In this document: piece by piece, positions 1 through 64,000 of the stretch
How the letters are laid out: each line of letters begins with the position of its first letter
Numbering within the stretch: the stretch's first letter is position 1
DNA from: Streptococcus suis
Lineage (GTDB): Bacteria; Bacillota; Bacilli; Lactobacillales; Streptococcaceae
Direction: 5' to 3'
Length of the DNA stretch: 64,000 nucleotides
NCBI GenBank assembly: GCA_022354845.1
Contig: CP031970.1
Coordinates: 806,001-870,000 of the forward strand
Made by a program: the position numbers and the translations under genes
The notes under the pieces: generated by a model
What the model saw: the letters and a program-made list of their open reading frames with translations, nothing else
Told to the model about the DNA's origin: nothing
Database searches by the model: none

Positions 1-1
1 A

Positions 2-58
2 ATGAAGATAAAACACTTCGTCATAGCCTTCAAATCAGGTTTCGAAATGGAAGCATGA
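2..58 (+). pseudogene. 3' end of a serine site-specific recombinase (scar)
   Basis: The frame ends KHFVIAFKSGFEMEA followed by a stop. It matches in style the C-termini seen again at 7669-7740, 20078-20307 and about 24900-25140 (HFVISFKSGIE.E.). Only the extreme C-terminus is in the window; the rest may lie upstream of position 1 or be lost. It ends 23 bp before the promoter of the mef leader. Confidence 0.55.
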
Positions 59-80
59 GATACATTTGATTATTTTTGTA

Positions 81-109
81 TTGAATACATCGTTTTGTTG
101 TGTTATTCT
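81..109 (+). promoter_or_regulatory. Promoter of the mef/msr(D) operon
   Basis: A -35 TTGAAT (81-86) and -10 TATTCT (104-109) are separated by 17 bp and lie upstream of the leader peptide. The segment is clearly related to the erm(B) promoter at 7763-7791, including the shared TTGTTGTGTTAT just upstream of and into the -10. Confidence 0.7.
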
Positions 110-149
110 ATAGGTTGATATAAATAAAGATGTAGGAGGAACCGAAACT

Positions 150-176
150 ATGACAGCCTCAATGCGTTTAAGATAA
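150..176 (+). CDS. mef leader peptide MTASMRLR
   Basis: An eight-codon reading frame, MTASMRLR, with a good ribosome binding site (AGGAGGA, 134-140). From established knowledge this is the leader peptide of the macrolide-inducible mef/mel operon: drug-bound ribosomes stall on it and relieve transcription attenuation further down. It is present only before the first mef copy and is missing from the second copy at 10735. Confidence 0.85.
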   Translation: MTASMRLR

Positions 177-180
177 GCTG

Positions 181-229
181 GCAATAAAAAAAGCAGAATC
201 AATCCCCGATGATAGGCTTTTTTGTTGTG
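181..229 (+). terminator. Attenuator hairpin after the mef leader
   Basis: An A-rich arm ending AAAAAAGC near 186-194 can pair with GCTTTTTTGTTG at 218-229, giving a terminator-like stem with a T tract just behind the leader stop. Its position fits the anti-induction terminator of this operon. Alternative pairings were not computed. Confidence 0.5.
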
Positions 230-338
230 CTTATTTATACGATATTGAGCATTCATTAGTTACGGTGAGGATATTGGTTATTTAAGTATACCTTTATTTA
301 ACTATGTCTTTAATATGAATGTTTCCAAATTGTATGTA

Positions 339-381
339 TGCAGACCAAAAGCCACATTGTGGGGTTTGGCCTGCATTTTTT
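339..381 (+). terminator. Strong hairpin with T tract upstream of mef copy 1
   Basis: TGCAGACCAAAAGCCACA pairs with the complementary GGGGTTTGGCCTGCA arm and is followed by TTTTTT. It is a second barrier between leader and mef. The same hairpin is carried with mef copy 2 at 10630-10672. Confidence 0.75.
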
Positions 382-443
382 ATTGCCTAGAATGCTATTC
401 AAAATAGAAATTTAAGCAAAATAATATGCAGGAGATAATATAA

Positions 444-1661
444 ATGGAAAAATACAACAATTGGAAACGAAAATTTTATGCAATATGGGCAGGGCAAGCA
501 GTATCATTAATCACTAGTGCCATCCTGCAAATGGCGATTATTTTTTACCTTACAGAAAAAACAGGATCTGCGTTGGTCTTGTCTATGGCTTCATTAGTAG
601 GTTTTTTACCCTATGCGATTTTGGGGCCTGCCATTGGTGTGCTAGTGGATCGTCATGATAGGAAGAAGATAATGATTGGTGCCGATTTAATTATCGCAGC
701 AGCTGGTGCAATGCTTGCTATTGTTGCATTCTATATGGAGCTACCTGTCTGGATGGTTATGATAGTATTGTTTATCCGTAGCATTGGAACAGCTTTTCAT
801 ACCCCAGCGCTCAATGCGGTTACACCACTTTTAGTACCAGAAGAACAGCTAACGAAATGCGCAGGCTATAGTCAGTCTTTGCAGTCTATAAGCTATATTG
901 TTAGTCCGGCAGTTGCAGCACTCTTATACTCCGTTTGGGATTTAAATGCTATTATTGCCATCGACGTATTGGGTGCTGTGATTGCATCTATTACGGTAGC
1001 AATTGTACGTATACCTAAGCTGGGTAATCAAGTGCAAAGTTTGGAACCAAATTTCATAAGAGAAATGAAAGAAGGAATTGTCGTTCTGAGACAAAACAAA
1101 GGATTGTTTGCCTTATTACTCTTAGGAACACTATATACTTTTGTTTATATGCCAATTAATGCACTATTCCCTTTAATAAGCATGGAATACTTTAATGGAA
1201 CACCTGTGCATATTTCTATTACGGAAATTTCCTTTGCATTTGGAATGCTAGCAGGAGGCTTATTGTTAGGAAGATTAGGGAGCTTCGAAAAGCCTGTATT
1301 ACTAATAACTAGTTCATTTTTTATAATGGGGGCCAGTTTAGCCGTTTCGGGAATACTTCCTCCAAATGGATTTGTAATATTTGTAGTTTGCTGTGCAATA
1401 ATGGGGCTTTCGGTGCCATTTTATAGCGGCGTGCAAATAGCTCTTTATCAGGAGAAAATTAAACCTGAATATTTAGGACGTGTATTTTCTTTGACCGGAA
1501 GTATCATGTCACTTGCTATGCCAATTGGGTTAATTCTTTCTGGATTCTTTGCTGATAAAATCGGTGTAAATCATTGGTTTTTACTATCAGGTATTTTAAT
1601 TATTGGCATTGCTATAGTTTGCCCAATGATAACTGAGGTTAGAAGATTAGATTTAAAATAA
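444..1661 (+). CDS. mef(A): Macrolide efflux MFS transporter, Mef(A) type (copy 1)
   Basis: A 405-residue, 12-helix major facilitator pump for 14/15-membered macrolides in the cell membrane. The start MEKYNNW, the conserved loop motif DRHDRKK (69-75) and full length identify the Mef family. Compared with copy 2 at 10735, most of the protein is nearly identical, but residues about 262-310 and the C-terminus differ in blocks (FEKPVLLITSS here, YQKRILLITAS there). The variant residues here agree with what I recall of Mef(A); the Mef(I) subclass is possible because a catQ-like gene follows, as in the described IQ element. Subclass needs alignment. It forms an operon with msr(D), which together make the efflux/ribosome-protection pair. 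Confidence 0.93.
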   Translation: MEKYNNWKRKFYAIWAGQAVSLITSAILQMAIIFYLTEKTGSALVLSMASLVGFLPYAILGPAIGVLVDRHDRKKIMIGADLIIAAAGAMLAIVAFYMELPVWMVMIVLFIRSIGTAFHTPALNAVTPLLVPEEQLTKCAGYSQSLQSISYIVSPAVAALLYSVWDLNAIIAIDVLGAVIASITVAIVRIPKLGNQVQSLEPNFIREMKEGIVVLRQNKGLFALLLLGTLYTFVYMPINALFPLISMEYFNGTPVHISITEISFAFGMLAGGLLLGRLGSFEKPVLLITSSFFIMGASLAVSGILPPNGFVIFVVCCAIMGLSVPFYSGVQIALYQEKIKPEYLGRVFSLTGSIMSLAMPIGLILSGFFADKIGVNHWFLLSGILIIGIAIVCPMITEVRRLDLK

Positions 1662-1681
1662 ACAATATTGGAGGGATATTT

Positions 1682-1702
1682 ATGTATCTTATTTTCATGT
1701 AA
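1682..1702 (+). CDS. msr(D) leader peptide MYLIFM
   Basis: A six-codon frame MYLIFM behind GGAGGGA, followed by a hairpin and then msr(D). The known leader of msr(D) has this sequence and mediates macrolide-dependent readthrough. Here it is intact. Confidence 0.8.
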   Translation: MYLIFM

Positions 1703-1709
1703 TTCTTCC

Positions 1710-1738
1710 TGCTAAAATCGCAGGGTTTTCCCTGCGTA
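1710..1738 (+). terminator. Attenuator hairpin between msr(D) leader and msr(D)
   Basis: CGCAGGG and CCCTGCG flank a TTTT loop (about 1719-1737), right after the leader stop. It fits the attenuator that controls msr(D) expression. Confidence 0.55.
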
Positions 1739-1780
1739 CAAGCAAATGAAAGCATGCGATTATAGACAGGAGGAAATGTT

Positions 1781-3244
1781 ATGGAATTAATATTAAAAGC
1801 AAAAGACATTCGTGTGGAATTCAAAGGACGCGATGTTTTAGATATAAATGAATTAGAAGTATATGATTATGACCGTATTGGTTTAGTAGGAGTAAATGGT
1901 GCTGGAAAAAGCACTTTACTCAGGGTACTTTTAGGAGAATTAACTCCCCCAGGATGTAAAATGAATCGTCTGGGTGAACTTGCCTATATTCCCCAGTTGG
2001 ACGAAGTAACTTTGCAGGTGGAAAAAGATTTTGCACTTGTAGGCAAGCTCGGTGTTGAGCAATTAGATATACAGACCATGAGCGGTGGTGAAGAAACAAG
2101 GCTTAAAATAGCACAGGCCTTATCGGCACAGGTTCATGGTATTTTAGCGGATGAACCTACGAGCCATTTAGACCGTGAAGGAATTGATTTTCTAATTGGA
2201 CAGCTAAAATATTTTACAGGTGCACTGTTAGTTATTAGTCATGACCGCTATTTTCTTGATGAAATAGTAGATAAAATATGGGAACTGAAAGATGGCAAAA
2301 TCACTGAGTATTGGGGAAACTATTCTGATTATCTTCATCAGAAAGAGGAAGAACGCAAGAGCCAAGCTGCAGAATACGAACAATTTATTGCGGAACGTGC
2401 CCGATTAGAAAGGGCTGCGGAGGAAAAGCGAAAACAGGCTCGTAAAATAGAACAGAAGGCGAAAGGTGCTTCAAAGAAAAAAAGTACTGAAGGCGGAGGG
2501 CGTTTAGCTCATCAAAAATCAATAGGAAGTAAGGAAAAAATGATGCATAATGCCGCTAAATCCCTAGAGCACAGGATTGCAGCTTTAGGAAATGTAGAAG
2601 CTCCGGAAGACATTCGCAGAATTCGTTTCAGGCAAAGTAAAGCATTGGAGCTCCATAATCCATACCCTATAGTCGGTACGGAAATTAATAAAATATTTGG
2701 GGATAAGGCACTGTTTGAAAATGCATCTTTTCAAATTCCTCTAGGAGCAAAAGTGGCGTTAACTGGTGGTAATGGAACCGGAAAAACAACTTTAATCCAA
2801 ATGATCTTAAACCATGAAGAAGGAATTTCTATTTCACCTAAGGCAAAAATAGGTTACTTTGCACAGAATGGTTACAAGTACAACAGTAATCAGAATGTCA
2901 TGGAGTTTATGCAGGAGGATTGTGATTACAATATATCAGAAATTCGTTCAGTGCTAGCATCTATGGGGTTCAAACAGAACGATATTGGAAAAAGTTTATC
3001 TGTTTTAAGCGGTGGAGAAATTATAAAATTGTTGCTAGCTAAAATGCTCATGGGTAGATATAACATCCTACTAATGGATGAACCCAGTAACTTCCTTGAC
3101 ATACCAAGTTTAGAGGCTTTGGAAATACTAATGAAGGAGTATGCCGGAACTATCGTGTTTATCACCCACGATAAACGCTTACTCGAAAATGTAGCTGATG
3201 TAGTTTATGAAATTAGAGATAAGAAAATAAATCTGAAACATTAA
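1781..3244 (+). CDS. msr(D): ABC-F ribosomal protection protein Msr(D)
   Basis: A 487-residue ABC-F protein that displaces macrolides from the ribosome. It has two ATPase domains and no membrane segments: Walker [10 protein letters not shown] (about 37-45), signature MSGGEE, Walker [10 protein letters not shown], then the charged inter-domain linker (about 195-255), second Walker [10 protein letters not shown] (about 328-336), signature LSGGE and MDEPSNFLD. The ribosome binding site AGGAGGA lies before ATG 1781. It follows mef and its own leader, so the two genes are transcribed together with a second attenuation step. Very close to known Msr(D). Confidence 0.95.
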
Positions 3245-3361
3245 ATTTAAGGTAGTCGCTGGTCAGTATAGTCTGTTCTGGCTGGCGGCTCCATTGTTAA
3301 AAAGTATAAAGATTTTTTTCTAAAAATATTATTCGTTGAGAATGAGATTGGAGGGTTTATA

Positions 3362-3916
3362 TTGTTTATACGAGTAGTTCCGTATGACCCCTTTTGGGAA
3401 GTAGAGTATGAAAATGAATCACAGATGATAAGGAACATATTGAAGGATATATTGGTGGAGATTTACCATATTGGTAGTACAGCAGTTAAAGGGTTATCCG
3501 CTAAGCCAATCATTGATATAATGCCTGTAGTGACAAATATTAGTTTGGTTGATAAGCATAACGAAGAATTTGTAGCCATTGGATATGAGTGTATGGGTGA
3601 ATTTGGTGTTGAAAGACGGAGATATTTCCGCAAGGGTGGCGATAATAGAACACACCAGATTCATATTTTTGAGCAAAGCAATCACAAAGATATTAATAGG
3701 CATATAGCGGTAAGGGACTTTCTGCGTACACATCCTGACATCGCTTTAGAGTATGGTGAATTAAAGATGAAACTGGCTTTTCGATTTCCAGATGATATTG
3801 AAGGCTACTGCGCTGGTAAGAATGCTTTTATAAAGCAGCTAGAGAAAGATGCTTTGCAATGGTGGCAAATTCTCAAAGGATTGCAAGAAGCAGCTGAGGA
3901 TAATCCGTATAACTAA
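3362..3916 (+). CDS. GrpB family (UPF0157) nucleotidyltransferase-fold protein
   Basis: A 184-residue protein with the family opening VVPYDPFW, the core YHIGSTAVKGLSAKPIIDI and an internal HQIHIFE. GrpB proteins have a nucleotidyltransferase fold and mostly unknown roles; some resistance elements carry them next to acetyl- or nucleotidyl-transferases. I use the TTG at 3362 because GGAGGG stands at 3350-3355 and the next in-frame ATG would remove the N-terminal motif. No close partner gene; it lies between msr(D) and the insertion sequence. Confidence 0.8.
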   Translation: MFIRVVPYDPFWEVEYENESQMIRNILKDILVEIYHIGSTAVKGLSAKPIIDIMPVVTNISLVDKHNEEFVAIGYECMGEFGVERRRYFRKGGDNRTHQIHIFEQSNHKDINRHIAVRDFLRTHPDIALEYGELKMKLAFRFPDDIEGYCAGKNAFIKQLEKDALQWWQILKGLQEAAEDNPYN

Positions 3917-4001
3917 CAATTACATATCATGCTGATTCGTATTGGTGGAATAACACGAATTAATAAAGGATATATTTGTAGTAGCAAGTGTATTTGTTTT
4001 A

Positions 4002-4010
4002 TATTCTATG
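4002..4010. repeat. Left 9-bp target duplication of the ISLre2 element
   Basis: TATTCTATG occurs here and again at 5569-5577, directly flanking the insertion sequence. The exact 9-bp repeat shows an insertion that has not rearranged since. Confidence 0.7.
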
Positions 4011-5568
4011 CTTAGTGTAAAATTATTGTTGGATGAATAGAAAAAGAGAATAGCCTATCCGTGTTATGATAAAGTTGCAAACCAATAACACAATACGGAA
4101 AGGACTATTCTCATGAATATTATAAACGACATCACAGGAAAAATCATTAAACATATGGCATATTTGGCTGATAAACCTTTAAGTGGACAAGCAGCATTGG
4201 CTGGAGCAGTAGAGGATACTCTAGGCTTGATGATGGAAATAGGAGCAGATATCATAAGGGACTATATTGAGATGCTAGAAGAAGGTCTGATAACCAGCGA
4301 GGATAGAAAGGCTGAGTGGAACGTGCATATCAAGAATAGAGAAAAGACCATAGCAACAAAACTCGGTGATATTACATATAAGCGCACTTATTACAGGAAT
4401 AGAGAAACTGGTGCCTTCCGGCACCTGGTAGATGATCTCTTGGAAGTGGAGCCTCACGAAAGAATTGATCTGGGCTTAAAAGAAGATATGCATAAGAAAG
4501 CGAAGGAAATGTCCTATCAGCAAGTGATTGATAGCTACGACAACATCAGCATCACCAGCAGGACTACCGTTAAAAATGTAATCCATAAAGCACCGATGGA
4601 GACAGCTGGATTAGGAAGCATAGAGAAACCAAAAGAAAAGAAAAGAGTACCTGTCATCTATATCGAAGCCGATGAAGATCATGTGCACCAACAAAAAGGA
4701 AAAGGAATGTTGATGAAGCTAGCTTATATTCATGATGGCAAAGAGGCTGTTGAAGTCGTGACTACTGCAAAAAGAAAGCGTATGCGCTTAATTGAATCAA
4801 AATATATAACAGGGCTGTATCCTCAGAATGATGAGTTATGGTTTGAAGTGTTAGATTACTTGGAAGAACATTATGATCTGGATTATGTGGAAAGAATCTT
4901 CCTCTCAGGGGATGGGGCTCCATGGATCCGAGCTGGTAGTGATATATTGCCAAAGTGTCATTTTGTCATCGATGGATTCCATTTATCGAAGTACATCAAG
5001 AGCGCCACAACGCTCTATTCAGGCTTTGAGCGTAAGCTCAAGAGAGCGGTGTATTCAGGGGACAAAGAGTGGGTTGAGGCTTATTTTGACAGTATAGAAG
5101 GAAATGACCATACCCCAGAAGAACTAAAGCGTTTTGCGAGCTGTAAAAGCTATATCTTAGGGAACTGGGATGAAATTCAAAATAGGCATAAAGACGGCTA
5201 TGTAGAATGCAGTGCAGAAGGCCATGTAAGCCACATGCTCTCACATAGGTTGAGTTCTCGCCCATTGTCTTGGAGTAAAAAAGGAAGTGAAAATATAGCC
5301 AAGTTGCGTGTATACACACAAAATGGTGGCTCTATTCTTCGACTCTTAAAAACCGGTAGAGAAGATTTCACAGAGGAAAAAACTGAAATAAAATGCAATA
5401 TAAAATCCCTTAAATCCAGGAAAAAGGCAATTCAGGGATTCTCAAGTAATATCACAATATTGAAAACTGGAAAACGAACAAACATGTACAAGTTGCTTAA
5501 ACAGATTAGATACGCATAACATTGGATAAATAATTTTTCATTTCAACCAACAGTAAATTGACACGATC
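4011..5568 (+). mobile_element. ISLre2-family insertion sequence, apparently complete
   Basis: A 1558-bp element with one transposase gene. Its ends form imperfect inverted repeats: GTGTAAAATTATTGTTGG at 4015 and the reverse of the right end, GTGTCAATTTACTGTTGG. The outermost four bases match poorly, but the 9-bp duplication TATTCTATG outside both ends fixes the borders. It inserted between the GrpB gene and the cat promoter, whose -35 box starts only 17 bp beyond the right end. Confidence 0.75.
4113..5519 (+). CDS. ISLre2 family (UPF0236) transposase
   Basis: 468 residues, the usual length. Typical family features are GDITYKRTYYRN near residue 90, IYIEADEDHVHQQ near 190 (probable first catalytic acidic cluster), FLSGDGAPWIRAG and CHFVIDGFHLSKY near 270-300. 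It fills the element from about 100 bp inside the left end to 50 bp from the right end. No frameshift is seen, so it may be active. Confidence 0.9.
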   Translation: MNIINDITGKIIKHMAYLADKPLSGQAALAGAVEDTLGLMMEIGADIIRDYIEMLEEGLITSEDRKAEWNVHIKNREKTIATKLGDITYKRTYYRNRETGAFRHLVDDLLEVEPHERIDLGLKEDMHKKAKEMSYQQVIDSYDNISITSRTTVKNVIHKAPMETAGLGSIEKPKEKKRVPVIYIEADEDHVHQQKGKGMLMKLAYIHDGKEAVEVVTTAKRKRMRLIESKYITGLYPQNDELWFEVLDYLEEHYDLDYVERIFLSGDGAPWIRAGSDILPKCHFVIDGFHLSKYIKSATTLYSGFERKLKRAVYSGDKEWVEAYFDSIEGNDHTPEELKRFASCKSYILGNWDEIQNRHKDGYVECSAEGHVSHMLSHRLSSRPLSWSKKGSENIAKLRVYTQNGGSILRLLKTGREDFTEEKTEIKCNIKSLKSRKKAIQGFSSNITILKTGKRTNMYKLLKQIRYA

Positions 5569-5584
5569 TATTCTATGACCCTAT

Positions 5585-5613
5585 TTGATTTACATGATTC
5601 TATATGGTATAAT
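5585..5613 (+). promoter_or_regulatory. Promoter of the chloramphenicol acetyltransferase gene
   Basis: TTGATT (5585-5590), 17 bp, TATAAT (5608-5613). It lies just outside the insertion sequence, so expression should not depend on it. Confidence 0.7.
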
Positions 5614-5659
5614 GGACTTGCTTATAAATATAGATGCTTGGATAGCAGGAGGTTGCAAG

Positions 5660-5721
5660 ATGATGATGGCAGTTAAATTAGCCTTCTAAAATTAAATAAT
5701 AAAATTTTAGGAGGCTAATTT
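5660..5721 (+). promoter_or_regulatory. cat translational attenuator: leader peptide MMMAVKLAF and RBS-masking hairpin
   Basis: A nine-codon leader MMMAVKLAF (5660-5689) has its own AGGAGG. A 19-nt arm (5675-5693), overlapping the end of the leader, pairs with 5703-5721 with a single G-T wobble, and this right arm contains the AGGAGG of the cat gene, whose ATG begins at 5722. This is the classic layout in which a chloramphenicol-stalled ribosome on the leader opens the hairpin and frees the downstream ribosome binding site. Confidence 0.85.
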
Positions 5722-6381
5722 ATGAAATTTAATTTGATAGATATAGAGGATTGGAATAGAAAGCCATACTTTGAGCATTATTTAAATGCGGTAAGGTGCA
5801 CTTACAGTATGACTGCAAATTTAGAGATAACTAGTTTACTGCGTGAAATTAAACTTAAGGGCCTGAAACTGTACCCTACGCTTATTTATATCATCACAAC
5901 TGTAGTTAATCGTCACAAGGAGTTCCGCACCAGTTTTGATCAAAACGGTAAGTTAGGATACTGGGATAGTATGAACCCAAGTTATACTATCTTTCATAAG
6001 GATAACGAAACTTTTTCAAGTATTTGGACAGAGTATGACGAGAACTTCCCACGTTTCTACTATAATTACCTTGAGGATATCAGAAACTATAGCGACGTTA
6101 TGAATTTCATGCCTAAGGCAGGTCAACCTGCTAACACAATTAATGTGTCCAGCATTCCTTGGGTGAATTTTACCGGATTCAACTTGAATATATATAATGA
6201 TGCAACATATCTAATCCCTATTTTTACTATGGGTAAGTATTTTCAGCAGGATAATAAAATTTTATTACCTATGTCTGTACAGGTGCATCATGCGGTTTGC
6301 GACGGTTACCATACCAGCAGATTTTTTAATGAGGTACAGGAATTAGTCTCAAATTTTGAGACATGGTTAGGAGAAAAATAA
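5722..6381 (+). CDS. catQ: Chloramphenicol acetyltransferase, CatQ-like
   Basis: A 219-residue type A chloramphenicol acetyltransferase. It transfers acetyl from acetyl-CoA to the 3-hydroxyl of chloramphenicol; the active protein is a trimer. The catalytic segment HHAVCDGYH lies near residue 189-197, with SIPWVNFTGFN near 145. Sequence style fits the CatP/CatQ group, and a mef-msr(D)-cat order is known from the IQ element of streptococci, which supports catQ. Allele name not confirmed by alignment. Confidence 0.88.
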   Translation: MKFNLIDIEDWNRKPYFEHYLNAVRCTYSMTANLEITSLLREIKLKGLKLYPTLIYIITTVVNRHKEFRTSFDQNGKLGYWDSMNPSYTIFHKDNETFSSIWTEYDENFPRFYYNYLEDIRNYSDVMNFMPKAGQPANTINVSSIPWVNFTGFNLNIYNDATYLIPIFTMGKYFQQDNKILLPMSVQVHHAVCDGYHTSRFFNEVQELVSNFETWLGEK

Positions 6382-6793
6382 TATTAAAATGCTTGTGCTC
6401 GGGAGTTATAAACAAAGATCGAAAATATTGTTAAGATCGTGAGGAAGCAAAGCGACCGAAGAAGTATATGTTCCATCTATGCAAGGACTTCCCGAGAAGG
6501 CGAGTGACAGCGAAGACCGATTGGAAGGAGTCTGAGCTAAGTGGAGTAATATATTCATTCATTATAGAACCATCATTTCAAAGGATTAGAGAAATCTAAT
6601 CCTTTTTCTAGGTATTTTTATCCTAAGAATTTAATATGACAATCACGAGTTTAATTTTTATTTTGGTGCTATTTATCCTAAGCAGAGCAAAAACACTAAT
6701 TGCCGGTGATATGCTGGGAGTTGAGGATGGGTATCATGTTCCTTCTCTTGAGCAGATTAATTTCTATCATAATACGTATCATCATTTTAATTA
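6382..6793. other. Non-coding or degenerate stretch after cat
   Basis: A hairpin GGATTAGAGAAATCTAATCC followed by TTTTT (about 6583-6607) may end the cat transcript. A short frame at 6636-6794 encodes 52 residues ending LEQINFYHNTYHHFN; I do not recognise it and see no strong ribosome binding site. The rest is unassigned. Confidence 0.5.
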
Positions 6794-6910
6794 GTGGATA
6801 TGTTTCCACAAACGCCCAAAACCGTTGATATGTTCCCCTAAACCTCGAAACAGCTAAAAAACGGTTGATATGTTCCCATGGACGCTGACATCAATAATGA
6901 ACACTCGAGC
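6794..6910 (+). pseudogene. Repeated VDMFP stubs (RlmCD/RumA-like methyltransferase C-terminal motif)
   Basis: Three short units read VDMFPQTPKT (from 6794), VDMFP (from 6824) and VDMFPWT (from 6864). In 23S rRNA uracil-5-methyltransferases of the RumA/RlmCD type, a VDMFPHT motif precedes a terminal SHVE.V.LL.K motif; the latter is found just downstream at 6911, 7024 and 7144. I read these as end fragments left at an attachment site. The family match is from memory. Confidence 0.45.
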
Positions 6911-7142
6911 CATATAGAAGTAGTCGGTTTGTTAGAAAAACGCATTTAGGTTGTCCAGCTTGCGTACCTGTTTTCTGGCAAGCTGCTTCAAAGGTCCACT
7001 GGACCTTTGAACTCCCAAATACGCATCATATAGAAGTAGTCGGTTTGTTAGAAAAATGCATTTAGGTTGTCCAGCTTGCGTACCTGTTTTCTGGCAAGCT
7101 GCTTCAAAGGTCCACTGGACCTTTGAACTCCCAAATACGCAT
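6911..7142 (+). repeat. 116-bp tandem direct repeat with methyltransferase C-terminal stub
   Basis: Units 6911-7026 and 7027-7142 are almost identical. Each begins with a frame HIEVVGLLEK followed after two codons by a stop, and each contains a perfect hairpin around AAGGTCCACTGGACCTT (6988-7010 and 7104-7126) and another with CAGCTTGC/GCAAGCTG arms. The sequence after unit 2 continues with a related stub HVECVALLVKA. This looks like repeated integration at one attachment site. Confidence 0.8.
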
Positions 7143-7143
7143 C

Positions 7144-7230
7144 ACGTCGAGTGTGTCGCACTGCTCGTAAAAGCCTAGAAACCTTGGAACGAAAGGGATA
7201 ATGAAAAGCCTTGATTGCAAGGCTTTTTGC
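7144..7230 (+). pseudogene. Methyltransferase-like C-terminal stub HVECVALLVKA plus downstream terminator
   Basis: The frame HVECVALLVKA ends with TAG at about 7177-7179. The following 100 bp, with a terminator built on AAAAGCCTTGATTGCAAGGCTTTT (about 7202-7225), are repeated with few changes at 29438-29550, next to a stub ending SHVEVGALLVKA. The two places are probably equivalent chromosome-element junctions. Confidence 0.55.
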
Positions 7231-7569
7231 TTTATGGTGGGGAAGTATCAGAGTGAGTAATTTTTTGGAGGGAGTAGAAGTGATAGCTAGAAATTATCCA
7301 ATTCTATTTCCATTTACCCTGTGGGTACGTGTTTGTTTCCATTGACAAGGAGTTTGTGGGAATAGAAATGTACCCACCTTGTTTGAATCAAGTGAAGTGT
7401 AGTTGAAGGAAATCTGTTGAAAGCAATACTTCATTTTACCGAATAAGTAATAATTTAGGCAACTTCAAATCGATTAAAAAAAACTATTTTAAAGGTTAAG
7501 AGTAGACAAAAATTGTCCACTCTTTTTTGTAAACTCAATTTATCAATAAATGAAATGAGGGAATGTAAA
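7231..7569. other. Intergenic stretch with a terminator
   Basis: No gene is recognised. A hairpin AAGAGTAGACAAAAATTGTCCACTCTTTTTT (arms AGAGTGGACAA-type, 7498-7527) with a T tract precedes the small frame at 7570. Confidence 0.5.
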
Positions 7570-7740
7570 ATGAAATATTTTGAGGTTGAGTTAGAAAATC
7601 CTGATGAATTTTTAAAACTACAAACAGAAGATTTTGTGAAAGCTAATCGCTTGCTACTAAGGAAGATAATCCAGAGCGTTACAGTCTATGAAGAACACTT
7701 CGTCATATCCTTTAAATCTGGCATCGAATTGGAAGTATGA
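7570..7740 (+). pseudogene. Short chimeric frame ending in a serine recombinase C-terminus
   Basis: 56 codons from an ATG with GAGGGAA upstream. The last about 25 residues (RKIIQSVTVYEEHFVISFKSGIE) are a serine recombinase C-terminus as at 20078-20307, while the first about 30 residues (MKYFEVELENPDEF...) are not recombinase-like and are unrecognised. Likely an in-frame fusion formed by deletion. It abuts the erm(B) promoter, the same arrangement as at 1-109. Confidence 0.55.
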
Positions 7741-7762
7741 GACTCATTCCATAACTTTTATA

Positions 7763-7791
7763 TTGAACATATCATCTTGTTGTGTTATACT
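7763..7791 (+). promoter_or_regulatory. erm(B) promoter
   Basis: TTGAAC (7763-7768), 17 bp, TATACT (7786-7791). It is the homologue of the mef promoter at 81-109. Confidence 0.75.
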
Positions 7792-7848
7792 ATAAATTGA
7801 AGTTAAATTAGATGCTAAAAATTTGTAATTAAGAAGGAGGGATTCGTC

Positions 7849-7944
7849 ATGTTGGTATTCCAAATGCGTTATCAAATGCGTTATGTAGATAAAACATCTA
7901 CTGTTTTGAAACAGACTAAAAACAGTGATTACGCAGATAAATAA
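7849..7944 (+). CDS. erm(B) leader peptide with internal duplication (31 aa)
   Basis: The leader reads MLVFQMRYQMRY followed by VDKTSTVLKQ and so on. The usual leader is 27 residues with one MRY/MRN before VDK. Here the 12 bp CAAATGCGTTAT occur twice in tandem (7861-7872 and 7873-7884), adding QMRY. Drug-dependent ribosome stalling at the VDK region normally controls erm(B) translation, so the stall site is shifted four codons from the start. Confidence 0.85.
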   Translation: MLVFQMRYQMRYVDKTSTVLKQTKNSDYADK

Positions 7945-8068
7945 ATACGTTAGATTAATTCCTACCAGTGACTAATCTTATGACTTTTTAAACAGATAAC
8001 TAAAATTACAAACAAATCGTTTAACTTCTGTATTTGTTTATAGGTGTAATCACTTCAGGAGTGATTAC

Positions 8069-8806
8069 ATGAACAAAAATATAAAATATTCTCAAAACTT
8101 TTTAACGAGTGAAAAAGTACTCAACCAAATAATAAAACAATTGAATTTAAAAGAAACCGATACCGTTTACGAAATTGGAACAGGTAAAGGGCATTTAACG
8201 ACGAAACTGGCTAAAATAAGTAAACAGGTAACGTCTATTGAATTAGACAGTCATCTATTCAACTTATCGTCAGAAAAATTAAAACTGAATACTCGTGTCA
8301 CTTTAATTCACCAAGATATTCTACAGTTTCAATTCCCTAACAAACAGAGGTATAAAATTGTTGGGAATATTCCTTACCATTTAAGCACACAAATTATTAA
8401 AAAAGTGGTTTTTGAAAGCCATGCGTCTGACATCTATCTGATTGTTGAAGAAGGATTCTACAAGCGTACCTTGGATATTCACCGAACACTAGGGTTGCTC
8501 TTGCACACTCAAGTCTCGATTCAGCAATTGCTTAAGCTGCCAGCGGAATGCTTTAATCCTAAACCAAAAGTAAACAGTGTCTTAATAAAACTTACCCGCC
8601 ATACCACAGATGTTCCAGATAAATATTGGAAGCTATATACGTACTTTGTTTCAAAATGGGTCAATCGAGAATATCGTCAACTGTTTACTAAAAATCAGTT
8701 TCATCAAGCAATGAAACACGCCAAAGTAAACAATTTAAGTACCGTTACTTATGAGCAAGTATTGTCTATTTTTAATAGTTATCTATTATTTAACGGGAGG
8801 AAATAA
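8069..8806 (+). CDS. erm(B): 23S rRNA adenine N6-methyltransferase Erm(B)
   Basis: 245 residues, full length. It dimethylates A2058 of 23S rRNA and gives resistance to macrolides, lincosamides and streptogramin B. The SAM motif VYEIGTGKG is at 33-41, acidic E59 and D83 follow, and the catalytic NIPYHLS is at 100-106. AGGAG stands before the ATG. It is followed by the known small frame and the topoisomerase remnant of Inc18-type plasmids. Confidence 0.97.
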
Positions 8807-8810
8807 TTCT

Positions 8811-8942
8811 ATGAGTCGCTTTTGTAAATTTGGAAAGTTACACGTTACTAAAGGGAATGTAGATAAATTATTAGGTATACTACTGACAGCTTCCAAGGAG
8901 CTAAAGAGGTCCCTAGCGCCTACGGGGAATTTGTATCGATAA
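8811..8942 (+). CDS. Small conserved frame downstream of erm(B)
   Basis: 43 codons starting MSRFCKFGKLHVTKGN with GGGAGG upstream, five bases after erm(B). The same frame accompanies erm(B) on many Inc18 plasmids and transposons. Its first part may be the start of a larger lost gene; the C-terminus runs into the palindrome at 8908. Whether it is translated is unknown. Confidence 0.45.
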   Translation: MSRFCKFGKLHVTKGNVDKLLGILLTASKELKRSLAPTGNLYR

Positions 8943-8974
8943 GGGGTACAAATTCCCACTAAGCGCTCGGGACC
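8908..8974. repeat. Long imperfect palindrome downstream of erm(B)
   Basis: The arms GGTCCCTAGCGC ... GCGCTCGGGACC and, inside them, GGGGAATTTGTA ... TACAAATTCCC form a stem of about 30 bp. It marks a junction between the erm(B) segment and the topoisomerase remnant. Its function is not known to me. Confidence 0.65.
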
Positions 8975-8975
8975 C

Positions 8976-9236
8976 CTTGTAGGAAAATGTCCTAAGTGTG
9001 GCAACAATATTGTATTAAAAAAATCGTTTTATGGTTGTTCAAATTATCCTGAATGTACCTTCACTTTAGCTGAACATTTTAGAAAGAAAAAACTCACCAA
9101 AACAAATGTAAAAGAATTACTAGAGGGAAAAGAAACCCTGGTAAAAGGAATCAAAACGAAAGATAGAAAGTCCTACAATGCCGTTGTAAAAATCGGAGAA
9201 AAGGGATATATTGATTTTATCTCTTTTTCAAAATAA
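8976..9236 (+). pseudogene. C-terminal remnant of a type I topoisomerase (Inc18 Top-beta like)
   Basis: The frame opens directly after the palindrome and reads KCPKCGNNIVLKK, then CSNYPEC, a four-cysteine zinc ribbon as found at the C-terminus of topoisomerases. The remaining residues (LEGKETLVKGIKTK.. GYIDFISFSK) fit the plasmid-borne enzyme next to delta-omega. There is no start codon context and the catalytic domain is missing. Confidence 0.7.
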
Positions 9237-9240
9237 GCAT

Positions 9241-9266
9241 AAAAGCCCTTTAAAGAGGGCTTTTAT
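9241..9266 (+). terminator. Terminator after the topoisomerase remnant
   Basis: AAAAGCCCTTTAAAGAGGGCTTTT is a near-perfect hairpin with a T tract. Confidence 0.7.
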
Positions 9267-9271
9267 ATATT

Positions 9272-9334
9272 AATCACAAATCACTTATCACAAATCACAA
9301 GTGATTAATCACAAATCACTTGTGATTTGTGATT
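9272..9334. promoter_or_regulatory. Omega operator of the delta promoter: nine contiguous heptads
   Basis: Nine abutting 7-bp units of the form WATCACW in direct or inverted orientation (AATCACA, AATCACT, TATCACA, AATCACA, AGTGATT, AATCACA, AATCACT, TGTGATT, TGTGATT). This is the binding array of the omega ribbon-helix-helix protein, which both represses these promoters and acts as the centromere for plasmid partition. Confidence 0.93.
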
Positions 9335-9338
9335 CCTA

Positions 9339-10235
9339 ATGATACAATATTACTATACAAAAAAAGAATGGGGCGTAGTTATGGTGAAGGAAGAACTAAA
9401 AATACTTGAAGAATTAAGACGTATTTTAAACAGTAAAAATGAAGCAATTGTTATCTTAAACAATTATTTTAAAGGTGGTGTTGGAAAGTCAAAATTATCG
9501 ACTATGTTTGCTTATTTGACAGACAAATTTAATTTAAAAGTTTTAATGATCGATAAGGACTTACAAGCAACATTGACAAAAGACTTAGCAAAAACATTTA
9601 AGGTAGAATTGCCACGTGTCAATTTTTATGAAGGCTTGAAAAATGGAAACTTGGCTTCTTCTATTATTCATTTGACTGATAATTTAGACTTGATCCCTGG
9701 CACGTTTGATTTGATGTTACTGCCAAAATTAACTCGCTCATGGACGTTTGAAAATGAAAGTAGATTGCTTGCTACTCTTTTAGCACCTTTAAAAAGTGAC
9801 TATGATCTCATTATTATTGATACTGTACCAACGCCAAGCGTTTATACAAATAATGCAATCGTGGCAAGTGATTACGTTATGATCCCTTTACAAGCAGAAG
9901 AAGAAAGTACAAACAACATTCAAAACTATATTTCCTATTTGATTGATTTACAAGAACAGTTTAACCCTGGACTAGATATGATCGGTTTTGTTCCTTATTT
10001 AGTTGATACGGACAGCGCAACGATAAAATCAAACCTGGAAGAACTGTACAAGCAACATAAAGAAGATAACTTGGTTTTCCAAAATATTATCAAGCGAAGT
10101 AATAAAGTAAGTACCTGGTCTAAAAACGGCATTACAGAACACAAAGGCTATGACAAAAAAGTTTTATCCATGTATGAGAACGTATTTTTTGAAATGCTTG
10201 AGCGAATCATTCAATTAGAAAACGAAAAAGAATAG
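9339..10235 (+). CDS. delta: ParA-type partition ATPase delta (PrgP-like)
   Basis: 298 residues from ATG 9339; a later start at MVKEEL (9381) is possible. The deviant Walker A KGGVGKS is at 45-51 and LIIIDTVPTP is the Walker B region. From the pSM19035/Inc18 family, delta works with omega to segregate plasmids. Here the genes are in a chromosome without a replication gene in view, so partition has no obvious role. Confidence 0.92.
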   Translation: MIQYYYTKKEWGVVMVKEELKILEELRRILNSKNEAIVILNNYFKGGVGKSKLSTMFAYLTDKFNLKVLMIDKDLQATLTKDLAKTFKVELPRVNFYEGLKNGNLASSIIHLTDNLDLIPGTFDLMLLPKLTRSWTFENESRLLATLLAPLKSDYDLIIIDTVPTPSVYTNNAIVASDYVMIPLQAEEESTNNIQNYISYLIDLQEQFNPGLDMIGFVPYLVDTDSATIKSNLEELYKQHKEDNLVFQNIIKRSNKVSTWSKNGITEHKGYDKKVLSMYENVFFEMLERIIQLENEKE

Positions 10236-10284
10236 AATCACAAATCACAAGTGATTAATCACAAATCACTTGTGATTTGTGATT
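10236..10284. promoter_or_regulatory. Omega operator of the omega promoter: seven heptads
   Basis: Seven abutting heptads (AATCACA, AATCACA, AGTGATT, AATCACA, AATCACT, TGTGATT, TGTGATT). The numbers nine and seven match those described for the delta and omega promoters of pSM19035. Confidence 0.92.
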
Positions 10285-10326
10285 GTTGATGATAAAATAA
10301 GAATAAGAAGAAATAGAAAGAAGTGA

Positions 10327-10542
10327 GTGATTGTGGGAAATTTAGGCGCACAAAAAGCAAAACGAAATGATACACCAATCAGTGCAAAAAAAGATATAAT
10401 GGGAGATAAGACGGTTCGTGTTCGTGCTGACTTGCACCATATCATAAAAATCGAAACAGCAAAGAATGGCGGAAACGTAAAAGAAGTTATGGATCAAGCC
10501 TTAGAAGAATATATACGGAAATATTTACCTGACAAACTTTAA
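10327..10542 (+). CDS. omega: Omega regulator / centromere-binding protein
   Basis: 71 residues, starting at GTG 10327 behind AGAAGTGAG. It is a small ribbon-helix-helix repressor: the strand KTVRVRADLHH (about 29-39) is followed by two helices. Sequence is essentially the known omega protein. It would repress its own promoter and that of delta, and in the parent plasmid also the epsilon-zeta toxin-antitoxin genes. Confidence 0.95.
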   Translation: MIVGNLGAQKAKRNDTPISAKKDIMGDKTVRVRADLHHIIKIETAKNGGNVKEVMDQALEEYIRKYLPDKL

Positions 10543-10559
10543 AAGGAGTGAAAATGAAA

Positions 10560-10610
10560 TGGCAGTTACGTATGAAAAAACATTTGAAATAGAGATGTCT
10601 TTAATATGAA
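10560..10610 (+). pseudogene. epsilon: Truncated epsilon antitoxin (first 12 codons)
   Basis: The frame MAVTYEKTFEIE begins 18 bp after omega with AAGGAGTG in front, exactly the start of the epsilon antitoxin. At 10596 the sequence switches to the mef upstream region (homologous to 304 onward), and the frame stops four codons later. The rest of epsilon and the zeta toxin are absent, so the plasmid addiction module is dead. Confidence 0.85.
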
Positions 10611-10629
10611 TGTTTCCAAATTGTATGTA

Positions 10630-10672
10630 TGCAGACCAAAAGCCACATTGTGGGGTTTGGCCTGCATTTTTT
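10630..10672 (+). terminator. Hairpin with T tract upstream of mef copy 2
   Basis: Same hairpin as at 339-381. In this copy neither the leader peptide nor its promoter is present, so the hairpin now stands between the omega promoter and mef. Confidence 0.7.
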
Positions 10673-10734
10673 ATTGCCTAGAATGCTATTCAAAATAGAA
10701 ATTCAAGCAAAATAATATGCAGGAGATAATATAA

Positions 10735-11952
10735 ATGGAAAAATACAACAATTGGAAACTTAAGTTTTATACAATATGGGCAGGGCAAGCACTATCATTA
10801 ATCACTAGTGCCATCTTGCAAATGGCGATTATTTTTTACCTTACAGAAAAAACTGGATCCGCGATGGTCTTGTCTATGGCTTCACTATTAGGTTTTTTAC
10901 CCTATGCGGTCTTTGGACCTGCAATTGGTGTGCTAGTGGATCGTCATGATAGGAAGAAGATAATGATTGGTGCTGATTTAATTATCGCAGCAGCTGGTTC
11001 GGTGCTTACTATTGTTGCATTCTATATGGAGCTACCTGTCTGGATGGTTATGATAGTATTGTTTATCCGTAGCATTGGAACAGCTTTTCACACCCCGGCT
11101 CTCAATGCGGTTACGCCACTTTTAGTACCAGAAGAACAGCTTACGAAATGTGCAGGCTATAGTCAGTCTTTGCAGTCTATAAGCTATATTGTTAGTCCGG
11201 CGGTTGCAGCACTCTTATACTCCGTTTGGGAACTAAATGCTATTATTGCCATCGATGTATTGGGTGCTGTGATTGCATCTATTACGGTAGCAATTGTACG
11301 TATTCCTAAGCTGGGTGATCGAGTGCAAAGTTTGGAACCAAATTTCATAAGAGAAATGAAAGAAGGAATTGTCGTTCTGAGACAAAACAAAGGATTGTTT
11401 GCCTTATTACTCGTTGGAACATTATATATGTTTGTTTATATGCCAATTAATGCACTATTCCCTTTAATAAGCATGGATTACTTTAATGGAACACCTGTGC
11501 ATATTTCTATTACGGAAATTTCCTTTGCATCTGGAATGTTGATAGGGGGTCTATTATTAGGGTTATTTGGGAATTACCAAAAGCGAATCTTATTAATAAC
11601 GGCATCCATTTTTATGATGGGGATAAGCTTAACCATTTCAGGATTACTTCCCCAAAGTGGATTTTTCATTTTTGTAGTCTGCTGTGCAATAATGGGGCTT
11701 TCTGTTCCGTTTTACAGCGGTGTGCAAACAGCTCTTTTTCAGGAGAAAATTAAGCCTGAATATTTAGGACGTGTATTTTCTTTAACTGGAAGTATCATGT
11801 CTCTTGCTATGCCAATTGGATTAATTCTTTCTGCACTCTTTGCTGATAGAATCGGTGTAAATCATTGGTTTTTACTATCAGGTATTTTAATTATTTGCAT
11901 TGCAATAGTTTGCCCAATGATAACTGAGATTAGAAAATTAGATGCAAAATAA
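10735..11952 (+). CDS. mef(E): Macrolide efflux MFS transporter, Mef(E) type (copy 2)
   Basis: 405 residues, full length and intact, with DRHDRKK at 69-75. It is over 90% like copy 1, with the differences clustered at residues about 258-310 (GLFGNYQKRILLITAS..) and near residue 375 (ALFADRIG). These variant residues agree with what I recall of Mef(E). The homologous segment begins at 10596, well upstream of the gene. No msr(D) follows; the next DNA is the aminoglycoside cluster, joined a few bases after the stop. Expression would depend on readthrough from omega. Confidence 0.92.
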   Translation: MEKYNNWKLKFYTIWAGQALSLITSAILQMAIIFYLTEKTGSAMVLSMASLLGFLPYAVFGPAIGVLVDRHDRKKIMIGADLIIAAAGSVLTIVAFYMELPVWMVMIVLFIRSIGTAFHTPALNAVTPLLVPEEQLTKCAGYSQSLQSISYIVSPAVAALLYSVWELNAIIAIDVLGAVIASITVAIVRIPKLGDRVQSLEPNFIREMKEGIVVLRQNKGLFALLLVGTLYMFVYMPINALFPLISMDYFNGTPVHISITEISFASGMLIGGLLLGLFGNYQKRILLITASIFMMGISLTISGLLPQSGFFIFVVCCAIMGLSVPFYSGVQTALFQEKIKPEYLGRVFSLTGSIMSLAMPIGLILSALFADRIGVNHWFLLSGILIICIAIVCPMITEIRKLDAK

Positions 11953-11971
11953 AATAAAGGAGTGTGTTCGT

Positions 11972-12841
11972 ATGATATATAATATTATTCAATCAGTGAC
12001 AGAAAAATTATCCTCTTTGCCTTATATAGAAGGCATCGTATTAGGGGGCTCACGTGCAAGAGGCACCCATACATAGGATTCTGATATAGATATCGGAATC
12101 TATTACAATTCAGAATCATTTGACCTGACAGCGATTAATCAAATTGCTACAGAATTGGATGATGAGAATAGAAACGACCTTGTTGTACCTCCCGGAGCGT
12201 GGGGTGATTGGATTAATGGCGGCGGATGGTTATTTATAAATGGGTATCATGTTGACTTGATTTTACGTGATATAAAACGGGTAGAACAAATAATCAAAGA
12301 TACGGAGCAAGGAATTGTTACTGCCAATTATCAGACCGGGCATCCCCATGGTTATATAAGTGCAATGTATCGTGGAGAATTAGCGATTAGTAAAATACTA
12401 TATGCTAAGAACGAAAGCTTATGCGAATTAAAAAAGCAGGCAGAAATTTACCCTACTGCTCTAAAGAAAAGCTTGATGAACTTTTTTATATTTGAAGCTG
12501 AATTCTCTTTAATGTTTGTAAAAGCAAATGCGGGGGTAGAGGATAAATATTATATTGCAGGCCATGTTTTTCGTATTATTTCATGCTTAAATCAAGTACT
12601 ATTTGCATGTAATAATGCTTATTGCATTAACGAAAAGAAAGCTATAAAACTGCTTGAAACTTTTGAATATAAACCTGAAAAATATGCCGAAAGAGTTAAT
12701 CATATTTTTGAAGTACTCGGTCTTTCTCTTTTTGAATGCTACGATATGACCGAGAAACTTTATAAAGAAGTGAATGAAATTGTATCGGAGATAAATAACT
12801 TTTTAAACGAGGAGAGTTCAGATGAAAGAAAACAAATATGA
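11972..12841 (+). pseudogene. Nucleotidyltransferase-domain protein with early nonsense codon
   Basis: The full frame would encode 289 residues from ATG 11972 (AAGGAGTG upstream). It starts MIYNIIQSVTEK and has the nucleotidyltransferase core GGSRARGT, but codon 35 is TAG (12074-12076), directly before the catalytic DSDIDIG. The usual protein has Glu here, so a single GAG-to-TAG change is likely. Re-initiation at 12155 would give 228 residues without the active site. It is the usual first gene of the ant(6)-sat4-aph(3') cluster. Confidence 0.85.
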
Positions 12842-13556
12842 TGATAATATATTTTTTCAAAAATACAGTCAAATGAGTCGCTCGCAGAAAGGACTGGCTG
12901 GTGCGGGAGAATGGGAGACTTTGAAAAAGATGCTACCTGATTTTAAGGGTAAGCGTGTGCTTGATTTAGGATGCGGCTATGGATGGCACTGTATATATGC
13001 GATGGAAAACGGTGCTTCCTCTGTAGTAGGTGTTGATATTTCTCATAAAATGCTCGAAGTAGCAAAAGGAAAAACCCATTTTCCACAGATTGAATATGAA
13101 TGCTGTGCCATAGAAGATGTGGATTTCCCAGAGGAGAGCTTTGATGTAATACTAAGTTCGCTTGCGTTTCATTATGTAGCAGACTATGAGAATTTAATAA
13201 AAAAGATATATAGGATGCTGAAGGCTGGTGGCAATTTAGTTTTTACAGTTGAACATCCTGTTTTTACTGCTCATGGAACACAAGACTGGTATTATAACGA
13301 AAAAGGAGAAATACTGCATTTCCCGGTGGACAATTATTATTATGAGGGCAAACGGACAGCTATGTTTTTGGAAGAAAAGGTTACAAAATATCATAGAACA
13401 CTGACCACATATCTAAATACACTGCTTTCAAATAGTTTTATAATAAATCAGATTGTGGAGCCACAGCCGCCAGAGAACATGATGGATATTCCGGGGATGG
13501 CGGATGAAATGCGACGCCCAATGATGCTGATTGTATCGGCAAAAAAGAAGATGTAA
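12822..13556 (+). CDS. Class I SAM-dependent methyltransferase
   Basis: 244 residues. SAM motif I RVLDLGCGYGWH is at 45-56, GVDIS at about 68 and SSLAFHYV about 115. Start ATG 12822 lies inside the end of the preceding frame (20 bp overlap), behind GAGGAG. It is a fixed companion of the ant(6)/sat4/aph(3') cluster in enterococci, staphylococci and streptococci, but its substrate is not known to me. Confidence 0.85.
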   Translation: MKENKYDDNIFFQKYSQMSRSQKGLAGAGEWETLKKMLPDFKGKRVLDLGCGYGWHCIYAMENGASSVVGVDISHKMLEVAKGKTHFPQIEYECCAIEDVDFPEESFDVILSSLAFHYVADYENLIKKIYRMLKAGGNLVFTVEHPVFTAHGTQDWYYNEKGEILHFPVDNYYYEGKRTAMFLEEKVTKYHRTLTTYLNTLLSNSFIINQIVEPQPPENMMDIPGMADEMRRPMMLIVSAKKKM

Positions 13557-13588
13557 TAATATAGAAAAAATAAACGAGGAGTATGTAA

Positions 13589-14497
13589 ATGAGATCAGAA
13601 AAAGAAATGATGGATTTAGTACTTTCTTTAGCAGAACAGGATGAACGTATTCGAATTGTGACCCTTGAGGGGTCACGCGCAAATATTAATATACCTAAAG
13701 ATGAATTTCAGGATTATGATATTACATATTTTGTAAGTGATATAGAACCGTTTATATCTAATGATGACTGGCTTAATCAATTTGGGAATATAATAATGAT
13801 GCAAAAGCCGGAGGATATGGAATTATTCCCACCTGAAGAAAAGGGATTTTCCTATCTTATGCTATTTGATGATTACAATAAAATTGATCTTACCTTATTG
13901 CCCTTGGAAGAGTTAGATAATTACCTAAAGGGCGATAAATTAATAAAGGTTCTAATTGATAAAGATTGTAGAATTAAAAGGGACATAGTTCCGACTGATA
14001 TAGATTATCATGTAAGAAAGCCAAGCGCAAGGGAGTATGATGATTGCTGCAATGAATTTTGGAATGTAACACCTTATGTTATTAAAGGATTGTGCCGTAA
14101 GGAAATTTTATTTGCTATTGATCATTTTAATCAGATTGTTCGCCATGAGCTGCTGAGAATGATATCATGGAAGGTCGGCATCGAAACAGGCTTTAAATTA
14201 AGTGTAGGCAAGAACTATAAGTTTATTGAAAGGTATATATCCGAGGATTTGTGGGAGAAACTTTTGTCCACCTACCGGATGGATTCCTATGAAAACATAT
14301 GGGAAGCATTATTTCTATGCCATCAATTGTTCAGGGCGGTATCCGGTGAGGTGGCGGAAAGGCTTCATTATGCCTATCCGGAGTATGATAGGAATATAAC
14401 AAAATATACCAGGGACATGTATAAAAAATACACTGGTAAAACCGGCTGCCTGGATAGCACATATGCCGCTGATATAGAAGAGAGGCGGGAACAGTGA
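13589..14497 (+). CDS. ant(6)-Ia: Aminoglycoside 6-nucleotidyltransferase ANT(6)-Ia
   Basis: 302 residues, the normal length. It adenylylates streptomycin at position 6. The active-site pattern GSR (28-30) followed by D42 and D44 of QDYDITYFV is intact. GAGGAG lies before the start. Its TGA overlaps the GTG of sat4 by four bases, showing translational coupling in the cluster. Confidence 0.95.
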   Translation: MRSEKEMMDLVLSLAEQDERIRIVTLEGSRANINIPKDEFQDYDITYFVSDIEPFISNDDWLNQFGNIIMMQKPEDMELFPPEEKGFSYLMLFDDYNKIDLTLLPLEELDNYLKGDKLIKVLIDKDCRIKRDIVPTDIDYHVRKPSAREYDDCCNEFWNVTPYVIKGLCRKEILFAIDHFNQIVRHELLRMISWKVGIETGFKLSVGKNYKFIERYISEDLWEKLLSTYRMDSYENIWEALFLCHQLFRAVSGEVAERLHYAYPEYDRNITKYTRDMYKKYTGKTGCLDSTYAADIEERREQ

Positions 14498-15041
14498 TTA
14501 CAGAAATGAAAGCAGGGCACCTGAAAGATATCGATAAACCCAGCGAACCATTTGAGGTGATAGGTAAGATTATACCGAGGTATGAAAACGAGAATTGGAC
14601 CTTTACAGAATTACTCTATGAAGCGCCATATTTAAAAAGCTACCAAGACGAAGAGGATGAAGAGGATGAGGAGGCAGATTGCCTTGAATATATTGACAAT
14701 ACTGATAAGATAATATATTATATCTTTACTACCAAGACGATAAATGCGTCGGAAAAGTTAAACTGCGAAAAAATTGGAACCGGTACGCTTATATAGAAGA
14801 TATCGCCGTATGTAAGGATTTCAGGGGGCAAGGCATAGGCAGCGCGCTTATCAATATATCTATAGAATGGGCAAAGCATAAAAACTTGCATGGACTAATG
14901 CTTGAAACCCAGGACAATAACCTTATAGCTTGTAAATTCTATCATAATTGTGGTTTCAAAATCGGCTCCGTCGATACTATGTTATACGCCAACTTTGAAA
15001 ACAACTTTGAAAAAGCTGTTTTCTGGTATTTAAGGTTTTAG
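14494..15041 (+). pseudogene. sat4: Streptothricin acetyltransferase sat4, frameshifted
   Basis: The N-terminal half reads MITEMKAGHLKDIDKPSEPF (GTG start) up to KIIYYIF. A 5-bp insertion of TATTA type at about 14713-14722 (ATAATATATTATATCTTTAC instead of the expected ATAATATATCTTTAC) shifts the frame, which stops at 14796. The C-terminal half (RYAYIEDIAVCKDFRGQGIG, the acetyl-CoA site, to FWYLRF) continues in another frame. The whole is 548 bp, five more than the usual 543. The protein would lack the acetyl-CoA binding half. Confidence 0.88.
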
Positions 15042-15133
15042 AATGCAAGGAACAGTGAATTGGAGTTCGTCTTGTTATAATTAGCTTCTTGGGGTATCTT
15101 TAAATACTGTAGAAAAGAGGAAGGAAATAATAA

Positions 15134-15928
15134 ATGGCTAAAATGAGAATATCACCGGAATTGAAAAAACTGATCGAAAAATACCGCTGCGTAAAAGATA
15201 CGGAAGGAATGTCTCCTGCTAAGGTATATAAGCTGGTGGGAGAAAATGAAAACCTATATTTAAAAATGACGGACAGCCGGTATAAAGGGACCACCTATGA
15301 TGTGGAACGGGAAAAGGACATGATGCTATGGCTGGAAGGAAAGCTGCCTGTTCCAAAGGTCCTGCACTTTGAACGGCATGATGGCTGGAGCAATCTGCTC
15401 ATGAGTGAGGCCGATGGCGTCCTTTGCTCGGAAGAGTATGAAGATGAACAAAGCCCTGAAAAGATTATCGAGCTGTATGCGGAGTGCATCAGGCTCTTTC
15501 ACTCCATCGACATATCGGATTGTCCCTATACGAATAGCTTAGACAGCCGCTTAGCCGAATTGGATTACTTACTGAATAACGATCTGGCCGATGTGGATTG
15601 CGAAAACTGGGAAGAAGACACTCCATTTAAAGATCCGCGCGAGCTGTATGATTTTTTAAAGACGGAAAAGCCCGAAGAGGAACTTGTCTTTTCCCACGGC
15701 GACCTGGGAGACAGCAACATCTTTGTGAAAGATGGCAAAGTAAGTGGCTTTATTGATCTTGGGAGAAGCGGCAGGGCGGACAAGTGGTATGACATTGCCT
15801 TCTGCGTCCGGTCGATCAGGGAGGATATCGGGGAAGAACAGTATGTCGAGCTATTTTTTGACTTACTGGGGATCAAGCCTGATTGGGAGAAAATAAAATA
15901 TTATATTTTACTGGATGAATTGTTTTAG
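15134..15928 (+). CDS. aph(3')-IIIa: Aminoglycoside 3'-phosphotransferase APH(3')-IIIa
   Basis: 264 residues, complete. It phosphorylates kanamycin, neomycin and relatives. The catalytic loop HGDLGDSN (about 188-195) and the metal-binding FIDLGRSG (about 206) are intact. GAGGAAGG lies upstream. GC content rises within this gene compared with its neighbours. It closes the cluster and is followed by a strong hairpin. Confidence 0.97.
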   Translation: MAKMRISPELKKLIEKYRCVKDTEGMSPAKVYKLVGENENLYLKMTDSRYKGTTYDVEREKDMMLWLEGKLPVPKVLHFERHDGWSNLLMSEADGVLCSEEYEDEQSPEKIIELYAECIRLFHSIDISDCPYTNSLDSRLAELDYLLNNDLADVDCENWEEDTPFKDPRELYDFLKTEKPEEELVFSHGDLGDSNIFVKDGKVSGFIDLGRSGRADKWYDIAFCVRSIREDIGEEQYVELFFDLLGIKPDWEKIKYYILLDELF

Positions 15929-15939
15929 TACCTAGATTT

Positions 15940-15986
15940 AGATGTCTAAAAAGCTTTAACTACAAGCTTTTTAGACATCTAATCTT
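15940..15986. terminator. Terminator of the resistance cluster
   Basis: AGATGTCTAAAAAGCTT and AAGCTTTTTAGACATCT are perfect inverted arms around a short loop (15940-15981). The T content of the arm makes it able to stop transcription in both directions. Confidence 0.8.
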
Positions 15987-16203
15987 TTCTGAAGTACATC
16001 CGCAACTGTCCATACTCTGATGTTTTATATCTTTTCTAAAAGTTCGCTAGATAGAGTTCTATATTAGAGATGTAAAGAGTTTTGGTGAAGAGGTTTGTGA
16101 GTATGGCTTTTATAACCAGGGTGCAATGAGAAGCACTAACAGCAGCTAGCTTAAGAACGCATAGGATATACTTTTTATGGAAGTCACAGAGGAGGAATAA
16201 AAT

Positions 16204-17156
16204 TTGAACAGGATTAACAGAGTAACCTCTATTCTTATTCAGCTGCAATCAAAAAAAATAATTCCTGCCAAAGAAATTGCACAGCGATTTAATATAAGCT
16301 TAAGGACAGTTTACAGAGATATCCGGACACTTGAAGAAGCCGGAATACCAATTGGATCTGAGGCCGGAAAAGGATATTTTCTTGTAGAGGGCTTCCTACT
16401 TCCGCCGGTAATGTTTACAGCGGCGGAAGTGGGTGCATTGATTACAGCAGGGAAATTTTTAAATTGCCATGGAGATGAATCATTTATAAAGGATTTTGAT
16501 TCAGCTATGTATAAAATCAAATCTATTTTGAAGCATGGTGAAAAAAACTATGCACAGGAGTTGGAGAACAGTATTAACGTGTACAGCACATCTGGACAGA
16601 AAAATACATTGGCGGATAACGTTATTGCAGCAATTCAGACTGCAATCTGCAATAAAAGGGTAATATCAATTCAATATCCTGCATCAGGAGGGCAAGAACC
16701 GGAAAGCAGAATGATAGAGCCTATATCACTGGGGTTTTATGAACAGAACTGGTACTTAATCGGTTTTGCAGGCTAAGAAATGAATATAGGAATTTTCGTG
16801 TGGATCGGATTAAAAGCATTTGCATAGAAGAAGAGCTCTGTCAAAGCCATGATGGCTCTTTGGAACAAATATTAAAACAAATGCTTTCATATAAAAAACT
16901 ATATAATGTAATTCTTAGAGCTGAAAAAGGGGAGACATACAATTCTATCAAGAACAGGTATTCTCTCGGCTTCCTTGAAGAAACCGATTTGGGAAGTAAA
17001 ATGGAAATCGAATTCCAGACAGATTCCTTTGAGATATTGAGCAAGCAGCTGATTGAATATGGATCAGGCATTGAAATAGTCCAACCTGATGAGTTAAAAT
17101 GCATAACCCGTAAACACCTGGCACAAATTACGAATCACTGCCTAAACTTGATTTAG
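16204..17156 (+). pseudogene. WYL-domain transcriptional regulator, frameshifted
   Basis: TTG start behind AGAGGAGG. Residues 1-60 form a DeoR-like helix-turn-helix (AKEIAQRFNISLRTVYRDIR), followed by a linker and a WYL domain (RVISIQYPASGG...YEQNWYLIGF). The frame stops at 16776, but the following DNA continues in the next frame as LRNEYRNFRVDRIKSI to the normal C-terminal domain ending 17156. Adding one T in GGTTTTGC would restore GFCRLRNEYR, so one base appears to be lost. The truncated 190-residue product could still bind DNA. Confidence 0.8.
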
Positions 17157-17266
17157 AGAAAGCGATTGGTCTGTTATGTATTTTTTGTAAGGTTTCATAT
17201 CCCCTGCTGACATACAGCTGTCAGTGTATTATGATATTCTACTATCAAAAAGGAGGATTGAAAAAT

Positions 17267-17926
17267 ATGAAACCAAAGATAATTATGCACACACAAATTA
17301 GCCTTGATGGCCGCATTAAAGGCTTTGATAATCCGGAAGTTTACTACCAGGTTGCCGGGGGAATTCATTCGGATGCGGTGCTGTTTGGGTCCAATACTGT
17401 TTTTACTGCATTTGAAAAATATCCTGCTGAAACAGAGGCTGATTTTGAGAAAATCATAACAAGCCCGGAGGACCCCAGACCAATAGGAGTCATACCTGAC
17501 AGCAGAGGTATCTTGAGAAGTCTTCATTGCTTAAGAAATCTTGGATATCTGAAGGAAATTGTCATTCTGGTATCAACTGCCACTCCGAAGGAATATTTGA
17601 ATTATTTGGAGGAAAGGCATTACCCATATATTGTGTCAGGAAATGATCATGTGGACTATGAAAAAGCCTTTCAGATCCTGCATGAGCAATATGGGTGTAA
17701 ATACATGCGGACAGACAGTGGCGGTGGATTAACCAACAAATTATTAGAAAACGGACTTATTGATGAAATCAGTCTTGTGATATCACCATGTTTTGTAGGT
17801 AATAAAGAAAAACAACTATTTGATAACCTTCTGTTATCTGAAAAAGTTAATTTGGAATTGCAGGGAACAGAGAATGCAGAACATGGCTGTCTGTCATTGC
17901 GCTATGCTGTGAAAAATAAGGATTAG
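17267..17926 (+). CDS. RibD C-terminal / dihydrofolate reductase-fold protein
   Basis: 219 residues from ATG 17267, preceded by AGGAGG at 17251-17256. It opens with KIIMHTQISLDGRI, has the nucleotide-binding TDSGGGLTNKLLENGLIDEI near 155-175 and ISPCFVG near 185, all typical of the RibD C-terminal reductase fold. The substrate is unknown. WYL regulators often neighbour the genes they control, so this may be the target of the broken regulator at 16204. Confidence 0.8.
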   Translation: MKPKIIMHTQISLDGRIKGFDNPEVYYQVAGGIHSDAVLFGSNTVFTAFEKYPAETEADFEKIITSPEDPRPIGVIPDSRGILRSLHCLRNLGYLKEIVILVSTATPKEYLNYLEERHYPYIVSGNDHVDYEKAFQILHEQYGCKYMRTDSGGGLTNKLLENGLIDEISLVISPCFVGNKEKQLFDNLLLSEKVNLELQGTENAEHGCLSLRYAVKNKD

Positions 17927-17940
17927 TGCAGCATACTTTA

Positions 17941-18050
17941 AAAAGTGTCTGTTGGGACAGTGTCCTAAAGGAAGCATAAGCTCATGGCTAGCGGCGGTGT
18001 TAAAGTAACGGCACTCGGCCCCAATATATAGTTGATATGCCCCTAAGCCT
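17941..18050. other. Unassigned remnant DNA
   Basis: No gene is recognised; the base composition changes sharply toward GC at about 17980, marking a junction. Confidence 0.4.
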
Positions 18051-18063
18051 TTGAGGGCAAGGC

Positions 18064-18170
18064 GGTCAACCGCGCCTTTTCCGGTCCGCATACAGTCGTT
18101 CAATGAGGGTATCAAGCTCGGCAATGCGGCGGTGCTTCTCGGTGGTTCGTTTCTTCGCCGCCGTTTTCGG
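18064..18170 (-). pseudogene. GC-rich serine recombinase fragment
   Basis: On the minus strand the frame reads KTAAKKRTTEKHRRIAELD, then TLIERLYADRKRRG and a stop. The pattern EKRIAELDTLIERLYED is typical of the coiled-coil part of large serine recombinases from clostridial conjugative elements. The fragment is much richer in GC than its surroundings, has no start or end of its own, and is probably a leftover of another element. Confidence 0.55.
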
Positions 18171-18277
18171 CTAATTCTAATTGATCCGAACTGTAAGGAT
18201 AAGCAATTATCCGGGGCTAGTTAAGTATCTTAGAGAGGAAGATAAAGATAAGTAAACCAATTTTAAAGTTGTACCGA

Positions 18278-18321
18278 ATAAAGCCTTCAAGAGGACAACA
18301 TGCTTTTGAAGGCTTTATTGC
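18278..18321. terminator. Hairpin AATAAAGCCTTCAA / TTGAAGGCTTTATT
   Basis: Perfect 14-bp inverted arms around about 15 bases. Possible terminator of a lost gene. Confidence 0.5.
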
Positions 18322-18394
18322 TTACAATTACTTGGATTGTAACGCAAAAGCAGGCACCAAATCAATGAAAAATAGCCTATCCAGGCGACTGTTT

Positions 18395-18548
18395 CAGAAA
18401 TATGGGCTTCCGCCAAGGGGATACCAGTGGGGTGCGACATCGTTTTTGCCCACTCAAGGCATGTTGAAGCAGTTGTGAAGCTGGAAAAATTATGCCATAA
18501 TGTTTATAGAAGAAGGATATCTAGAAACATTATGATGGAAATGGGCTA
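18395..18548 (+). pseudogene. Methyltransferase-like C-terminal stub (HSRHVEAVVKLEKL)
   Basis: The frame CDIVFAHSRHVEAVVKLEKL continues to a TAG at 18547-18549. It carries the HVE.V.L pattern of the stubs at 6911-7179, 19280 and 29408. The DNA from about 18395 is also similar to 19225-19310, so these two stubs flank the small membrane gene at 18872. Confidence 0.4.
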
Positions 18549-18698
18549 GTATCTAATTATACAGTTGCTGAATATAAGGTTGATATTGCTAATTACAATG
18601 AGTCGGCCACGCCACTGTATTTTAAAAAAGTAAAAAATAATCAAAATCTAATTAAAATTATAAATAGATGTGTTCGAATGAGATTAATATATGTTTAG
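18549..18698 (+). pseudogene. Unrecognised 49-codon fragment
   Basis: The frame VSNYTVAEYKVDIANYNESA runs on for 29 further codons to a stop with no start codon context. It looks like a coding remnant by composition; the source is unknown. The sequence from 18699 to 18871 holds nothing I can name apart from a likely ribosome binding site AAAGGGAG before 18872. Confidence 0.3.
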
Positions 18699-18871
18699 AT
18701 TGATGAAAACATCAGAAAACTATTTAGCAATAGTTACAACTTGGCTGTTGAAGACTTAGTTTAATAGTGATAAAATCATTATTATATCTATGAAAAAAAT
18801 ACTTTTGAAATAGTATCGAGGAGACTTAAAGTCTAGAGTAAATTAATATTTGTTTAGAAAGGGAGATCATT

Positions 18872-19102
18872 ATGAGGGTAGCTAAATATTTTCAAATTGC
18901 ATTTTTAGTTGTGGGAACTCTAACAGCTTTAGAGTTTATCTTTCTTAGAGGAATGTTCACATGGTTAATTGTTGTTACTGCTGTTATAGTTGTTGGAAGC
19001 CTGAATGTGATTATAAATATAAAAGATAAAGAATGGTTACAGGCTTCTCTTTATATCCTGTCAACTATAGCTCTTTGTATGGGATATTTTACACTTGCAT
19101 AA
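18872..19102 (+). CDS. Small membrane protein
   Basis: 76 residues with a good ribosome binding site. Three hydrophobic segments are visible (about 7-25, 29-48 and 56-75), with INIKDKEW as a polar loop between the second and third. No known motif. It is intact although everything around it is degraded, which suggests recent arrival or selection. Confidence 0.55.
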   Translation: MRVAKYFQIAFLVVGTLTALEFIFLRGMFTWLIVVTAVIVVGSLNVIINIKDKEWLQASLYILSTIALCMGYFTLA

Positions 19103-19224
19103 GCAGTGTGATGTATTAAAAAAGTATTCCGAAAATAAAATGCCTTGTTGGACAGATTTTTCATACTTTGTTTTTCGTGCTAATACCAATATTTATGCTT
19201 TCAAGTGGAGATTTATGGGAAATA

Positions 19225-19315
19225 AGCTGACACCAAGGAGCCACTGGGTCTTCATGGCATATTTATTGTCACCTCAAGGCATGTGGAGTGCATAGCGTTA
19301 CTACAAAAGGAAATT
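19225..19315 (+). pseudogene. Methyltransferase-like C-terminal stub (TSRHVECIALLQKEIS)
   Basis: The frame GIFIVTSRHVECIALLQKEIS ends with TAG. It is similar to the stub at 18395-18548 at both DNA and protein level. Confidence 0.4.
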
Positions 19316-19332
19316 TCGTAGAAATCCTGAGA

Positions 19333-19458
19333 TTCAAGCTATTTCACGATTATTTTGCCTTCGAAGAAGATGAGCATAATTTTAAGAAAAAGGTGCTGAA
19401 AAGGTATTTCAATGTTTCAGTGGTGGTTGATCTAGTTAGTGGAGATACAAGAAAATAA
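19333..19458 (+). pseudogene. Unrecognised C-terminal fragment
   Basis: 41 codons (FKLFHDYFAFEEDEHNFKKK ... VVVDLVSGDTRK) before TAA, without a start. Coding-like but unidentified. A hairpin AATCAGCAAG / CTTGCTGATTTTT follows at 19469-19502 and may be its terminator. Confidence 0.3.
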
Positions 19459-19499
19459 GGGCAGTTAAGAATCAGCAAGGATTAAAAAACTTGCTGATT

Positions 19500-19770
19500 T
19501 TTGCATTTATGCTTTCAGACTTGTCAAAAGGGCAAGTCAAGAATGGTGATTTTGATAATTCTAGAATGGCAAACATGAAAAGTCTAGACTTGTTAAAAGA
19601 CAACCTAACTATATAGAGTATAGTTAGATTGATAGAGTTATTTAATCTTCTAAAAACTTTTTTAAAATAGCGAATCAAGCGGGTTATATTTTAACTGTTA
19701 TATATAGGGGGACTTAAGTAGTCCTATGAGAATAAAGAAAGTCTTGGTAAAAATTTTAAAGGAGGAAGAA
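19500..19770. other. Intergenic region with several hairpins
   Basis: GACTTGTCAAAAGGGCAAGTC (19517-19537) and CTAACTATATAGAGTATAGTTAG (about 19603-19626) are short palindromes that may be operators or terminators. No gene is seen before 19774. Confidence 0.35.
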
Positions 19771-19773
19771 TTG

Positions 19774-19917
19774 ATGGAGGACATATTAGAATATAGCATT
19801 CAGCTTGCCATGCTCAGGCAATTATTAAGTGAAAAGCTAATAAACAAGCAAGAACACTTTAATATTAAAAAGCTTCTTATGGAAAGGTATAATATTTCTT
19901 CAGATTTGACCTGCTAA
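19774..19917 (+). CDS. Small SHOCT-like protein upstream of a recombinase
   Basis: 47 residues from ATG 19774 behind AAAGGAGG. MEDILEYSIQLAMLRQLLSE is followed by a segment ending NISSDLTC. Proteins of this style sit directly before large serine recombinases in Firmicute mobile elements. Here the recombinase is reduced to a start fragment at 19978 (MKKVEEMEYTYHFI, then stop) and a C-terminal fragment. Confidence 0.5.
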   Translation: MEDILEYSIQLAMLRQLLSEKLINKQEHFNIKKLLMERYNISSDLTC

Positions 19918-20077
19918 ATTTTACTAGTCGCGGTAGAATAGGATTGTATAGAAGAATACAAAAGTGAGGTGAGATTATGAAGAAGGTAGAAGAAATGGAA
20001 TATACCTATCATTTTATATAGAAGAGAACCCTTCCAAGCTAGACTGTAGATACTCTGAGTCTAATGATTAAGCATAG

Positions 20078-20307
20078 CAGAGGAGATTGATGAGCTGAGA
20101 GACAAGCGACAAATCCTTTTAGTAGAAGATGCCTCCTTCAGTGGTGAGAACGAGCGAATCAACGAACTGATTGAATTTATCCGCACCAATAAATATCGGA
20201 CTTTACTCTATGATGATACCCTTGTAAGGAAGATCATCCAAAATGTTACGGTGTGTGGTGACCACTTTGTCATATCCTTTAAATCTGGTATTGAAATTGA
20301 AATATGA
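20078..20307 (+). pseudogene. Serine recombinase C-terminal remnant (copy A)
   Basis: The frame EIDELRDKRQILLVEDASFS ... VRKIIQNVTVCGDHFVISFKSGIE..I ends at 20307. It has the helical C-terminal domain only; the catalytic N-terminal and recombinase domains are missing. Confidence 0.7.
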
Positions 20308-20334
20308 AAACCAGAAGTAAATAGCCCATGACTC

Positions 20335-20361
20335 TGAAGTAGAGTTGTGGGTTTTCTTTTG
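20335..20361 (+). terminator. Terminator after recombinase copy A
   Basis: CCCATGACTCT pairs with AGAGTTGTGGG and is followed by TTTTCTTTT. The same hairpin lies at 25157-25191. Confidence 0.65.
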
Positions 20362-20450
20362 CTTGTTGATTATAATAATATTTTTATAACTATTGTACTT
20401 ATCAACCAAATGGGTTTATAATATTATTAGCGTAAACTTGGAGATGCTGT

Positions 20451-20675
20451 ATGACTACGGCAGAAATGATTAAAGAACTGTGTGAGCAAATGAATATAAG
20501 TGTTTCCGAACTTGCTAGACGTATTGGACAGACACCACAAAATTTCAATAAAAAATTACAACGAGAAACAGTAACCTTGGATGAGTTGAAAGCCATCGCT
20601 GATGTGCTAGGTGTCAAGTTTGAGCAGGCATTTATTTCACCAGGTGGGAATGAGATAAATATATCTAATGAATAA
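20451..20675 (+). CDS. XRE-family helix-turn-helix regulator (copy A)
   Basis: 74 residues with the HTH ISVSELARRIGQTPQNFNKK (about 15-34). A promoter TTGTAC-18 bp-TATAAT (20393-20422) precedes it. The paralogue at 25283 differs at about ten positions. This small regulator is a frequent cargo of Tn916/Tn1549-related elements, where it sits after the recombinase. After this copy the frame that follows the other copy (80 aa, 25523) is missing; only its ribosome binding site AAAGGAGG remains. Confidence 0.75.
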   Translation: MTTAEMIKELCEQMNISVSELARRIGQTPQNFNKKLQRETVTLDELKAIADVLGVKFEQAFISPGGNEINISNE

Positions 20676-20819
20676 AGGAGGCAGTCAATTTATGGATTAA
20701 TAAAAAGAACTGGAAGCACGAGTATAATAAAATTGTCTAAATATAAAACAATATAGATAAAAGGAATTAATAGTTATTTTCAGTTTATCAAAAAAACATA
20801 TATGAATAGGAGTATAAAA

Positions 20820-21602
20820 ATGAAAGAAAGAAAAAAAGCAATTATAAATATATTACTATTATTTTTAACACTTGTAATAAATGCCCTCGGAGCCCTCGGT
20901 CTAATCAATGGCTATTCACAAAAAGAGGTATCTGACAGATATTTGACCCTGATAACTCCAAGCCCAACTACATTCAGTATTTGGAGCATAATTTATATTC
21001 TTGTAATTTTATCATGTATTTTAATGGTAATTAGAAGTGATAATGATTACTATAAAAACGTTATAAATAGAATTACTTCGCTCTTCCGCTTTTCTAGTTT
21101 ATTCAACATATTATGGATTATATCATTTTCTTATCTACAATTAGAATTGTCAGTTATTTTTATTGTTGCCTTTTTATTTTCGCTATCATTAATATTAGAA
21201 AAATTATTATCAATAAAATCTAAAGGGCATTTTATAATACCTTTATCATTTGGAATATATGCCGGTTGGCTTTTTATAGCAACAGTTGTAAACATATCTG
21301 TAACTTTGGTTAAACTCAACTGGAATGGATTTGGAATATCTGACACTTTGTGGGCTTTTACAATCTTAATAGTAGCTGTAGTGATTGTATTTCTAGTCAA
21401 CGTAAAAAATAAAAACGCTGTATTCCCTTTACCGATAGCCTGGGCTTATTTTGGAATCAATAATTTTCTTAAATCAAGCCAAGGCTTTTCGGGATCGTAT
21501 CCTATATTAGAAAAAGCATCTATAGTAGGGATGATTTTACTTATAATGATATCAATTTTTAGATTTTATAAAAACAATTACAAAATTATTCCTACCACTT
21601 AA
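20820..21602 (+). CDS. TspO/MBR-related (tryptophan-rich sensory family) membrane protein
   Basis: 260 residues from ATG 20820, chosen because AGGAG lies nine bases upstream; ATG 20802 has none. Hydrophobic throughout, with about seven helices. PSPTTFSIWSIIYILV near residues 45-60 resembles the PxxWxFxIVWxxLY motif of TspO, and AWAYFGINN near 220 fits too. TspO proteins bind porphyrins and respond to oxidative or light stress. It heads a run of three same-strand genes with photolyase and DUF523-DUF1722. Confidence 0.65.
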   Translation: MKERKKAIINILLLFLTLVINALGALGLINGYSQKEVSDRYLTLITPSPTTFSIWSIIYILVILSCILMVIRSDNDYYKNVINRITSLFRFSSLFNILWIISFSYLQLELSVIFIVAFLFSLSLILEKLLSIKSKGHFIIPLSFGIYAGWLFIATVVNISVTLVKLNWNGFGISDTLWAFTILIVAVVIVFLVNVKNKNAVFPLPIAWAYFGINNFLKSSQGFSGSYPILEKASIVGMILLIMISIFRFYKNNYKIIPTT

Positions 21603-21676
21603 ACTTAGTTTTTCTATTAACATATTTAATAAGATAATACAATACAAGCCTAAACGAATAGGCAAAGGAGGGCAAC

Positions 21677-23092
21677 GTGGGAAATTCTGTTTTATGGATA
21701 AGAAATGATTTTAGATTTCATGATAATACCGCGCTTATTAATGCTATCAATGACATAAAGGATAATGAAAATCTTATATTTATATATCATTTAGATCCTG
21801 AGCTAATAAAGATGGAAACGACAAGTTATGCTTATTTTTTTTCTTCGTTGAATAGCTATTATGAAAGTTGTTTAAAAAAAGGTCTGGATATTTATTTTTT
21901 ATATGGAGAAATTTTAACTTGTTTTGATACACTTCTCAATGAATTTAGTAACATAGACAAAATTTATTATAATACTATTGAATGCGGATATGGGAAATCT
22001 CAAGAACAAAAGTTGAATGGATTCCTAAAAAGAAAAAACGTTGAAGTTTTCTCATTTTATGACCATCATTTACACTCAGCAAACAAAGTATTGAAAGAGG
22101 ACAATTCTCATTATAAAGTTTTTACACATTATTATAATAAATGGATGAGTAGCAAAAAACCTGAAGAACAGAATATTGATTATGCTAAACTATCTGAGAT
22201 TATATTAAGCGATTTCAGTAAAAAAGATCTTATTGGTAAAGAAAAGTTTATTGAATTAAGAAAACTTTTGAATATTGACTTTTCTATGTTTACAGGAGAA
22301 GAGAATGCTAGAGAATGCCTTGCTGATTTTATGAACTCTAAACTTTGTAGTTACAACGAAAATAGAGAATATCCGTTTCTTGATGGAACAAGTCGTTTAT
22401 CGCATTATTTAACAACAGGTCAGTTGTCTGTCAGAGAAGTATTCAATGCTGCAACAATGATGCCTTTTTCTCTGGGACAAGAAATATTTATTAAAGAGCT
22501 AGCCTGGAGAGATTTCTATAATATGATATACTATTTTCATCCAAATCAGCACAATGAAGAGATAATTGAAAAATATAGATATATTAATTGGGAATATGAT
22601 GAGGAAAATTTTATAAAATGGAAATCTGGACTAACGGGATTCCCTATAATAGACGCAGCAATGCGCCAACTTAGAGAAGAGGGTTGGATGCACAATCGTC
22701 TTAGAATGATTACCGCTTCTTTTTTAATTAAAGACTTACTGATTGACTGGAGGCTAGGCGAAAAATATTTTTCTGAAATGCTCATAGACTATGATATTGC
22801 CTCTAACATTGGCGGGTGGCAATGGGCCGCATCTGTAGGAACTGATGCAGTCCCTTACTTTAGGATTTTTAACCCAATCACTCAAAGTAAGAAGTACGAT
22901 CCTGAAGGTAAGTTTATAAAAAGGTATGTAAAGGAATTGGAAGATATTCCAATACAATATATACATGAACCCTTTAAATTTAAGAAACAACTAGAAGAAA
23001 ACTACGGTATTGATATAAAAAAATTGTATGTAAGCCCTATAGTAGATCATAAAACGCAAAGACAAAAAGCGTTAGAAATGTTTAATATATAA
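21677..23092 (+). CDS. phr: Deoxyribodipyrimidine photolyase (class I CPD)
   Basis: 471 residues, GTG start behind AGGAGGG. It repairs UV-induced cyclobutane dimers using blue light and FADH. N-terminal antenna domain opens VLWIRNDFRFHDNTAL; the FAD domain has GTSRLSHYL (about 235), WRDFYNMI (about 277) and the diagnostic DYDIASNIGGWQWAASVGTD (about 370-389). It appears complete. Photolyase is not typical of streptococci, and the gene is very AT-rich compared with the chromosome at 32-64 kb, both pointing to transfer. Confidence 0.93.
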   Translation: MGNSVLWIRNDFRFHDNTALINAINDIKDNENLIFIYHLDPELIKMETTSYAYFFSSLNSYYESCLKKGLDIYFLYGEILTCFDTLLNEFSNIDKIYYNTIECGYGKSQEQKLNGFLKRKNVEVFSFYDHHLHSANKVLKEDNSHYKVFTHYYNKWMSSKKPEEQNIDYAKLSEIILSDFSKKDLIGKEKFIELRKLLNIDFSMFTGEENARECLADFMNSKLCSYNENREYPFLDGTSRLSHYLTTGQLSVREVFNAATMMPFSLGQEIFIKELAWRDFYNMIYYFHPNQHNEEIIEKYRYINWEYDEENFIKWKSGLTGFPIIDAAMRQLREEGWMHNRLRMITASFLIKDLLIDWRLGEKYFSEMLIDYDIASNIGGWQWAASVGTDAVPYFRIFNPITQSKKYDPEGKFIKRYVKELEDIPIQYIHEPFKFKKQLEENYGIDIKKLYVSPIVDHKTQRQKALEMFNI

Positions 23093-23110
23093 ATATTTGG
23101 AGGAAATGAA

Positions 23111-24058
23111 GTGAAACCAAAAATCTTAATTAGTAAGTGTTTAGGTTTTGATAATTGCAGATATGATGGTTCTATTGTACAATTCGATCTATTAGATAAA
23201 ATGAAAGATCAAATTGAATTTATTCCACTGTGCCCTGAGATAGAAATTGGTTTAGGATTACCAAGAGAAAGTCTGCGTTTAATTAAAGTGCAAGACGGTA
23301 TAGAATTGGTTCAACCTAAATCTAAAAAATATTTAACGTATGATATGAAAAAATATTCCCAAGAGATTCTTAAAGATATTTCCGATATAGATGGAATTAT
23401 ATTAAAAGGACGATCACCATCTTGTGGGATAAAAGATGCTAAAGTATACTCGGGTATGGAAAAATCTCCTGTAATCGGCAAAAGTATGGGTTTATTTGCG
23501 GCTGAGATGGAAAAGCATTTCCCTTATTTGCCAATTGAAGAAGAAGGGAGATTAACAAACCTGATAATAAGAGAGCATTTTTTTACAAAACTATATGCGA
23601 TTTTTAATTTTAAAAAAATGGCACAAAATAAATCTATAAAAAAATTAGCGGATTATCATGCAAAAAATAAATATTTATATTTTGCTTATAATCAAACATT
23701 AAAAAACAAATTAGGGTTAATTGTTGCAAATCATGAAAAATTAGAAACAAATATAGTGTTAGATAATTACTTTAAAGAAATGGTAAAATTATTTTCGAAA
23801 CTACCTTCTAAAAAGAATTACATTAATGCTTATCAACATATATTTGGGTATTTTTCGAAATTCGCGAGCAAAGAAGAAAAAGTGTTTATCTTACAATTAA
23901 TGGAAAAATACAGAAATGGAAAGATTGACAAATCTGCCATAGCGAGTATTTTAAAAGTTTACTCTATAAAATATAATATTGAATACTTGTTAGGACAAAC
24001 TATATTCGAGCCGTTTCCAGAAGAATTACTTTCACTAAATGATAGTGGTAAGCTTTAA
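23111..24058 (+). CDS. DUF523-DUF1722 fusion protein
   Basis: 315 residues, GTG start behind GGAGG. The N-terminal half (1-150) has the DUF523 cysteines: SKCLGFDNCRYDG (C10, C16), LCPE and GRSPSCG. Members of DUF523 such as TudS use three cysteines to hold an iron-sulfur cluster and remove sulfur from thiouracil. The C-terminal half (about 165-310, HEKLETNIVLDNYFKEM..) is DUF1722, the YbgA domain that neighbours phr in Escherichia coli. It starts 18 bp after the photolyase gene, so a shared operon is likely. Confidence 0.85.
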   Translation: MKPKILISKCLGFDNCRYDGSIVQFDLLDKMKDQIEFIPLCPEIEIGLGLPRESLRLIKVQDGIELVQPKSKKYLTYDMKKYSQEILKDISDIDGIILKGRSPSCGIKDAKVYSGMEKSPVIGKSMGLFAAEMEKHFPYLPIEEEGRLTNLIIREHFFTKLYAIFNFKKMAQNKSIKKLADYHAKNKYLYFAYNQTLKNKLGLIVANHEKLETNIVLDNYFKEMVKLFSKLPSKKNYINAYQHIFGYFSKFASKEEKVFILQLMEKYRNGKIDKSAIASILKVYSIKYNIEYLLGQTIFEPFPEELLSLNDSGKL

Positions 24059-24224
24059 GATGTCTCAGGTTAGAAATACAAAATTTATACAGAAAAATAA
24101 ATGAAATCAGTTCAGACTGATATTGTTAATATCTCTTTACACTTTTGACTCAAGGATGTTTGAACTACGCAACACTCTGTGATGAGATATAGTACAGATT
24201 TCTCTTAACCATAGGAGGTAACCC

Positions 24225-24470
24225 TCAGTTGGTAGAGCAGATTCTCCTGTTATTCCAATAGCTGATGAAATATCTCCTGATGAGAGTTTTAACAGTTTTA
24301 ACTTTCATTTTAGTGGTATCATAGCGATTATAGAGAAGTTCCTCTTTCAGCCTTGCCCACATGCTTTCGCATTGTGCATTATCATGGCATCTGCCACCTA
24401 CACTATTCATACTTTGGAGAATGCCATATTTACCTATTGCTTTTCGGTAGAGCTCACTAGTGGAGTGCTA
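24225..24470 (-). pseudogene. IS3-family transposase fragment
   Basis: Minus-strand frame MNSVGGRCHDNAQCESMWAR continues LKEELLYNRYDTTKM and YFISYWNNRR. It is the last part of the integrase core of OrfB (pattern G.C.DNA..ES....LK.E). The rest is missing; the end of the photolyase group lies 170 bp away. Confidence 0.75.
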
Positions 24471-24537
24471 ACATTAAAGTAGAGTCATGAAACTCACCAA
24501 ATATATGTTATTATCAAAGCACATAGAAAGGTGAGAA

Positions 24538-24828
24538 CAATACGCAATATGAATAATCATTTAAAGAACAGGCCGTTAAACTTTTTGATGAAATCGGCGT
24601 AAAAGCAGTTGCAAATCAACTGGAATCCCTTACTATACTATTCCACTTAGAGAAATCAGTGAAAAAAATATGGAGCAGATACTTATGTTGGCAGTGGCCA
24701 TAAAAGAATATCTGCGGATAACAAAGAGCAGCGTATTTTGGTGCTGGAAAAAGAAAATGCGTAACTCAAACATTCCAATGAGATCTTACAGGAGGCACTC
24801 GGTTTTTTCGCCGTACGCCGAAAGAAGT
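24538..24828 (+). pseudogene. IS3-family OrfA remnant, opposite orientation
   Basis: Broken frames read KEQAVKLFDEIGVKAVANQL, then ILVLEKENA and EILQEALGFFAVRRKK, the pattern of the OrfA helix-turn-helix and leucine zipper. At least two frameshifts are needed to join them. Since the OrfB piece at 24225 runs the other way, two IS copies contributed. Confidence 0.65.
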
Positions 24829-24860
24829 AAGAGCTCATCAGTGCTACCTTTTCATCTATG

Positions 24861-25507
24861 CTAGACTGTAGATACTCTGAGTCTAATGATTAAGCACAGC
24901 AGATAAGATTGATGAGCTGAGAGACAAGCGACAGACCCTTTTAGTAGAAGATGCCTCCCTCAGTAGCGAGAACGAGCGAATCAATGAGCTGATTGAATTT
25001 ATCCGCAAGAACAAATTCCGTGCCTTAGAGTACGATGATAAGCTTGTAAGGAAGATAATCCAGAGTGTTACAGTCTATGAAGAACACTTTGCATATCCAT
25101 TAGCATATCCTTTAAATCTGGTATTGAAATTGAAATATGAAAACCAGAAGTAAATAGCCCATGACTCTACAGTAGAGTTGTGGGTTTTCTTTGCTTGTTG
25201 ACAATAATAATATTTTTATAACTATTGTGCTTATCAACCAAATGGGTTTATAATATTATTAGCGTAAACTTGGAGATGCTGTATGACTACGGCAGAAATG
25301 AATAAAGAACTGTGTGAGCAAATGAATATAAGTGTTTCCGAACTTGCTAGACGTATTGGTCAGACACCACAAAATTTCAACAAGAAATTGAAGCGAGAAA
25401 CAGTAACCTTTGATGATTTGAAAACCATCGCAGATGTACTGGGTGTCAGGTTTGAGCAGTCTTTTATTTTACCAGACGGAGAAGAAATAAAAATATCTAA
25501 CGAATAA
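24861..25507. repeat. Direct repeat B
   Basis: Counterpart of 20039-20675. Includes a more damaged recombinase C-terminal fragment (about 24900-25139, with an insertion after GAACACTTT that breaks HFVISF), the terminator 25157-25191 and the second XRE gene. Confidence 0.85.
25283..25507 (+). CDS. XRE-family helix-turn-helix regulator (copy B)
   Basis: 74 residues, MTTAEMNKELCEQ start, HTH SVSELARRIGQTPQNFNKK. It leads an operon with the 81-residue gene and the Crp/Fnr regulator: the next start is 16 bp away. Confidence 0.75.
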   Translation: MTTAEMNKELCEQMNISVSELARRIGQTPQNFNKKLKRETVTFDDLKTIADVLGVRFEQSFILPDGEEIKISNE

Positions 25508-25522
25508 AGGAGGCGGTCTAAT

Positions 25523-25768
25523 ATGATGATTAGTCCGGAAAGTTACTATGAAGAGTATCTCAAAGGAAAAACAAAGGAAGAAATAATGACCGCCATCCGA
25601 GGACTTAAGCTAGAAATACGACGTCTAAAAAGTACACTGGAAAATCCTGACTATGATGATAACGCAATTATTCATCCGGATAAGTTTACTTACATTTACT
25701 GGACTCGTGGGTACTTGGAAAAAGCTAAAGAGACCTTAAGAGAGAATATGAAAGGGGCATTCAAATGA
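25523..25768 (+). CDS. Conserved small protein of mobile elements
   Basis: 81 residues (ATG 25523 or 25526), AAAGGAGG upstream. Charged and helical, starting MISPESYYEEYLKGKTKEEI. The same type of gene follows XRE regulators in Tn916/Tn1549-like elements; its function is unknown. Its stop overlaps the next ATG (ATGA), so the Crp/Fnr gene is translationally coupled. Confidence 0.65.
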   Translation: MMISPESYYEEYLKGKTKEEIMTAIRGLKLEIRRLKSTLENPDYDDNAIIHPDKFTYIYWTRGYLEKAKETLRENMKGAFK

Positions 25769-26529
25769 AAAAAAAAGATTTGATGCATGAAATTAAAAAT
25801 CAATGTATAGAAAAACAAGGGTATCACGATGTTACTCACACTCATCATCAAGGACATGAGTCAGCTTCACACGCTTCATGTATCACTGTAGTTCCGATCT
25901 TTAATCATTTAGAAGGAGAACAGATGGATGAAATTATGAAAGTAACGAAATCGACCTCTTTTAAAAAGGGTGAAGTAATTTACCGAGAGGGAGATATATC
26001 CGACTTGTTATATATTGTAAGTAAAGGGAAAATTCGAATTTACCGTTTGTCTGAATCAGGAAAAGAACAATTAGTGAGAATATTAAATCCAGGCGATTTC
26101 ACGGGAGAGCTTGCCTTGTTCCGCGAATCAATTCAGGAAGCATATGCAGAAGCAATGAGTGATACCGATGTATGTATGATTAGTAGAAATGATTTACAAG
26201 AATTTTTATTAAAGTACCCTACTATATCTTTGAAGATTTTATCGGAATTCTCTAACCGATTAGAAACATCAGAAAAACAAACAACTAGATTTGCCACAGA
26301 GAAGGTAGATACTAGATTAGCACTGTTTCTTGCAGAATGCATGGAAAGCGGAGATGTTCCAATGGAAATTGAATTGCCAATGAGTAAGAAGGACTTAGCC
26401 TCTTATCTAGGAACTACTCCAGAAACTATTAGTAGAAAGTTAGCTGACCTTGAAAATGAAGGATGTATAAAACAAAAATCAGGTAGAAAGATTGAGATTT
26501 TGGATTTAGATGGATTGTTGTTGGTATAG
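25765..26529 (+). CDS. Crp/Fnr-family transcriptional regulator with His/Cys-rich N-terminus
   Basis: 254 residues. Residues 1-40 are unusual: C14, the run HDVTHTHHQGHESASHASC with six His, and C39. Then a cyclic-nucleotide-binding-type beta barrel (about 45-165: FKKGEVIYREGD, GDFTGELALF) and a Crp HTH (about 205-240: MSKKDLASYLGTTPETISRK). Further Cys occur at the barrel end and HTH. The HTH recognition helix is close to Fnr-like readers of TTGAT-N4-ATCAA, and two such sites lie in the next 3.2 kb. The N-terminus suggests metal, redox or NO sensing; ligand is inference. Confidence 0.85.
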   Translation: MKKKDLMHEIKNQCIEKQGYHDVTHTHHQGHESASHASCITVVPIFNHLEGEQMDEIMKVTKSTSFKKGEVIYREGDISDLLYIVSKGKIRIYRLSESGKEQLVRILNPGDFTGELALFRESIQEAYAEAMSDTDVCMISRNDLQEFLLKYPTISLKILSEFSNRLETSEKQTTRFATEKVDTRLALFLAECMESGDVPMEIELPMSKKDLASYLGTTPETISRKLADLENEGCIKQKSGRKIEILDLDGLLLV

Positions 26530-26590
26530 ATGTGATAATATAAAGTAAAATAGTAGTAATAATTATTAAAACATTTAAAAAAGACTAAAC

Positions 26591-26604
26591 TTGATTTAGA
26601 TCAA
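26591..26604. promoter_or_regulatory. FNR-type operator 1 (TTGATTTAGATCAA)
   Basis: A perfect TTGAT-N4-ATCAA palindrome. A -10 element TATTAT (26627-26632) puts the start site near 26639, so the operator centre (26597.5) is at -41.5, the standard class II activator position. Confidence 0.8.
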
Positions 26605-26678
26605 TTTAATTTCGTTCAATCTATAGTATTATATAACCAAGATAAAGAAAAAATAAAACAAGAAAGAAGGAAAAAAAT

Positions 26679-27017
26679 ATGTCAAGAGAATTAAATTTTA
26701 ATCAAGTAAAGGAAACTCATTTAAAAACATTAGCACAATATGTTCCAGTTGTAGCAAAAGTTCATGGAGGAAATCATCCAGAATTCTACCAGGTTCGTAA
26801 AGTATATGATGAACTTGCAAAGAATGCAAAAGATGCGGGAGTAGAAAAGCCGGACTTAAAAGAGGAGTTTGTAAAATTACGTGAAATCACAGATAATTAT
26901 ACAGTTCCAGGTGATGTATGCGAAAGTTATGAAGCAGTATATAACATGTTAGCAGAATTAGATAAAGCATATGAAGCATACAAGAAAACAAACAAAGCAA
27001 TGAAAAGATATAAATAA
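26679..27017 (+). CDS. Small Ric/ScdA-like protein
   Basis: 112 residues with AGAAGGAA before the ATG. The segment LAQYVPVVAKVHGGNHPEF (about 18-36) resembles iron-sulfur-cluster repair di-iron proteins (RIC/ScdA/YtfE), which protect against nitric oxide. The complete hemerythrin-like set of HxxxE motifs is not seen, so this is either a stand-alone domain or a different small family. It is first in the operon controlled by operator 1, 17 bp before the ATPase. Confidence 0.5.
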   Translation: MSRELNFNQVKETHLKTLAQYVPVVAKVHGGNHPEFYQVRKVYDELAKNAKDAGVEKPDLKEEFVKLREITDNYTVPGDVCESYEAVYNMLAELDKAYEAYKKTNKAMKRYK

Positions 27018-27033
27018 TCTAATAGGGAGGAGT

Positions 27034-28893
27034 ATGAATATGCAAAATTTTATATTAGGAAGAAAAAACCATATTACAATAGTAAGTGCAATTTTAATAA
27101 TAATTGCATTTGTCAGTAAATTAGGCTTCGAAAACGAACAAATAGCCATATGGGCATTAGTAATTGCTTCAATTTTGGGAGTTTCACCTATTGCGATTCA
27201 AGCGTATCAAGCATTAAAAGTCAAAGTAGTTAGTATTGATGTTTTAGTTACCATTGCAGTTATCGGAGCCTTTATAGTTAGAAACTACGAAGAATCAGCA
27301 ATTGTTACATTTTTATTTCTATTTGGAGCTTTTCTAGAACAAAGGACACTTAATAAAACACGTTCTGCAATTAAAGAATTAACTCAAATGGCACCAGAAA
27401 GTGCCTTAAAACAAGTGGAAAATGGTGAGTTTGAAGAAGTAGAAATAGATGAAGTTGATGTAGGAGATATTTTGCTTGTTAAAACGGGTGCAAAAATCCC
27501 AGTTGACGGTACAGTGTTAACAGGAGAAGGGCATATTAATGAAGCAAGTATTACAGGAGAAGCGGTTCCTGTAAGTAAAAAGAAAGATTCTGGGGTATAT
27601 GCCGGAACAATTTTAGAAAATGGAACTATTCAAATCACTGCTGATCGTGTAGGTGAGAATACTACTTTTGGTAAAATCATTGAGTTGGTTGAAGAAGCAC
27701 AGGATTCAAAATCAGAAGCAGAACGTTTCATTGATAGATTTTCTAAATACTACACACCAGCTGTTTTAGTTCTCTCTTTTATTGTATGGATATTTTCAAG
27801 GGATATTGAACTTGCAATTACAATATTAGTTTTAGGATGTCCAGGAGCATTGGTAATCGGTGTACCCGTTTCAAACGTCGCGGGGATTGGCAATGGAGCA
27901 CGTCATGGAGTCCTTCTAAAAGGTAGCGAGGTTATTAGTGACTTTAGCAGACTAGATACCATGGTATTTGACAAAACAGGCACATTAACAATAGGAAATC
28001 CCAAAGTAGCTGATAAAGAAATTTATACAGATAATGTAGATGAAGTATTAGGGTATCTAGCAAGTGTTGAAAAGGAATCAGATCATCCATTAGCAAAAGC
28101 AATTGTAGAATACATTGGAGATATAAAATTATATACAGTTGAAAAAACAGATGTTGTAAAAGGTGGAGGAATTGTAGCTCATGTAGAAGGTCATAAAGTT
28201 GCAGTCGGTAATGTGGCACTAATGGAGCAAGAAAATATTCTTTTAAGTGAAAAAGCTCGTGCAGATATTGCCAGATTTGAGAAAAATGGAAATTCACTTG
28301 TTTTAACATCAGTTGATGGTGAATTAAAAGCATTGATGGGTATTCGTGATCAAATTCGCCCGGGTGTAAAAGATGATCTTAAAAAGTTGAAAAAACTTGG
28401 TGTTAAAAATCTAGTAGTTCTTTCTGGTGATAACCAAGGAACAGTTGATTTAGTAGCACGTGAACTAGGACTTACAGAAGCTCATGGACATATGTTGCCA
28501 GAAGATAAAGCAACATATATTAAAGAGTTACAAGAAAAAGGTCAAATCGTGGCATTTGTTGGAGATGGAGTAAATGATAGTCCTTCACTAGCTCTAGCAC
28601 AAATTGGAATTGCTATGGGAAATGGAACAGATGTAGCAATTGAAACTTCAGATGTTGTTTTAATGAATTCAGATTTCAGCCGCTTGCCACATGCATTAGG
28701 TTTAACAAAAGCAACCGCTAATAACATGCTTCAAAATATTATTATTGCAGTAGGGGTTGTATTAGTCCTTCTTGCCAGCGTATTCTTTAGTGAATGGATG
28801 AACATGTCAATCGGTATGTTAGTACATGAAGCAAGTATATTAGTAGTGATTTTAAATGGTATGAGACTTCTTCACTATAAATTAAGAAAATAA
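27034..28893 (+). CDS. Heavy-metal P-type ATPase (P1B) with CPG motif
   Basis: 619 residues, AGGGAGG upstream. Motifs: TGEAVPV (about 174), CPGALVIG (C269-P-G271) in the transport helix, phosphorylation site DKTGTLT (D313), SDHPLAKA (about 350), GDGVNDSP (about 510), and HEASILVVILNGMRLL at the end. There is no N-terminal metal-binding domain; a separate CxxC protein is encoded downstream. The usual metal motif is CPC, CPH or SPC, so CPG gives no clear specificity. It should export a soft or transition metal (or another ligand) from the cytoplasm. Confidence 0.9.
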   Translation: MNMQNFILGRKNHITIVSAILIIIAFVSKLGFENEQIAIWALVIASILGVSPIAIQAYQALKVKVVSIDVLVTIAVIGAFIVRNYEESAIVTFLFLFGAFLEQRTLNKTRSAIKELTQMAPESALKQVENGEFEEVEIDEVDVGDILLVKTGAKIPVDGTVLTGEGHINEASITGEAVPVSKKKDSGVYAGTILENGTIQITADRVGENTTFGKIIELVEEAQDSKSEAERFIDRFSKYYTPAVLVLSFIVWIFSRDIELAITILVLGCPGALVIGVPVSNVAGIGNGARHGVLLKGSEVISDFSRLDTMVFDKTGTLTIGNPKVADKEIYTDNVDEVLGYLASVEKESDHPLAKAIVEYIGDIKLYTVEKTDVVKGGGIVAHVEGHKVAVGNVALMEQENILLSEKARADIARFEKNGNSLVLTSVDGELKALMGIRDQIRPGVKDDLKKLKKLGVKNLVVLSGDNQGTVDLVARELGLTEAHGHMLPEDKATYIKELQEKGQIVAFVGDGVNDSPSLALAQIGIAMGNGTDVAIETSDVVLMNSDFSRLPHALGLTKATANNMLQNIIIAVGVVLVLLASVFFSEWMNMSIGMLVHEASILVVILNGMRLLHYKLRK

Positions 28894-28898
28894 AATTC

Positions 28899-28912
28899 TT
28901 GATTTAAATCAA
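28899..28912. promoter_or_regulatory. FNR-type operator 2 (TTGATTTAAATCAA)
   Basis: A perfect TTGAT-N4-ATCAA palindrome starting six bases after the ATPase stop. The -10 TATAAT (28935-28940) puts the start near 28947, again placing the operator centre (28905.5) at -41.5. Confidence 0.8.
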
Positions 28913-28972
28913 TTTATTATAGATAATAATAGTATATAATACAATTAACATAGACTAAAGGAGAGATGAAAA

Positions 28973-29206
28973 ATGCAAAAAGCAACAATTCAATTAGAAA
29001 CATTAACATGTCCATCATGTATGCAAAAAATAGAGAATGGTGTGAAATCTTTGGACGGGGTAAGTAAAGAAAGTTTAAAAGTACTATTTAATTCAAGCAA
29101 GGTGAGGGTGGAATTTGACGATGAAAAAGTATCTATAAAAGATATTGAAAATGCCATCGATAAATTAGGATATGAAGTTATGAAATCTCAAGTAAAAGCT
29201 TTATAA
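28973..29206 (+). CDS. Heavy-metal-associated (HMA) domain protein
   Basis: 77 residues with GGAGAG upstream. The ferredoxin-like HMA fold has LETLTCPSCMQKIE with C13 and C16 as the metal ligands. It probably delivers metal to, or regulates, the ATPase encoded just upstream, which lacks this domain. It has its own Fnr-type promoter, so it can be made in excess of the pump. Confidence 0.88.
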   Translation: MQKATIQLETLTCPSCMQKIENGVKSLDGVSKESLKVLFNSSKVRVEFDDEKVSIKDIENAIDKLGYEVMKSQVKAL

Positions 29207-29755
29207 AATAAGAGGGAATAAGTTTAGTTTTAATGATATCAGATGCTGGTTAATGTCATCTACGGTAAAGGACACAGTTACCAAGTTATAGTGTCGTTGA
29301 TATCTTCCCACACAAGAAAGCCCACAGTGGATATGTTCTCACAAAGAGAATTTCTGATAAAAATATTTTGGTTACTAGTATTTGACAGCTATAACTTCCG
29401 CTCAAGTCATGTTGAGGTAGGTGCTCTGCTGGTGAAAGCCTAGAAACCTTTGAACGAAAGGGATAATGAAAAGCCTTGATTGTAAGGCTTTTTTTCTTTT
29501 GGGTGGGGAAGTATCAAAGTGAGAAAATTTTAGGAATGAGTAGAAGTAATAGGACGAACTCTTTTTAGACTGGTCGAGTTCTTTCCCACTCCCAGTCTAC
29601 ATGGAAATCAATCTGGCTTATCTATCCTGAACGAAAAATGTTTTTAAATTTTCTTATTTCAATGAAATAACTGAATAAGTTTAACTTGAGTCAGTTGAGT
29701 GTAGGCATTTACTTTCAAAAACAAATATTAAGGATATACCACAAGGAGGTGTGCT
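29207..29755. pseudogene. Methyltransferase-like stubs and terminator at the element-chromosome junction
   Basis: The region contains VDIFPHT (from 29296), VDMFSQ (from 29327) and, at 29405-29443, SHVEVGALLVKA with TAG. Then a terminator on AAAGCCTTGATTGTAAGGCTTTT (about 29471-29495). About 110 bp here match 7169-7285. I place the right border of the accessory region in this stretch. After 29520 nothing is recognised until 29756. Confidence 0.5.
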
Positions 29756-30031
29756 ATGCTCTATTTGTATTTAATGACAAATAAGAATGAACTGACTGAA
29801 CAGTTGATTAAGGGCCATGTTGAACATTTGAAGCAACTGGATGCGGAAAATAAGCTTGTTCTATGTGGATCTCTTCATGATTATCCTGGTGGTATGGTTG
29901 TTTTTAACGCAGACTGTTATGACCAGGCTATTTTGATTGCTGAAAGTGACCCGTTTATCCATTCTGGTTGTAAAACCTATGAATTAAGAAGTTTAGAAGT
30001 TGCCAACAAAGATAATCATTATCTACTTTGA
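29756..30031 (+). CDS. YciI-like family protein
   Basis: 91 residues with AAGGAGGTG just upstream. The ferredoxin-like fold of YciI-related proteins is suggested by LYLMTNKN, the His at H23 (KGHVEHLKQLD), LCGSLHDYPGGMVVF and SDPFIHSGC. Function unknown. First clearly chromosomal gene to the right of the accessory region; single-gene unit. Confidence 0.7.
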   Translation: MLYLYLMTNKNELTEQLIKGHVEHLKQLDAENKLVLCGSLHDYPGGMVVFNADCYDQAILIAESDPFIHSGCKTYELRSLEVANKDNHYLL

Positions 30032-30325
30032 AGGTGTAGAGGTATCAATAGTCCGTTTGACGGGTGGTCAAGCAAATGTCTAGCATTTTAATTACCTCTC
30101 TCATCCGTTATTGGTCGGTGTTCCAATGCTCTCCTCTATTAACTTTTGGCAATTAAAAATCTGATACTAGAAACAAAAAACGGATATAAATCATTGGTAT
30201 ATTTATATTCTAAATGATATACTATGAGTGTTGGAGAAAGTAAGTGATGGAAAGTTTTGTTCACTCCTCATTTGCTATCCAATTTGTAATATATCCTTAT
30301 ATGTCACTGTTTTCAAAGGATTCCT

Positions 30326-31297
30326 ATGATTATGAAAAAGATACGAATTATTTGCCTTCTTATTTTAGTCTTTGTTTTTTCTGGTATTCCAGTCCATGCT
30401 AATCAAACGAATATTGATTACCCAAGTCTTAACTTGCTTACCTTTAAAAAGGAAAAACAGCTGGTTCTTGGAGAGTTTGATAGTCTAGGTAGAGCTACAT
30501 CAGCTCACATTCAGTTACAAGATAAAGATGAGCCTAAAAAACGGAGAGAACCCAAAATAAAATACAATCCCGTCGGTTGGCATAACTATAAACTAGCTTA
30601 TGGGAATCAAGGCAAGAAGTCATGGTTATTTAATAGGGGCCACCTGATAGGATATCAGTTTAGTGGCCTGAAAGATGAGGGGAAAAATCTGGTTCCGTTG
30701 ACTGCTTGGACCAATAGCGGTCATTATAAGGGGACGAATTCCAATAACAGCGAAGGAATGCTCTACTATGAGAAACGTCTGGACAGTTGGCTGGCGACTC
30801 ATCCCAATTTTTGGTTAGACTATCAAGTAAAACCGATTTATACTGGAAATGAATTGATACCGCGTCAAGTAGTTCTTCAGTATGTTGGACTTGATGAGTC
30901 AGGGAATCTGATCAATATTCAACTCAGCGGTTCAAAAGAATCTGTAGATAGCAATGGAATTACTACGGTCGTTTTAGAGAATTACTCTAAAAATGCCACA
31001 ATTGATTACTTGAAAGGAACTGCAACACCGTCCCTGGTTCCAACTGAGGAGAGTAGTCAGTCATCCTCTTCTAGCTCAGCGGTTGAATCGCAACCAAGTG
31101 AGAGTAGTGAGAGTGTAGAAGCATCACAACCAGCCACTCAGCTGGCAACTGTTGTGTATATTGCAAGGAACGGAAGTGCAGATGTCTATTGGTATTCAAA
31201 AGAAAATATGCCATCCAATACAAATTTGTCAAAAGTTATTGAGATGTCAGAAGAGAAAGCACTCAGTCTAGGAAAACGTCATACGACGAAAGAATAG
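30326..31297 (+). CDS. Secreted DNA/RNA non-specific endonuclease
   Basis: 323 residues. Signal peptide about 1-27 (hydrophobic core, VHA cleavage). The catalytic motif FNRGHLIGYQ (R104-G-H106) and the downstream NLVPLTAWTNSGHYKGTNSN (about 127-146) are those of the betabetaalpha-metal nuclease family (EndA/NucA-like). After the nuclease domain there is a Ser-rich linker (about 240-275) and a short C-terminal domain common in streptococcal surface or secreted nucleases. No LPxTG is present. Confidence 0.85.
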   Translation: MIMKKIRIICLLILVFVFSGIPVHANQTNIDYPSLNLLTFKKEKQLVLGEFDSLGRATSAHIQLQDKDEPKKRREPKIKYNPVGWHNYKLAYGNQGKKSWLFNRGHLIGYQFSGLKDEGKNLVPLTAWTNSGHYKGTNSNNSEGMLYYEKRLDSWLATHPNFWLDYQVKPIYTGNELIPRQVVLQYVGLDESGNLINIQLSGSKESVDSNGITTVVLENYSKNATIDYLKGTATPSLVPTEESSQSSSSSSAVESQPSESSESVEASQPATQLATVVYIARNGSADVYWYSKENMPSNTNLSKVIEMSEEKALSLGKRHTTKE

Positions 31298-31347
31298 TTA
31301 AACTCTTGTACTGGATAGAATTTGTAAAAAGAACTAAAGATATATAA

Positions 31348-31395
31348 AAAACGCATAAAATTGATGTGATTGAAACATGATTTTATGCGTTTTAT
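31348..31395 (+). terminator. Terminator after the nuclease gene
   Basis: AAAACGCATAAAAT and ATTTTATGCGTTTT are inverted arms (31351-31393). Confidence 0.8.
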
Positions 31396-31423
31396 GATGT
31401 TGAGTGTTATGTAGTCTTATATT

Positions 31424-31525
31424 CAATGAAAATCAAAATCACAATAGGCGACGTAGATGCAAATAGAACCGAAGTACATCAAATCAAGTAAAAAACGTCT
31501 GATTTTGGTTCTCGAAGAGTATTAT
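31424..31525. repeat. Possible degenerate streptococcal small repeat
   Basis: The stretch begins ATTCAATGAAAATCAAAATC and ends TTTGGTTCTCGAAGAGTAT. Related ends are typical of small palindromic intergenic repeats of streptococci (the ATACTCTTCGAAAATC type). The interior is degraded. The rest of 31298-31811 has no gene. Confidence 0.4.
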
Positions 31526-31811
31526 TGATTCTCAAAGAGTAAGAAGATATTTATTCGAGTCGTTCCTTACTATTCCTTGACCTACAGTTCCATTTTAAAT
31601 ACACTGATCATCTAGTAGAAAGAAATTTGGAAGGTTATTTGTGAGAGTGTGATTCACTCGCAAGTATCGCTGTGAATGCTATTTTTCCAAGTTTATAGGA
31701 AGGGTTGTCGATGTAATAATTTTTAAGAAATATTTATTTTTCTTAATCATGCTTGCCAATCCGTAAATGATACAATAGAATAGAGATAAATCAGTGTGGA
31801 GGAACAAATTT

Positions 31812-32726
31812 GTGATTGAAAAACGTTTTGGCAACAATAATGAGCTGAGCTGGATTATTATCCATTCAGAAAGAGAAATGATAGACAAACAATTAGTCGA
31901 AGATTATGGATTAGATAAAGAATTGGTCTCATATGCATTAGACAAAAATGAAAGGGCTCATTTAAAATACAATGCAAAACTCGATCGATTGTTATTGATT
32001 TTTAATCTATTAGATATAACAAAAGAGGATAATTATTATGAAACAACACCGATGGCCTTTATCGTGCAACAGAATCAATTTATCACAATTTTTAATGCAA
32101 GAAATGCCTATTTCCTGGAAAAATTAGAAAAGTACTTGATGGACCATTCCGTTATGTCCTGTTTTCAATTTCTTTTTGCAGCCCTTACCTTAACTTCTAA
32201 AGAATATTTTCCCATACTAGATCAATTGGAAAGTGATAAAGAGATTCTTAATTTCAAACTAAGGAAGAGAACAACTAAGCAACTGCTATTTGAATTATCG
32301 GACTTAGAAACAGGTTCAGTCTATTTACTGACAGCGGCAAACCAAAATGTTCTGCTTTTAGAACAATTGAGAAACTATCCGCATATTCAGAAGCTTGGTA
32401 GTATCGAACTTGAACAATTAGATGATGCATTGATTGAAGCGGAGCAATTGTCAGCCATGACACAATTGGATTCTCAGATTCTACGACAACTTTCTGGTGC
32501 CTACAATAATATCTTGAACAATAACTTGAATGACAAGCTTACCATTCTAACAGTCATCTCCATTTTACTCGCTGTTTTAGCTGTAATAACAGGATTCTTT
32601 GGAATGAACGTTCAGCTACCATGGCAAAACGAGCCACTGGCATGGATTTGGATTGTAATAATGTCTTTGGTACTGCTCTTCATTATTACAACACTATTAA
32701 ACTGGATAATGTCAAGAAGAAATTAG
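31812..32726 (+). CDS. CorA family divalent cation transporter
   Basis: 304 residues from GTG 31812, chosen because GGAGG stands at about 31797-31801. A long cytosolic helical domain precedes two C-terminal membrane helices; the first ends in the signature FFGMNVQLP (nt about 32596-32620). CorA proteins conduct Mg2+ (some Co2+ or Zn2+) as pentamers. Single gene. Confidence 0.9.
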   Translation: MIEKRFGNNNELSWIIIHSEREMIDKQLVEDYGLDKELVSYALDKNERAHLKYNAKLDRLLLIFNLLDITKEDNYYETTPMAFIVQQNQFITIFNARNAYFLEKLEKYLMDHSVMSCFQFLFAALTLTSKEYFPILDQLESDKEILNFKLRKRTTKQLLFELSDLETGSVYLLTAANQNVLLLEQLRNYPHIQKLGSIELEQLDDALIEAEQLSAMTQLDSQILRQLSGAYNNILNNNLNDKLTILTVISILLAVLAVITGFFGMNVQLPWQNEPLAWIWIVIMSLVLLFIITTLLNWIMSRRN

Positions 32727-32880
32727 CTTAATTAGATAAGTATGCACATCAAAAGTCGAATTCACCGATAATTCAAATATGAAAAGCAAAAGACAAAAAA
32801 GCGAACGATACAGAACTTTCGGAGTAGTTAGTCCTGTACCGGTCGCTATTTTCATTTTAAGTAATCTTGATCGTAACAAC

Positions 32881-34599
32881 TTAACCAACAAATACGTTGA
32901 TTTCTTTTTCAATATTGGCGATTTTTTCTTCTGCTTCAGCCAGTGTTTCACCGACAGTCGCAATATAGAATTTGATTTTTGGTTCTGTTCCAGAAGGACG
33001 TACTGCAAACCATGAATCATCAGCCAAGGTATATTTCAAAACATCAGATGGAGGAGTAGTGAGTTTTTCAACATTTCCATCTTTGTCAGTCTTGGCTTGA
33101 AGGGCAAAGTCTTCAAAGACTGCGATATCTGTGGCGTTAAATTGTTCTGGTGAGTTATCACGGAATTTAGCCATGATAGCCTTGATTTGTTCTGCACCAT
33201 CTTTACCAGAAAGAGTAACTGAAATAGTTTTCTCAGCAAAGTATCCATATTCTTTGAAGATTTCATCAATACCATCAGCTAAGGTCATGCCACGAGAACG
33301 ATAGTAGGCAGCAATCTCAGCAACGATTAAAACGGCTTGGATAGCGTCTTTATCACGTACAAATGGCTTGATAAGGTAACCAAAGCTTTCTTCAAAACCA
33401 AACATGTAAGTGTAGTTGTGTTTTTCTTCAAATTCTTGAATTTTTTCGGCAATGAATTTGAAACCTGTCAAGACGTTGAACATGGTTGCGCCGTAACTTT
33501 CAGCAATCTTAGTAACCAACTCTGTTGATACGATTGATTTAGCAAGGGCAGCGTTTGCAGGAAGTGTACCCGCTTGCTTGTTAGCTTCTAAAATATATTT
33601 GGCGATAATAGCACCGATTTGGTTACCAGAAAGGTTCCAGTAAGAACCATCTGCTTGGCGTACTTCAACACCAACACGGTCCGCATCAGGGTCTGTTGCA
33701 AGAAGAACGTCAGCATCTACTTCACGACCTAATTCTTCTGCCAATGCAAAAGCAGCTTGGCTTTCTGGGTTTGGAGAAGCAACAGTTGAGAAATCAGGAT
33801 CTGGAGTCGCTTGAGCTTCTACGACTTGCACAGATTCAAAACCAGCTTGTGCAAGAGCACGACGAGCCAACATTTCCCCAGTACCATGAAGAGGTGTGTA
33901 GACAATCTTCATATCTTTACCATATTCAGCAATCAATTCAGGATTGATACTCAAATCTTTTAATTCTTCAAGGTATTTTACGTCTGTTTCTTCACCAAGA
34001 ACGGTGATTAAACCATTTTCTTTACTTGCTTTAAGATCAGCCAATTCAACAGCAAATGGATTATCAATGTCACGGATATAGTCGGTCAAAGCAGCAGCAT
34101 CTGCTGGTGGCATTTGTCCGCCGTCTTCACCATATACTTTGTAACCGTTGAATTCTTTCGGGTTGTGGCTGGCAGTCACCATGATACCTGCGATAGCATT
34201 ATAATGACGAACTGCAAATGAGAGTTCGGGAGTTGGACGAAGGCTTTCAAAGACGTATGATTTGATACCATGTGCTGCCAAAACTTGAGCAGATTCAAAG
34301 GCAAATTCTGGCGAGAAGTGACGTGAGTCATAAGCAATTGCAACACCACGTTTTTTAGCTTCTTCACCTTTGGATTCTACCAACTTGGCCAAACCTTCAG
34401 TAGCTTGACGGACAACAAATATGTTAATGCGGTTAGTACCAGCACCTATGTAACCACGCATACCAGCAGTACCAAATTCAAGGTTTGTGTAAAATGCATC
34501 TTCCTTTGTCTTTTCATCCATTGCGACCAATTCTTCACGCAAATAGTCAGGTAGATCAGCAAAGTCGAGCCAAGTTTGATAGGATTCTTGATAAGTCAT
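32881..34599 (-). CDS. pgm: Phosphoglucomutase / phosphomannomutase
   Basis: 572 residues. Interconverts glucose 1- and 6-phosphate for sugar-nucleotide, capsule and glycan synthesis. Catalytic serine loop TASHNPKEFNGYK (about 143-155), metal loop ATDPDADRVG (about 300-309), sugar-binding GFEESFGYL (about 390) and phosphate loop RPSGTEPKIKFY near the C-terminus are all present. AAGGAG precedes the start. Faces away from the next genes only in order, on the same minus strand. Confidence 0.95.
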   Translation of the reverse strand: MTYQESYQTWLDFADLPDYLREELVAMDEKTKEDAFYTNLEFGTAGMRGYIGAGTNRINIFVVRQATEGLAKLVESKGEEAKKRGVAIAYDSRHFSPEFAFESAQVLAAHGIKSYVFESLRPTPELSFAVRHYNAIAGIMVTASHNPKEFNGYKVYGEDGGQMPPADAAALTDYIRDIDNPFAVELADLKASKENGLITVLGEETDVKYLEELKDLSINPELIAEYGKDMKIVYTPLHGTGEMLARRALAQAGFESVQVVEAQATPDPDFSTVASPNPESQAAFALAEELGREVDADVLLATDPDADRVGVEVRQADGSYWNLSGNQIGAIIAKYILEANKQAGTLPANAALAKSIVSTELVTKIAESYGATMFNVLTGFKFIAEKIQEFEEKHNYTYMFGFEESFGYLIKPFVRDKDAIQAVLIVAEIAAYYRSRGMTLADGIDEIFKEYGYFAEKTISVTLSGKDGAEQIKAIMAKFRDNSPEQFNATDIAVFEDFALQAKTDKDGNVEKLTTPPSDVLKYTLADDSWFAVRPSGTEPKIKFYIATVGETLAEAEEKIANIEKEINVFVG

Positions 34600-34659
34600 T
34601 GTAGTGTCTCCTTAAAATTTTTCTATTAAACGCTTTCAGTATACCATTTTTGAAAGAAA

Positions 34660-34684
34660 AAATCACGCTTTCACGTGATTTTCT
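34660..34684. terminator. Terminator between the ECF gene and pgm
   Basis: AAAATCACG and CGTGATTTT arms around CTTTCA, downstream of the minus-strand coaBC group. Confidence 0.75.
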
Positions 34685-34689
34685 GATAT

Positions 34690-35262
34690 TTATTTTTGGA
34701 TTTTCTGTAAAGTTGGAACAAGCGCTGCAGTTAACACAGAAGAAATGATCATTTCTGCAATTGAATTGGTACCTAAAACGGTTGCTAACATTGCTTGAAT
34801 ATTTCCATCAAAGACAGAGGAGAAGAGGAAGAAAATACCCCCAAGTACAAAAATAGTATTGGTCATTGAACCAACTGCACCAGCAATGAACAACCCTTTG
34901 CGATTTTTTATCCATTTGTATATGAAATAAGGTGTAATTCCGATTAATATACGAGGGACAACTGCAATGATGATTGAATAAACATTACCATTCTCAACAA
35001 ATGGCGAGAAAAGATAGCTGGTTGGTAGTAAGATGATAGTATTATGGGTCATACTCATCAAGCCCATGAGAGCCCCTAAGCAAGCCCCAACCCGTGGGCC
35101 GTATATAATAGAAGCAATAATGACTGGAATATGTACGATGGTGGGTTTAATTGGAACAGGCAATATATTAAAAATAATTGAACTCAATATATTGATGACA
35201 ATCATGGCAGCAAAGAAGATTGCAATTGTAGCAATTTGATTCGATTTATTTTTTTTCATCAA
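34690..35262 (-). CDS. panT: ECF transporter S component, pantothenate type (PanT-like)
   Basis: 190 residues, six hydrophobic segments. IKPTIVHIPVIIASIIYGPRVG and GALMGLMS fit substrate-binding S components of energy-coupling factor importers. The start overlaps the coaC end by 17 bp, and the two preceding genes make coenzyme A from pantothenate, so pantothenate or a precursor is the likely substrate. It would use an ATPase/T module encoded elsewhere. Confidence 0.75.
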   Translation of the reverse strand: MMKKNKSNQIATIAIFFAAMIVINILSSIIFNILPVPIKPTIVHIPVIIASIIYGPRVGACLGALMGLMSMTHNTIILLPTSYLFSPFVENGNVYSIIIAVVPRILIGITPYFIYKWIKNRKGLFIAGAVGSMTNTIFVLGGIFFLFSSVFDGNIQAMLATVLGTNSIAEMIISSVLTAALVPTLQKIQK

Positions 35263-35794
35263 GGGTGTTACTCACTTTCTCTAAAATATCAGTTACCTCA
35301 GCCAAGGCCCCAGTTCCAAAATCTCCACAGGCGAGCAATGCTTCCCGTGGCTTGACCTCGTCAAATCCATACTCTTCTAAGGTATTCAAATTCTTCTGAG
35401 TTGCAGGATTGAGGTACATATTAGTATTCATAGCGGGGGCAATCAATTTTGGGATTCCAATTGGCAAAGCCAATGCTGTGGCCGTAACTATATTGTCAGC
35501 CATACCGTGGGCCAATTTTGCAATGGTATTGGCTGAAGCAGGCGCAACTAGGAATAAATCCGTTTCTTTTGCAATATCAATGTGTTTAATGAGACTGGGA
35601 TCTTCTTCCACCATGACATCAGTATGGACAAGATTTTTGGAAAGGGATTGAAGTGTAAGTGGAGTAATGAAGTCGATAGCAGAGCGACTCATGAGCACGG
35701 TCACCTTATGGCCAAGTTTTGTTAATTGACTGGTCAAATCAGCAGCCTTATAGGCTGAAATAGAGCCTGTCACGGCAAGTGTTATATTAGCCAT
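35246..35794 (-). CDS. coaC: Phosphopantothenoylcysteine decarboxylase
   Basis: 182 residues from MANITLAVTGSISAYK (position 35794), whose ATG overlaps the coaB stop. FMN flavoprotein decarboxylating 4'-phosphopantothenoylcysteine. Motifs: SAYKAADL, LVAPASANTIAKLAHG, PAMNTNMYLNPA (substrate clamp) and ACGDFGTGALAE. In streptococci CoaB and CoaC are separate rather than fused, as here. Confidence 0.92.
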   Translation of the reverse strand: MANITLAVTGSISAYKAADLTSQLTKLGHKVTVLMSRSAIDFITPLTLQSLSKNLVHTDVMVEEDPSLIKHIDIAKETDLFLVAPASANTIAKLAHGMADNIVTATALALPIGIPKLIAPAMNTNMYLNPATQKNLNTLEEYGFDEVKPREALLACGDFGTGALAEVTDILEKVSNTLDEKK

Positions 35795-36488
35795 TCTGTT
35801 CACCATTTTCTAGTGTATCTAAAATCAGCTGGGCAATGTCTTCCTTTGTGTTTGCCTGCAATTCTGTAGTCGGACTCACTAAAAATCCAATATGCTGATT
35901 TTCGCTGATGTCGTTCAAATCATTTGCAAGGATAAAATCAGCACCATTACGAGCAATACTCTGACGTGCCACCGCAAATAATTCTTCTTTTGGAACACCA
36001 ACTAAAAGCTTAAATCCTATCAGCGTGATAGTCGGATTCCATTCCTTAACATAGGATATAACCTTGGGTGTTTTTTTCAGAAAAAGAACTTGATACTCAT
36101 CGTTGGAGGAAATCTTGCTTTCTGTATTTTGTTTATCCAGCAAGCTAGCAATGTCATCCGTATTTTTAAGTTCATCTAATCCAGTCATGTAAACAGGTTT
36201 ATAGTCAGAAACAGCCATACTATGGATGAGAGCCTGGTGTGTATTGACCAAAGGTTCTAATGCAGCTTTCAAACTTTCTACATTTGTAATCTGGACAATG
36301 GTTAACCGCTCATGAGGCGCTGGCTTTACAGCCTGCTTCGTCGTAACCAGAGTAACCTCGTGCCCTGCATCCAAGGCTTTTTCAGCAATCAATTTTCCTA
36401 AATGACCAGAGGCGTGGTTTGTTATGGCGCGGACTTGATCGATGGCTTCACTAGTCCCACCAGAAGTAATCAATAATTTCATATTCAT
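35787..36488 (-). CDS. coaB: Phosphopantothenate-cysteine ligase
   Basis: 233 residues (MNMKLL; an alternative start is six bases later). Joins cysteine to phosphopantothenate. LITSGGTSEAIDQVRAITN is the nucleotide-binding opening, followed by ALIHSMAVSDYKPV and FILANDLNDI. First gene of the coaB-coaC-panT unit, diverging from fhs across about 190 bp. Confidence 0.92.
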   Translation of the reverse strand: MNMKLLITSGGTSEAIDQVRAITNHASGHLGKLIAEKALDAGHEVTLVTTKQAVKPAPHERLTIVQITNVESLKAALEPLVNTHQALIHSMAVSDYKPVYMTGLDELKNTDDIASLLDKQNTESKISSNDEYQVLFLKKTPKVISYVKEWNPTITLIGFKLLVGVPKEELFAVARQSIARNGADFILANDLNDISENQHIGFLVSPTTELQANTKEDIAQLILDTLENGEQNG

Positions 36489-36679
36489 ATTTTACTAAAA
36501 TTTCTATTTTTAGTAAAGTTTTAGAGACCGTTTTCAATTAGGAAATTGCCAAATAAATCATTTATATTGGAAATAAGACTAGTAAAATACGTACGTTTTT
36601 AACCGATGATATTGAAATAATACATGATTTACGAAATCTGTGCTATACTATATCTATATAAAAGGGTATAGGAGAAGTT

Positions 36680-38350
36680 ATGAAGTCAGATATCGAAATT
36701 GCACAAAGTGTAACTTTGAAACCAATCACAGAAATCGTTGAAAAAGTTGGTATCAGCTTTGATGATATTGAACTTTACGGAAAATACAAGGCAAAATTGT
36801 CTTTCGATAAAATCTATGCAGTCAAGGAAAATGCGCCTGGTAAGTTGATTTTAGTAACAGCTATCAGCCCAACGCCAGCTGGTGAAGGTAAGTCGACCAT
36901 TACCATAGGTTTGGCTGATGCTCTTTCTAAAATTGGAAAGAAAACCATGATTGCGTTACGCGAGCCTTCATTGGGTCCAGTGATGGGGATCAAGGGTGGC
37001 GCTGCAGGTGGAGGATTTGCGCAGGTCTTGCCGATGGAAGACATCAACTTGCACTTTACTGGCGATATGCATGCCATTACGACGGCTAACAATGCTCTTT
37101 CAGCCTTGATTGATAACCATCTCCATCAGGGAAATGCATTAGGTATTGACCAACGCCGTATCATCTGGAAACGCGTTGTTGATTTAAATGACCGCGCTCT
37201 TCGTAAGGTAACTGTTGGCTTGGGTGGTCCGCTCAATGGTATTCCTCGTGAAGATGGATTTGATATTACCGTAGCTTCTGAAATCATGGCAATTTTGTGT
37301 TTGGCGACAGACATCAATGACTTGAAAGAACGGTTGGCAAATATTGTTATTGGTTATCGTTTCGATCGCAGTCCGGTCTATGTGCATGATTTGGCGGTGG
37401 AAGGTGCTTTGACCCTCATTTTGAAAGACGCTATCAAGCCAAACGTAGTCCAAACGATCTATGGCACGCCAGCTTTTGTTCATGGTGGACCATTTGCGAA
37501 TATTGCTCATGGCTGTAACTCAGTTCTTGCAACTACAACAGCTCTGCGCTTGGCAGACTATACTGTGACTGAGGCAGGCTTCGGTGCAGACCTTGGCGCA
37601 GAAAAATTCCTAGATATCAAAGTTCCAAATCTTCCAAAAGCACCTGATGCTGTGGTAATTGTAGCGACACTTCGTGCCCTTAAAATGCATGGTGGTGTAG
37701 CTAAGTCAGATCTTTCTGCTGAAAACGTAGAGGCTGTGAAAGCTGGTTTTGCAAATTTGAAACGCCACGTTGAAAATATTAAGAAATTTGGTATTCCAGC
37801 AATTGTAGCAATTAATGAATTTGTATCAGATACTGCTGATGAGATTGCAACCTTGAAAGAACTGTGTGCTGAAATCGGTGTACCAGTTGAATTGGCAAGT
37901 GTTTGGGCAAATGGTGCTGATGGTGGTGTTGAGTTGGCTGAGACAGTTGTTGCAACAATTGAAAATCAGGTTGCAAACTACCAACGCCTTTACAAATCAG
38001 AAGATAGCCTTGAAGAGAAAGTGACTAAGATTGTCACAGAAATCTACGGTGGTACAGGTGTTGTCTTTGAGAAGAAAGCACGAAATCAATTGGCTGAATT
38101 TGCCAAGAATGGATGGGATCGATTGCCAGTCTGCATGGCCAAGACCCAATACAGTTTTTCAGATAATCAATTTGCACTGGGTGCTCCAACTGGATTTGCA
38201 ATCACCGTTCGTGAATTTGTTCCAAAATTGGGAGCTGGCTTCATTGTTGCCTTAACTGGTGACGTCATGACCATGCCAGGCTTACCAAAGGTACCTGCCG
38301 CACTTAATATGGGTGTAGCAGAAGACGGCACTGCAATTGGATTGTTCTAA
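36680..38350 (+). CDS. fhs: Formate-tetrahydrofolate ligase
   Basis: 556 residues. Makes 10-formyltetrahydrofolate from formate, ATP and tetrahydrofolate for purine and formyl-methionine synthesis. P-loop [14 protein letters not shown] is at about 65-78; [11 protein letters not shown] and [14 protein letters not shown] are typical. AGGAGAAG precedes the ATG. Adjacent to coaBC as in other streptococci. Confidence 0.96.
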
Positions 38351-38362
38351 GATGAAACAAAA

Positions 38363-38436
38363 AATCCGTTTTTTACGCGGATTTCAGATTGAAGAAAAAG
38401 TCCATTTTGGACAATTTTCTTCAATCTTTTTCTTTG
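38363..38436 (+). terminator. Two consecutive terminator-like hairpins after fhs
   Basis: AATCCG/CGGATT (about 38364-38384) and then GATTGAAGAAAA / TTTTCTTCAATC with a T tract (38388-38436). Beyond this, to 38640, only an hsdR promoter (-10 TATAAT, 38606-38611) is seen. Confidence 0.7.
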
Positions 38437-38640
38437 TGTAGAAAATAAAAGCTCTTAGAAACATTGAAATATCAACATTTATGAGAGTTCAATAACTTGT
38501 CATCTTTTACAAACTTCTCCAATTTTTTATATTTTTAGGAGTTTGTCTACGTTCTGTAACCGTCCAATAGGGCGGTTTTTTGTCGGTGAGCACTTGTAAA
38601 TATGGTATAATGATTGTTAAGAAAAGACTAGGAGATCTGT

Positions 38641-41600
38641 ATGATAAGAAAGGAACACAATGAGTTTACAAGAGTTCAGTTGCCAGCTGCTTTGCATTTG
38701 ACTCGTCTTGGATATGACTATCTTTCGGCTACAAGTGAAGAAATAAAAAACAGAGACTATTCAACCAATATCCTTCTATCGATTTTTAAGCGACAGTTTT
38801 TAACATTCAATAATTACGCAAGTGAAGCTGATTTTGAAAGAGAATTTGAGAATATCCGTTTAGAACTAGAACAAGATGATATCGGGTGTAGTTTTTTCAA
38901 CCGTGTCCATGCAGACTCTGGCTACACCTATATCAATTGGGATAATATAGAGGAGAATACCTTTCATATAGCCTTAGAAGTCACCTGTCAAAATGGTGAG
39001 GAAGAGTTTCGGCCTGATATCACCGTTTTTATCAACGGCCTCCCTCTCAGTTATATCGAAGTCAAGCAACCAGATGCTATTCGTGATGGAAAAACAGGAA
39101 TTAACTCTGAAAAAGAACGTACCAAGCTCCGCTATGAAAATAAAAAATTCAGACGCTTTAATAATATCACTCAACTCATCGCTATTTCAGACAATCTGCC
39201 CTACGATGATAGTCAAGGTCAGCAGTTCCAAGGGTCATTTTACTGTTCTAATGCCTATTCTGGTACCAAGTTCAACTCTTTCAAGGAAGAGCAGGAGAGA
39301 CAAGTACAGTCTAGCCTGTCTAGCTTAACAGAAGAGATGATTGATTTGGTTCTCAAAGATGTCAATCGCTTTGCATTAAAGTCACAGGCAGAGTTTCGAA
39401 CCAACTTAGAATCAGCTAGCCCATGTAACTCATTCCTGACCTCGCTGTATCAGAAAGAACGACTCTTTTTCATGCTTCGTTATGGTTTAGTCTATGTAGA
39501 GGAACGGGATAAAAAGGGGCAAATTCAACTTCAAAAGCATGCTATGCGATATCCTCAATATTTTGCGACCAAGGCGATTGAGCGAGGATTAGAAGACGGG
39601 ATCAAGAAAGGAGTTATCTGGCATACGCAAGGTTCTGGTAAAACCGCTCTAGCATTTTTCAATATCCGATACTTACGAGACTTTTATGCTAAAAGAGGTG
39701 TTGTCCCGCAGTTTTACTTTGTGGTAGACCGATTGGATTTGGCTGATCAAGCCTATAAGGAATTTACCAAACGTGGTCTGAAGGTAAAACGCATTAACAA
39801 GCCGAGTGAGTTAAATCAGATTCAAGACCAATTCGATATCTCGGTTGTCAACATCCAAAAATTCAAAGAATCCTCTGATCTAACAGACCATTCAGGCTAT
39901 GACTTGAATCGGCAAAATATCTACTTCATTGATGAGGCTCACCGTTCTTACAATGAAAAAGGTTCCTATCTGCCAAATCTGTATAATGCTGATAAAGAAG
40001 CTGTTAAGATTGCACTGACAGGAACGCCTTTGATTGCGACAAAGGCTGACGGAAAAACCAAGGAAACAGCTGTAACGACTCGTGATATTTTTGGGGATTA
40101 TATCCATAAATACTACTACAATCAATCCATTGCTGACGGTTTTACCCTGCGACTGATACGAGAAGATATCGAAACCTCCTATAAAGAAACCTTACAAGTG
40201 GTGCATGAGGAGATTCAAAAGGGGACGCTGGATAAGAAATCCATATTTGCTCACCCACGTTATGTCTCACCAATGCTAGACTTTATTCTTGATGATTTTA
40301 CAAGAGCACGAGAGATCATATTTGGCGACCAGTCCATCGGTGGAATGGTGGTCTGTGATTCTTCAGAACAAGCACGAGAATTGCACAAACAGTTAGAAGA
40401 ACGCAGAAAAGCAGGGCTTACATCGTTTACTTCAACCTTGATTTTACATGATGCAGGGGATAAGGAATACAAGAAAGAAGAAGTGGATAAATTCAAGGAC
40501 GGTCTGACAGATTTTGTCATCGTCTACTCCATGCTCTTGACTGGTTTTGATGCACCAAGGCTGAAACGGCTCTATCTTGGACGGAAAATCAAGGCCCATA
40601 ATCTCTTGCAGACTTTGACCCGTGTCAACCGTCCGTACAAGGATTATGCTTTTGGCTATATCATTGATTTTGCGGACATTTCCAAGGAATTTGACAAGAC
40701 CAATAAAGCCTATCTGGAAGAACTCAATCGGGAATACCAGGCAGCTTTGACAGAAGAAGACGGAGATAATCCTTTTGGAACTATTTTTGTGTCCCCAGAA
40801 GAAGTCCAGGAACAGCTAGCGAGCTCTAACCGAGTTCTAATGAACTATCCGACAGATAACTTAGAATTTTTCGGAAGAGCCATCGATGAAGTCAAGGATA
40901 GGAAAGAGTTAATCGCCCTCCGAAAATCTCTTGAAACCATTCGTCAATACTACAACATGGCACGTTTGTATGGCTACCACGATATTGTCAAACAGGTCAA
41001 TATGGGAGAAATTGCTAGCCTTTTAAATATGCTGTCCCGCCGCCTCTTGACTTTGAGCTTGTTAGAAAAACCAGATAGTTTTTCTAGTCAGCAACTATTG
41101 AATCTAGCCATGTCTGAAACTAGCTTTAGTTTTACCAAGATAAAGGAAGAGGAACTACGACTGGCAGCCAATGATTTGGACGATATCCGCCGCCGTGTGG
41201 CCAATGGTATCAATTTGCGGAGGGATGAAAAAGATCCAGAATGGGTAAGTCTTTATGAAGAGTTTCAACGCATCCTAAACAAGCACATGACACAGGAAGT
41301 AGAAGGATATAGTCTCTCAACCATTAACGAAACCAAACAAGCCTATCAAAGTTTATTCGATTCAGTAGAAGACTATAAAACAAGAATGAATCGCTTGGCC
41401 ATGAACTTTGGTGGAGATACCATGTCTGCCCGTGCCTTTAAGCACATTACCCAATCAACAGTTGTCAGTGACTTCCCAGCTATTTACCAGGTTCTAAAAG
41501 GTGCCAAACCTATGATTGATTATCAAATCGGGCTTAATCAAGGCATTCTGGAAAACGAAGCCTATTTGGTAGCGCAGATCAGGCAACTGGCCCGTAAAGA

Positions 41601-41694
41601 AATGATGAAAACAGAAGTAGGGAAGCAACTCAAACGAGTCGATTATGATAAGTTGATTCGTTCCCTAATGGAAGTCTATGAAGGAGAATATTAA
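38641..41694 (+). CDS. hsdR: Type I restriction enzyme R subunit
   Basis: 1017 residues. N-terminal nuclease: the catalytic set ends SYIEVKQPD (about 139-147). Motor: Walker A HTQGSGKTALAF (about 327-338), DEAH in FIDEAHRSY (about 430), TGTPL, and later FVIVYSMLLTGFDAP and LLQTLTRVNRPY. Works with HsdM and HsdS to cut unmodified DNA after translocation. First of a tight three-gene operon. Confidence 0.95.
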   Translation: MIRKEHNEFTRVQLPAALHLTRLGYDYLSATSEEIKNRDYSTNILLSIFKRQFLTFNNYASEADFEREFENIRLELEQDDIGCSFFNRVHADSGYTYINWDNIEENTFHIALEVTCQNGEEEFRPDITVFINGLPLSYIEVKQPDAIRDGKTGINSEKERTKLRYENKKFRRFNNITQLIAISDNLPYDDSQGQQFQGSFYCSNAYSGTKFNSFKEEQERQVQSSLSSLTEEMIDLVLKDVNRFALKSQAEFRTNLESASPCNSFLTSLYQKERLFFMLRYGLVYVEERDKKGQIQLQKHAMRYPQYFATKAIERGLEDGIKKGVIWHTQGSGKTALAFFNIRYLRDFYAKRGVVPQFYFVVDRLDLADQAYKEFTKRGLKVKRINKPSELNQIQDQFDISVVNIQKFKESSDLTDHSGYDLNRQNIYFIDEAHRSYNEKGSYLPNLYNADKEAVKIALTGTPLIATKADGKTKETAVTTRDIFGDYIHKYYYNQSIADGFTLRLIREDIETSYKETLQVVHEEIQKGTLDKKSIFAHPRYVSPMLDFILDDFTRAREIIFGDQSIGGMVVCDSSEQARELHKQLEERRKAGLTSFTSTLILHDAGDKEYKKEEVDKFKDGLTDFVIVYSMLLTGFDAPRLKRLYLGRKIKAHNLLQTLTRVNRPYKDYAFGYIIDFADISKEFDKTNKAYLEELNREYQAALTEEDGDNPFGTIFVSPEEVQEQLASSNRVLMNYPTDNLEFFGRAIDEVKDRKELIALRKSLETIRQYYNMARLYGYHDIVKQVNMGEIASLLNMLSRRLLTLSLLEKPDSFSSQQLLNLAMSETSFSFTKIKEEELRLAANDLDDIRRRVANGINLRRDEKDPEWVSLYEEFQRILNKHMTQEVEGYSLSTINETKQAYQSLFDSVEDYKTRMNRLAMNFGGDTMSARAFKHITQSTVVSDFPAIYQVLKGAKPMIDYQIGLNQGILENEAYLVAQIRQLARKEMMKTEVGKQLKRVDYDKLIRSLMEVYEGEY

Positions 41695-41698
41695 GTAA

Positions 41699-43315
41699 AT
41701 GGAAGAACATTATATCGTGCAGGTGCAAAGTCAAGTCCAAGGCTTGGTGGATGACCTAAAAGCAGTATTTACCCATGCAGGACTTGGAGGAGAGGCAGGG
41801 GAGTATAAACTTCTGACCCAGTCCTTCCTCTACAAGTTCTTAAATGACAAGTTTTTGTATGAAGCCTTGATTGTTGACAATCACTACGACTATCAAGGTC
41901 TTTTGGACTTGTCTGAAGAAGATTATGACTGGTTTTTAGATGATATTGGGACTAAAACCGCTCATCTAAAACCTGAACAATTGATTGAAAGCTTACACCG
42001 TCAACAGAACCAAGCAGATTTTGCTGAGATTTTTGAACAGACTCTCAATCAGATTGCCATTGACAACAATGCTATTTTCTCTGTTCATACGGATGGTGGA
42101 ACAGATATTCGTCTCTTTGATCAACGCTTGATTACGGATACGATTTCAGATGCCAGCAAGCGAAATGAAGTGGCAGCTTCTATTATCAATCTCTTGGCGC
42201 GTGTTAAGTTTGACCAGCAGATTTTTTCACAGGGTTTTGACTTTTTCTCCACCTTGTTTGAGTACATGATTAAGGACTATAACAAAGACGGTGGTGGAAA
42301 GTATGCGGAATACTACACTCCCCACTCCGTTGCTAAAATCATTGCGGCGATTTTGGTGGGAAATGACCAGCCAAGTAACGTAAAAATCTATGATCCTTCT
42401 GCTGGTTCGGGGACTCTCTTGATGAACCTGGCCAGTCAGATTGGTACCGACCGTACCAGCGTTTACAGTCAGGACATTTCTCAAAAATCCTCCAATCTCT
42501 TGCGTCTCAACTTGATTCTCAATGGCTTGCAGCATTCCATTCACAATATCGTACAGGGAAATACCATTCTCAACAATCGTCATGTGGAGAAGATGGACTA
42601 TATCGTGTCCAATCCTCCCTTCAAGTTAGACTTCTCAGAATGGCGGGATCAGGTAGAAAGCCTGCCAAATAGCAGTGAGCGATTTTTTGCCGGTGTGCCA
42701 AAGATTCCCAACAAGAAAAAAGAGAGTATGGCCATCTACCAACTCTTTATCCAGCATATCATCTATAGTCTTAAGGAAGACGGACAGGCTGCTATTGTCT
42801 TGCCGACGGGCTTTATCACCGCCCAGTCAGGTATTGACAAGAAAATCCGTCAGCACCTGGTCGATGAGAAGATGCTAGCAGGTGTTGTGTCCATGCCGTC
42901 CAATATCTTTGCGACCACAGGTACCAATGTCTCTATCCTCTTTATTGATAAGAAGAATAAGGACGATGTGGTCTTGATTGACGCTTCTAATCTTGGCACT
43001 AAGGTCAAGGAAGGCAAGAACCAAAAGACAGTCCTCAGCCCTGATGAAGAGAACAAAATCATCCAAACCTTTATCCAGAAAGAAGTTGTCGAAGACTTCT
43101 CTGTCAAGGTCAGCTATGAGGAGATTAAGGATAAGAACTACTCCCTCAGTGCAGGTCAGTACTTTGACATCAAGATTGACTACGTTGATATTAGCCCACA
43201 AGAATTTGAAGAAAAAATGCAAGGCTACCAAGACCGCCTAGCCAGCCTCTTTGCCCAATCCCATGAATTGGAAAAGGAAATAGCAGAGCAGATGAGGAGG
43301 GTGAGGTATGAGTGA
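41699..43315 (+). CDS. hsdM: Type I restriction-modification methyltransferase subunit
   Basis: 538 residues. N-terminal helical domain, then AEYYTPHSVAKI (about 200) and the SAM motif YDPSAGSGTLL (about 232), and catalytic SNPPFKLDF (about 303), typical N6-adenine methyltransferase. It starts four bases after hsdR and overlaps hsdS by eight, so the stoichiometry is translationally coupled. Confidence 0.95.
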   Translation: MEEHYIVQVQSQVQGLVDDLKAVFTHAGLGGEAGEYKLLTQSFLYKFLNDKFLYEALIVDNHYDYQGLLDLSEEDYDWFLDDIGTKTAHLKPEQLIESLHRQQNQADFAEIFEQTLNQIAIDNNAIFSVHTDGGTDIRLFDQRLITDTISDASKRNEVAASIINLLARVKFDQQIFSQGFDFFSTLFEYMIKDYNKDGGGKYAEYYTPHSVAKIIAAILVGNDQPSNVKIYDPSAGSGTLLMNLASQIGTDRTSVYSQDISQKSSNLLRLNLILNGLQHSIHNIVQGNTILNNRHVEKMDYIVSNPPFKLDFSEWRDQVESLPNSSERFFAGVPKIPNKKKESMAIYQLFIQHIIYSLKEDGQAAIVLPTGFITAQSGIDKKIRQHLVDEKMLAGVVSMPSNIFATTGTNVSILFIDKKNKDDVVLIDASNLGTKVKEGKNQKTVLSPDEENKIIQTFIQKEVVEDFSVKVSYEEIKDKNYSLSAGQYFDIKIDYVDISPQEFEEKMQGYQDRLASLFAQSHELEKEIAEQMRRVRYE

Positions 43316-44486
43316 GTGGATTAGTCTGTTAGATGCTTGTAATATTAGAACTGGTAAGTTGGATTCCAATATGGAGGAGCCTGAAGGAAATTATCCATTT
43401 TTTACTTGTGCTCCGAAACCACATAGAATCAACTCTTTTAGTTTTGAGGGTGATGTAATAATATTAGCTGGAAATAACGCGGCAGGAAATTTTCACTGTC
43501 AAAGATATTCCGGAAAATTTGACGCATATCAGAGAACGTATGTGATAACTGCGGGATCTAATTTTGACATTGATTATATTTTTTACTACTTAAAGCTTAA
43601 TCTGATATATTTTTCAAAAAAATCACAAGGATCTCAAACTAAATTTTTGACAATGACCATTCTGAATGATTTTGTTATCAAAGTTCTACCTATTGATGAG
43701 CAGCAAAAAATTTCTAAATTACTTAAATTTCTTGACCAAAAAATCGCTCTGAATAACCATATTAACGAAGAGTTGGAGGCTATGGCTAAGACCCTCTATG
43801 ATTATTGGTTTGTGCAGTTTGATTTCCCTGATGAAAATGGCAAGCCCTACAAGTCCTCTGGTGGTAAAATGGTTTATAACGACCAACTCAAACGGGAAAT
43901 CCCAGAAGGGTGGGGAGTGGATTCGTTATGGAATATTGCTACTTTTTATAATGGTTTAGCTATGCAAAAATTTCGACCAGCTTCTGAAACTGATGAAAGT
44001 CTTCCAGTAATAAAAATCAGAGAAATGTTTTCTGGTTTTTCAAAAGATACAGAAAAAGCAAGCACAGCTATACCTAAAGAAGCTATTATTGAAGCTGGTG
44101 ATATTTTATTCTCATGGTCAGCAACTTTAGAAGTTATACTTTGGGGAGGGGAGAAAGGGGCTCTAAATCAACATATTTTTAAAGTCACCTCAGAAAAATA
44201 TCCAAAATCTTTTATTTATAATGAGTTAAGAAGTTACTTGAAAGTGTTCAAAACCATTGCTGAACTTAGAAAAACAACTATGGGTCATATTACTCAAGAT
44301 CATCTGAAACAAGCTATGATAATTGTTCCTCCAAATGATTTAATAGATGAGATTCATAATCGCATATCCCCTATATTGAAGCAACAATTGGATTTGAAAC
44401 AACAAAACCAAGAACTGACCCAACTCCGTGATTGGCTCTTGCCCATGCTGATGAATGGGCAGGCTAGGGTGGAGGATAAAACATAG
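43308..44486 (+). CDS. hsdS: Type I specificity subunit HsdS
   Basis: 392 residues with two target recognition domains (about 1-135 and 190-345), each followed by a conserved helical spacer (LDQKIALNNHINEELEAMAKTLYDYWF at about 142-170; and LKQQNQELTQLRDWLLPMLMNGQ near the end). The recognition domains are AT-rich whereas the spacers resemble hsdM in composition, showing domain exchange. No inverted second hsdS copy or recombinase is next to it, so phase variation is not evident here. Confidence 0.92.
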   Translation: MSEWISLLDACNIRTGKLDSNMEEPEGNYPFFTCAPKPHRINSFSFEGDVIILAGNNAAGNFHCQRYSGKFDAYQRTYVITAGSNFDIDYIFYYLKLNLIYFSKKSQGSQTKFLTMTILNDFVIKVLPIDEQQKISKLLKFLDQKIALNNHINEELEAMAKTLYDYWFVQFDFPDENGKPYKSSGGKMVYNDQLKREIPEGWGVDSLWNIATFYNGLAMQKFRPASETDESLPVIKIREMFSGFSKDTEKASTAIPKEAIIEAGDILFSWSATLEVILWGGEKGALNQHIFKVTSEKYPKSFIYNELRSYLKVFKTIAELRKTTMGHITQDHLKQAMIIVPPNDLIDEIHNRISPILKQQLDLKQQNQELTQLRDWLLPMLMNGQARVEDKT

Positions 44487-44644
44487 AAATTGTAAGAAAA
44501 TGGTTATTTAGAATTAGTACAGGGGATGTAGAAAATTTACCAATCTCCCACGAAGATGATGAGTCAGATATTCTTAAGATTTCAATTCCTGTTTCATTTC
44601 TCTGGATTGTAATATCAATAATAGGCATTATTAATTTCTGGTAG
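44483..44644 (+). CDS. Possible small membrane protein with a non-standard start
   Basis: A 53-codon frame, IEIVRKWLFRISTGDVENLP, an acidic stretch, and the C-terminal helix VSFLWIVISIIGIINFW. A ribosome binding site GGTGGAGGA (44469-44475, within hsdS) is well placed for ATA at 44483, but there is no ATG, GTG or TTG. It may be real, or the decayed end of a gene. Confidence 0.3.
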   Translation: MEIVRKWLFRISTGDVENLPISHEDDESDILKISIPVSFLWIVISIIGIINFW

Positions 44645-44685
44645 TTGTTAGACTCTTTAAAGTGTCGATATTGTATTATTGTTAA

Positions 44686-44718
44686 ATCCCCCTAATCATT
44701 TCGACGAGGGGGATATTT
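44686..44718. terminator. Terminator between hsdS and the DUF6261 gene
   Basis: ATCCCCCT and AGGGGGAT arms (44686-44714) between two convergent genes. Confidence 0.75.
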
Positions 44719-44719
44719 T

Positions 44720-45496
44720 CTATGTTGTCTCCAATTCTTTTCCTTGTGGCAAAACAGTTTTGATTTCAATGGTGGAAGGGTTAGATTCTACCTTATTTTT
44801 CTGTCTATTTCGCTCTGAAAAATCTTGGCGAATATCGTTTAGGATTTGTAAGATGACCTTCTCACTAGCGTTGGCATCATAACTTACCTTATTGACCAAG
44901 TGGTTATACAGAAGAGAATAATCTTTGAACATATTTTTACGGATTTTAGCACTATCAATCTTGACACGTGTACTGGTATCTTGACAACGTTGGAGATAAA
45001 GGCTATAGGATTTTTCTTGACTGTCACGCAGATTGGCGACAGCCTCCTCTAACATCAGCATAGTGACAGCTTCGGAGTAGGGTGGCTGTGCGAGTCGAGC
45101 AAGCAGGGAATCCATCAAGGCAGATGATTCTTGCATATTTGCAGTTGGAGCAGTCTTATACAATTCGACCAGCTCTTGTAACAGGCGATAAGCCATTAAC
45201 TTTTCAACTGTTCGAGCATTTTGAAAGAGTTTGAGACCACCTACAAAAGCCGAAAAATCAATATTTCGGATTTTAAGAGCTTGCTTCAGTTCCTTGGTCA
45301 AATCAGATCCTCGTTTTTGTTTGAGACTCTTTTTCATCAAAGGTAAGGAGTCTTCTAAACGTTGCGTCAGGTCAGCAACCATAGGATCATTGCTTGGAGA
45401 ACGATACTGTTTTAGAGTATCAACTGTGCTACTCATGAGTTGAACAAACTCTGCCTGATTCAAATGTTGGGCGTATAGTGGAATGCGGATTTTCAT
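44720..45496 (-). CDS. DUF6261 family protein
   Basis: 258 residues, all-helical, charged, no signal peptide or membrane segment. It starts MKIRIPLYAQHLNQAEFVQL. The style matches DUF6261, a family of unknown function. Single gene with a downstream hairpin shared with hsdS. Confidence 0.65.
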   Translation of the reverse strand: MKIRIPLYAQHLNQAEFVQLMSSTVDTLKQYRSPSNDPMVADLTQRLEDSLPLMKKSLKQKRGSDLTKELKQALKIRNIDFSAFVGGLKLFQNARTVEKLMAYRLLQELVELYKTAPTANMQESSALMDSLLARLAQPPYSEAVTMLMLEEAVANLRDSQEKSYSLYLQRCQDTSTRVKIDSAKIRKNMFKDYSLLYNHLVNKVSYDANASEKVILQILNDIRQDFSERNRQKNKVESNPSTIEIKTVLPQGKELETT

Positions 45497-45827
45497 TTAA
45501 TATACCTCGCTTTATTTTTTTATCCGGTTATCTATTTATTCGTTAAAGTAAACCAAAAATGTACAAAATTTGAAAAATAGTTTTAAAAGTTTAAAAGTAG
45601 TATTCCAAACAAAATGATACGTTTTAAACTTTTAAAAGTTACCACAGACTTATTTTTACAATTTTTAAAAAGTTTTTTGATGTAAATCAGATTTCGGTAG
45701 CTTTTTTCAATTTGAAAAAGGGCAATACTGTTTATGGTTGCCTGATTATTTATAAAAGACAGTTAAATTTTTATATCAACTAAACTTTTCCATGTTACAA
45801 TAAGGTATCACACTTTGGAGGTGTTAT
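45497..45827. other. AT-rich intergenic region with a 16-bp perfect inverted repeat
   Basis: TTTTAAAAGTTTAAAA (45581-45596) and TTTTAAACTTTTAAAA (45622-45637) are perfect inverted arms with 25 bp between. It may be an operator or cruciform. GGAGG stands before the lipoprotein gene. Confidence 0.5.
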
Positions 45828-46445
45828 ATGAGATGGAATAAAAAGATTTTATTGTCTGTTGTGTTGCTTGTTAGCTTGGTTTCCTTATCAGCCTGTCAAT
45901 CGATTACGAACTGGTGGAAGAACACCAAGGAAGAATGGATTGGTCTAGAAATGACCGTTCGAACTTTTGATGAAAATTCTCAATTAATTGATGAAATGTC
46001 TGGGAAGTCCTTGTCAATTTCTCGCAACCAAGAGTTTGACTCTGTGGATGCTGAAGGCTACTCGAATTCTGATTCTTCGGTATTAAAAGTGACGCTCGGT
46101 AATTATGAAATCGACCATGTAGGCTCTTCTTTAATTGCTGCAGAAGAAGGTCTGGAGGATCTTTATGCCAAATACCAAACTACGGTAGATATTGCGAATT
46201 ATGACCGTTCGATTCCCTTGGTGAATCGCATGGTTTCAAGTTTGAAAAATGATTTTACCGGAAAGGCAAAGGTGGTACTTATTCGGTCACAAAATGGTAC
46301 ACCTTTGGCAACGTATGTTGGAGATAAAGTTTCACTATATGCTTCAGATGCACCAAAGACTTCTGAGCTTTTAGTGGATGGCAAACGGTTGATTATCTAT
46401 CGTTGTGACTATACCATTTATGACAGGGAGCTATTGGAGAATTAA
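45828..46445 (+). CDS. Lipoprotein, DUF5052 family
   Basis: 205 residues. A type II signal peptide ends in LSAC with C23 as the lipidated residue; a WWKNTKEEWIGLEMTVRTFDENS segment follows. Family of unknown function at the outer face of the membrane. Overlaps none; the GNAT gene begins at the next base after its stop. Confidence 0.8.
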   Translation: MRWNKKILLSVVLLVSLVSLSACQSITNWWKNTKEEWIGLEMTVRTFDENSQLIDEMSGKSLSISRNQEFDSVDAEGYSNSDSSVLKVTLGNYEIDHVGSSLIAAEEGLEDLYAKYQTTVDIANYDRSIPLVNRMVSSLKNDFTGKAKVVLIRSQNGTPLATYVGDKVSLYASDAPKTSELLVDGKRLIIYRCDYTIYDRELLEN

Positions 46446-46943
46446 ATGATAGAGATTCGGAATGCGCAGTTTGAAGATGCGGCAAATTTGGTGGCCATTT
46501 ATGCCCCATATGTTGAAAAAACTGCCATTACTTTTGAAACACAAGTACCTACAGTAGAAGATTTTGAAAATAGAATTAAAAAAACTATGGAAAAATTCCC
46601 TTATCTGGTCGCAATAGAAGAAGGACAGATAGTGGGATATGCCTACGCATCGACCTATTATGCTCGTGCAGCCTATGATTGGACGGTGGAATTGTCGGTC
46701 TATGTTCAAAAAGAAGCGCGTGGAAAAGGGGTTGGAACCTTGCTATACACTGCTTTGGAGGAGGAATTGACTGCGCGTGGGTTCAAAAACTTTTTAGCTT
46801 GCATTGCCTTACCAAATCCTGCTTCCATTGCCTTGCATGAAAAGAGAGGTTATGAGCAGGTGGCTCATTTTAAAAAAGTTGGATACAAATTTGGCATTTG
46901 GCATGATATCGTCTGGCTCCAAAAGTCTCTTGTAGGTGACTAA
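46446..46943 (+). CDS. GNAT N-acetyltransferase, phosphinothricin-acetyltransferase type
   Basis: 165 residues. Opens IEIRNAQFEDAANLVAIYAPYV; acetyl-CoA loop QKEARGKGVGTLL (about 91-103); LPNPASIALHEKRGYEQVAHFKKVGYKFGIWHDIVWLQK is typical of the Pat/Bar group. Substrate in streptococci unknown. It follows the lipoprotein without a gap. Confidence 0.85.
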   Translation: MIEIRNAQFEDAANLVAIYAPYVEKTAITFETQVPTVEDFENRIKKTMEKFPYLVAIEEGQIVGYAYASTYYARAAYDWTVELSVYVQKEARGKGVGTLLYTALEEELTARGFKNFLACIALPNPASIALHEKRGYEQVAHFKKVGYKFGIWHDIVWLQKSLVGD

Positions 46944-46944
46944 A

Positions 46945-47597
46945 ATGGATTTTGTAGAATTGGAAAAACGATTGTTGGCCCTGGCAGAAAAAGGTCTAGC
47001 CCAGCCAATGAAAGCCTATATGAAAAACAACTTTGAGTTTTTAGGTGTTCGTAGTCCAGATCGTAGAAAAGCTGCCAAACAATTTTTCAAAGACTTCAAA
47101 ACGCCAGAACTTGACTGGGATTTTGTAGAGGCTTGTTGGGACCAACCCTACCGTGAATTTCAATATGTCGCTATTGATTACCTCGTGGCTCATAAGAAAA
47201 ACCTAGTATTAGCTGATTTACCCCGCTTGAAAAACCTGCCCAGACGGAGTCCTGGTGGGATAGTATTGACGGATTGGACAAACTCGTTGGCAAAATTATT
47301 TTGGACAATCCAGAGGCCAAGCAGGTGATGATTGACTGGAGTTTGGATGAGGATTTCTGGTTGAGGCGAATTGCTATTGACCATCAGCTTTTGCAAAAGG
47401 AAAAGACAGATATAGTACTATTGGAGAAGATCCTCGTCAATAATCTCAATCAGACTGAATTTTTTATCACTAAAGCGATTGGTTGGAGTTTGCGTGATTA
47501 TTTGAAGACTAATCCTCATTGGGTTCGAGACTTTCTGGGAAAATACCAACATCAAATGGCAAGTTTATCGATTCGTGAAGCAAGTAAGTATTTATAG
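46945..47597 (+). pseudogene. AlkD-like DNA alkylation repair protein, frameshifted
   Basis: ATG 46945 gives MDFVELEKRLLALAEKG and continues to RLKNLPRRSPGGI, with a stop at 47328. The proper continuation AQTESWWDSIDGLDKLVGKIILDNPEAKQ (each part visible in the +1 frame) runs to 47597. One missing G at about 47238 (CCTGCCCAG for CCTGGCCCAG) explains it. The intact family is a HEAT-repeat 3-methyladenine glycosylase of about 215 residues, the total length here. Confidence 0.82.
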
Positions 47598-47602
47598 GTT
47601 GA

Positions 47603-47897
47603 ATGATGACAAAAGTATATGAATTTCATGCAGTTATCCATCCTGTACCAGATAAGGGTGAAGCATATATTATTTTCCCATATGATATCCGTCAGGAATT
47701 CGGGAAGGGGAGAGTAAAAGTACATGCGACTTTTGATGGGCACCCCTATGATGGTTCTATTGTCAATATGGGAATGAAGGATGAAGTAGGCAATATTTGT
47801 TATATCCTCGGTATCCAAAAGGCTATTAGCGCTGCAATCGGTAGGTAAGCAACCTGGAGATACGGTGTTCGTAACTATTCGAGAGCGTATTGAGTAA
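47603..47897 (+). pseudogene. DUF1905 protein with a 4-bp duplication
   Basis: The frame MMTKVYEFHAVIHPVPDKGE runs to ISAAIGR and a stop at 47848. In another frame KQPGDTVFVTIRERIE follows to 47897. Removing one GGTA from ATCGGTAGGTAAGC restores IGKQPGDTV, the family's conserved end. The loss is only about 15 residues, so the product might still fold. Confidence 0.75.
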
Positions 47898-47903
47898 TTA
47901 GAC

Positions 47904-47931
47904 TTGCAAAACTGTCAAATTATGATAGAAT
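47904..47931 (+). promoter_or_regulatory. Promoter of the asd-motif RNA
   Basis: TTGCAA, 16 bp, TAGAAT (47926-47931). Confidence 0.55.
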
Positions 47932-47937
47932 AGGTTT

Positions 47938-48090
47938 ATGCGATGAGCCGAGTAGTGACTTAGTCACATTCGACGCTAGGGAGGTCTTCATTTAATTGAA
48001 ACGCAGGAGCGGACCTTGAATAGTTGTTGTGAACCTGCTATTCTCATCAGCAATGATGCCCTTACCCACCATTTATGGTGGGCTTTTTTT
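47938..48090 (+). ncRNA. asd RNA motif candidate
   Basis: A gene-free 150-nt stretch with its own promoter and a strong terminator (CCCACCATTTATGGTGGG plus eight T, 48065-48090). GATGAGCCGAGTAGTG near the 5' end can pair with downstream CTCATC near 48046. It precedes asd, where the conserved asd RNA motif of streptococci is found. Because it ends in a terminator and asd has a -10 TATAAT at 48124-48129, it may be a free small RNA. Confidence 0.65.
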
Positions 48091-48184
48091 CATTTTTATA
48101 CTTTTCATTTATATAAAATGTGGTATAATTAAGAAATAATAAATTTTTAGAAAATTTTGAAGAATTGATCTAAAGGAGATACTT

Positions 48185-49261
48185 ATGGCATATGTAGTGG
48201 CTGTCGTTGGTGCGACAGGTGCAGTTGGTGCGCAAATGATTAAAATGTTGGAAGCATCAACTCTTCCAATCGAAAAAGTACGTTTATTAGCTTCTGCTCG
48301 TTCTGCGGGAAAAACCCTTCAATTTAAAGGACAAGAGATTGTTATCGAAGAAACAACTGAAACTGCCTTTGAAGGTGTTGATATTGCGCTTTTCTCAGCT
48401 GGTGGTTCTACATCTGCTAAATTCGCTCCATACGCGGTTAAGGCGGGTGCAGTTGTTGTAGATAATACTTCTTATTTCCGTCAAAATCCTGATGTTCCTT
48501 TGGTTGTTCCTGAGGTTAATGCACATGCTTTGGATGCACATAATGGAATTATCTCTTGTCCAAACTGTTCAACTATTCAAATGATGGTTGCTTTAGAACC
48601 AATTCGTCAGAAGTGGGGCTTGGAACGGATTATCGTTTCAACTTATCAAGCTGTATCTGGTGCAGGTATGGGTGCAATCCTAGAAACGCAGGCTCAACTT
48701 CGAGATGTATTGAATGATGGTGTTGAGCCAAAAGCTGTTGAAGCAAACATTCTTCCTTCTGGTGGTGATAAGAAACATTACCCAATTGGATTCAATGCAC
48801 TTCCTCAAATTGACCTCTTCACTGAAAATGACTATACTTACGAAGAGATGAAAATGACGAAGGAAACGAAGAAAATCATGGAAGATGATAGTATTGCCGT
48901 TTCTGCAACCTGTGTTCGTATTCCAGTTTTGTCAGCTCACTCAGAATCTGTTTACATTGAGACAAAAGAGATTGCTCCGATTGATGAAGTCAAAGCAGCA
49001 ATCGCTGATTTCCCAGGTGCTGTTCTCGAAGATGATGTTGCCAACCAAATTTATCCTCAAGCAGTCAATGCTGTTGGAAGTCGTGATACCTTTGTTGGTC
49101 GTATTCGTAAGGATTTGGACAAGGAAAATGGCATCCATATGTGGGTTGTTTCAGATAACTTGCTGAAGGGTGCTGCGTGGAACTCAGTTCAAATCGCAGA
49201 AACACTACATGAACGTGGTCTTGTTCGTCCAACTGCAGAGCTGAAATTTGAATTGAAATAA
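48185..49261 (+). CDS. asd: Aspartate-semialdehyde dehydrogenase
   Basis: 358 residues, AAAGGAG upstream. Reduces aspartyl phosphate to the semialdehyde for lysine, diaminopimelate, threonine and methionine. NADP motif [10 protein letters not shown] (about 9-18); catalytic cysteine in [10 protein letters not shown] (about 128). Followed by dapA after 70 bp, a diaminopimelate supply unit for cell-wall synthesis. Confidence 0.96.
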
Positions 49262-49331
49262 GAACTTATTAACAGAAGTACACAAAAGGCTACGCTCAGC
49301 CTTTTTTAGCAGTAATAAGAGAGGAAGTACG

Positions 49332-50267
49332 ATGTCTATTCAAGATTTAAGTGATGTAAAAATTTTCACAGCGATGATCACCCCTTTCAAAGAAGATGGT
49401 TCTATCAATTTTGACGTTTTACCAGAATTAATTGAGCATTTGTTGGCACATCATACGCAAGGTATTTTATTAGCAGGTACAACAGCCGAAAGTCCGACAT
49501 TGACACACGAAGAAGAATTGGAGTTGTTTGGCGCAGTTCAAAAAATTGTCAATGGCCGTGTTCCTCTAATTGCTGGTATTGGTACCAACGATACCCGTGA
49601 CTCAATTGAGTTTGCTAAAGAAGTTGCAGCTTTTGGCGGTTTTGCAGCTGGTTTGGCTATTGTGCCTTATTACAATAAGCCATCTCAAGAGGGAATGTAT
49701 CAGCACTTTAAGGCTATTGCCGACGCTTCTGATTTACCAATCATTATTTACAATATTCCTGGACGCGTAGTGGTGGAAATGACTCCTGAAACCATGTTGC
49801 GTTTGGCTGAACATCCTAATATTATCGGTGTCAAGGAGTGTACTAGCCTTGCCAATATGGCTTATTTGATTGAGCACAAACCAGAAGATTTCTTAGTCTA
49901 CACTGGTGAAGATGGTGATGCTTTCCATGCAATGAATCTGGGAGCTGATGGGGTCATCTCTGTCGCGTCCCATACTAATGGTGATGAGATGTACGAAATG
50001 ATTTCCGCTATCGCTCAGCAAGATATCAAAACGGCAGCAGCTATTCAACGGAAATTTATTCCGAAAGTCAATGCCTTATTCTCATATCCAAGCCCTGCAC
50101 CGGTGAAAGCAGTATTAAATTATCTAGGATTTGAAGTTGGGCCGCTTCGCCTACCACTCGTACCATGTCCTATTGAAGATGCAAAACGCATCATCAAGGT
50201 CGTTGTAGACGGCGATTATGAAGCAACAAAAGCCACCGTCACAGGAGTAGTCAGACCGGATTATTAA
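49332..50267 (+). CDS. dapA: 4-hydroxy-tetrahydrodipicolinate synthase
   Basis: 311 residues, a TIM barrel that condenses pyruvate and aspartate semialdehyde. Motifs: GTTAESPTL (about 49-57), YNIPGRV with the conserved Tyr (about 140), and Schiff-base lysine in GVKECT (about 168). Shares the operon with asd; GAGAGGAAG before ATG. Confidence 0.96.
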
Positions 50268-50280
50268 AACAGTCAGGGGA

Positions 50281-50480
50281 TACGAATAGTTCAGTGAACT
50301 ATTCGTACCTGAGCCTGAAAACCCAAAAGCGAAGTGTTTTAACGCTAGCCTAAAAACAAGAAAGTGAGCACGTCCAGTGGAGTGAAACAGTTTGGGGAAC
50401 TGTTTCAGCTGGTCACCAAGAAATACGAAAGTGACCACAGAGCCTGAGCCTGAAAACCCAGAAGCGAAGTGTTTTAACCC
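50281..50480. repeat. Hairpin-rich intergenic repeat cluster after dapA
   Basis: A perfect 27-nt palindrome with arms TACGAATAGTTCA (50281-50307), a hairpin with TGAAACAGT/ACTGTTTCA arms (50383-50407) and a GGTCAC/GTGACC pair. A 33-bp sequence starting GAGCCTGAAAACCC is present twice (50311-50343 and 50446-50478, one mismatch). It looks like a repetitive intergenic element. Confidence 0.7.
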
Positions 50481-50533
50481 GAGCCGAGAAACAATAAATA
50501 AACAATGACTGTTTGTTTTCTGAAATTATAAGA

Positions 50534-50586
50534 AAGAACACAGATTTTTAAATCAGTAATTTGAAAATCCGTGTTCTTATTTTTTT
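50534..50586 (+). terminator. Terminator after the repeat cluster
   Basis: AAGAACACAGATTTT and AAAATCCGTGTTCTT are 15-nt arms with one mismatch, followed by TATTTTTTT. Confidence 0.8.
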
Positions 50587-50716
50587 CTAAGATAAACAAA
50601 TATTAGAAAGCACAACATTTCTAAAAATCATTTTCTATTCTCCATTTTCCAGTTGCAAGCCTTTCCATTCTTGTTAATTTCTTGTTATAATGACAAAAAA
50701 GGATGAAGGAGCTAGT

Positions 50717-52066
50717 ATGAAAATTGTTATTATCGGTGCTTCATTTGCTGGGTTGAGTGCAGCTTTGGAGTGTAGAAAATTGTATAAAGATGATCAGATT
50801 ACATTGATTGATCGAGAAAAGGATGTTGCCTTTTTTCCAAATGCCTTAAACTGGAAATTGTCAGATTGCATGACTGAATGGGAGGAAGCAAGGATTTCTC
50901 TGTAAAAGGAACTATTGCAGACTACCATTACCTGTCTCTTTGAAACTGAGTGTTTAGCCATTAATCCTGAAACGAGTCGGCTTAAATTAAGACAGCAAAA
51001 TGTCATCAGTGAAATAAGCTATGATCGTCTGATCTTAGCTATGGGTGCCAGTCAAACGTGGGAATGGGGCCAGGAAGAACTTCAAGACTACTTGATCCGG
51101 TCTAAGACCCTTACTCAAGCGCAAAGAAGTCTAGAAAAAATAAAGCAAGCAAAAACTATTGCAGTGATTGGAGCAGGGCAGATTGGATTAGAAAGTTTGG
51201 ATGCTCTGAGTCGAATGAATTTGAAGTTACATGTGTTCGAAGCGCAAGATTCCCTGTTGGCGAAGTATCTTGATGAGGAGATGGTTGAGCCCATTCGTCT
51301 GGAAATGGAACAAAGAGGAATTCTAATACATTTATCCGAAACTGTGAATCAGATTGAGATAGATGAGCAGGAAAAGCAAGTTACTTGCCGGACTGTAAAT
51401 GGAAAGTATCGAGCTGATTTTATTCTTCCATCAACGAATTTAATACCCAATATTCAATTGGTAAAAAATCTTCTGAGAATAAACGTTGAAGGTACTGTGT
51501 GGGTAAATGAGTATCTTGAAACCAGCCAGAAGAATATTTTTGCTGTGGGAGATTTGGTTAGTTTACCAGTAGAATATTTTGGCCAAGCATATCTTCCAAT
51601 GATTCATCATGCTATCCGAACTGGTAGACTAGCTGCTCAGAACTTAGTGATGCAGAGTATTCCATTGAAGAAAACCCAACGGATTGTATCGAGTCGCTTG
51701 TTTGGCTATTATGTGACTAGTATTGGGTTAACAGAAAGTGAAGCAAATTTATGGCTGAAGTGTAAGTCGATTCGGATGAGGAGCCCATACAGTCAATGGG
51801 AATCAGAAATGGCTGATTTTAAATTGATTGTAGATGAAAATGGAAGGATTGTAGGAGGTCAACTCGTTTCGGTTGTCGATCATATTGAACAAATGGATGC
51901 CTTTTCACTTGCTATTTCAAATGGTTTAACAGTATTTGATCTAGTCCAACAATCTTGGTTATGTCTTCCAGGTAAGACTCCCTTGGTGCCAATGATGGTA
52001 GAAGCAGCTCAGGAATACATTCGGCAAGAAAACCTAACACATACGGAGGTTGGCTATGCAGATTGA
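50717..52066 (+). pseudogene. FAD/NAD-dependent oxidoreductase of the NADH oxidase/peroxidase family, with in-frame stop
   Basis: Full frame 449 residues from ATG 50717. FAD motif IIGASFAGLSAA at 4-15, NAD motif [12 protein letters not shown] near 152, FAVGDL near 275. Codon 63 is TAA (50903-50905), and the same frame continues with [13 protein letters not shown] without shift. At the redox-cysteine position of nox (SFLGCG) it has AFFPNA, so it lacks that cysteine. Re-initiation at TTG 50915 would lose the FAD site. Overlaps the next gene by 11 bp. Confidence 0.78.
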
Positions 52067-53522
52067 TTCCCTATTGGAAAAACGCGAACGAGCTATTTAT
52101 CAGTTGCTCCTGTTTGTGGAAAACAGAAAAGATGCTCCCTTGCTGAAAGATGTGTGTCGCCATTTAGATCTGACAAAATCAACTTTATTGCGCTATATAG
52201 ATTCTTTTAATGAAGAGTCGCATGCTGCAGAATTGGGTCTTTTATTTCACCTTGAGGAAGAAAAGGTTTCTTTACAAAAAGATGCTCGACTAAGTCAGCA
52301 ACAAATATTATCTTATCTTTTTCAGCCTAGTATCAAGTATCAGATTATTGTATTTGTATTAGATAAAGAAGATGTTTCTTTACAGACATTGTCTCAAGAA
52401 TTACTAATTAGTGAGGCAACGCTCAATCGCCATCTCGCATCACTAAACCAATTACTGGCTGAATTCGGCATTGCCATTAAAAGCGGCCGGTTGAAAGGAA
52501 GCGAGCTTCAAATACGATATTTCTTACATCAAGTCCTCCTCTTGACAACTGTTAGCTCCAAATACCAAGAGGAATTTGCCAGACGCCATTTGGACGCCTT
52601 ATTACCCTTATTTGAACGCTTTTATCAGTCAAAACTCAATCCTAAACAGGCCTATCGTCTTTTATTATGGTTGATGATTTCACAACAACGTTCTAAGTTA
52701 CAACAGTTGGATTATAAGGCACTGTATAGCCTCATGAGGCCTTATCAGGACCATAAATTTTATCGACAATTGCGGAAGATGTATCTGACAGTGGGACAAC
52801 AACAATCTGCTTCCTTTCAGGAAGGGGATATCATGGCTTTATTTGCATTTTTGTTTAGTCACTTTATTTTAGAACCACATCAGTTGGAACAGGTTCTGGG
52901 CTTTGGGGGTCCAATTATGCAAGCAACGTCACTTGCTTTGCACGTTTTTCGTTCACACCTAGGAGAGTCCTTGTCGATTTCAGAAGAGGCCCTTTATCAT
53001 TTGAATCAGACCATGAGTCAATTGTATTTCTTTCAATCTTCGCTTGAACTTGAAGTGGTACAAGAACTTTCATTTGAAGACGAATCAGCCCAATTATTAA
53101 AAAATGTCTTTAAAACAGCTTTTCATAGAAGTCTACATGCTGATCAGGTAATGGCTGGCTATTCTCTAAAAATCAAAGCCTTATATGTATATTTTAGTCA
53201 GATAAAGCCGATACAGGTCAAAATTGGTTTCGCATCTTCTTTGCATGAGGTTTTATCCTATCCTTTATTAATGCAGTTGAGAGAAAAGCTTGAAGGCAAT
53301 CGTCAGGTGCTTATAGACCCCTATCAGAATGGAGAATCTTATGATTTCATTATCACTGACTACCTTAACGAATCGTCATGCCCTATTTATTATTTAGGAA
53401 CTCAATTAAAAATGTATGATGTTGTACAATTGAAATCTATTATACAAGAGCTGTACAATCAAAAGGCAAGACAATCAGAAAAAATTGCAACTCAAACACC
53501 TTTTCCAATAGAACATCGGTAA
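52056..53522 (+). CDS. Mga-like transcriptional regulator
   Basis: 488 residues from ATG 52056, behind GGAGG. N-terminal Mga-type helix-turn-helix domains (about 10-60 and 95-150: [38 protein letters not shown]), central PRD-like helical domains and a C-terminal EIIB-like segment. In other streptococci a member of this family precedes glpK-glpO-glpF, as here, so it may control glycerol genes or respond to phosphotransfer. Confidence 0.82.
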
Positions 53523-53671
53523 CTGATTGAAAAAATATCTTTAGCAGGAACAAAATAGTTGCTTGAAAAAATTTGATATTCGTTGATTGGCTGGACTTTC
53601 TAGCTCACTTATATCAAATTTTTTTATTTTTTTAAAAAAATTGATAGGATACTTTCCCGAGAATGGGTTAG

Positions 53672-55249
<1,578 letters not shown>

Positions 55250-55324
55250 AGGACTTGTTAGCGAGGGGAGAGAAGGCTTTCCTCTTGCTAGACAGTCCTA
55301 TTCGAAAGTTAGGAAGTGAATAGA

Positions 55325-57154
55325 ATGGAATTTTCAAAAGAAACAAGACGCATAGCCATTGAACGAATGCAGGATCGTCAACTAGACCTCCTCATTATCG
55401 GTGGTGGTATTACGGGTGCTGGCGTGGCTTTACAGGCAGCAGCAAGTGGCATGGAAACAGCCTTGATTGAAATGCAAGACTTTGCAGAAGGAACTTCCAG
55501 TCGCTCAACAAAATTGGTGCATGGTGGATTACGTTATTTGAAACAATTTGACGTGGAAGTGGTATCCGATACCGTATCTGAACGTACTGTAGTACAAAAT
55601 GTTGCCCCACATATTCCAAAGCCAGACCCAATGCTTTTACCAGTGTATGATGAGCCAGGTTCAACCTTCAGCCTCTTCCGTTTGAAAGTAGCCATGGACT
55701 TATATGACCTCTTAGCTGGTGTCAACAATACTGCAATGGCCAATAAGGTCTTGACTAAAGAAGAAGTCATTGAACGTGAACCAAACTTGAAGCAAGAAGG
55801 ATTGATTGGTGGCGGTGTCTACCTCGACTTCCGCAACAATGATGCCCGCTTGGTCATTGAGAACATCAAACGTGCAGCCAAAGACGGCGCCTTGATTGCC
55901 AGCCGTGTCAAAGCTGAGAAATTTATCAAGGATGAGTCAGGTAAAGTTATCGGCATTGTTGCTCGTGATTTGCTGACAGATAGCACCTTTGAAATTCATG
56001 CTCGTTTGGTCATCAATACAACAGGACCATGGAGTGATGAAGTGCGTAATCTGGGTGGCGAGGGCTCAGGCGTTCTCCAGATGCGTCCAACCAAAGGTGT
56101 ACACCTAGTTGTCGATAGCACTCGCTTGTCTGTTCCTCAGCCAACTTACTTTGATACTGGTCACGCAGATGGTCGAATGGTCTTTGTCCTTCCACGTGAA
56201 AATAAAACCTATTTTGGTACAACAGATACAGACTACACTGGCGATTTGGCGAATCCGATGGTAACCCAAGAAGACGTTGACTATCTGCTTGATATTGTCA
56301 ACAATCGCTTCCCAGAAGCAAACTTGACCTTGGATGACATTGAGAGCGGTTGGGCAGGTCTTCGTCCCCTCTTGTCTGGAAATGGAGCTTCTGACTACAA
56401 CGGTGGAAACAGCGGAAAACTCAGCGATGAGAGCTTCAATAGCTTGATTGAAACAGTTAAAGGCTATTTGAACAATGAAAAGAGTCGTGACGATGTGGAG
56501 CAAGATTTGACACATTTGGAAGGCAGTGTTTCTGAAAAACACATGGATCCATCTGCTGTATCACGCGGTTCTGCACTTGATCGCGATGACAATGGTTTGC
56601 TGACTCTTGCAGGTGGTAAAATCACAGACTTCCGTAAGATGGCCGAAGGAGCAATAGAAAAGGTTGCAGACATCCTCAAAGAAGAACATGGTCGCAGCTT
56701 TAAACTCATCAATTCTAAGACCTATCCAGTCTCTGGTGGTGAATTGAACCCGGCAAACGTTGCAGAAGAAATCGAACATCTTGCTCAACTAGGTGTGAAG
56801 AAAGGTCTTGTCTATGATGATGCGCTTTACTTGGCAAACTTGTACGGCTCAAATGCGCCAAAAGTCTTTGCATTAAACCATAAAGTAGAGGCCGTTTATG
56901 GCTTGAACAAGCGTGATTTGCTTTCCCTTCACTATGCTATGAAGGAAGAGATGACCTTGACTGCCGTTGACTATCTTCTCCGTCGTACCAACTACATGCT
57001 CTTTATGCGTGAGCAGTTGGATGCGGTGGCACCAGACATTTTGAAAGAGATGGCTGCATACTATGCTTGGTCAGAAGAAGAACTAGCACAACAGGAACAA
57101 TTGTTGGCAGATACACTTGTTAAGAATGATTTGACCTATTTGAAAGAAAAATAG
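55325..57154 (+). CDS. glpO: Alpha-glycerophosphate oxidase
   Basis: 609 residues from ATG 55325 (AGGAAG at 55311). Oxidises glycerol 3-phosphate with oxygen to dihydroxyacetone phosphate and H2O2. FAD motif LLIIGGGITGAG about 20-31; GTSSRSTKLVHGGLRYL (about 57); DFRNNDARLV; long insert near residues 350-400 (SDYNGGNSGKLSDESF) that distinguishes the streptococcal oxidase from dehydrogenases. A source of peroxide for the cell. Confidence 0.96.
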   Translation: MEFSKETRRIAIERMQDRQLDLLIIGGGITGAGVALQAAASGMETALIEMQDFAEGTSSRSTKLVHGGLRYLKQFDVEVVSDTVSERTVVQNVAPHIPKPDPMLLPVYDEPGSTFSLFRLKVAMDLYDLLAGVNNTAMANKVLTKEEVIEREPNLKQEGLIGGGVYLDFRNNDARLVIENIKRAAKDGALIASRVKAEKFIKDESGKVIGIVARDLLTDSTFEIHARLVINTTGPWSDEVRNLGGEGSGVLQMRPTKGVHLVVDSTRLSVPQPTYFDTGHADGRMVFVLPRENKTYFGTTDTDYTGDLANPMVTQEDVDYLLDIVNNRFPEANLTLDDIESGWAGLRPLLSGNGASDYNGGNSGKLSDESFNSLIETVKGYLNNEKSRDDVEQDLTHLEGSVSEKHMDPSAVSRGSALDRDDNGLLTLAGGKITDFRKMAEGAIEKVADILKEEHGRSFKLINSKTYPVSGGELNPANVAEEIEHLAQLGVKKGLVYDDALYLANLYGSNAPKVFALNHKVEAVYGLNKRDLLSLHYAMKEEMTLTAVDYLLRRTNYMLFMREQLDAVAPDILKEMAAYYAWSEEELAQQEQLLADTLVKNDLTYLKEK

Positions 57155-57164
57155 AAAGAGGTGC

Positions 57165-57875
57165 ATGATGACAAATGAATTAATCGGTGAAGTGTTGGGT
57201 ACCGCCTTACTTGTCTTACTAGGTAATGGTGTGGTAGCAGGAGTAGTACTAGATAAGAGTAAGGCTAAGGATGCTGGTTGGATTGTAATCACAATTGGTT
57301 GGGGTCTAGCAGTAGCCATGGCAGCTTTTGTGAGTGGCTTATTGGGACCTGCCCACCTCAATCCAGCTGTATCAATTGCAATGGCCTTTGCAGGAAATCT
57401 CCCATGGGGGTCTGTAGTCCCTTATATCCTTGCTCAATTTATCGGAGCTTTTATCGGTAGTATCCTAGTTTTCCTTATGTACAAAGATCACTACGACGCT
57501 ACTGAGGACACAGGCGCTGTATTGGCAACTTTCTCTACTGGTCCTGCCATCCGCAACCTTGTTTCCAATACAATTAGCGAAGCAATTGGAACCTTTGTTT
57601 TGGTCTTGGGATTATTGGCTTTCGGTCAGTATGATTTTCCAACAGGGCTTGGTACCATAATTGTTGGTGGCTTAATCCTATCTCTAGGAGTATCATTAGG
57701 AGGTCCAACAGGATATGCCCTAAACCCTGCGCGTGACCTTGGTCCTCGTATCATGCATGCCATTCTTCCGTTGAAGCACAAGGGCGATTCGGATTGGGGC
57801 TATGCTTGGGTACCAGTTGTTGGTCCAATCATCGGAGGCTTGCTTGCTGCTGTCCTATATGGTCTCATTTTTTAA
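57165..57875 (+). CDS. glpF: Glycerol uptake facilitator
   Basis: 236 residues, six membrane helices. Both pore motifs are there, HLNPAVS (about 64-70) and ALNPARDLG (about 185-193); the D after the second NPAR marks a glycerol rather than a water channel. Starts 11 bp after glpO; MM gives two possible starts. Confidence 0.95.
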   Translation: MMTNELIGEVLGTALLVLLGNGVVAGVVLDKSKAKDAGWIVITIGWGLAVAMAAFVSGLLGPAHLNPAVSIAMAFAGNLPWGSVVPYILAQFIGAFIGSILVFLMYKDHYDATEDTGAVLATFSTGPAIRNLVSNTISEAIGTFVLVLGLLAFGQYDFPTGLGTIIVGGLILSLGVSLGGPTGYALNPARDLGPRIMHAILPLKHKGDSDWGYAWVPVVGPIIGGLLAAVLYGLIF

Positions 57876-58006
57876 GAAATATCCTTCTCTAATCAGCAAT
57901 GGTTAGGGAAGTTTTTTGGTATTTGGATAACAATTGTAAGCAAGATAGTTTAAGATATCAATAACTAGTGATAAAATACTTGTATCATCATCAAAGAGGT
58001 ATTCTT

Positions 58007-58957
58007 ATGAACAATACAGGTATTCATCACATTTCAAGCTTGGTAGGAAATATTCATCAAGCCTATCATTTTTATTACCATATTCTAGGCTTGAAATTAA
58101 CCTTAAAAACGGTGAATCAGGACGATTCTTCTATGTATCATTTGTTTTTTGGAGATGCAGAAGGTCGATTTGGAACGGAATTCACTATTTTTGATATGCC
58201 GACACTAGCTCGACAACGGGAGGGAGCAAATCGATTGGAGAGAACCATTTTTCTAGTCAAAGATTTAACTGCCTTGGAATTTTGGCAGAAAAGATTGACA
58301 GAGTTTGAAGTGGTAAACGAAGGGATTCAGGCTTTTGGAAGCGGGCATATCTTGAATTTCCAAGATGAGGATGGTCAGTTGCTTGGTTTAACATACCATG
58401 AATCCATAGGAAAGATGCTACCTGTTGAGATCAAGGACATTCCTGCGGCTGCAGCAATTGTAGGCATAGCTGGCATACAAATGCGGGTTCGTAAAGAGAA
58501 AGCTCTAATTGAATTACTTGAGGACCGTTTTGGTTTTGTGGAAGAAAATCGATTTGAATACCAAGGACAAGAAGTTATTTCACTAGTATTTGATAACGAG
58601 TTTCAACACCGAGTGCAGGTTATGGTCGATAAGGAATCAAAAATCAGTGTAATCGGTGTTGGTGGTATCCATCATGTGGCTTTCGGCGTGCTAGATGAAT
58701 CTGATTTAGAAGAAATGGTTGACCATTTGAATCTTCATAATCGTCCGCACTCTGGTATTATCAATCGAGATTTCATGCATTCCTTGTACTTCCGAGCACC
58801 AAATTATCTCATGTTTGAGGTTGCAACGATGAATGGTGATAAAGAAGCTCCAATGCCAAATCAATCATCCAAATTAGATGAAGTTGAATTATTTCTACCA
58901 AGTTTCTTAGAGCAAGAACGATTAGAAATTGAAAAAATACTCGATCAACGTTATTAG
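58007..58957 (+). CDS. VOC-family ring-cleaving dioxygenase-like protein (MhqO-like)
   Basis: 316 residues from ATG 58007 with AAAGAGG upstream. Two vicinal-oxygen-chelate repeats: GIHHISSLVGN at 4-14 and GGIHHVAFGV near 222, each with a metal His, and MFEVAT near 285 with the metal Glu. The next gene is an MhqD-like hydrolase 12 bp away; the mhqO-mhqD type pair gives quinone/electrophile resistance in Bacillus. Confidence 0.82.
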   Translation: MNNTGIHHISSLVGNIHQAYHFYYHILGLKLTLKTVNQDDSSMYHLFFGDAEGRFGTEFTIFDMPTLARQREGANRLERTIFLVKDLTALEFWQKRLTEFEVVNEGIQAFGSGHILNFQDEDGQLLGLTYHESIGKMLPVEIKDIPAAAAIVGIAGIQMRVRKEKALIELLEDRFGFVEENRFEYQGQEVISLVFDNEFQHRVQVMVDKESKISVIGVGGIHHVAFGVLDESDLEEMVDHLNLHNRPHSGIINRDFMHSLYFRAPNYLMFEVATMNGDKEAPMPNQSSKLDEVELFLPSFLEQERLEIEKILDQRY

Positions 58958-58969
58958 GAGAAAATTTGT

Positions 58970-59572
58970 ATGGATTATCGCTTTATCAAAGGGACCAGAC
59001 CCCGTCTCTTGGTCTTTTTCCACGGTACAGGTGGCAACAAGGAATCAATGCTCTTTCTCCGCCAACAGCTGGATCCAGAAGCTTTTATCCTTTCCTTGGA
59101 TGGAAGTTGGGGACAAGGCAGGAAAAGGCGTTTCTTTGCCCCGCTGATTGATGGTCAGCTGGATCTTGTCGATGTTGAAATGCGCTTGTCGGCTTTTCTG
59201 GATTTTTGGCAGGACTCAGACATTCAGCCCTATCACCAGGTTACCTTCGTAGGCTTTTCAAATGGTACCAACTTCATCATGGGCTTGTTAACCAAACAGT
59301 CAAATCTGGCGGACAATTATATATTGCTCCACCCTTCAGCCTTAGATTATGCTTTTCCTATGGAAAATAGCAGAGCAGAGATTTTGTTTACACTAGGGCA
59401 GAATGACCAACTCGTCGACCAAGTTGCTCTTGAAAATCTTGTAGATGATTGGCAAGCGTCAGCCTTTCCCAAAGCCAACCTAGCTCGTTTTGAAAAAGGC
59501 CACTTTCTAAGTCAAGACGAATTGACCTATGTTAGAAATTGGTATCAGGAAAAAATAAACGAAAAGACCTGA
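58970..59572 (+). CDS. Alpha/beta hydrolase (MhqD-like carboxylesterase)
   Basis: 200 residues. FFHGTGGNKESM at about 15-26, nucleophile elbow VGFSNGTNF (Ser near 102), acid D146 region GQNDQLVD, and the catalytic His in KGHFLSQDE near 180. Cytosolic, small-ester hydrolase. Encoded with the VOC protein, AGGAGA before ATG. Confidence 0.85.
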   Translation: MDYRFIKGTRPRLLVFFHGTGGNKESMLFLRQQLDPEAFILSLDGSWGQGRKRRFFAPLIDGQLDLVDVEMRLSAFLDFWQDSDIQPYHQVTFVGFSNGTNFIMGLLTKQSNLADNYILLHPSALDYAFPMENSRAEILFTLGQNDQLVDQVALENLVDDWQASAFPKANLARFEKGHFLSQDELTYVRNWYQEKINEKT

Positions 59573-59599
59573 ACAAGTTGTTCAAGCCTTTAAGGGTTA

Positions 59600-61390
59600 T
59601 TAGATTAAGGATTCTAATTTGTCAACCAATGAACCTACATAGGCGATGGTTTCTTTAAGAGGTTGATCTGTTGAAACGTCAACACCAGCGTGTTTAGCAA
59701 GGTCTTGGGCAGAAAGACTTGCACCGAGTGACAAGGTTTCCAACCATTTTTCAACAACTTCTTCAGGATTTTCTTCCAATTGCTTTGCCATAGCAGTACC
59801 GATGGTCAAACCAGCTGAGTAGGTATATGGATACAAACCAATGTAGTAGTGTGGTTGACGCATCCATATAAGACCTGCATCGTCACCGATTTCAAAGTCA
59901 TCACCCCAGAATTCTTTGATGATGTCTAGCTTGATTTGACAGAGAATGTCACCGTTTAGATATTCATCATTATCAAGGCGAGTGTAGACTTCACGTTGGA
60001 AGGCAGCTTCAAGCAAGTGAGTCACCATGTTGTGGAAGTAGGTGCGACTAATCAATTCACTAATCAAATAGGCTTGGAAACCAGGATCTTGATTGTTTTT
60101 CAAGAGGGTATTACATGTCAAGACCTCATTTGCAGTAGATGGAGCTTCGATGAAGTATAGTGATGGTTCATAGCTTAGCACACTTTGTTTCTTAGCCAAT
60201 TGGAAATGACCAGCATGTCCTAATTCGTGAGCCAATACCAAGACCTCATTCATCAAACCTGTCCATGAAAGTAAGATGTAAGATGGTCCATCATACAAGG
60301 TAGCACAGAATCCACCTGTTGCCTTGCCTTTGTTTTGAGCAAAGTCAATCCAACGCTCATCAAATGATTGTTCAATCATTTTCACATAATCTTCACCAAG
60401 AATGCCCAAGCAGTCAATCAAGAATTGTTTGGATTCTTCAGGAGTAATGCGTTGGTTGTATTCAGATGGCAGACTGATTTTCAAGTCAGCGTGTGTGATT
60501 TTATCTAAACCATGAGCCTTAGCAACCAATTTCACATAGCGACGCATGTGAGGAGCCAATTCTTTCATGATGACATCAATCTGACGGTCGAAGAGGTCGC
60601 GAGAGACATTTTGGCTATGCAAGAGGAAGTCGATCGTATTGTCAAATCCACGCAAGCGAGCTTCGATTTGTTCGTTTTTGATATGAGACAAATAAGTCGC
60701 TGCAGTTGTATTCTTGTATTTCTTCAAGGTTGAATAGAAGCCAGCAGCTGAATTGCGACGGATTTCGGTATCATGGCTGAGTTCATAATCATTTTCAAAG
60801 AGAACATAGCTGTTTCTAAGTGTTTCACCATTGGCTTCAAAACTATCAAAGGTCATATCCTCAAACTTGGTCACACCGTAATTGTTATAAGGCTGACCAA
60901 ATGTTGGTGCAAAGTTTGCAAGAAGCTCTTCTTGTAAAGGATGAAGCTGGTATGGTTTTTGACGAATAATATTTTGGATGTATGATTTCCACTGAGGTTG
61001 GTCAGTAATCACACTTTCCAATACATCTTGGTCTAGTAAACTCAGTTCTGTATGTAAGAAAGACAATTTTGGAATTGTGTAGGCAATTGTCAAGTCAAAA
61101 TCATTTGACAAACTGGCTAACTCGGTGTTCATTTTATCAACTTCAAGCGGTAGGAAAGCGTAGTGTGATAATTTACTCTCTAAAATAGCTAAGCCTTCGT
61201 ATTCTTTTAGAGCTGCCACAATGGTCTCATGTGTTGTTAATTTTCCTTTGTAATTTGCTTCAAAATTCTCAACTTGTTTTTTATAGGTTACCAAGGCATC
61301 TTTATAGGCCTGATTATCTGGAAAAATCAGATTGGTATTCCAAGTAAGTTGAACGTCAATTTCATGACGCTTTGGCATTGCATTAGACAT
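59600..61390 (-). CDS. pepF: Oligoendopeptidase F
   Basis: 596 residues from the ATG at 61390, chosen because AAGGAG is seven bases before it; a further in-frame ATG at 61405 is less likely. M3 metallopeptidase with zinc motif HELGHAGHF (about 380) and the downstream EAPSTANEVL helix with the third ligand. Degrades short peptides in the cytosol. Confidence 0.95.
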   Translation of the reverse strand: MSNAMPKRHEIDVQLTWNTNLIFPDNQAYKDALVTYKKQVENFEANYKGKLTTHETIVAALKEYEGLAILESKLSHYAFLPLEVDKMNTELASLSNDFDLTIAYTIPKLSFLHTELSLLDQDVLESVITDQPQWKSYIQNIIRQKPYQLHPLQEELLANFAPTFGQPYNNYGVTKFEDMTFDSFEANGETLRNSYVLFENDYELSHDTEIRRNSAAGFYSTLKKYKNTTAATYLSHIKNEQIEARLRGFDNTIDFLLHSQNVSRDLFDRQIDVIMKELAPHMRRYVKLVAKAHGLDKITHADLKISLPSEYNQRITPEESKQFLIDCLGILGEDYVKMIEQSFDERWIDFAQNKGKATGGFCATLYDGPSYILLSWTGLMNEVLVLAHELGHAGHFQLAKKQSVLSYEPSLYFIEAPSTANEVLTCNTLLKNNQDPGFQAYLISELISRTYFHNMVTHLLEAAFQREVYTRLDNDEYLNGDILCQIKLDIIKEFWGDDFEIGDDAGLIWMRQPHYYIGLYPYTYSAGLTIGTAMAKQLEENPEEVVEKWLETLSLGASLSAQDLAKHAGVDVSTDQPLKETIAYVGSLVDKLESLI

Positions 61391-61517
61391 GGTATTCTCC
61401 TTCATGTTGTAATATTGACATTATATCACAGAATGAAAAAAGAAACTTGACAAAACCGTGAAAAACCTAGATAATAGAAGTATGAAAGGGTTTACTGAAA
61501 ACCAGGAAGGAGCTTTT

Positions 61518-61856
61518 ATGCAAGTCATTAAACGTAGCGGAGAAATTGTTGAATTTGATCCAGAAAAAATTTATCAAGCTATTCTCAAGGCAGCCCAAAC
61601 AGTTTATGTTATTGATGAAACTTGGCGGAAGAATCTTGCTCAGGTAACCAAAAAAGTTGTTCTTGACTTGGAAGAAGCTCATACAGAGCGACCTACCATT
61701 AGTATGGTTCAATCTCAGGTTGAACATCGTTTGCTTGATGCGGGTTATATCTCAATCGCAGAACATTATATTTCATATCGCTTGCAACGTGATTTGGAAC
61801 GTAATGGTTATGCTGATAAGATTATTGTGCATTTGCGTTTTGAACAAGTACGTTAA
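61518..61856 (+). CDS. Stand-alone ATP-cone domain protein
   Basis: 112 residues from ATG 61518 (AAGGAGC upstream). MQVIKRSGEIVEFDPEKIYQAILKA is the ATP-cone, the allosteric nucleotide-sensing domain of ribonucleotide reductase and NrdR. There is no zinc ribbon or catalytic domain, so it is probably a free regulator. Terminator CCTAGAGGAATCTAGG plus T6 at 61864-61884. Confidence 0.85.
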   Translation: MQVIKRSGEIVEFDPEKIYQAILKAAQTVYVIDETWRKNLAQVTKKVVLDLEEAHTERPTISMVQSQVEHRLLDAGYISIAEHYISYRLQRDLERNGYADKIIVHLRFEQVR

Positions 61857-61956
61857 GCTAAGACCTAGAGGAATCTAGGTTTTTTGCATATCAATCAATA
61901 CATATTTTGGCAATAATCAATTAAATTTAAAAAATGTGATATTCTGAGCATATTTT

Positions 61957-61986
61957 TTGAAATCGGTAACATTCATATTGTATAAT
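61957..61986 (+). promoter_or_regulatory. nox promoter
   Basis: TTGAAA (61957-61962), 18 bp, TATAAT (61981-61986). Confidence 0.65.
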
Positions 61987-62028
61987 ATAATTTGTAAAAA
62001 AATATATTTTCGAAAGTGAGATTTTACT

Positions 62029-63396
62029 ATGTCTAAAATCGTTGTTGTTGGTGCTAACCACGCTGGTACTGCCGCAATCAAAACTATGTTAACAAATTAT
62101 GGTCAAGAAAATGAAATCGTTGTATTTGACCAAAACTCAAACATTTCATTCTTGGGTTGTGGAATGGCTCTATGGATTGGTGAGCAAATTGCTGGTTCAG
62201 AAGGACTTTTCTACTCAAACAAAGAAGAGTTGGAGAGTTTGGGAGCTACAGTTTATTTGGAGTCACCTGTTACAAACATTGACTATGATGCTAAAACAGT
62301 TACTGCGCTTGTAAATGGTCAAGAACATGTTGAATCATTTGACAAACTTCTTTTTGCAACTGGTTCACAACCTATCTTGCCACCAATCAAAGGCGCTGAA
62401 ATTAAAGAAGGTTCTCTTGAATTTGAAGCAACTCTTGAAAACTTGCAATTTGTTAAATTGTACCAAAACTCAGCTGATGTTATCGAAAAATTGAAAAACA
62501 AAGATATCAATCGTGTAGCAGTTGTAGGTGCTGGTTATATTGGTGTTGAGCTTGCGGAAGCATTCCAACGTAAAGGTAAAGAAGTAGTCCTTATCGATGT
62601 AGTTGATACATGTTTAGCTGGTTACTATGACCGCGACTTGTCAGACCTTATGGCTAAAAACTTGGAAGACAATGGTATCAAACTTGCTTTCGGTGAAACT
62701 GTTAAAGAAGTTGCTGGTGATGGCAAAGTTGAAAAAATTATCACAGACAAGAACGAATACGATGTTGACATGGTTATCTTGGCAGTTGGTTTCCGTCCAA
62801 ACACTGCATTTGCAGGTGAAGGAATTGAGCGCTTCCGCAATGGTGCTTTCCTTGTAAACAAACGCCAAGAAACTTCAATCCCAGGCGTTTATGCTATTGG
62901 TGACTGTGCAACAATTTACGACAACGCTACTGGCGACACAAGCTATATCGCATTGGCTTCAAACGCGGTACGTACTGGTATCGTTGCAGCTCACAACATC
63001 TGTGGCACTGACCTTGAAGGTATCGGTGTACAAGGTTCTAACGGTATCTCTATCTACGGATTAAACCTTGTATCAACAGGTTTGACACTTGAAAAAGCTA
63101 CTCGTCTTGGCTTTAACGCAGCAGTTACTGAAGTTACTGATAACCAAAAACCAGAATTCATAGAACATGGTAATTTCCCTGTAACTCTCAAGATTGTTTA
63201 CGATAAAGATTCACGTCGTGTTCTTGGTGCACAAATGGCTGCTCGTGAAGATATTTCATTGGGTATCCACCTCTTCTCATTGGCAATCCAAGAAGGTGTA
63301 ACAATCGAAAAATTGGCCTTGACAGACTTGTTCTTCTTGCCACACTTCAACAAACCTTATAACTACATCACAGTAGCTGCCTTGGGTGCTGAATAA
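62029..63396 (+). CDS. nox: H2O-forming NADH oxidase
   Basis: 455 residues. Four-electron reduction of O2 to water. FAD motif [13 protein letters not shown] at 4-16; redox cysteine C44 in [15 protein letters not shown] motif [17 protein letters not shown] near 160-176; YAIGDCATI near 283; [10 protein letters not shown] at the end. A highly expressed codon pattern. Regenerates NAD+ under air. Confidence 0.96.
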
Positions 63397-63418
63397 TCAA
63401 TTTAAGCTGATAAATATG

Positions 63419-63446
63419 GCTCAGAGATATTCTCTGGGCTTTTTTG
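63419..63446 (+). terminator. Terminator after nox
   Basis: GCTCAGAGATATTCTCTGGGC followed by TTTTTT. Confidence 0.75.
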
Positions 63447-63693
63447 GGCGGTGGTTCTCACGTTATCGACTGCCTATCTAGAGTTTTTTTGGTATAATGG
63501 AGGGTATGATTAAAACGAACCTGTATTCACAGTGTAGTACTTCCATCTTAGGCTAGTTTTTCAGCTATTCATCGTTTCTTTTTCCAAAAATACAGTCGGT
63601 ATTTCCTCAAAAAAATAACTTGATTAGCTATAAACGATCTCCTATTTGAAAGTAAATTACTTGTAAATACAAGTTCTAAGAAAGTATGAGAAA

Positions 63694-64000
63694 ATGAACC
63701 CATTATTAAACGGAATGAATGACAGACAGGCAGAAGCGGTGCAGACGACAGAAGGACCGCTATTAATTATGGCAGGGGCTGGTTCGGGTAAGACGCGAGT
63801 TCTGACTCACCGTATCGCTTATTTGATTGAAGAAAAAATGGTCAATCCTTGGAATATCTTAGCTATTACCTTTACGAATAAAGCGGCGCGTGAGATGAAA
63901 GAGCGGGCCTATGCTCTCAATCCTGCTACTCAAGATTGTTTGATAGCTACCTTCCACTCCATGTGCGTACGGATTTTGCGTCGTGATGCTGACCATATTG
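63694..64000 (+). CDS. pcrA: UvrD-type DNA helicase PcrA (N-terminal part)
   Basis: 102 residues before the window ends. [20 protein letters not shown], Walker [15 protein letters not shown] (about 28-41), [15 protein letters not shown] and [13 protein letters not shown] are superfamily 1 motifs Q, I, Ia and Ib. Starts ATG 63694. A -10 TATAAT near 63492 suggests a 5' leader of about 190 nt. Confidence 0.93.

What the first reader, a model, noticed from the sequence alone, without database searches (positions are those of the whole stretch)
25283..29206. Self-contained Crp/Fnr regulon with Ric-like protein, CPG-type P1B ATPase and free metallochaperone
Four linked genes combine a Crp/Fnr regulator with a His/Cys-rich N-terminus, a small protein resembling iron-sulfur repair proteins, a metal pump without its own metal-binding domain, and a separate CxxC HMA protein. 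All lie in a mobile region. The combination suggests a redox-, NO- or metal-sensing export and repair system, which I do not recognise as a named one.
Basis: partly seen in the sequence, partly recalled or inferred. Interest (0 to 1): 0.78.

Follow-up and report, generated by a model that had tools for sequence, protein, structure and literature searches.

The report
Mobile Fnr-controlled metal-pump gene module
Four linked genes in a mobile stretch of a bacterial chromosome form a widespread, apparently undescribed metal-export module, switched by an oxygen- or redox-type regulator and accompanied by a small protein that looks like an iron-repair protein but has lost its iron site.

Summary
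The four genes are real and form a conserved module: FLP/FNR-type regulator, small Ric-like protein, P1B ATPase, CxxC chaperone. Of 79 Ric-bearing Lactobacillales loci, 32 hold all four and 48 a CPG pump; of 80 further genome loci, 71 have the pump beside ric. Of 88 Lactobacillales genomes with ric, 87 carry the pump's CPG motif.

Both window promoters carry a perfect TTGAT-N4-ATCAA box with a -10 exactly 22 nt downstream, as in FNR-activated class II promoters; 57 of 81 non-redundant related promoters fit. The genome holds a second, diverged copy.

The pumps form one clade with Cys-Pro-Gly in helix M4 but His-Glu-x-Ser in M6, as in P1B-4 iron/cobalt pumps. The 'Ric' resembles RIC proteins but lacks their six di-iron ligands.

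Best reading: FNR/FLP-activated efflux of a transition metal, perhaps Fe(II). The metal is unproven; NO and haem roles are unsupported. New variant of a known kind; a FlpA 'metal homeostasis' regulon was already predicted in lactic acid bacteria.

The parts
25765..26529 (+). Crp/Fnr-family regulator of FLP type, 254 aa: His-rich N-terminus (HTHHQGHESASHASC), Cys39 and Cys137 conserved in relatives, no FNR four-Cys set
26591..26604 (+). perfect FNR-type box TTGATTTAGATCAA in front of ric-pump
26627..26632 (+). -10 hexamer TATTAT, 22 nt after the box (box centre then at about -41.5)
26679..27017 (+). mini-Ric: 112-aa RIC-like protein, predicted four helices, without the di-iron ligands; most relatives counted are 100 aa or shorter, this copy has 12 extra C-terminal residues
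27034..28893 (+). P1B-type metal ATPase, 619 aa, M4 CPG, M6 HEAS, HP motif, no N-terminal metal-binding domain
28899..28912 (+). perfect FNR-type box TTGATTTAAATCAA in front of the chaperone gene
28935..28940 (+). -10 hexamer TATAAT, 22 nt after the box
28973..29206 (+). free HMA-domain protein (metallochaperone type), 77 aa, TCPSC
25523..25768 (+). 81-aa frame of unknown function (no Pfam match), overlapping the regulator's start by 4 bases; probably co-transcribed with it
   Evidence: co-transcription inferred
24902..25153 (+). open frame matching the C-terminal end of longer recombinase-like frames at the same place in other copies of the cassette (flank, not part of the mechanism)
   Evidence: recombinase named by eye, no NCBIfam match at E 1e-10

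Best explanation
A horizontally mobile metal-efflux module. SHOWN by sequence: the regulator belongs to the Crp/Fnr family; ric-pump and chaperone gene each sit behind a class II-type FNR promoter; pump, Ric-like protein, chaperone and regulator are co-inherited; the pumps form one clade with a distinctive membrane site (C269 in M4; M591, M595, H598, E599, S601 in M6). INFERRED: on oxygen limitation or thiol reduction, or on metal binding by its Cys/His-rich N-terminus, the FLP-type regulator binds the boxes and activates transcription; the HMA protein hands a cytoplasmic transition metal to the pump, which has no metal-binding domain of its own; the pump expels it using ATP. Because M6 is like that of P1B-4 pumps and control is of an anaerobic type, Fe(II) is my first guess for the cargo (about 0.4 given metal export), before Zn/Cd, Cu(I) and Co/Ni. 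The mini-Ric, placed between promoter and pump, is inferred to be a helper that has lost the RIC iron site and works as a metal- or pump-binding partner through its near-invariant H29/H33/E35/C81. The confidence is for FNR/FLP-activated export of some transition metal, whichever it is.
For: Linkage: 79 loci: 32 with all four genes, 48 with the CPG pump; 71 of 80 with CPG pump; 87 of 88 ric genomes carry the CPG motif; Fisher p about 1e-39, kinship not corrected. Control: 59 perfect boxes in front of module genes and 9 elsewhere in 54 loci (window among them), 2.05 expected in all 549 kb by base shuffling; -10 exactly 22 nt downstream in 138 of 172 unique stretches, and in 57 of 81 after thinning, next best offset 16; whole-genome scan. 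Pump: (of 70 frames over 400 bits, 70 CPGAL; 68 HExSI, 2 without the motif or partial); tree and site. Chaperone: PF00403 53.1 bits over cut-off 24.8; CxxC in 120 of 120 unique relatives over 70 bits, CPSC in 110. Regulator: Cys39 in 60 and Cys137 in 61 of 61 rows, the one gap being a truncated-looking frame. Iron hints: Dps-like gene in 11 loci (cluster; annotated as such); SPC/HEGST (P1B-4 type) ATPase frames in 9 fetched loci, 7 of them with the CPG pump.
Against: No metal, phenotype or expression datum. The Cys-Pro-Gly site with a CxxC chaperone fits soft metals (Cu, Zn, Cd) at least as well as iron. A class II promoter (box with up to one mismatch) is found in 48 of 55 pump loci of the first set but only 23 of 71 of the genome contigs set and 0 of 4 archaeal ones, so this control is not universal. 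Perfect boxes also lie at other places of the genome without the spacing (19 places in all). The window's regulator lacks the four-Cys iron-sulfur set, so oxygen sensing is not implied; in S. suis FlpS, a different FLP, changing one Cys had no effect on its target (PMC5039431, passages). 78 of 165 CPG genomes have no detected ric and the plasmid versions L039-L042 have none, so ric is not essential to the pump.
Confidence: 0.68

Rival explanations
1. Ordinary soft-metal (Cu(I), Zn(II) or Cd(II)) resistance cassette of CopZ/CopA or CadA logic, placed under an FNR-like switch because these metals can be more toxic without oxygen; Ric-like protein incidental. (Overlaps with the best explanation as to export; differs in cargo and in the role of ric.)
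For: CxxC HMA protein just passes the copper-ion-binding model TIGR00003 (63 against 62 bits); on two annotated Enterococcus plasmids the module sits beside CadD and ArsR genes, on one also a CDF transporter and a second metal pump; a free chaperone recalls CopZ.
Against: M6 has neither the Met/Ser site of the copper rows nor the D-x-G of the Zn/Cd rows of the same alignment; no CopY/CsoR/CadC-type regulator in the module; CopZ-specific models are below cut-off (60 against 91, 46 against 95); 87 of 88 ric genomes carry the pump motif, so ric hardly looks incidental.
Confidence: 0.3
2. Nitrosative-stress module: the regulator responds to NO, mini-Ric handles NO or iron freed from damaged clusters, the pump removes the freed iron.
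For: RIC relatives are tied to NO and nitrite (PMC12412097 and PMC9268430, passages); an NO-type Crp/Fnr regulator (DNR) is among the matched chains.
Against: The six ScdA ligands, each needed for its nitrite reduction, are missing in mini-Ric; among the 45 largest neighbourhood clusters I recognised by eye no hcp, hmp or nor gene (no family search was run on them).
Confidence: 0.12
3. Chance neighbours: cargo assembled by mobile elements without shared function.
For: Recombinase-like remnant, direct repeats and transposase-type frames flank the genes here or in relatives.
Against: Same genes linked in changing orders in many genera, shared promoter architecture, resident diverged copy.
Confidence: 0.02

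Closest known systems
P1B-4 ATPases (PmtA of S. suis and S. pyogenes, Fe(II)/Co(II) export)
   Same: no N-terminal metal-binding domain; His-Glu-x-Ser in M6; the genome has its own SPC/HEGST pump (L004) after a frame that I read by eye as Fur/PerR-like
   Different: M4 is Cys-Pro-Gly instead of Ser-Pro-Cys; two Met in M6 that no SPC row has; separate clade; free HMA partner; FNR-type promoters. PmtA papers: listing, abstract start and passages in reviews only
CopZ/CopA copper systems and ZntA/CadA pumps
   Same: P1B pump with a CxxC HMA partner
   Different: membrane site lacks the copper or Zn/Cd signature; different regulator
RIC proteins (YtfE, ScdA)
   Same: sequence profile match and predicted fold, VHG-x-x-HP motif and a Cys aligned with ScdA C191
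   Different: about 100 aa, no N-terminal ScdA domain, without the six di-iron ligands
FlpA regulon of lactic acid bacteria (Ravcheev 2013) and FLP regulators of L. casei, L. lactis, FlpS of S. suis
   Same: FNR-like regulator with two Cys; FlpA is filed under metal homeostasis
   Different: member genes of that regulon could not be read here (no supplement look-ups allowed), so identity is untested; FlpS controls arginine deiminase
E. coli FNR
   Same: box and class II promoter geometry (recalled for FNR; measured here); four of the five clostridial-set N-termini outside the recent cassette have C-x2-C-x5-C plus the distal Cys
   Different: 0 of 35 unique N-termini in the Lactobacillales/plasmid group have it; many are His-rich instead

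Membership tests
P1B-type heavy-metal ATPase | family model TIGR01525 over its cut-off; HP and DKTGT motifs; CPx in M4 | tested here: met
   556.3 bits against 346.25; SDHPL, DKTGTLT, CPG
P1B-4 subgroup | Ser-Pro-Cys in M4 (motif recalled; seen in nine rows) | tested here: not met
   CPG in 70 of 70 frames over 400 bits, 26 of 26 in the tree set
P1B-4 subgroup | His-Glu-Gly-Ser-Thr type motif in M6 | tested here: inconclusive
   His, Glu and Ser kept; here HEASI, relatives HE[AGSLV]SI
P1B-1 (Cu) and P1B-2 (Zn/Cd) | CPC in M4 with the Met/Ser or the D-x-G site in M6 (motifs recalled; seen in two rows each) | tested here: not met
RIC di-iron repair proteins | six di-iron ligands (ScdA H87, H132, E136, H167, H211, E215) | tested here: not met
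   aligned columns are mostly N, A, K (180, 189, 170 of 258); H at the first in 4 of 258; 191 of 258 chains are 100 aa or shorter, ending before the last two; H-x3-E in the last 30 residues in 5 of 258
RIC di-iron repair proteins | hemerythrin-like fold of RIC | tested here: met
RIC di-iron repair proteins | NCBIfam TIGR03652 cut-off | tested here: not met
   48.4 against 204.7
FNR ([4Fe-4S] type) | four Cys, C-x2-C-x5-C plus distal Cys | tested here: not met
   window regulator has C14, C39, C137, C192, C234 but no such N-terminal motif
FLP (two-Cys FNR-like) | one N-terminal and one distal Cys about 98 apart (spacing of known FLPs recalled) | tested here: met
   98 in the window; 96-99 in 60 of 60 rows that have the first Cys
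FNR-type class II promoter | TTGAT-N4-ATCAA centred near -41.5 | tested here: met
   both window promoters by -10 position; start sites not measured
FlpA metal-homeostasis regulon | same regulator and target genes as reconstructed in 2013 | not testable with these tools
   main text only
CopZ copper chaperone | CopZ-specific model cut-off | tested here: not met
   60 against 91 and 46 against 95; general TIGR00003 63 against 62 met

The most novel reading that the evidence does not exclude
The CPG/HExS pumps are a distinct, undescribed P1B subclass with a new cargo-site chemistry, and the mini-Ric is a new kind of metallochaperone or pump subunit, made from a RIC by losing the di-iron site and keeping an H-x3-H-x-E plus Cys site; within the same module the regulator changed from an iron-sulfur FNR in clostridia to a His/Cys FLP in lactic acid bacteria.
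Probability: 0.35. Interest if true: 0.82.

Novelty: new variant of a known kind. Interest (0 to 1): 0.62.

Why it matters
If right, about 42% of sampled Lactobacillales genomes (165 of 395) and about 9% of sampled Bacillota (26 of 299) carry a metal-pump motif whose cargo I found named nowhere, in some cases on plasmids beside other metal and drug resistance genes. It would link anaerobic-type gene control to metal export, give a clear test of what RIC-fold proteins do without iron, and correct the automatic label 'iron-sulfur cluster repair di-iron protein' on the short members.

Tried and rejected
Rejected: HTH gene 25283-25507 as a module member (it follows the recombinase-like frame). Defence system: no PADLOC match for ric, pump, chaperone or the 81-aa frame; the regulator's hits are to cNMP-binding and HTH-bearing models, all weak. 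Phage origin: no near match in phage records; one relative of the pump in viral contigs. Near identity in plasmids: no record covers 80% of the stretch. Haem or NO: no supporting gene recognised.

Weak spots: the one-mismatch box count in the window is at chance level; the expectation used base shuffling, not dinucleotides; with up to one mismatch the whole-genome box-plus-spacing pattern gives 21 matches against 8 for the reversed pattern. Of 103 match places (counted by eye), 80 stretches were fetched, 79 with a ric frame of at least 55 aa; those left out are mostly second copies, partial or weak. Of 274 genome relatives the tool kept the best 80; nine of these 80 counted as ric alone, two of which (L140, L141) have a pump frame cut by the contig end. 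The 258 ric sequences come from these loci and the best 120 of 1364 search hits, so they lean towards close relatives. The pump tree flags long branches. The first structure model had pLDDT 71, the second 79; Foldseek gave no match at E 0.001 for either.

Literature: ten answered searches. PMC3616900: section 12 and passages; PMC10654040, PMC12412097, PMC9268430, PMC5039431, PMC4628341, PMC7563783, PMC9331361: passages only; the rest listings. FNR promoter geometry, FLP cysteine spacing and the P1B subgroup motifs are recalled.
Full report
WHAT IS THERE. Four + strand genes: a Crp/Fnr-family regulator (25765-26529), a small Ric-like protein (26679-27017), a P1B-type ATPase without N-terminal metal-binding domain (27034-28893) and a free HMA protein with TCPSC (28973-29206). 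The finding's first gene, 25283-25507, is a Cro/C1-type HTH frame that is duplicated at 20451-20675 inside a longer direct repeat (20033-20649 against 24855-25481, 85-98% in three pieces) and follows a recombinase-like frame in related copies; I leave it out. The host genome (G000, 2.03 Mb) looks like Streptococcus suis; that name is my inference, helped only by a named S. suis contig with the cassette at 95%.

CONSERVED MODULE. An alignment of 16 Ric-like proteins found matches in 88 of 395 Lactobacillales genomes. I fetched 80 stretches of 103 match places. Of the 79 with a ric frame, 32 hold regulator, ric, CPG pump and HMA; 13 lack only the regulator; 48 have the CPG pump in all; 23 have ric alone. 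Gene order varies, which argues that the genes belong together by function. In one scan of species genomes 274 places encode relatives; of the best 80, 71 have a CPG pump next to ric, among them clostridia, a Paenibacillus, a Haloplasmataceae bacterium and four archaeal records (three of Methanomicrobiales or Methanoculleus); 9 count as ric alone, two of them with a pump frame cut by the contig end. At genome level 87 of 88 ric genomes carry the pump's CPG motif, while 78 of 165 CPG genomes show no ric (Fisher p about 1e-39, kinship not corrected). So ric implies the pump but not the reverse: ric looks like a helper of the pump.

MOBILITY. Stretch 25128-29416, or a large part of it, recurs at 94-98% in Hathewaya massiliensis, Fusibacter tunisiensis, Enterococcus aquimarinus, Globicatella sulfidifaciens, Clostridium records and S. 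suis HCJ31, which speaks for recent transfer between classes. More distant versions (78% in the pump) lie on Enterococcus, Ligilactobacillus and Lactococcus plasmids; the four that I looked at (L039-L042) have regulator, HMA and pump but no ric frame, and the three annotated ones have a Dps-like gene in front. The window's genome also holds a resident, diverged quartet near 1.18 Mb (protein identities: pump 65%, HMA 53%, regulator 37%, ric 34%). Of 147 sampled genomes of the same genus, own included, 6 have such a pump at E 1e-200.

CONTROL. The window has two perfect TTGAT-N4-ATCAA boxes, one in front of ric-pump and one in front of the HMA gene, and no other in 64 kb. In 54 loci, the window among them, 59 perfect boxes lie in front of module genes and 9 elsewhere, with 2.05 expected in all. 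Of 172 unique box stretches (up to one mismatch), 138 have a -10-like hexamer (5 of 6 or better) exactly 22 nt after the box; shuffling gives 22 on average for any of five offsets. After thinning to 81, 57 fit and the next best offset has 16. That is the spacing of a box centred at -41.5, the class II activator position of FNR (recalled). The whole genome has six perfect box-plus-spacing matches: two here, two in the resident copy, one the opposite strand of a resident box, one elsewhere. Limits: perfect boxes without regard to spacing lie at 19 places of the genome, against 2 for the reversed pattern, and three Crp-type HTH domains pass the Pfam cut-off, so the boxes may serve other regulators too; 48 of 55 pump loci in the first set but only 23 of 71 in the second, and 0 of 4 archaeal ones, have such a promoter.

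REGULATOR. Cys39 is kept in 60 and Cys137 in 61 of 61 related rows, 96-99 residues apart. Of the five clostridial-set N-termini outside the recent cassette, four have C-x2-C-x5-C plus the distal Cys, as in iron-sulfur FNR; none of 35 unique N-termini in the Lactobacillales/plasmid group do, and 15 of them have three or more His in the 15 residues before the Cys. The module may thus record a change from an iron-sulfur sensor to a thiol or metal sensor. Whether the window's protein senses oxygen, thiol state or metal is open.

PUMP. It passes TIGR01525 (556 against 346 bits). In a 42-row tree the 26 CPG pumps form one group with full support, apart from 9 SPC (P1B-4), 2 CPC-DxG (Zn/Cd), 2 CPC (Cu) and 3 CPH rows; the tree flags long branches, so its deeper joins are unsure. 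Site residues C269, M591, M595, H598, E599 and S601 are kept in 26 of 26; H598, E599 and S601 are shared with all nine SPC rows, the two Met with none of them (one CPC-DxG row has the first). This mixture is why I place the cargo among first-row metals and put Fe(II) first, without proof; the CxxC chaperone pulls towards softer metals.

MINI-RIC. Sequence profile (E 4e-9) and, less strongly, the predicted fold tie it to ScdA and YtfE. ScdA's six di-iron residues are H87, H132, E136, H167, H211 and E215. In 258 unique mini-Ric sequences the matching columns are mostly N, A and K, and 191 chains end before the last two; H29 (257), H33 (256), E35 (258) and C81 (258) are near invariant. C81 equals ScdA C191 by the alignment. 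The label 'di-iron' given to these short proteins in databases is therefore not supported. What the kept residues do is unknown; a metal- or pump-binding role is my inference.

LITERATURE. A FlpA regulon is listed under metal homeostasis in a 2013 reconstruction for lactic acid bacteria (PMC3616900); its gene list was not readable here, so part of this module may already be predicted there. A review of streptococcal metal transport names PmtA, CopA, ZccE and others; the words FNR, Crp and P1B do not occur in its main text. I saw no description of CPG-type pumps in the searches named in Tried and rejected.

VERDICT. Observation confirmed; interpretation partly supported. A conserved, mobile, FNR/FLP-activated metal-export module of a new variant type; cargo and the role of mini-Ric are the open questions.

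Noticed in passing
window 444-15928: Cluster of drug-resistance genes by NCBIfam models over cut-off: two Mef(A) copies (89% identical), an Msr-type ABC-F, CatA, Erm(B), ANT(6), APH(3')-IIIa; also a ParA-like frame below cut-off. Described only.
   Followed up: partly
window 20033-20649 and 24855-25481: Direct repeat with an HTH frame flanks a 4.8-kb segment holding a photolyase-like and a DUF523/DUF1722-like frame (named by eye, no call); in Vagococcus (L134) a copy of the repeat lies on each side of the four-gene module.
   Followed up: partly
L109 4862-7997 (G000 near 1.18 Mb): Resident diverged copy of the quartet with promoters of the same geometry; an IS3-like frame (by eye) beside it.
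   Followed up: yes
L039, L040, L041: Gene annotated as DNA starvation/stationary phase protection protein directly upstream of the module's regulator on Enterococcus and Ligilactobacillus plasmids; L040 also carries optrA, cadD and a second metal pump of SPC type.
   Followed up: no
L073 (G303:C2): Repeated HMA-ric pairs (HMA-ric-HMA-ric-HMA) in the same stretch as the pump.
   Followed up: no
window 26679-27017: This ric copy ends 12 residues later than nearly identical copies elsewhere (100 aa, for example L130); effect unknown.
   Followed up: no
G000 whole genome: 19 perfect TTGAT-N4-ATCAA places against 2 for the reversed pattern; only four belong to the two modules, so a wider FNR-like regulon may exist.
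   Followed up: no
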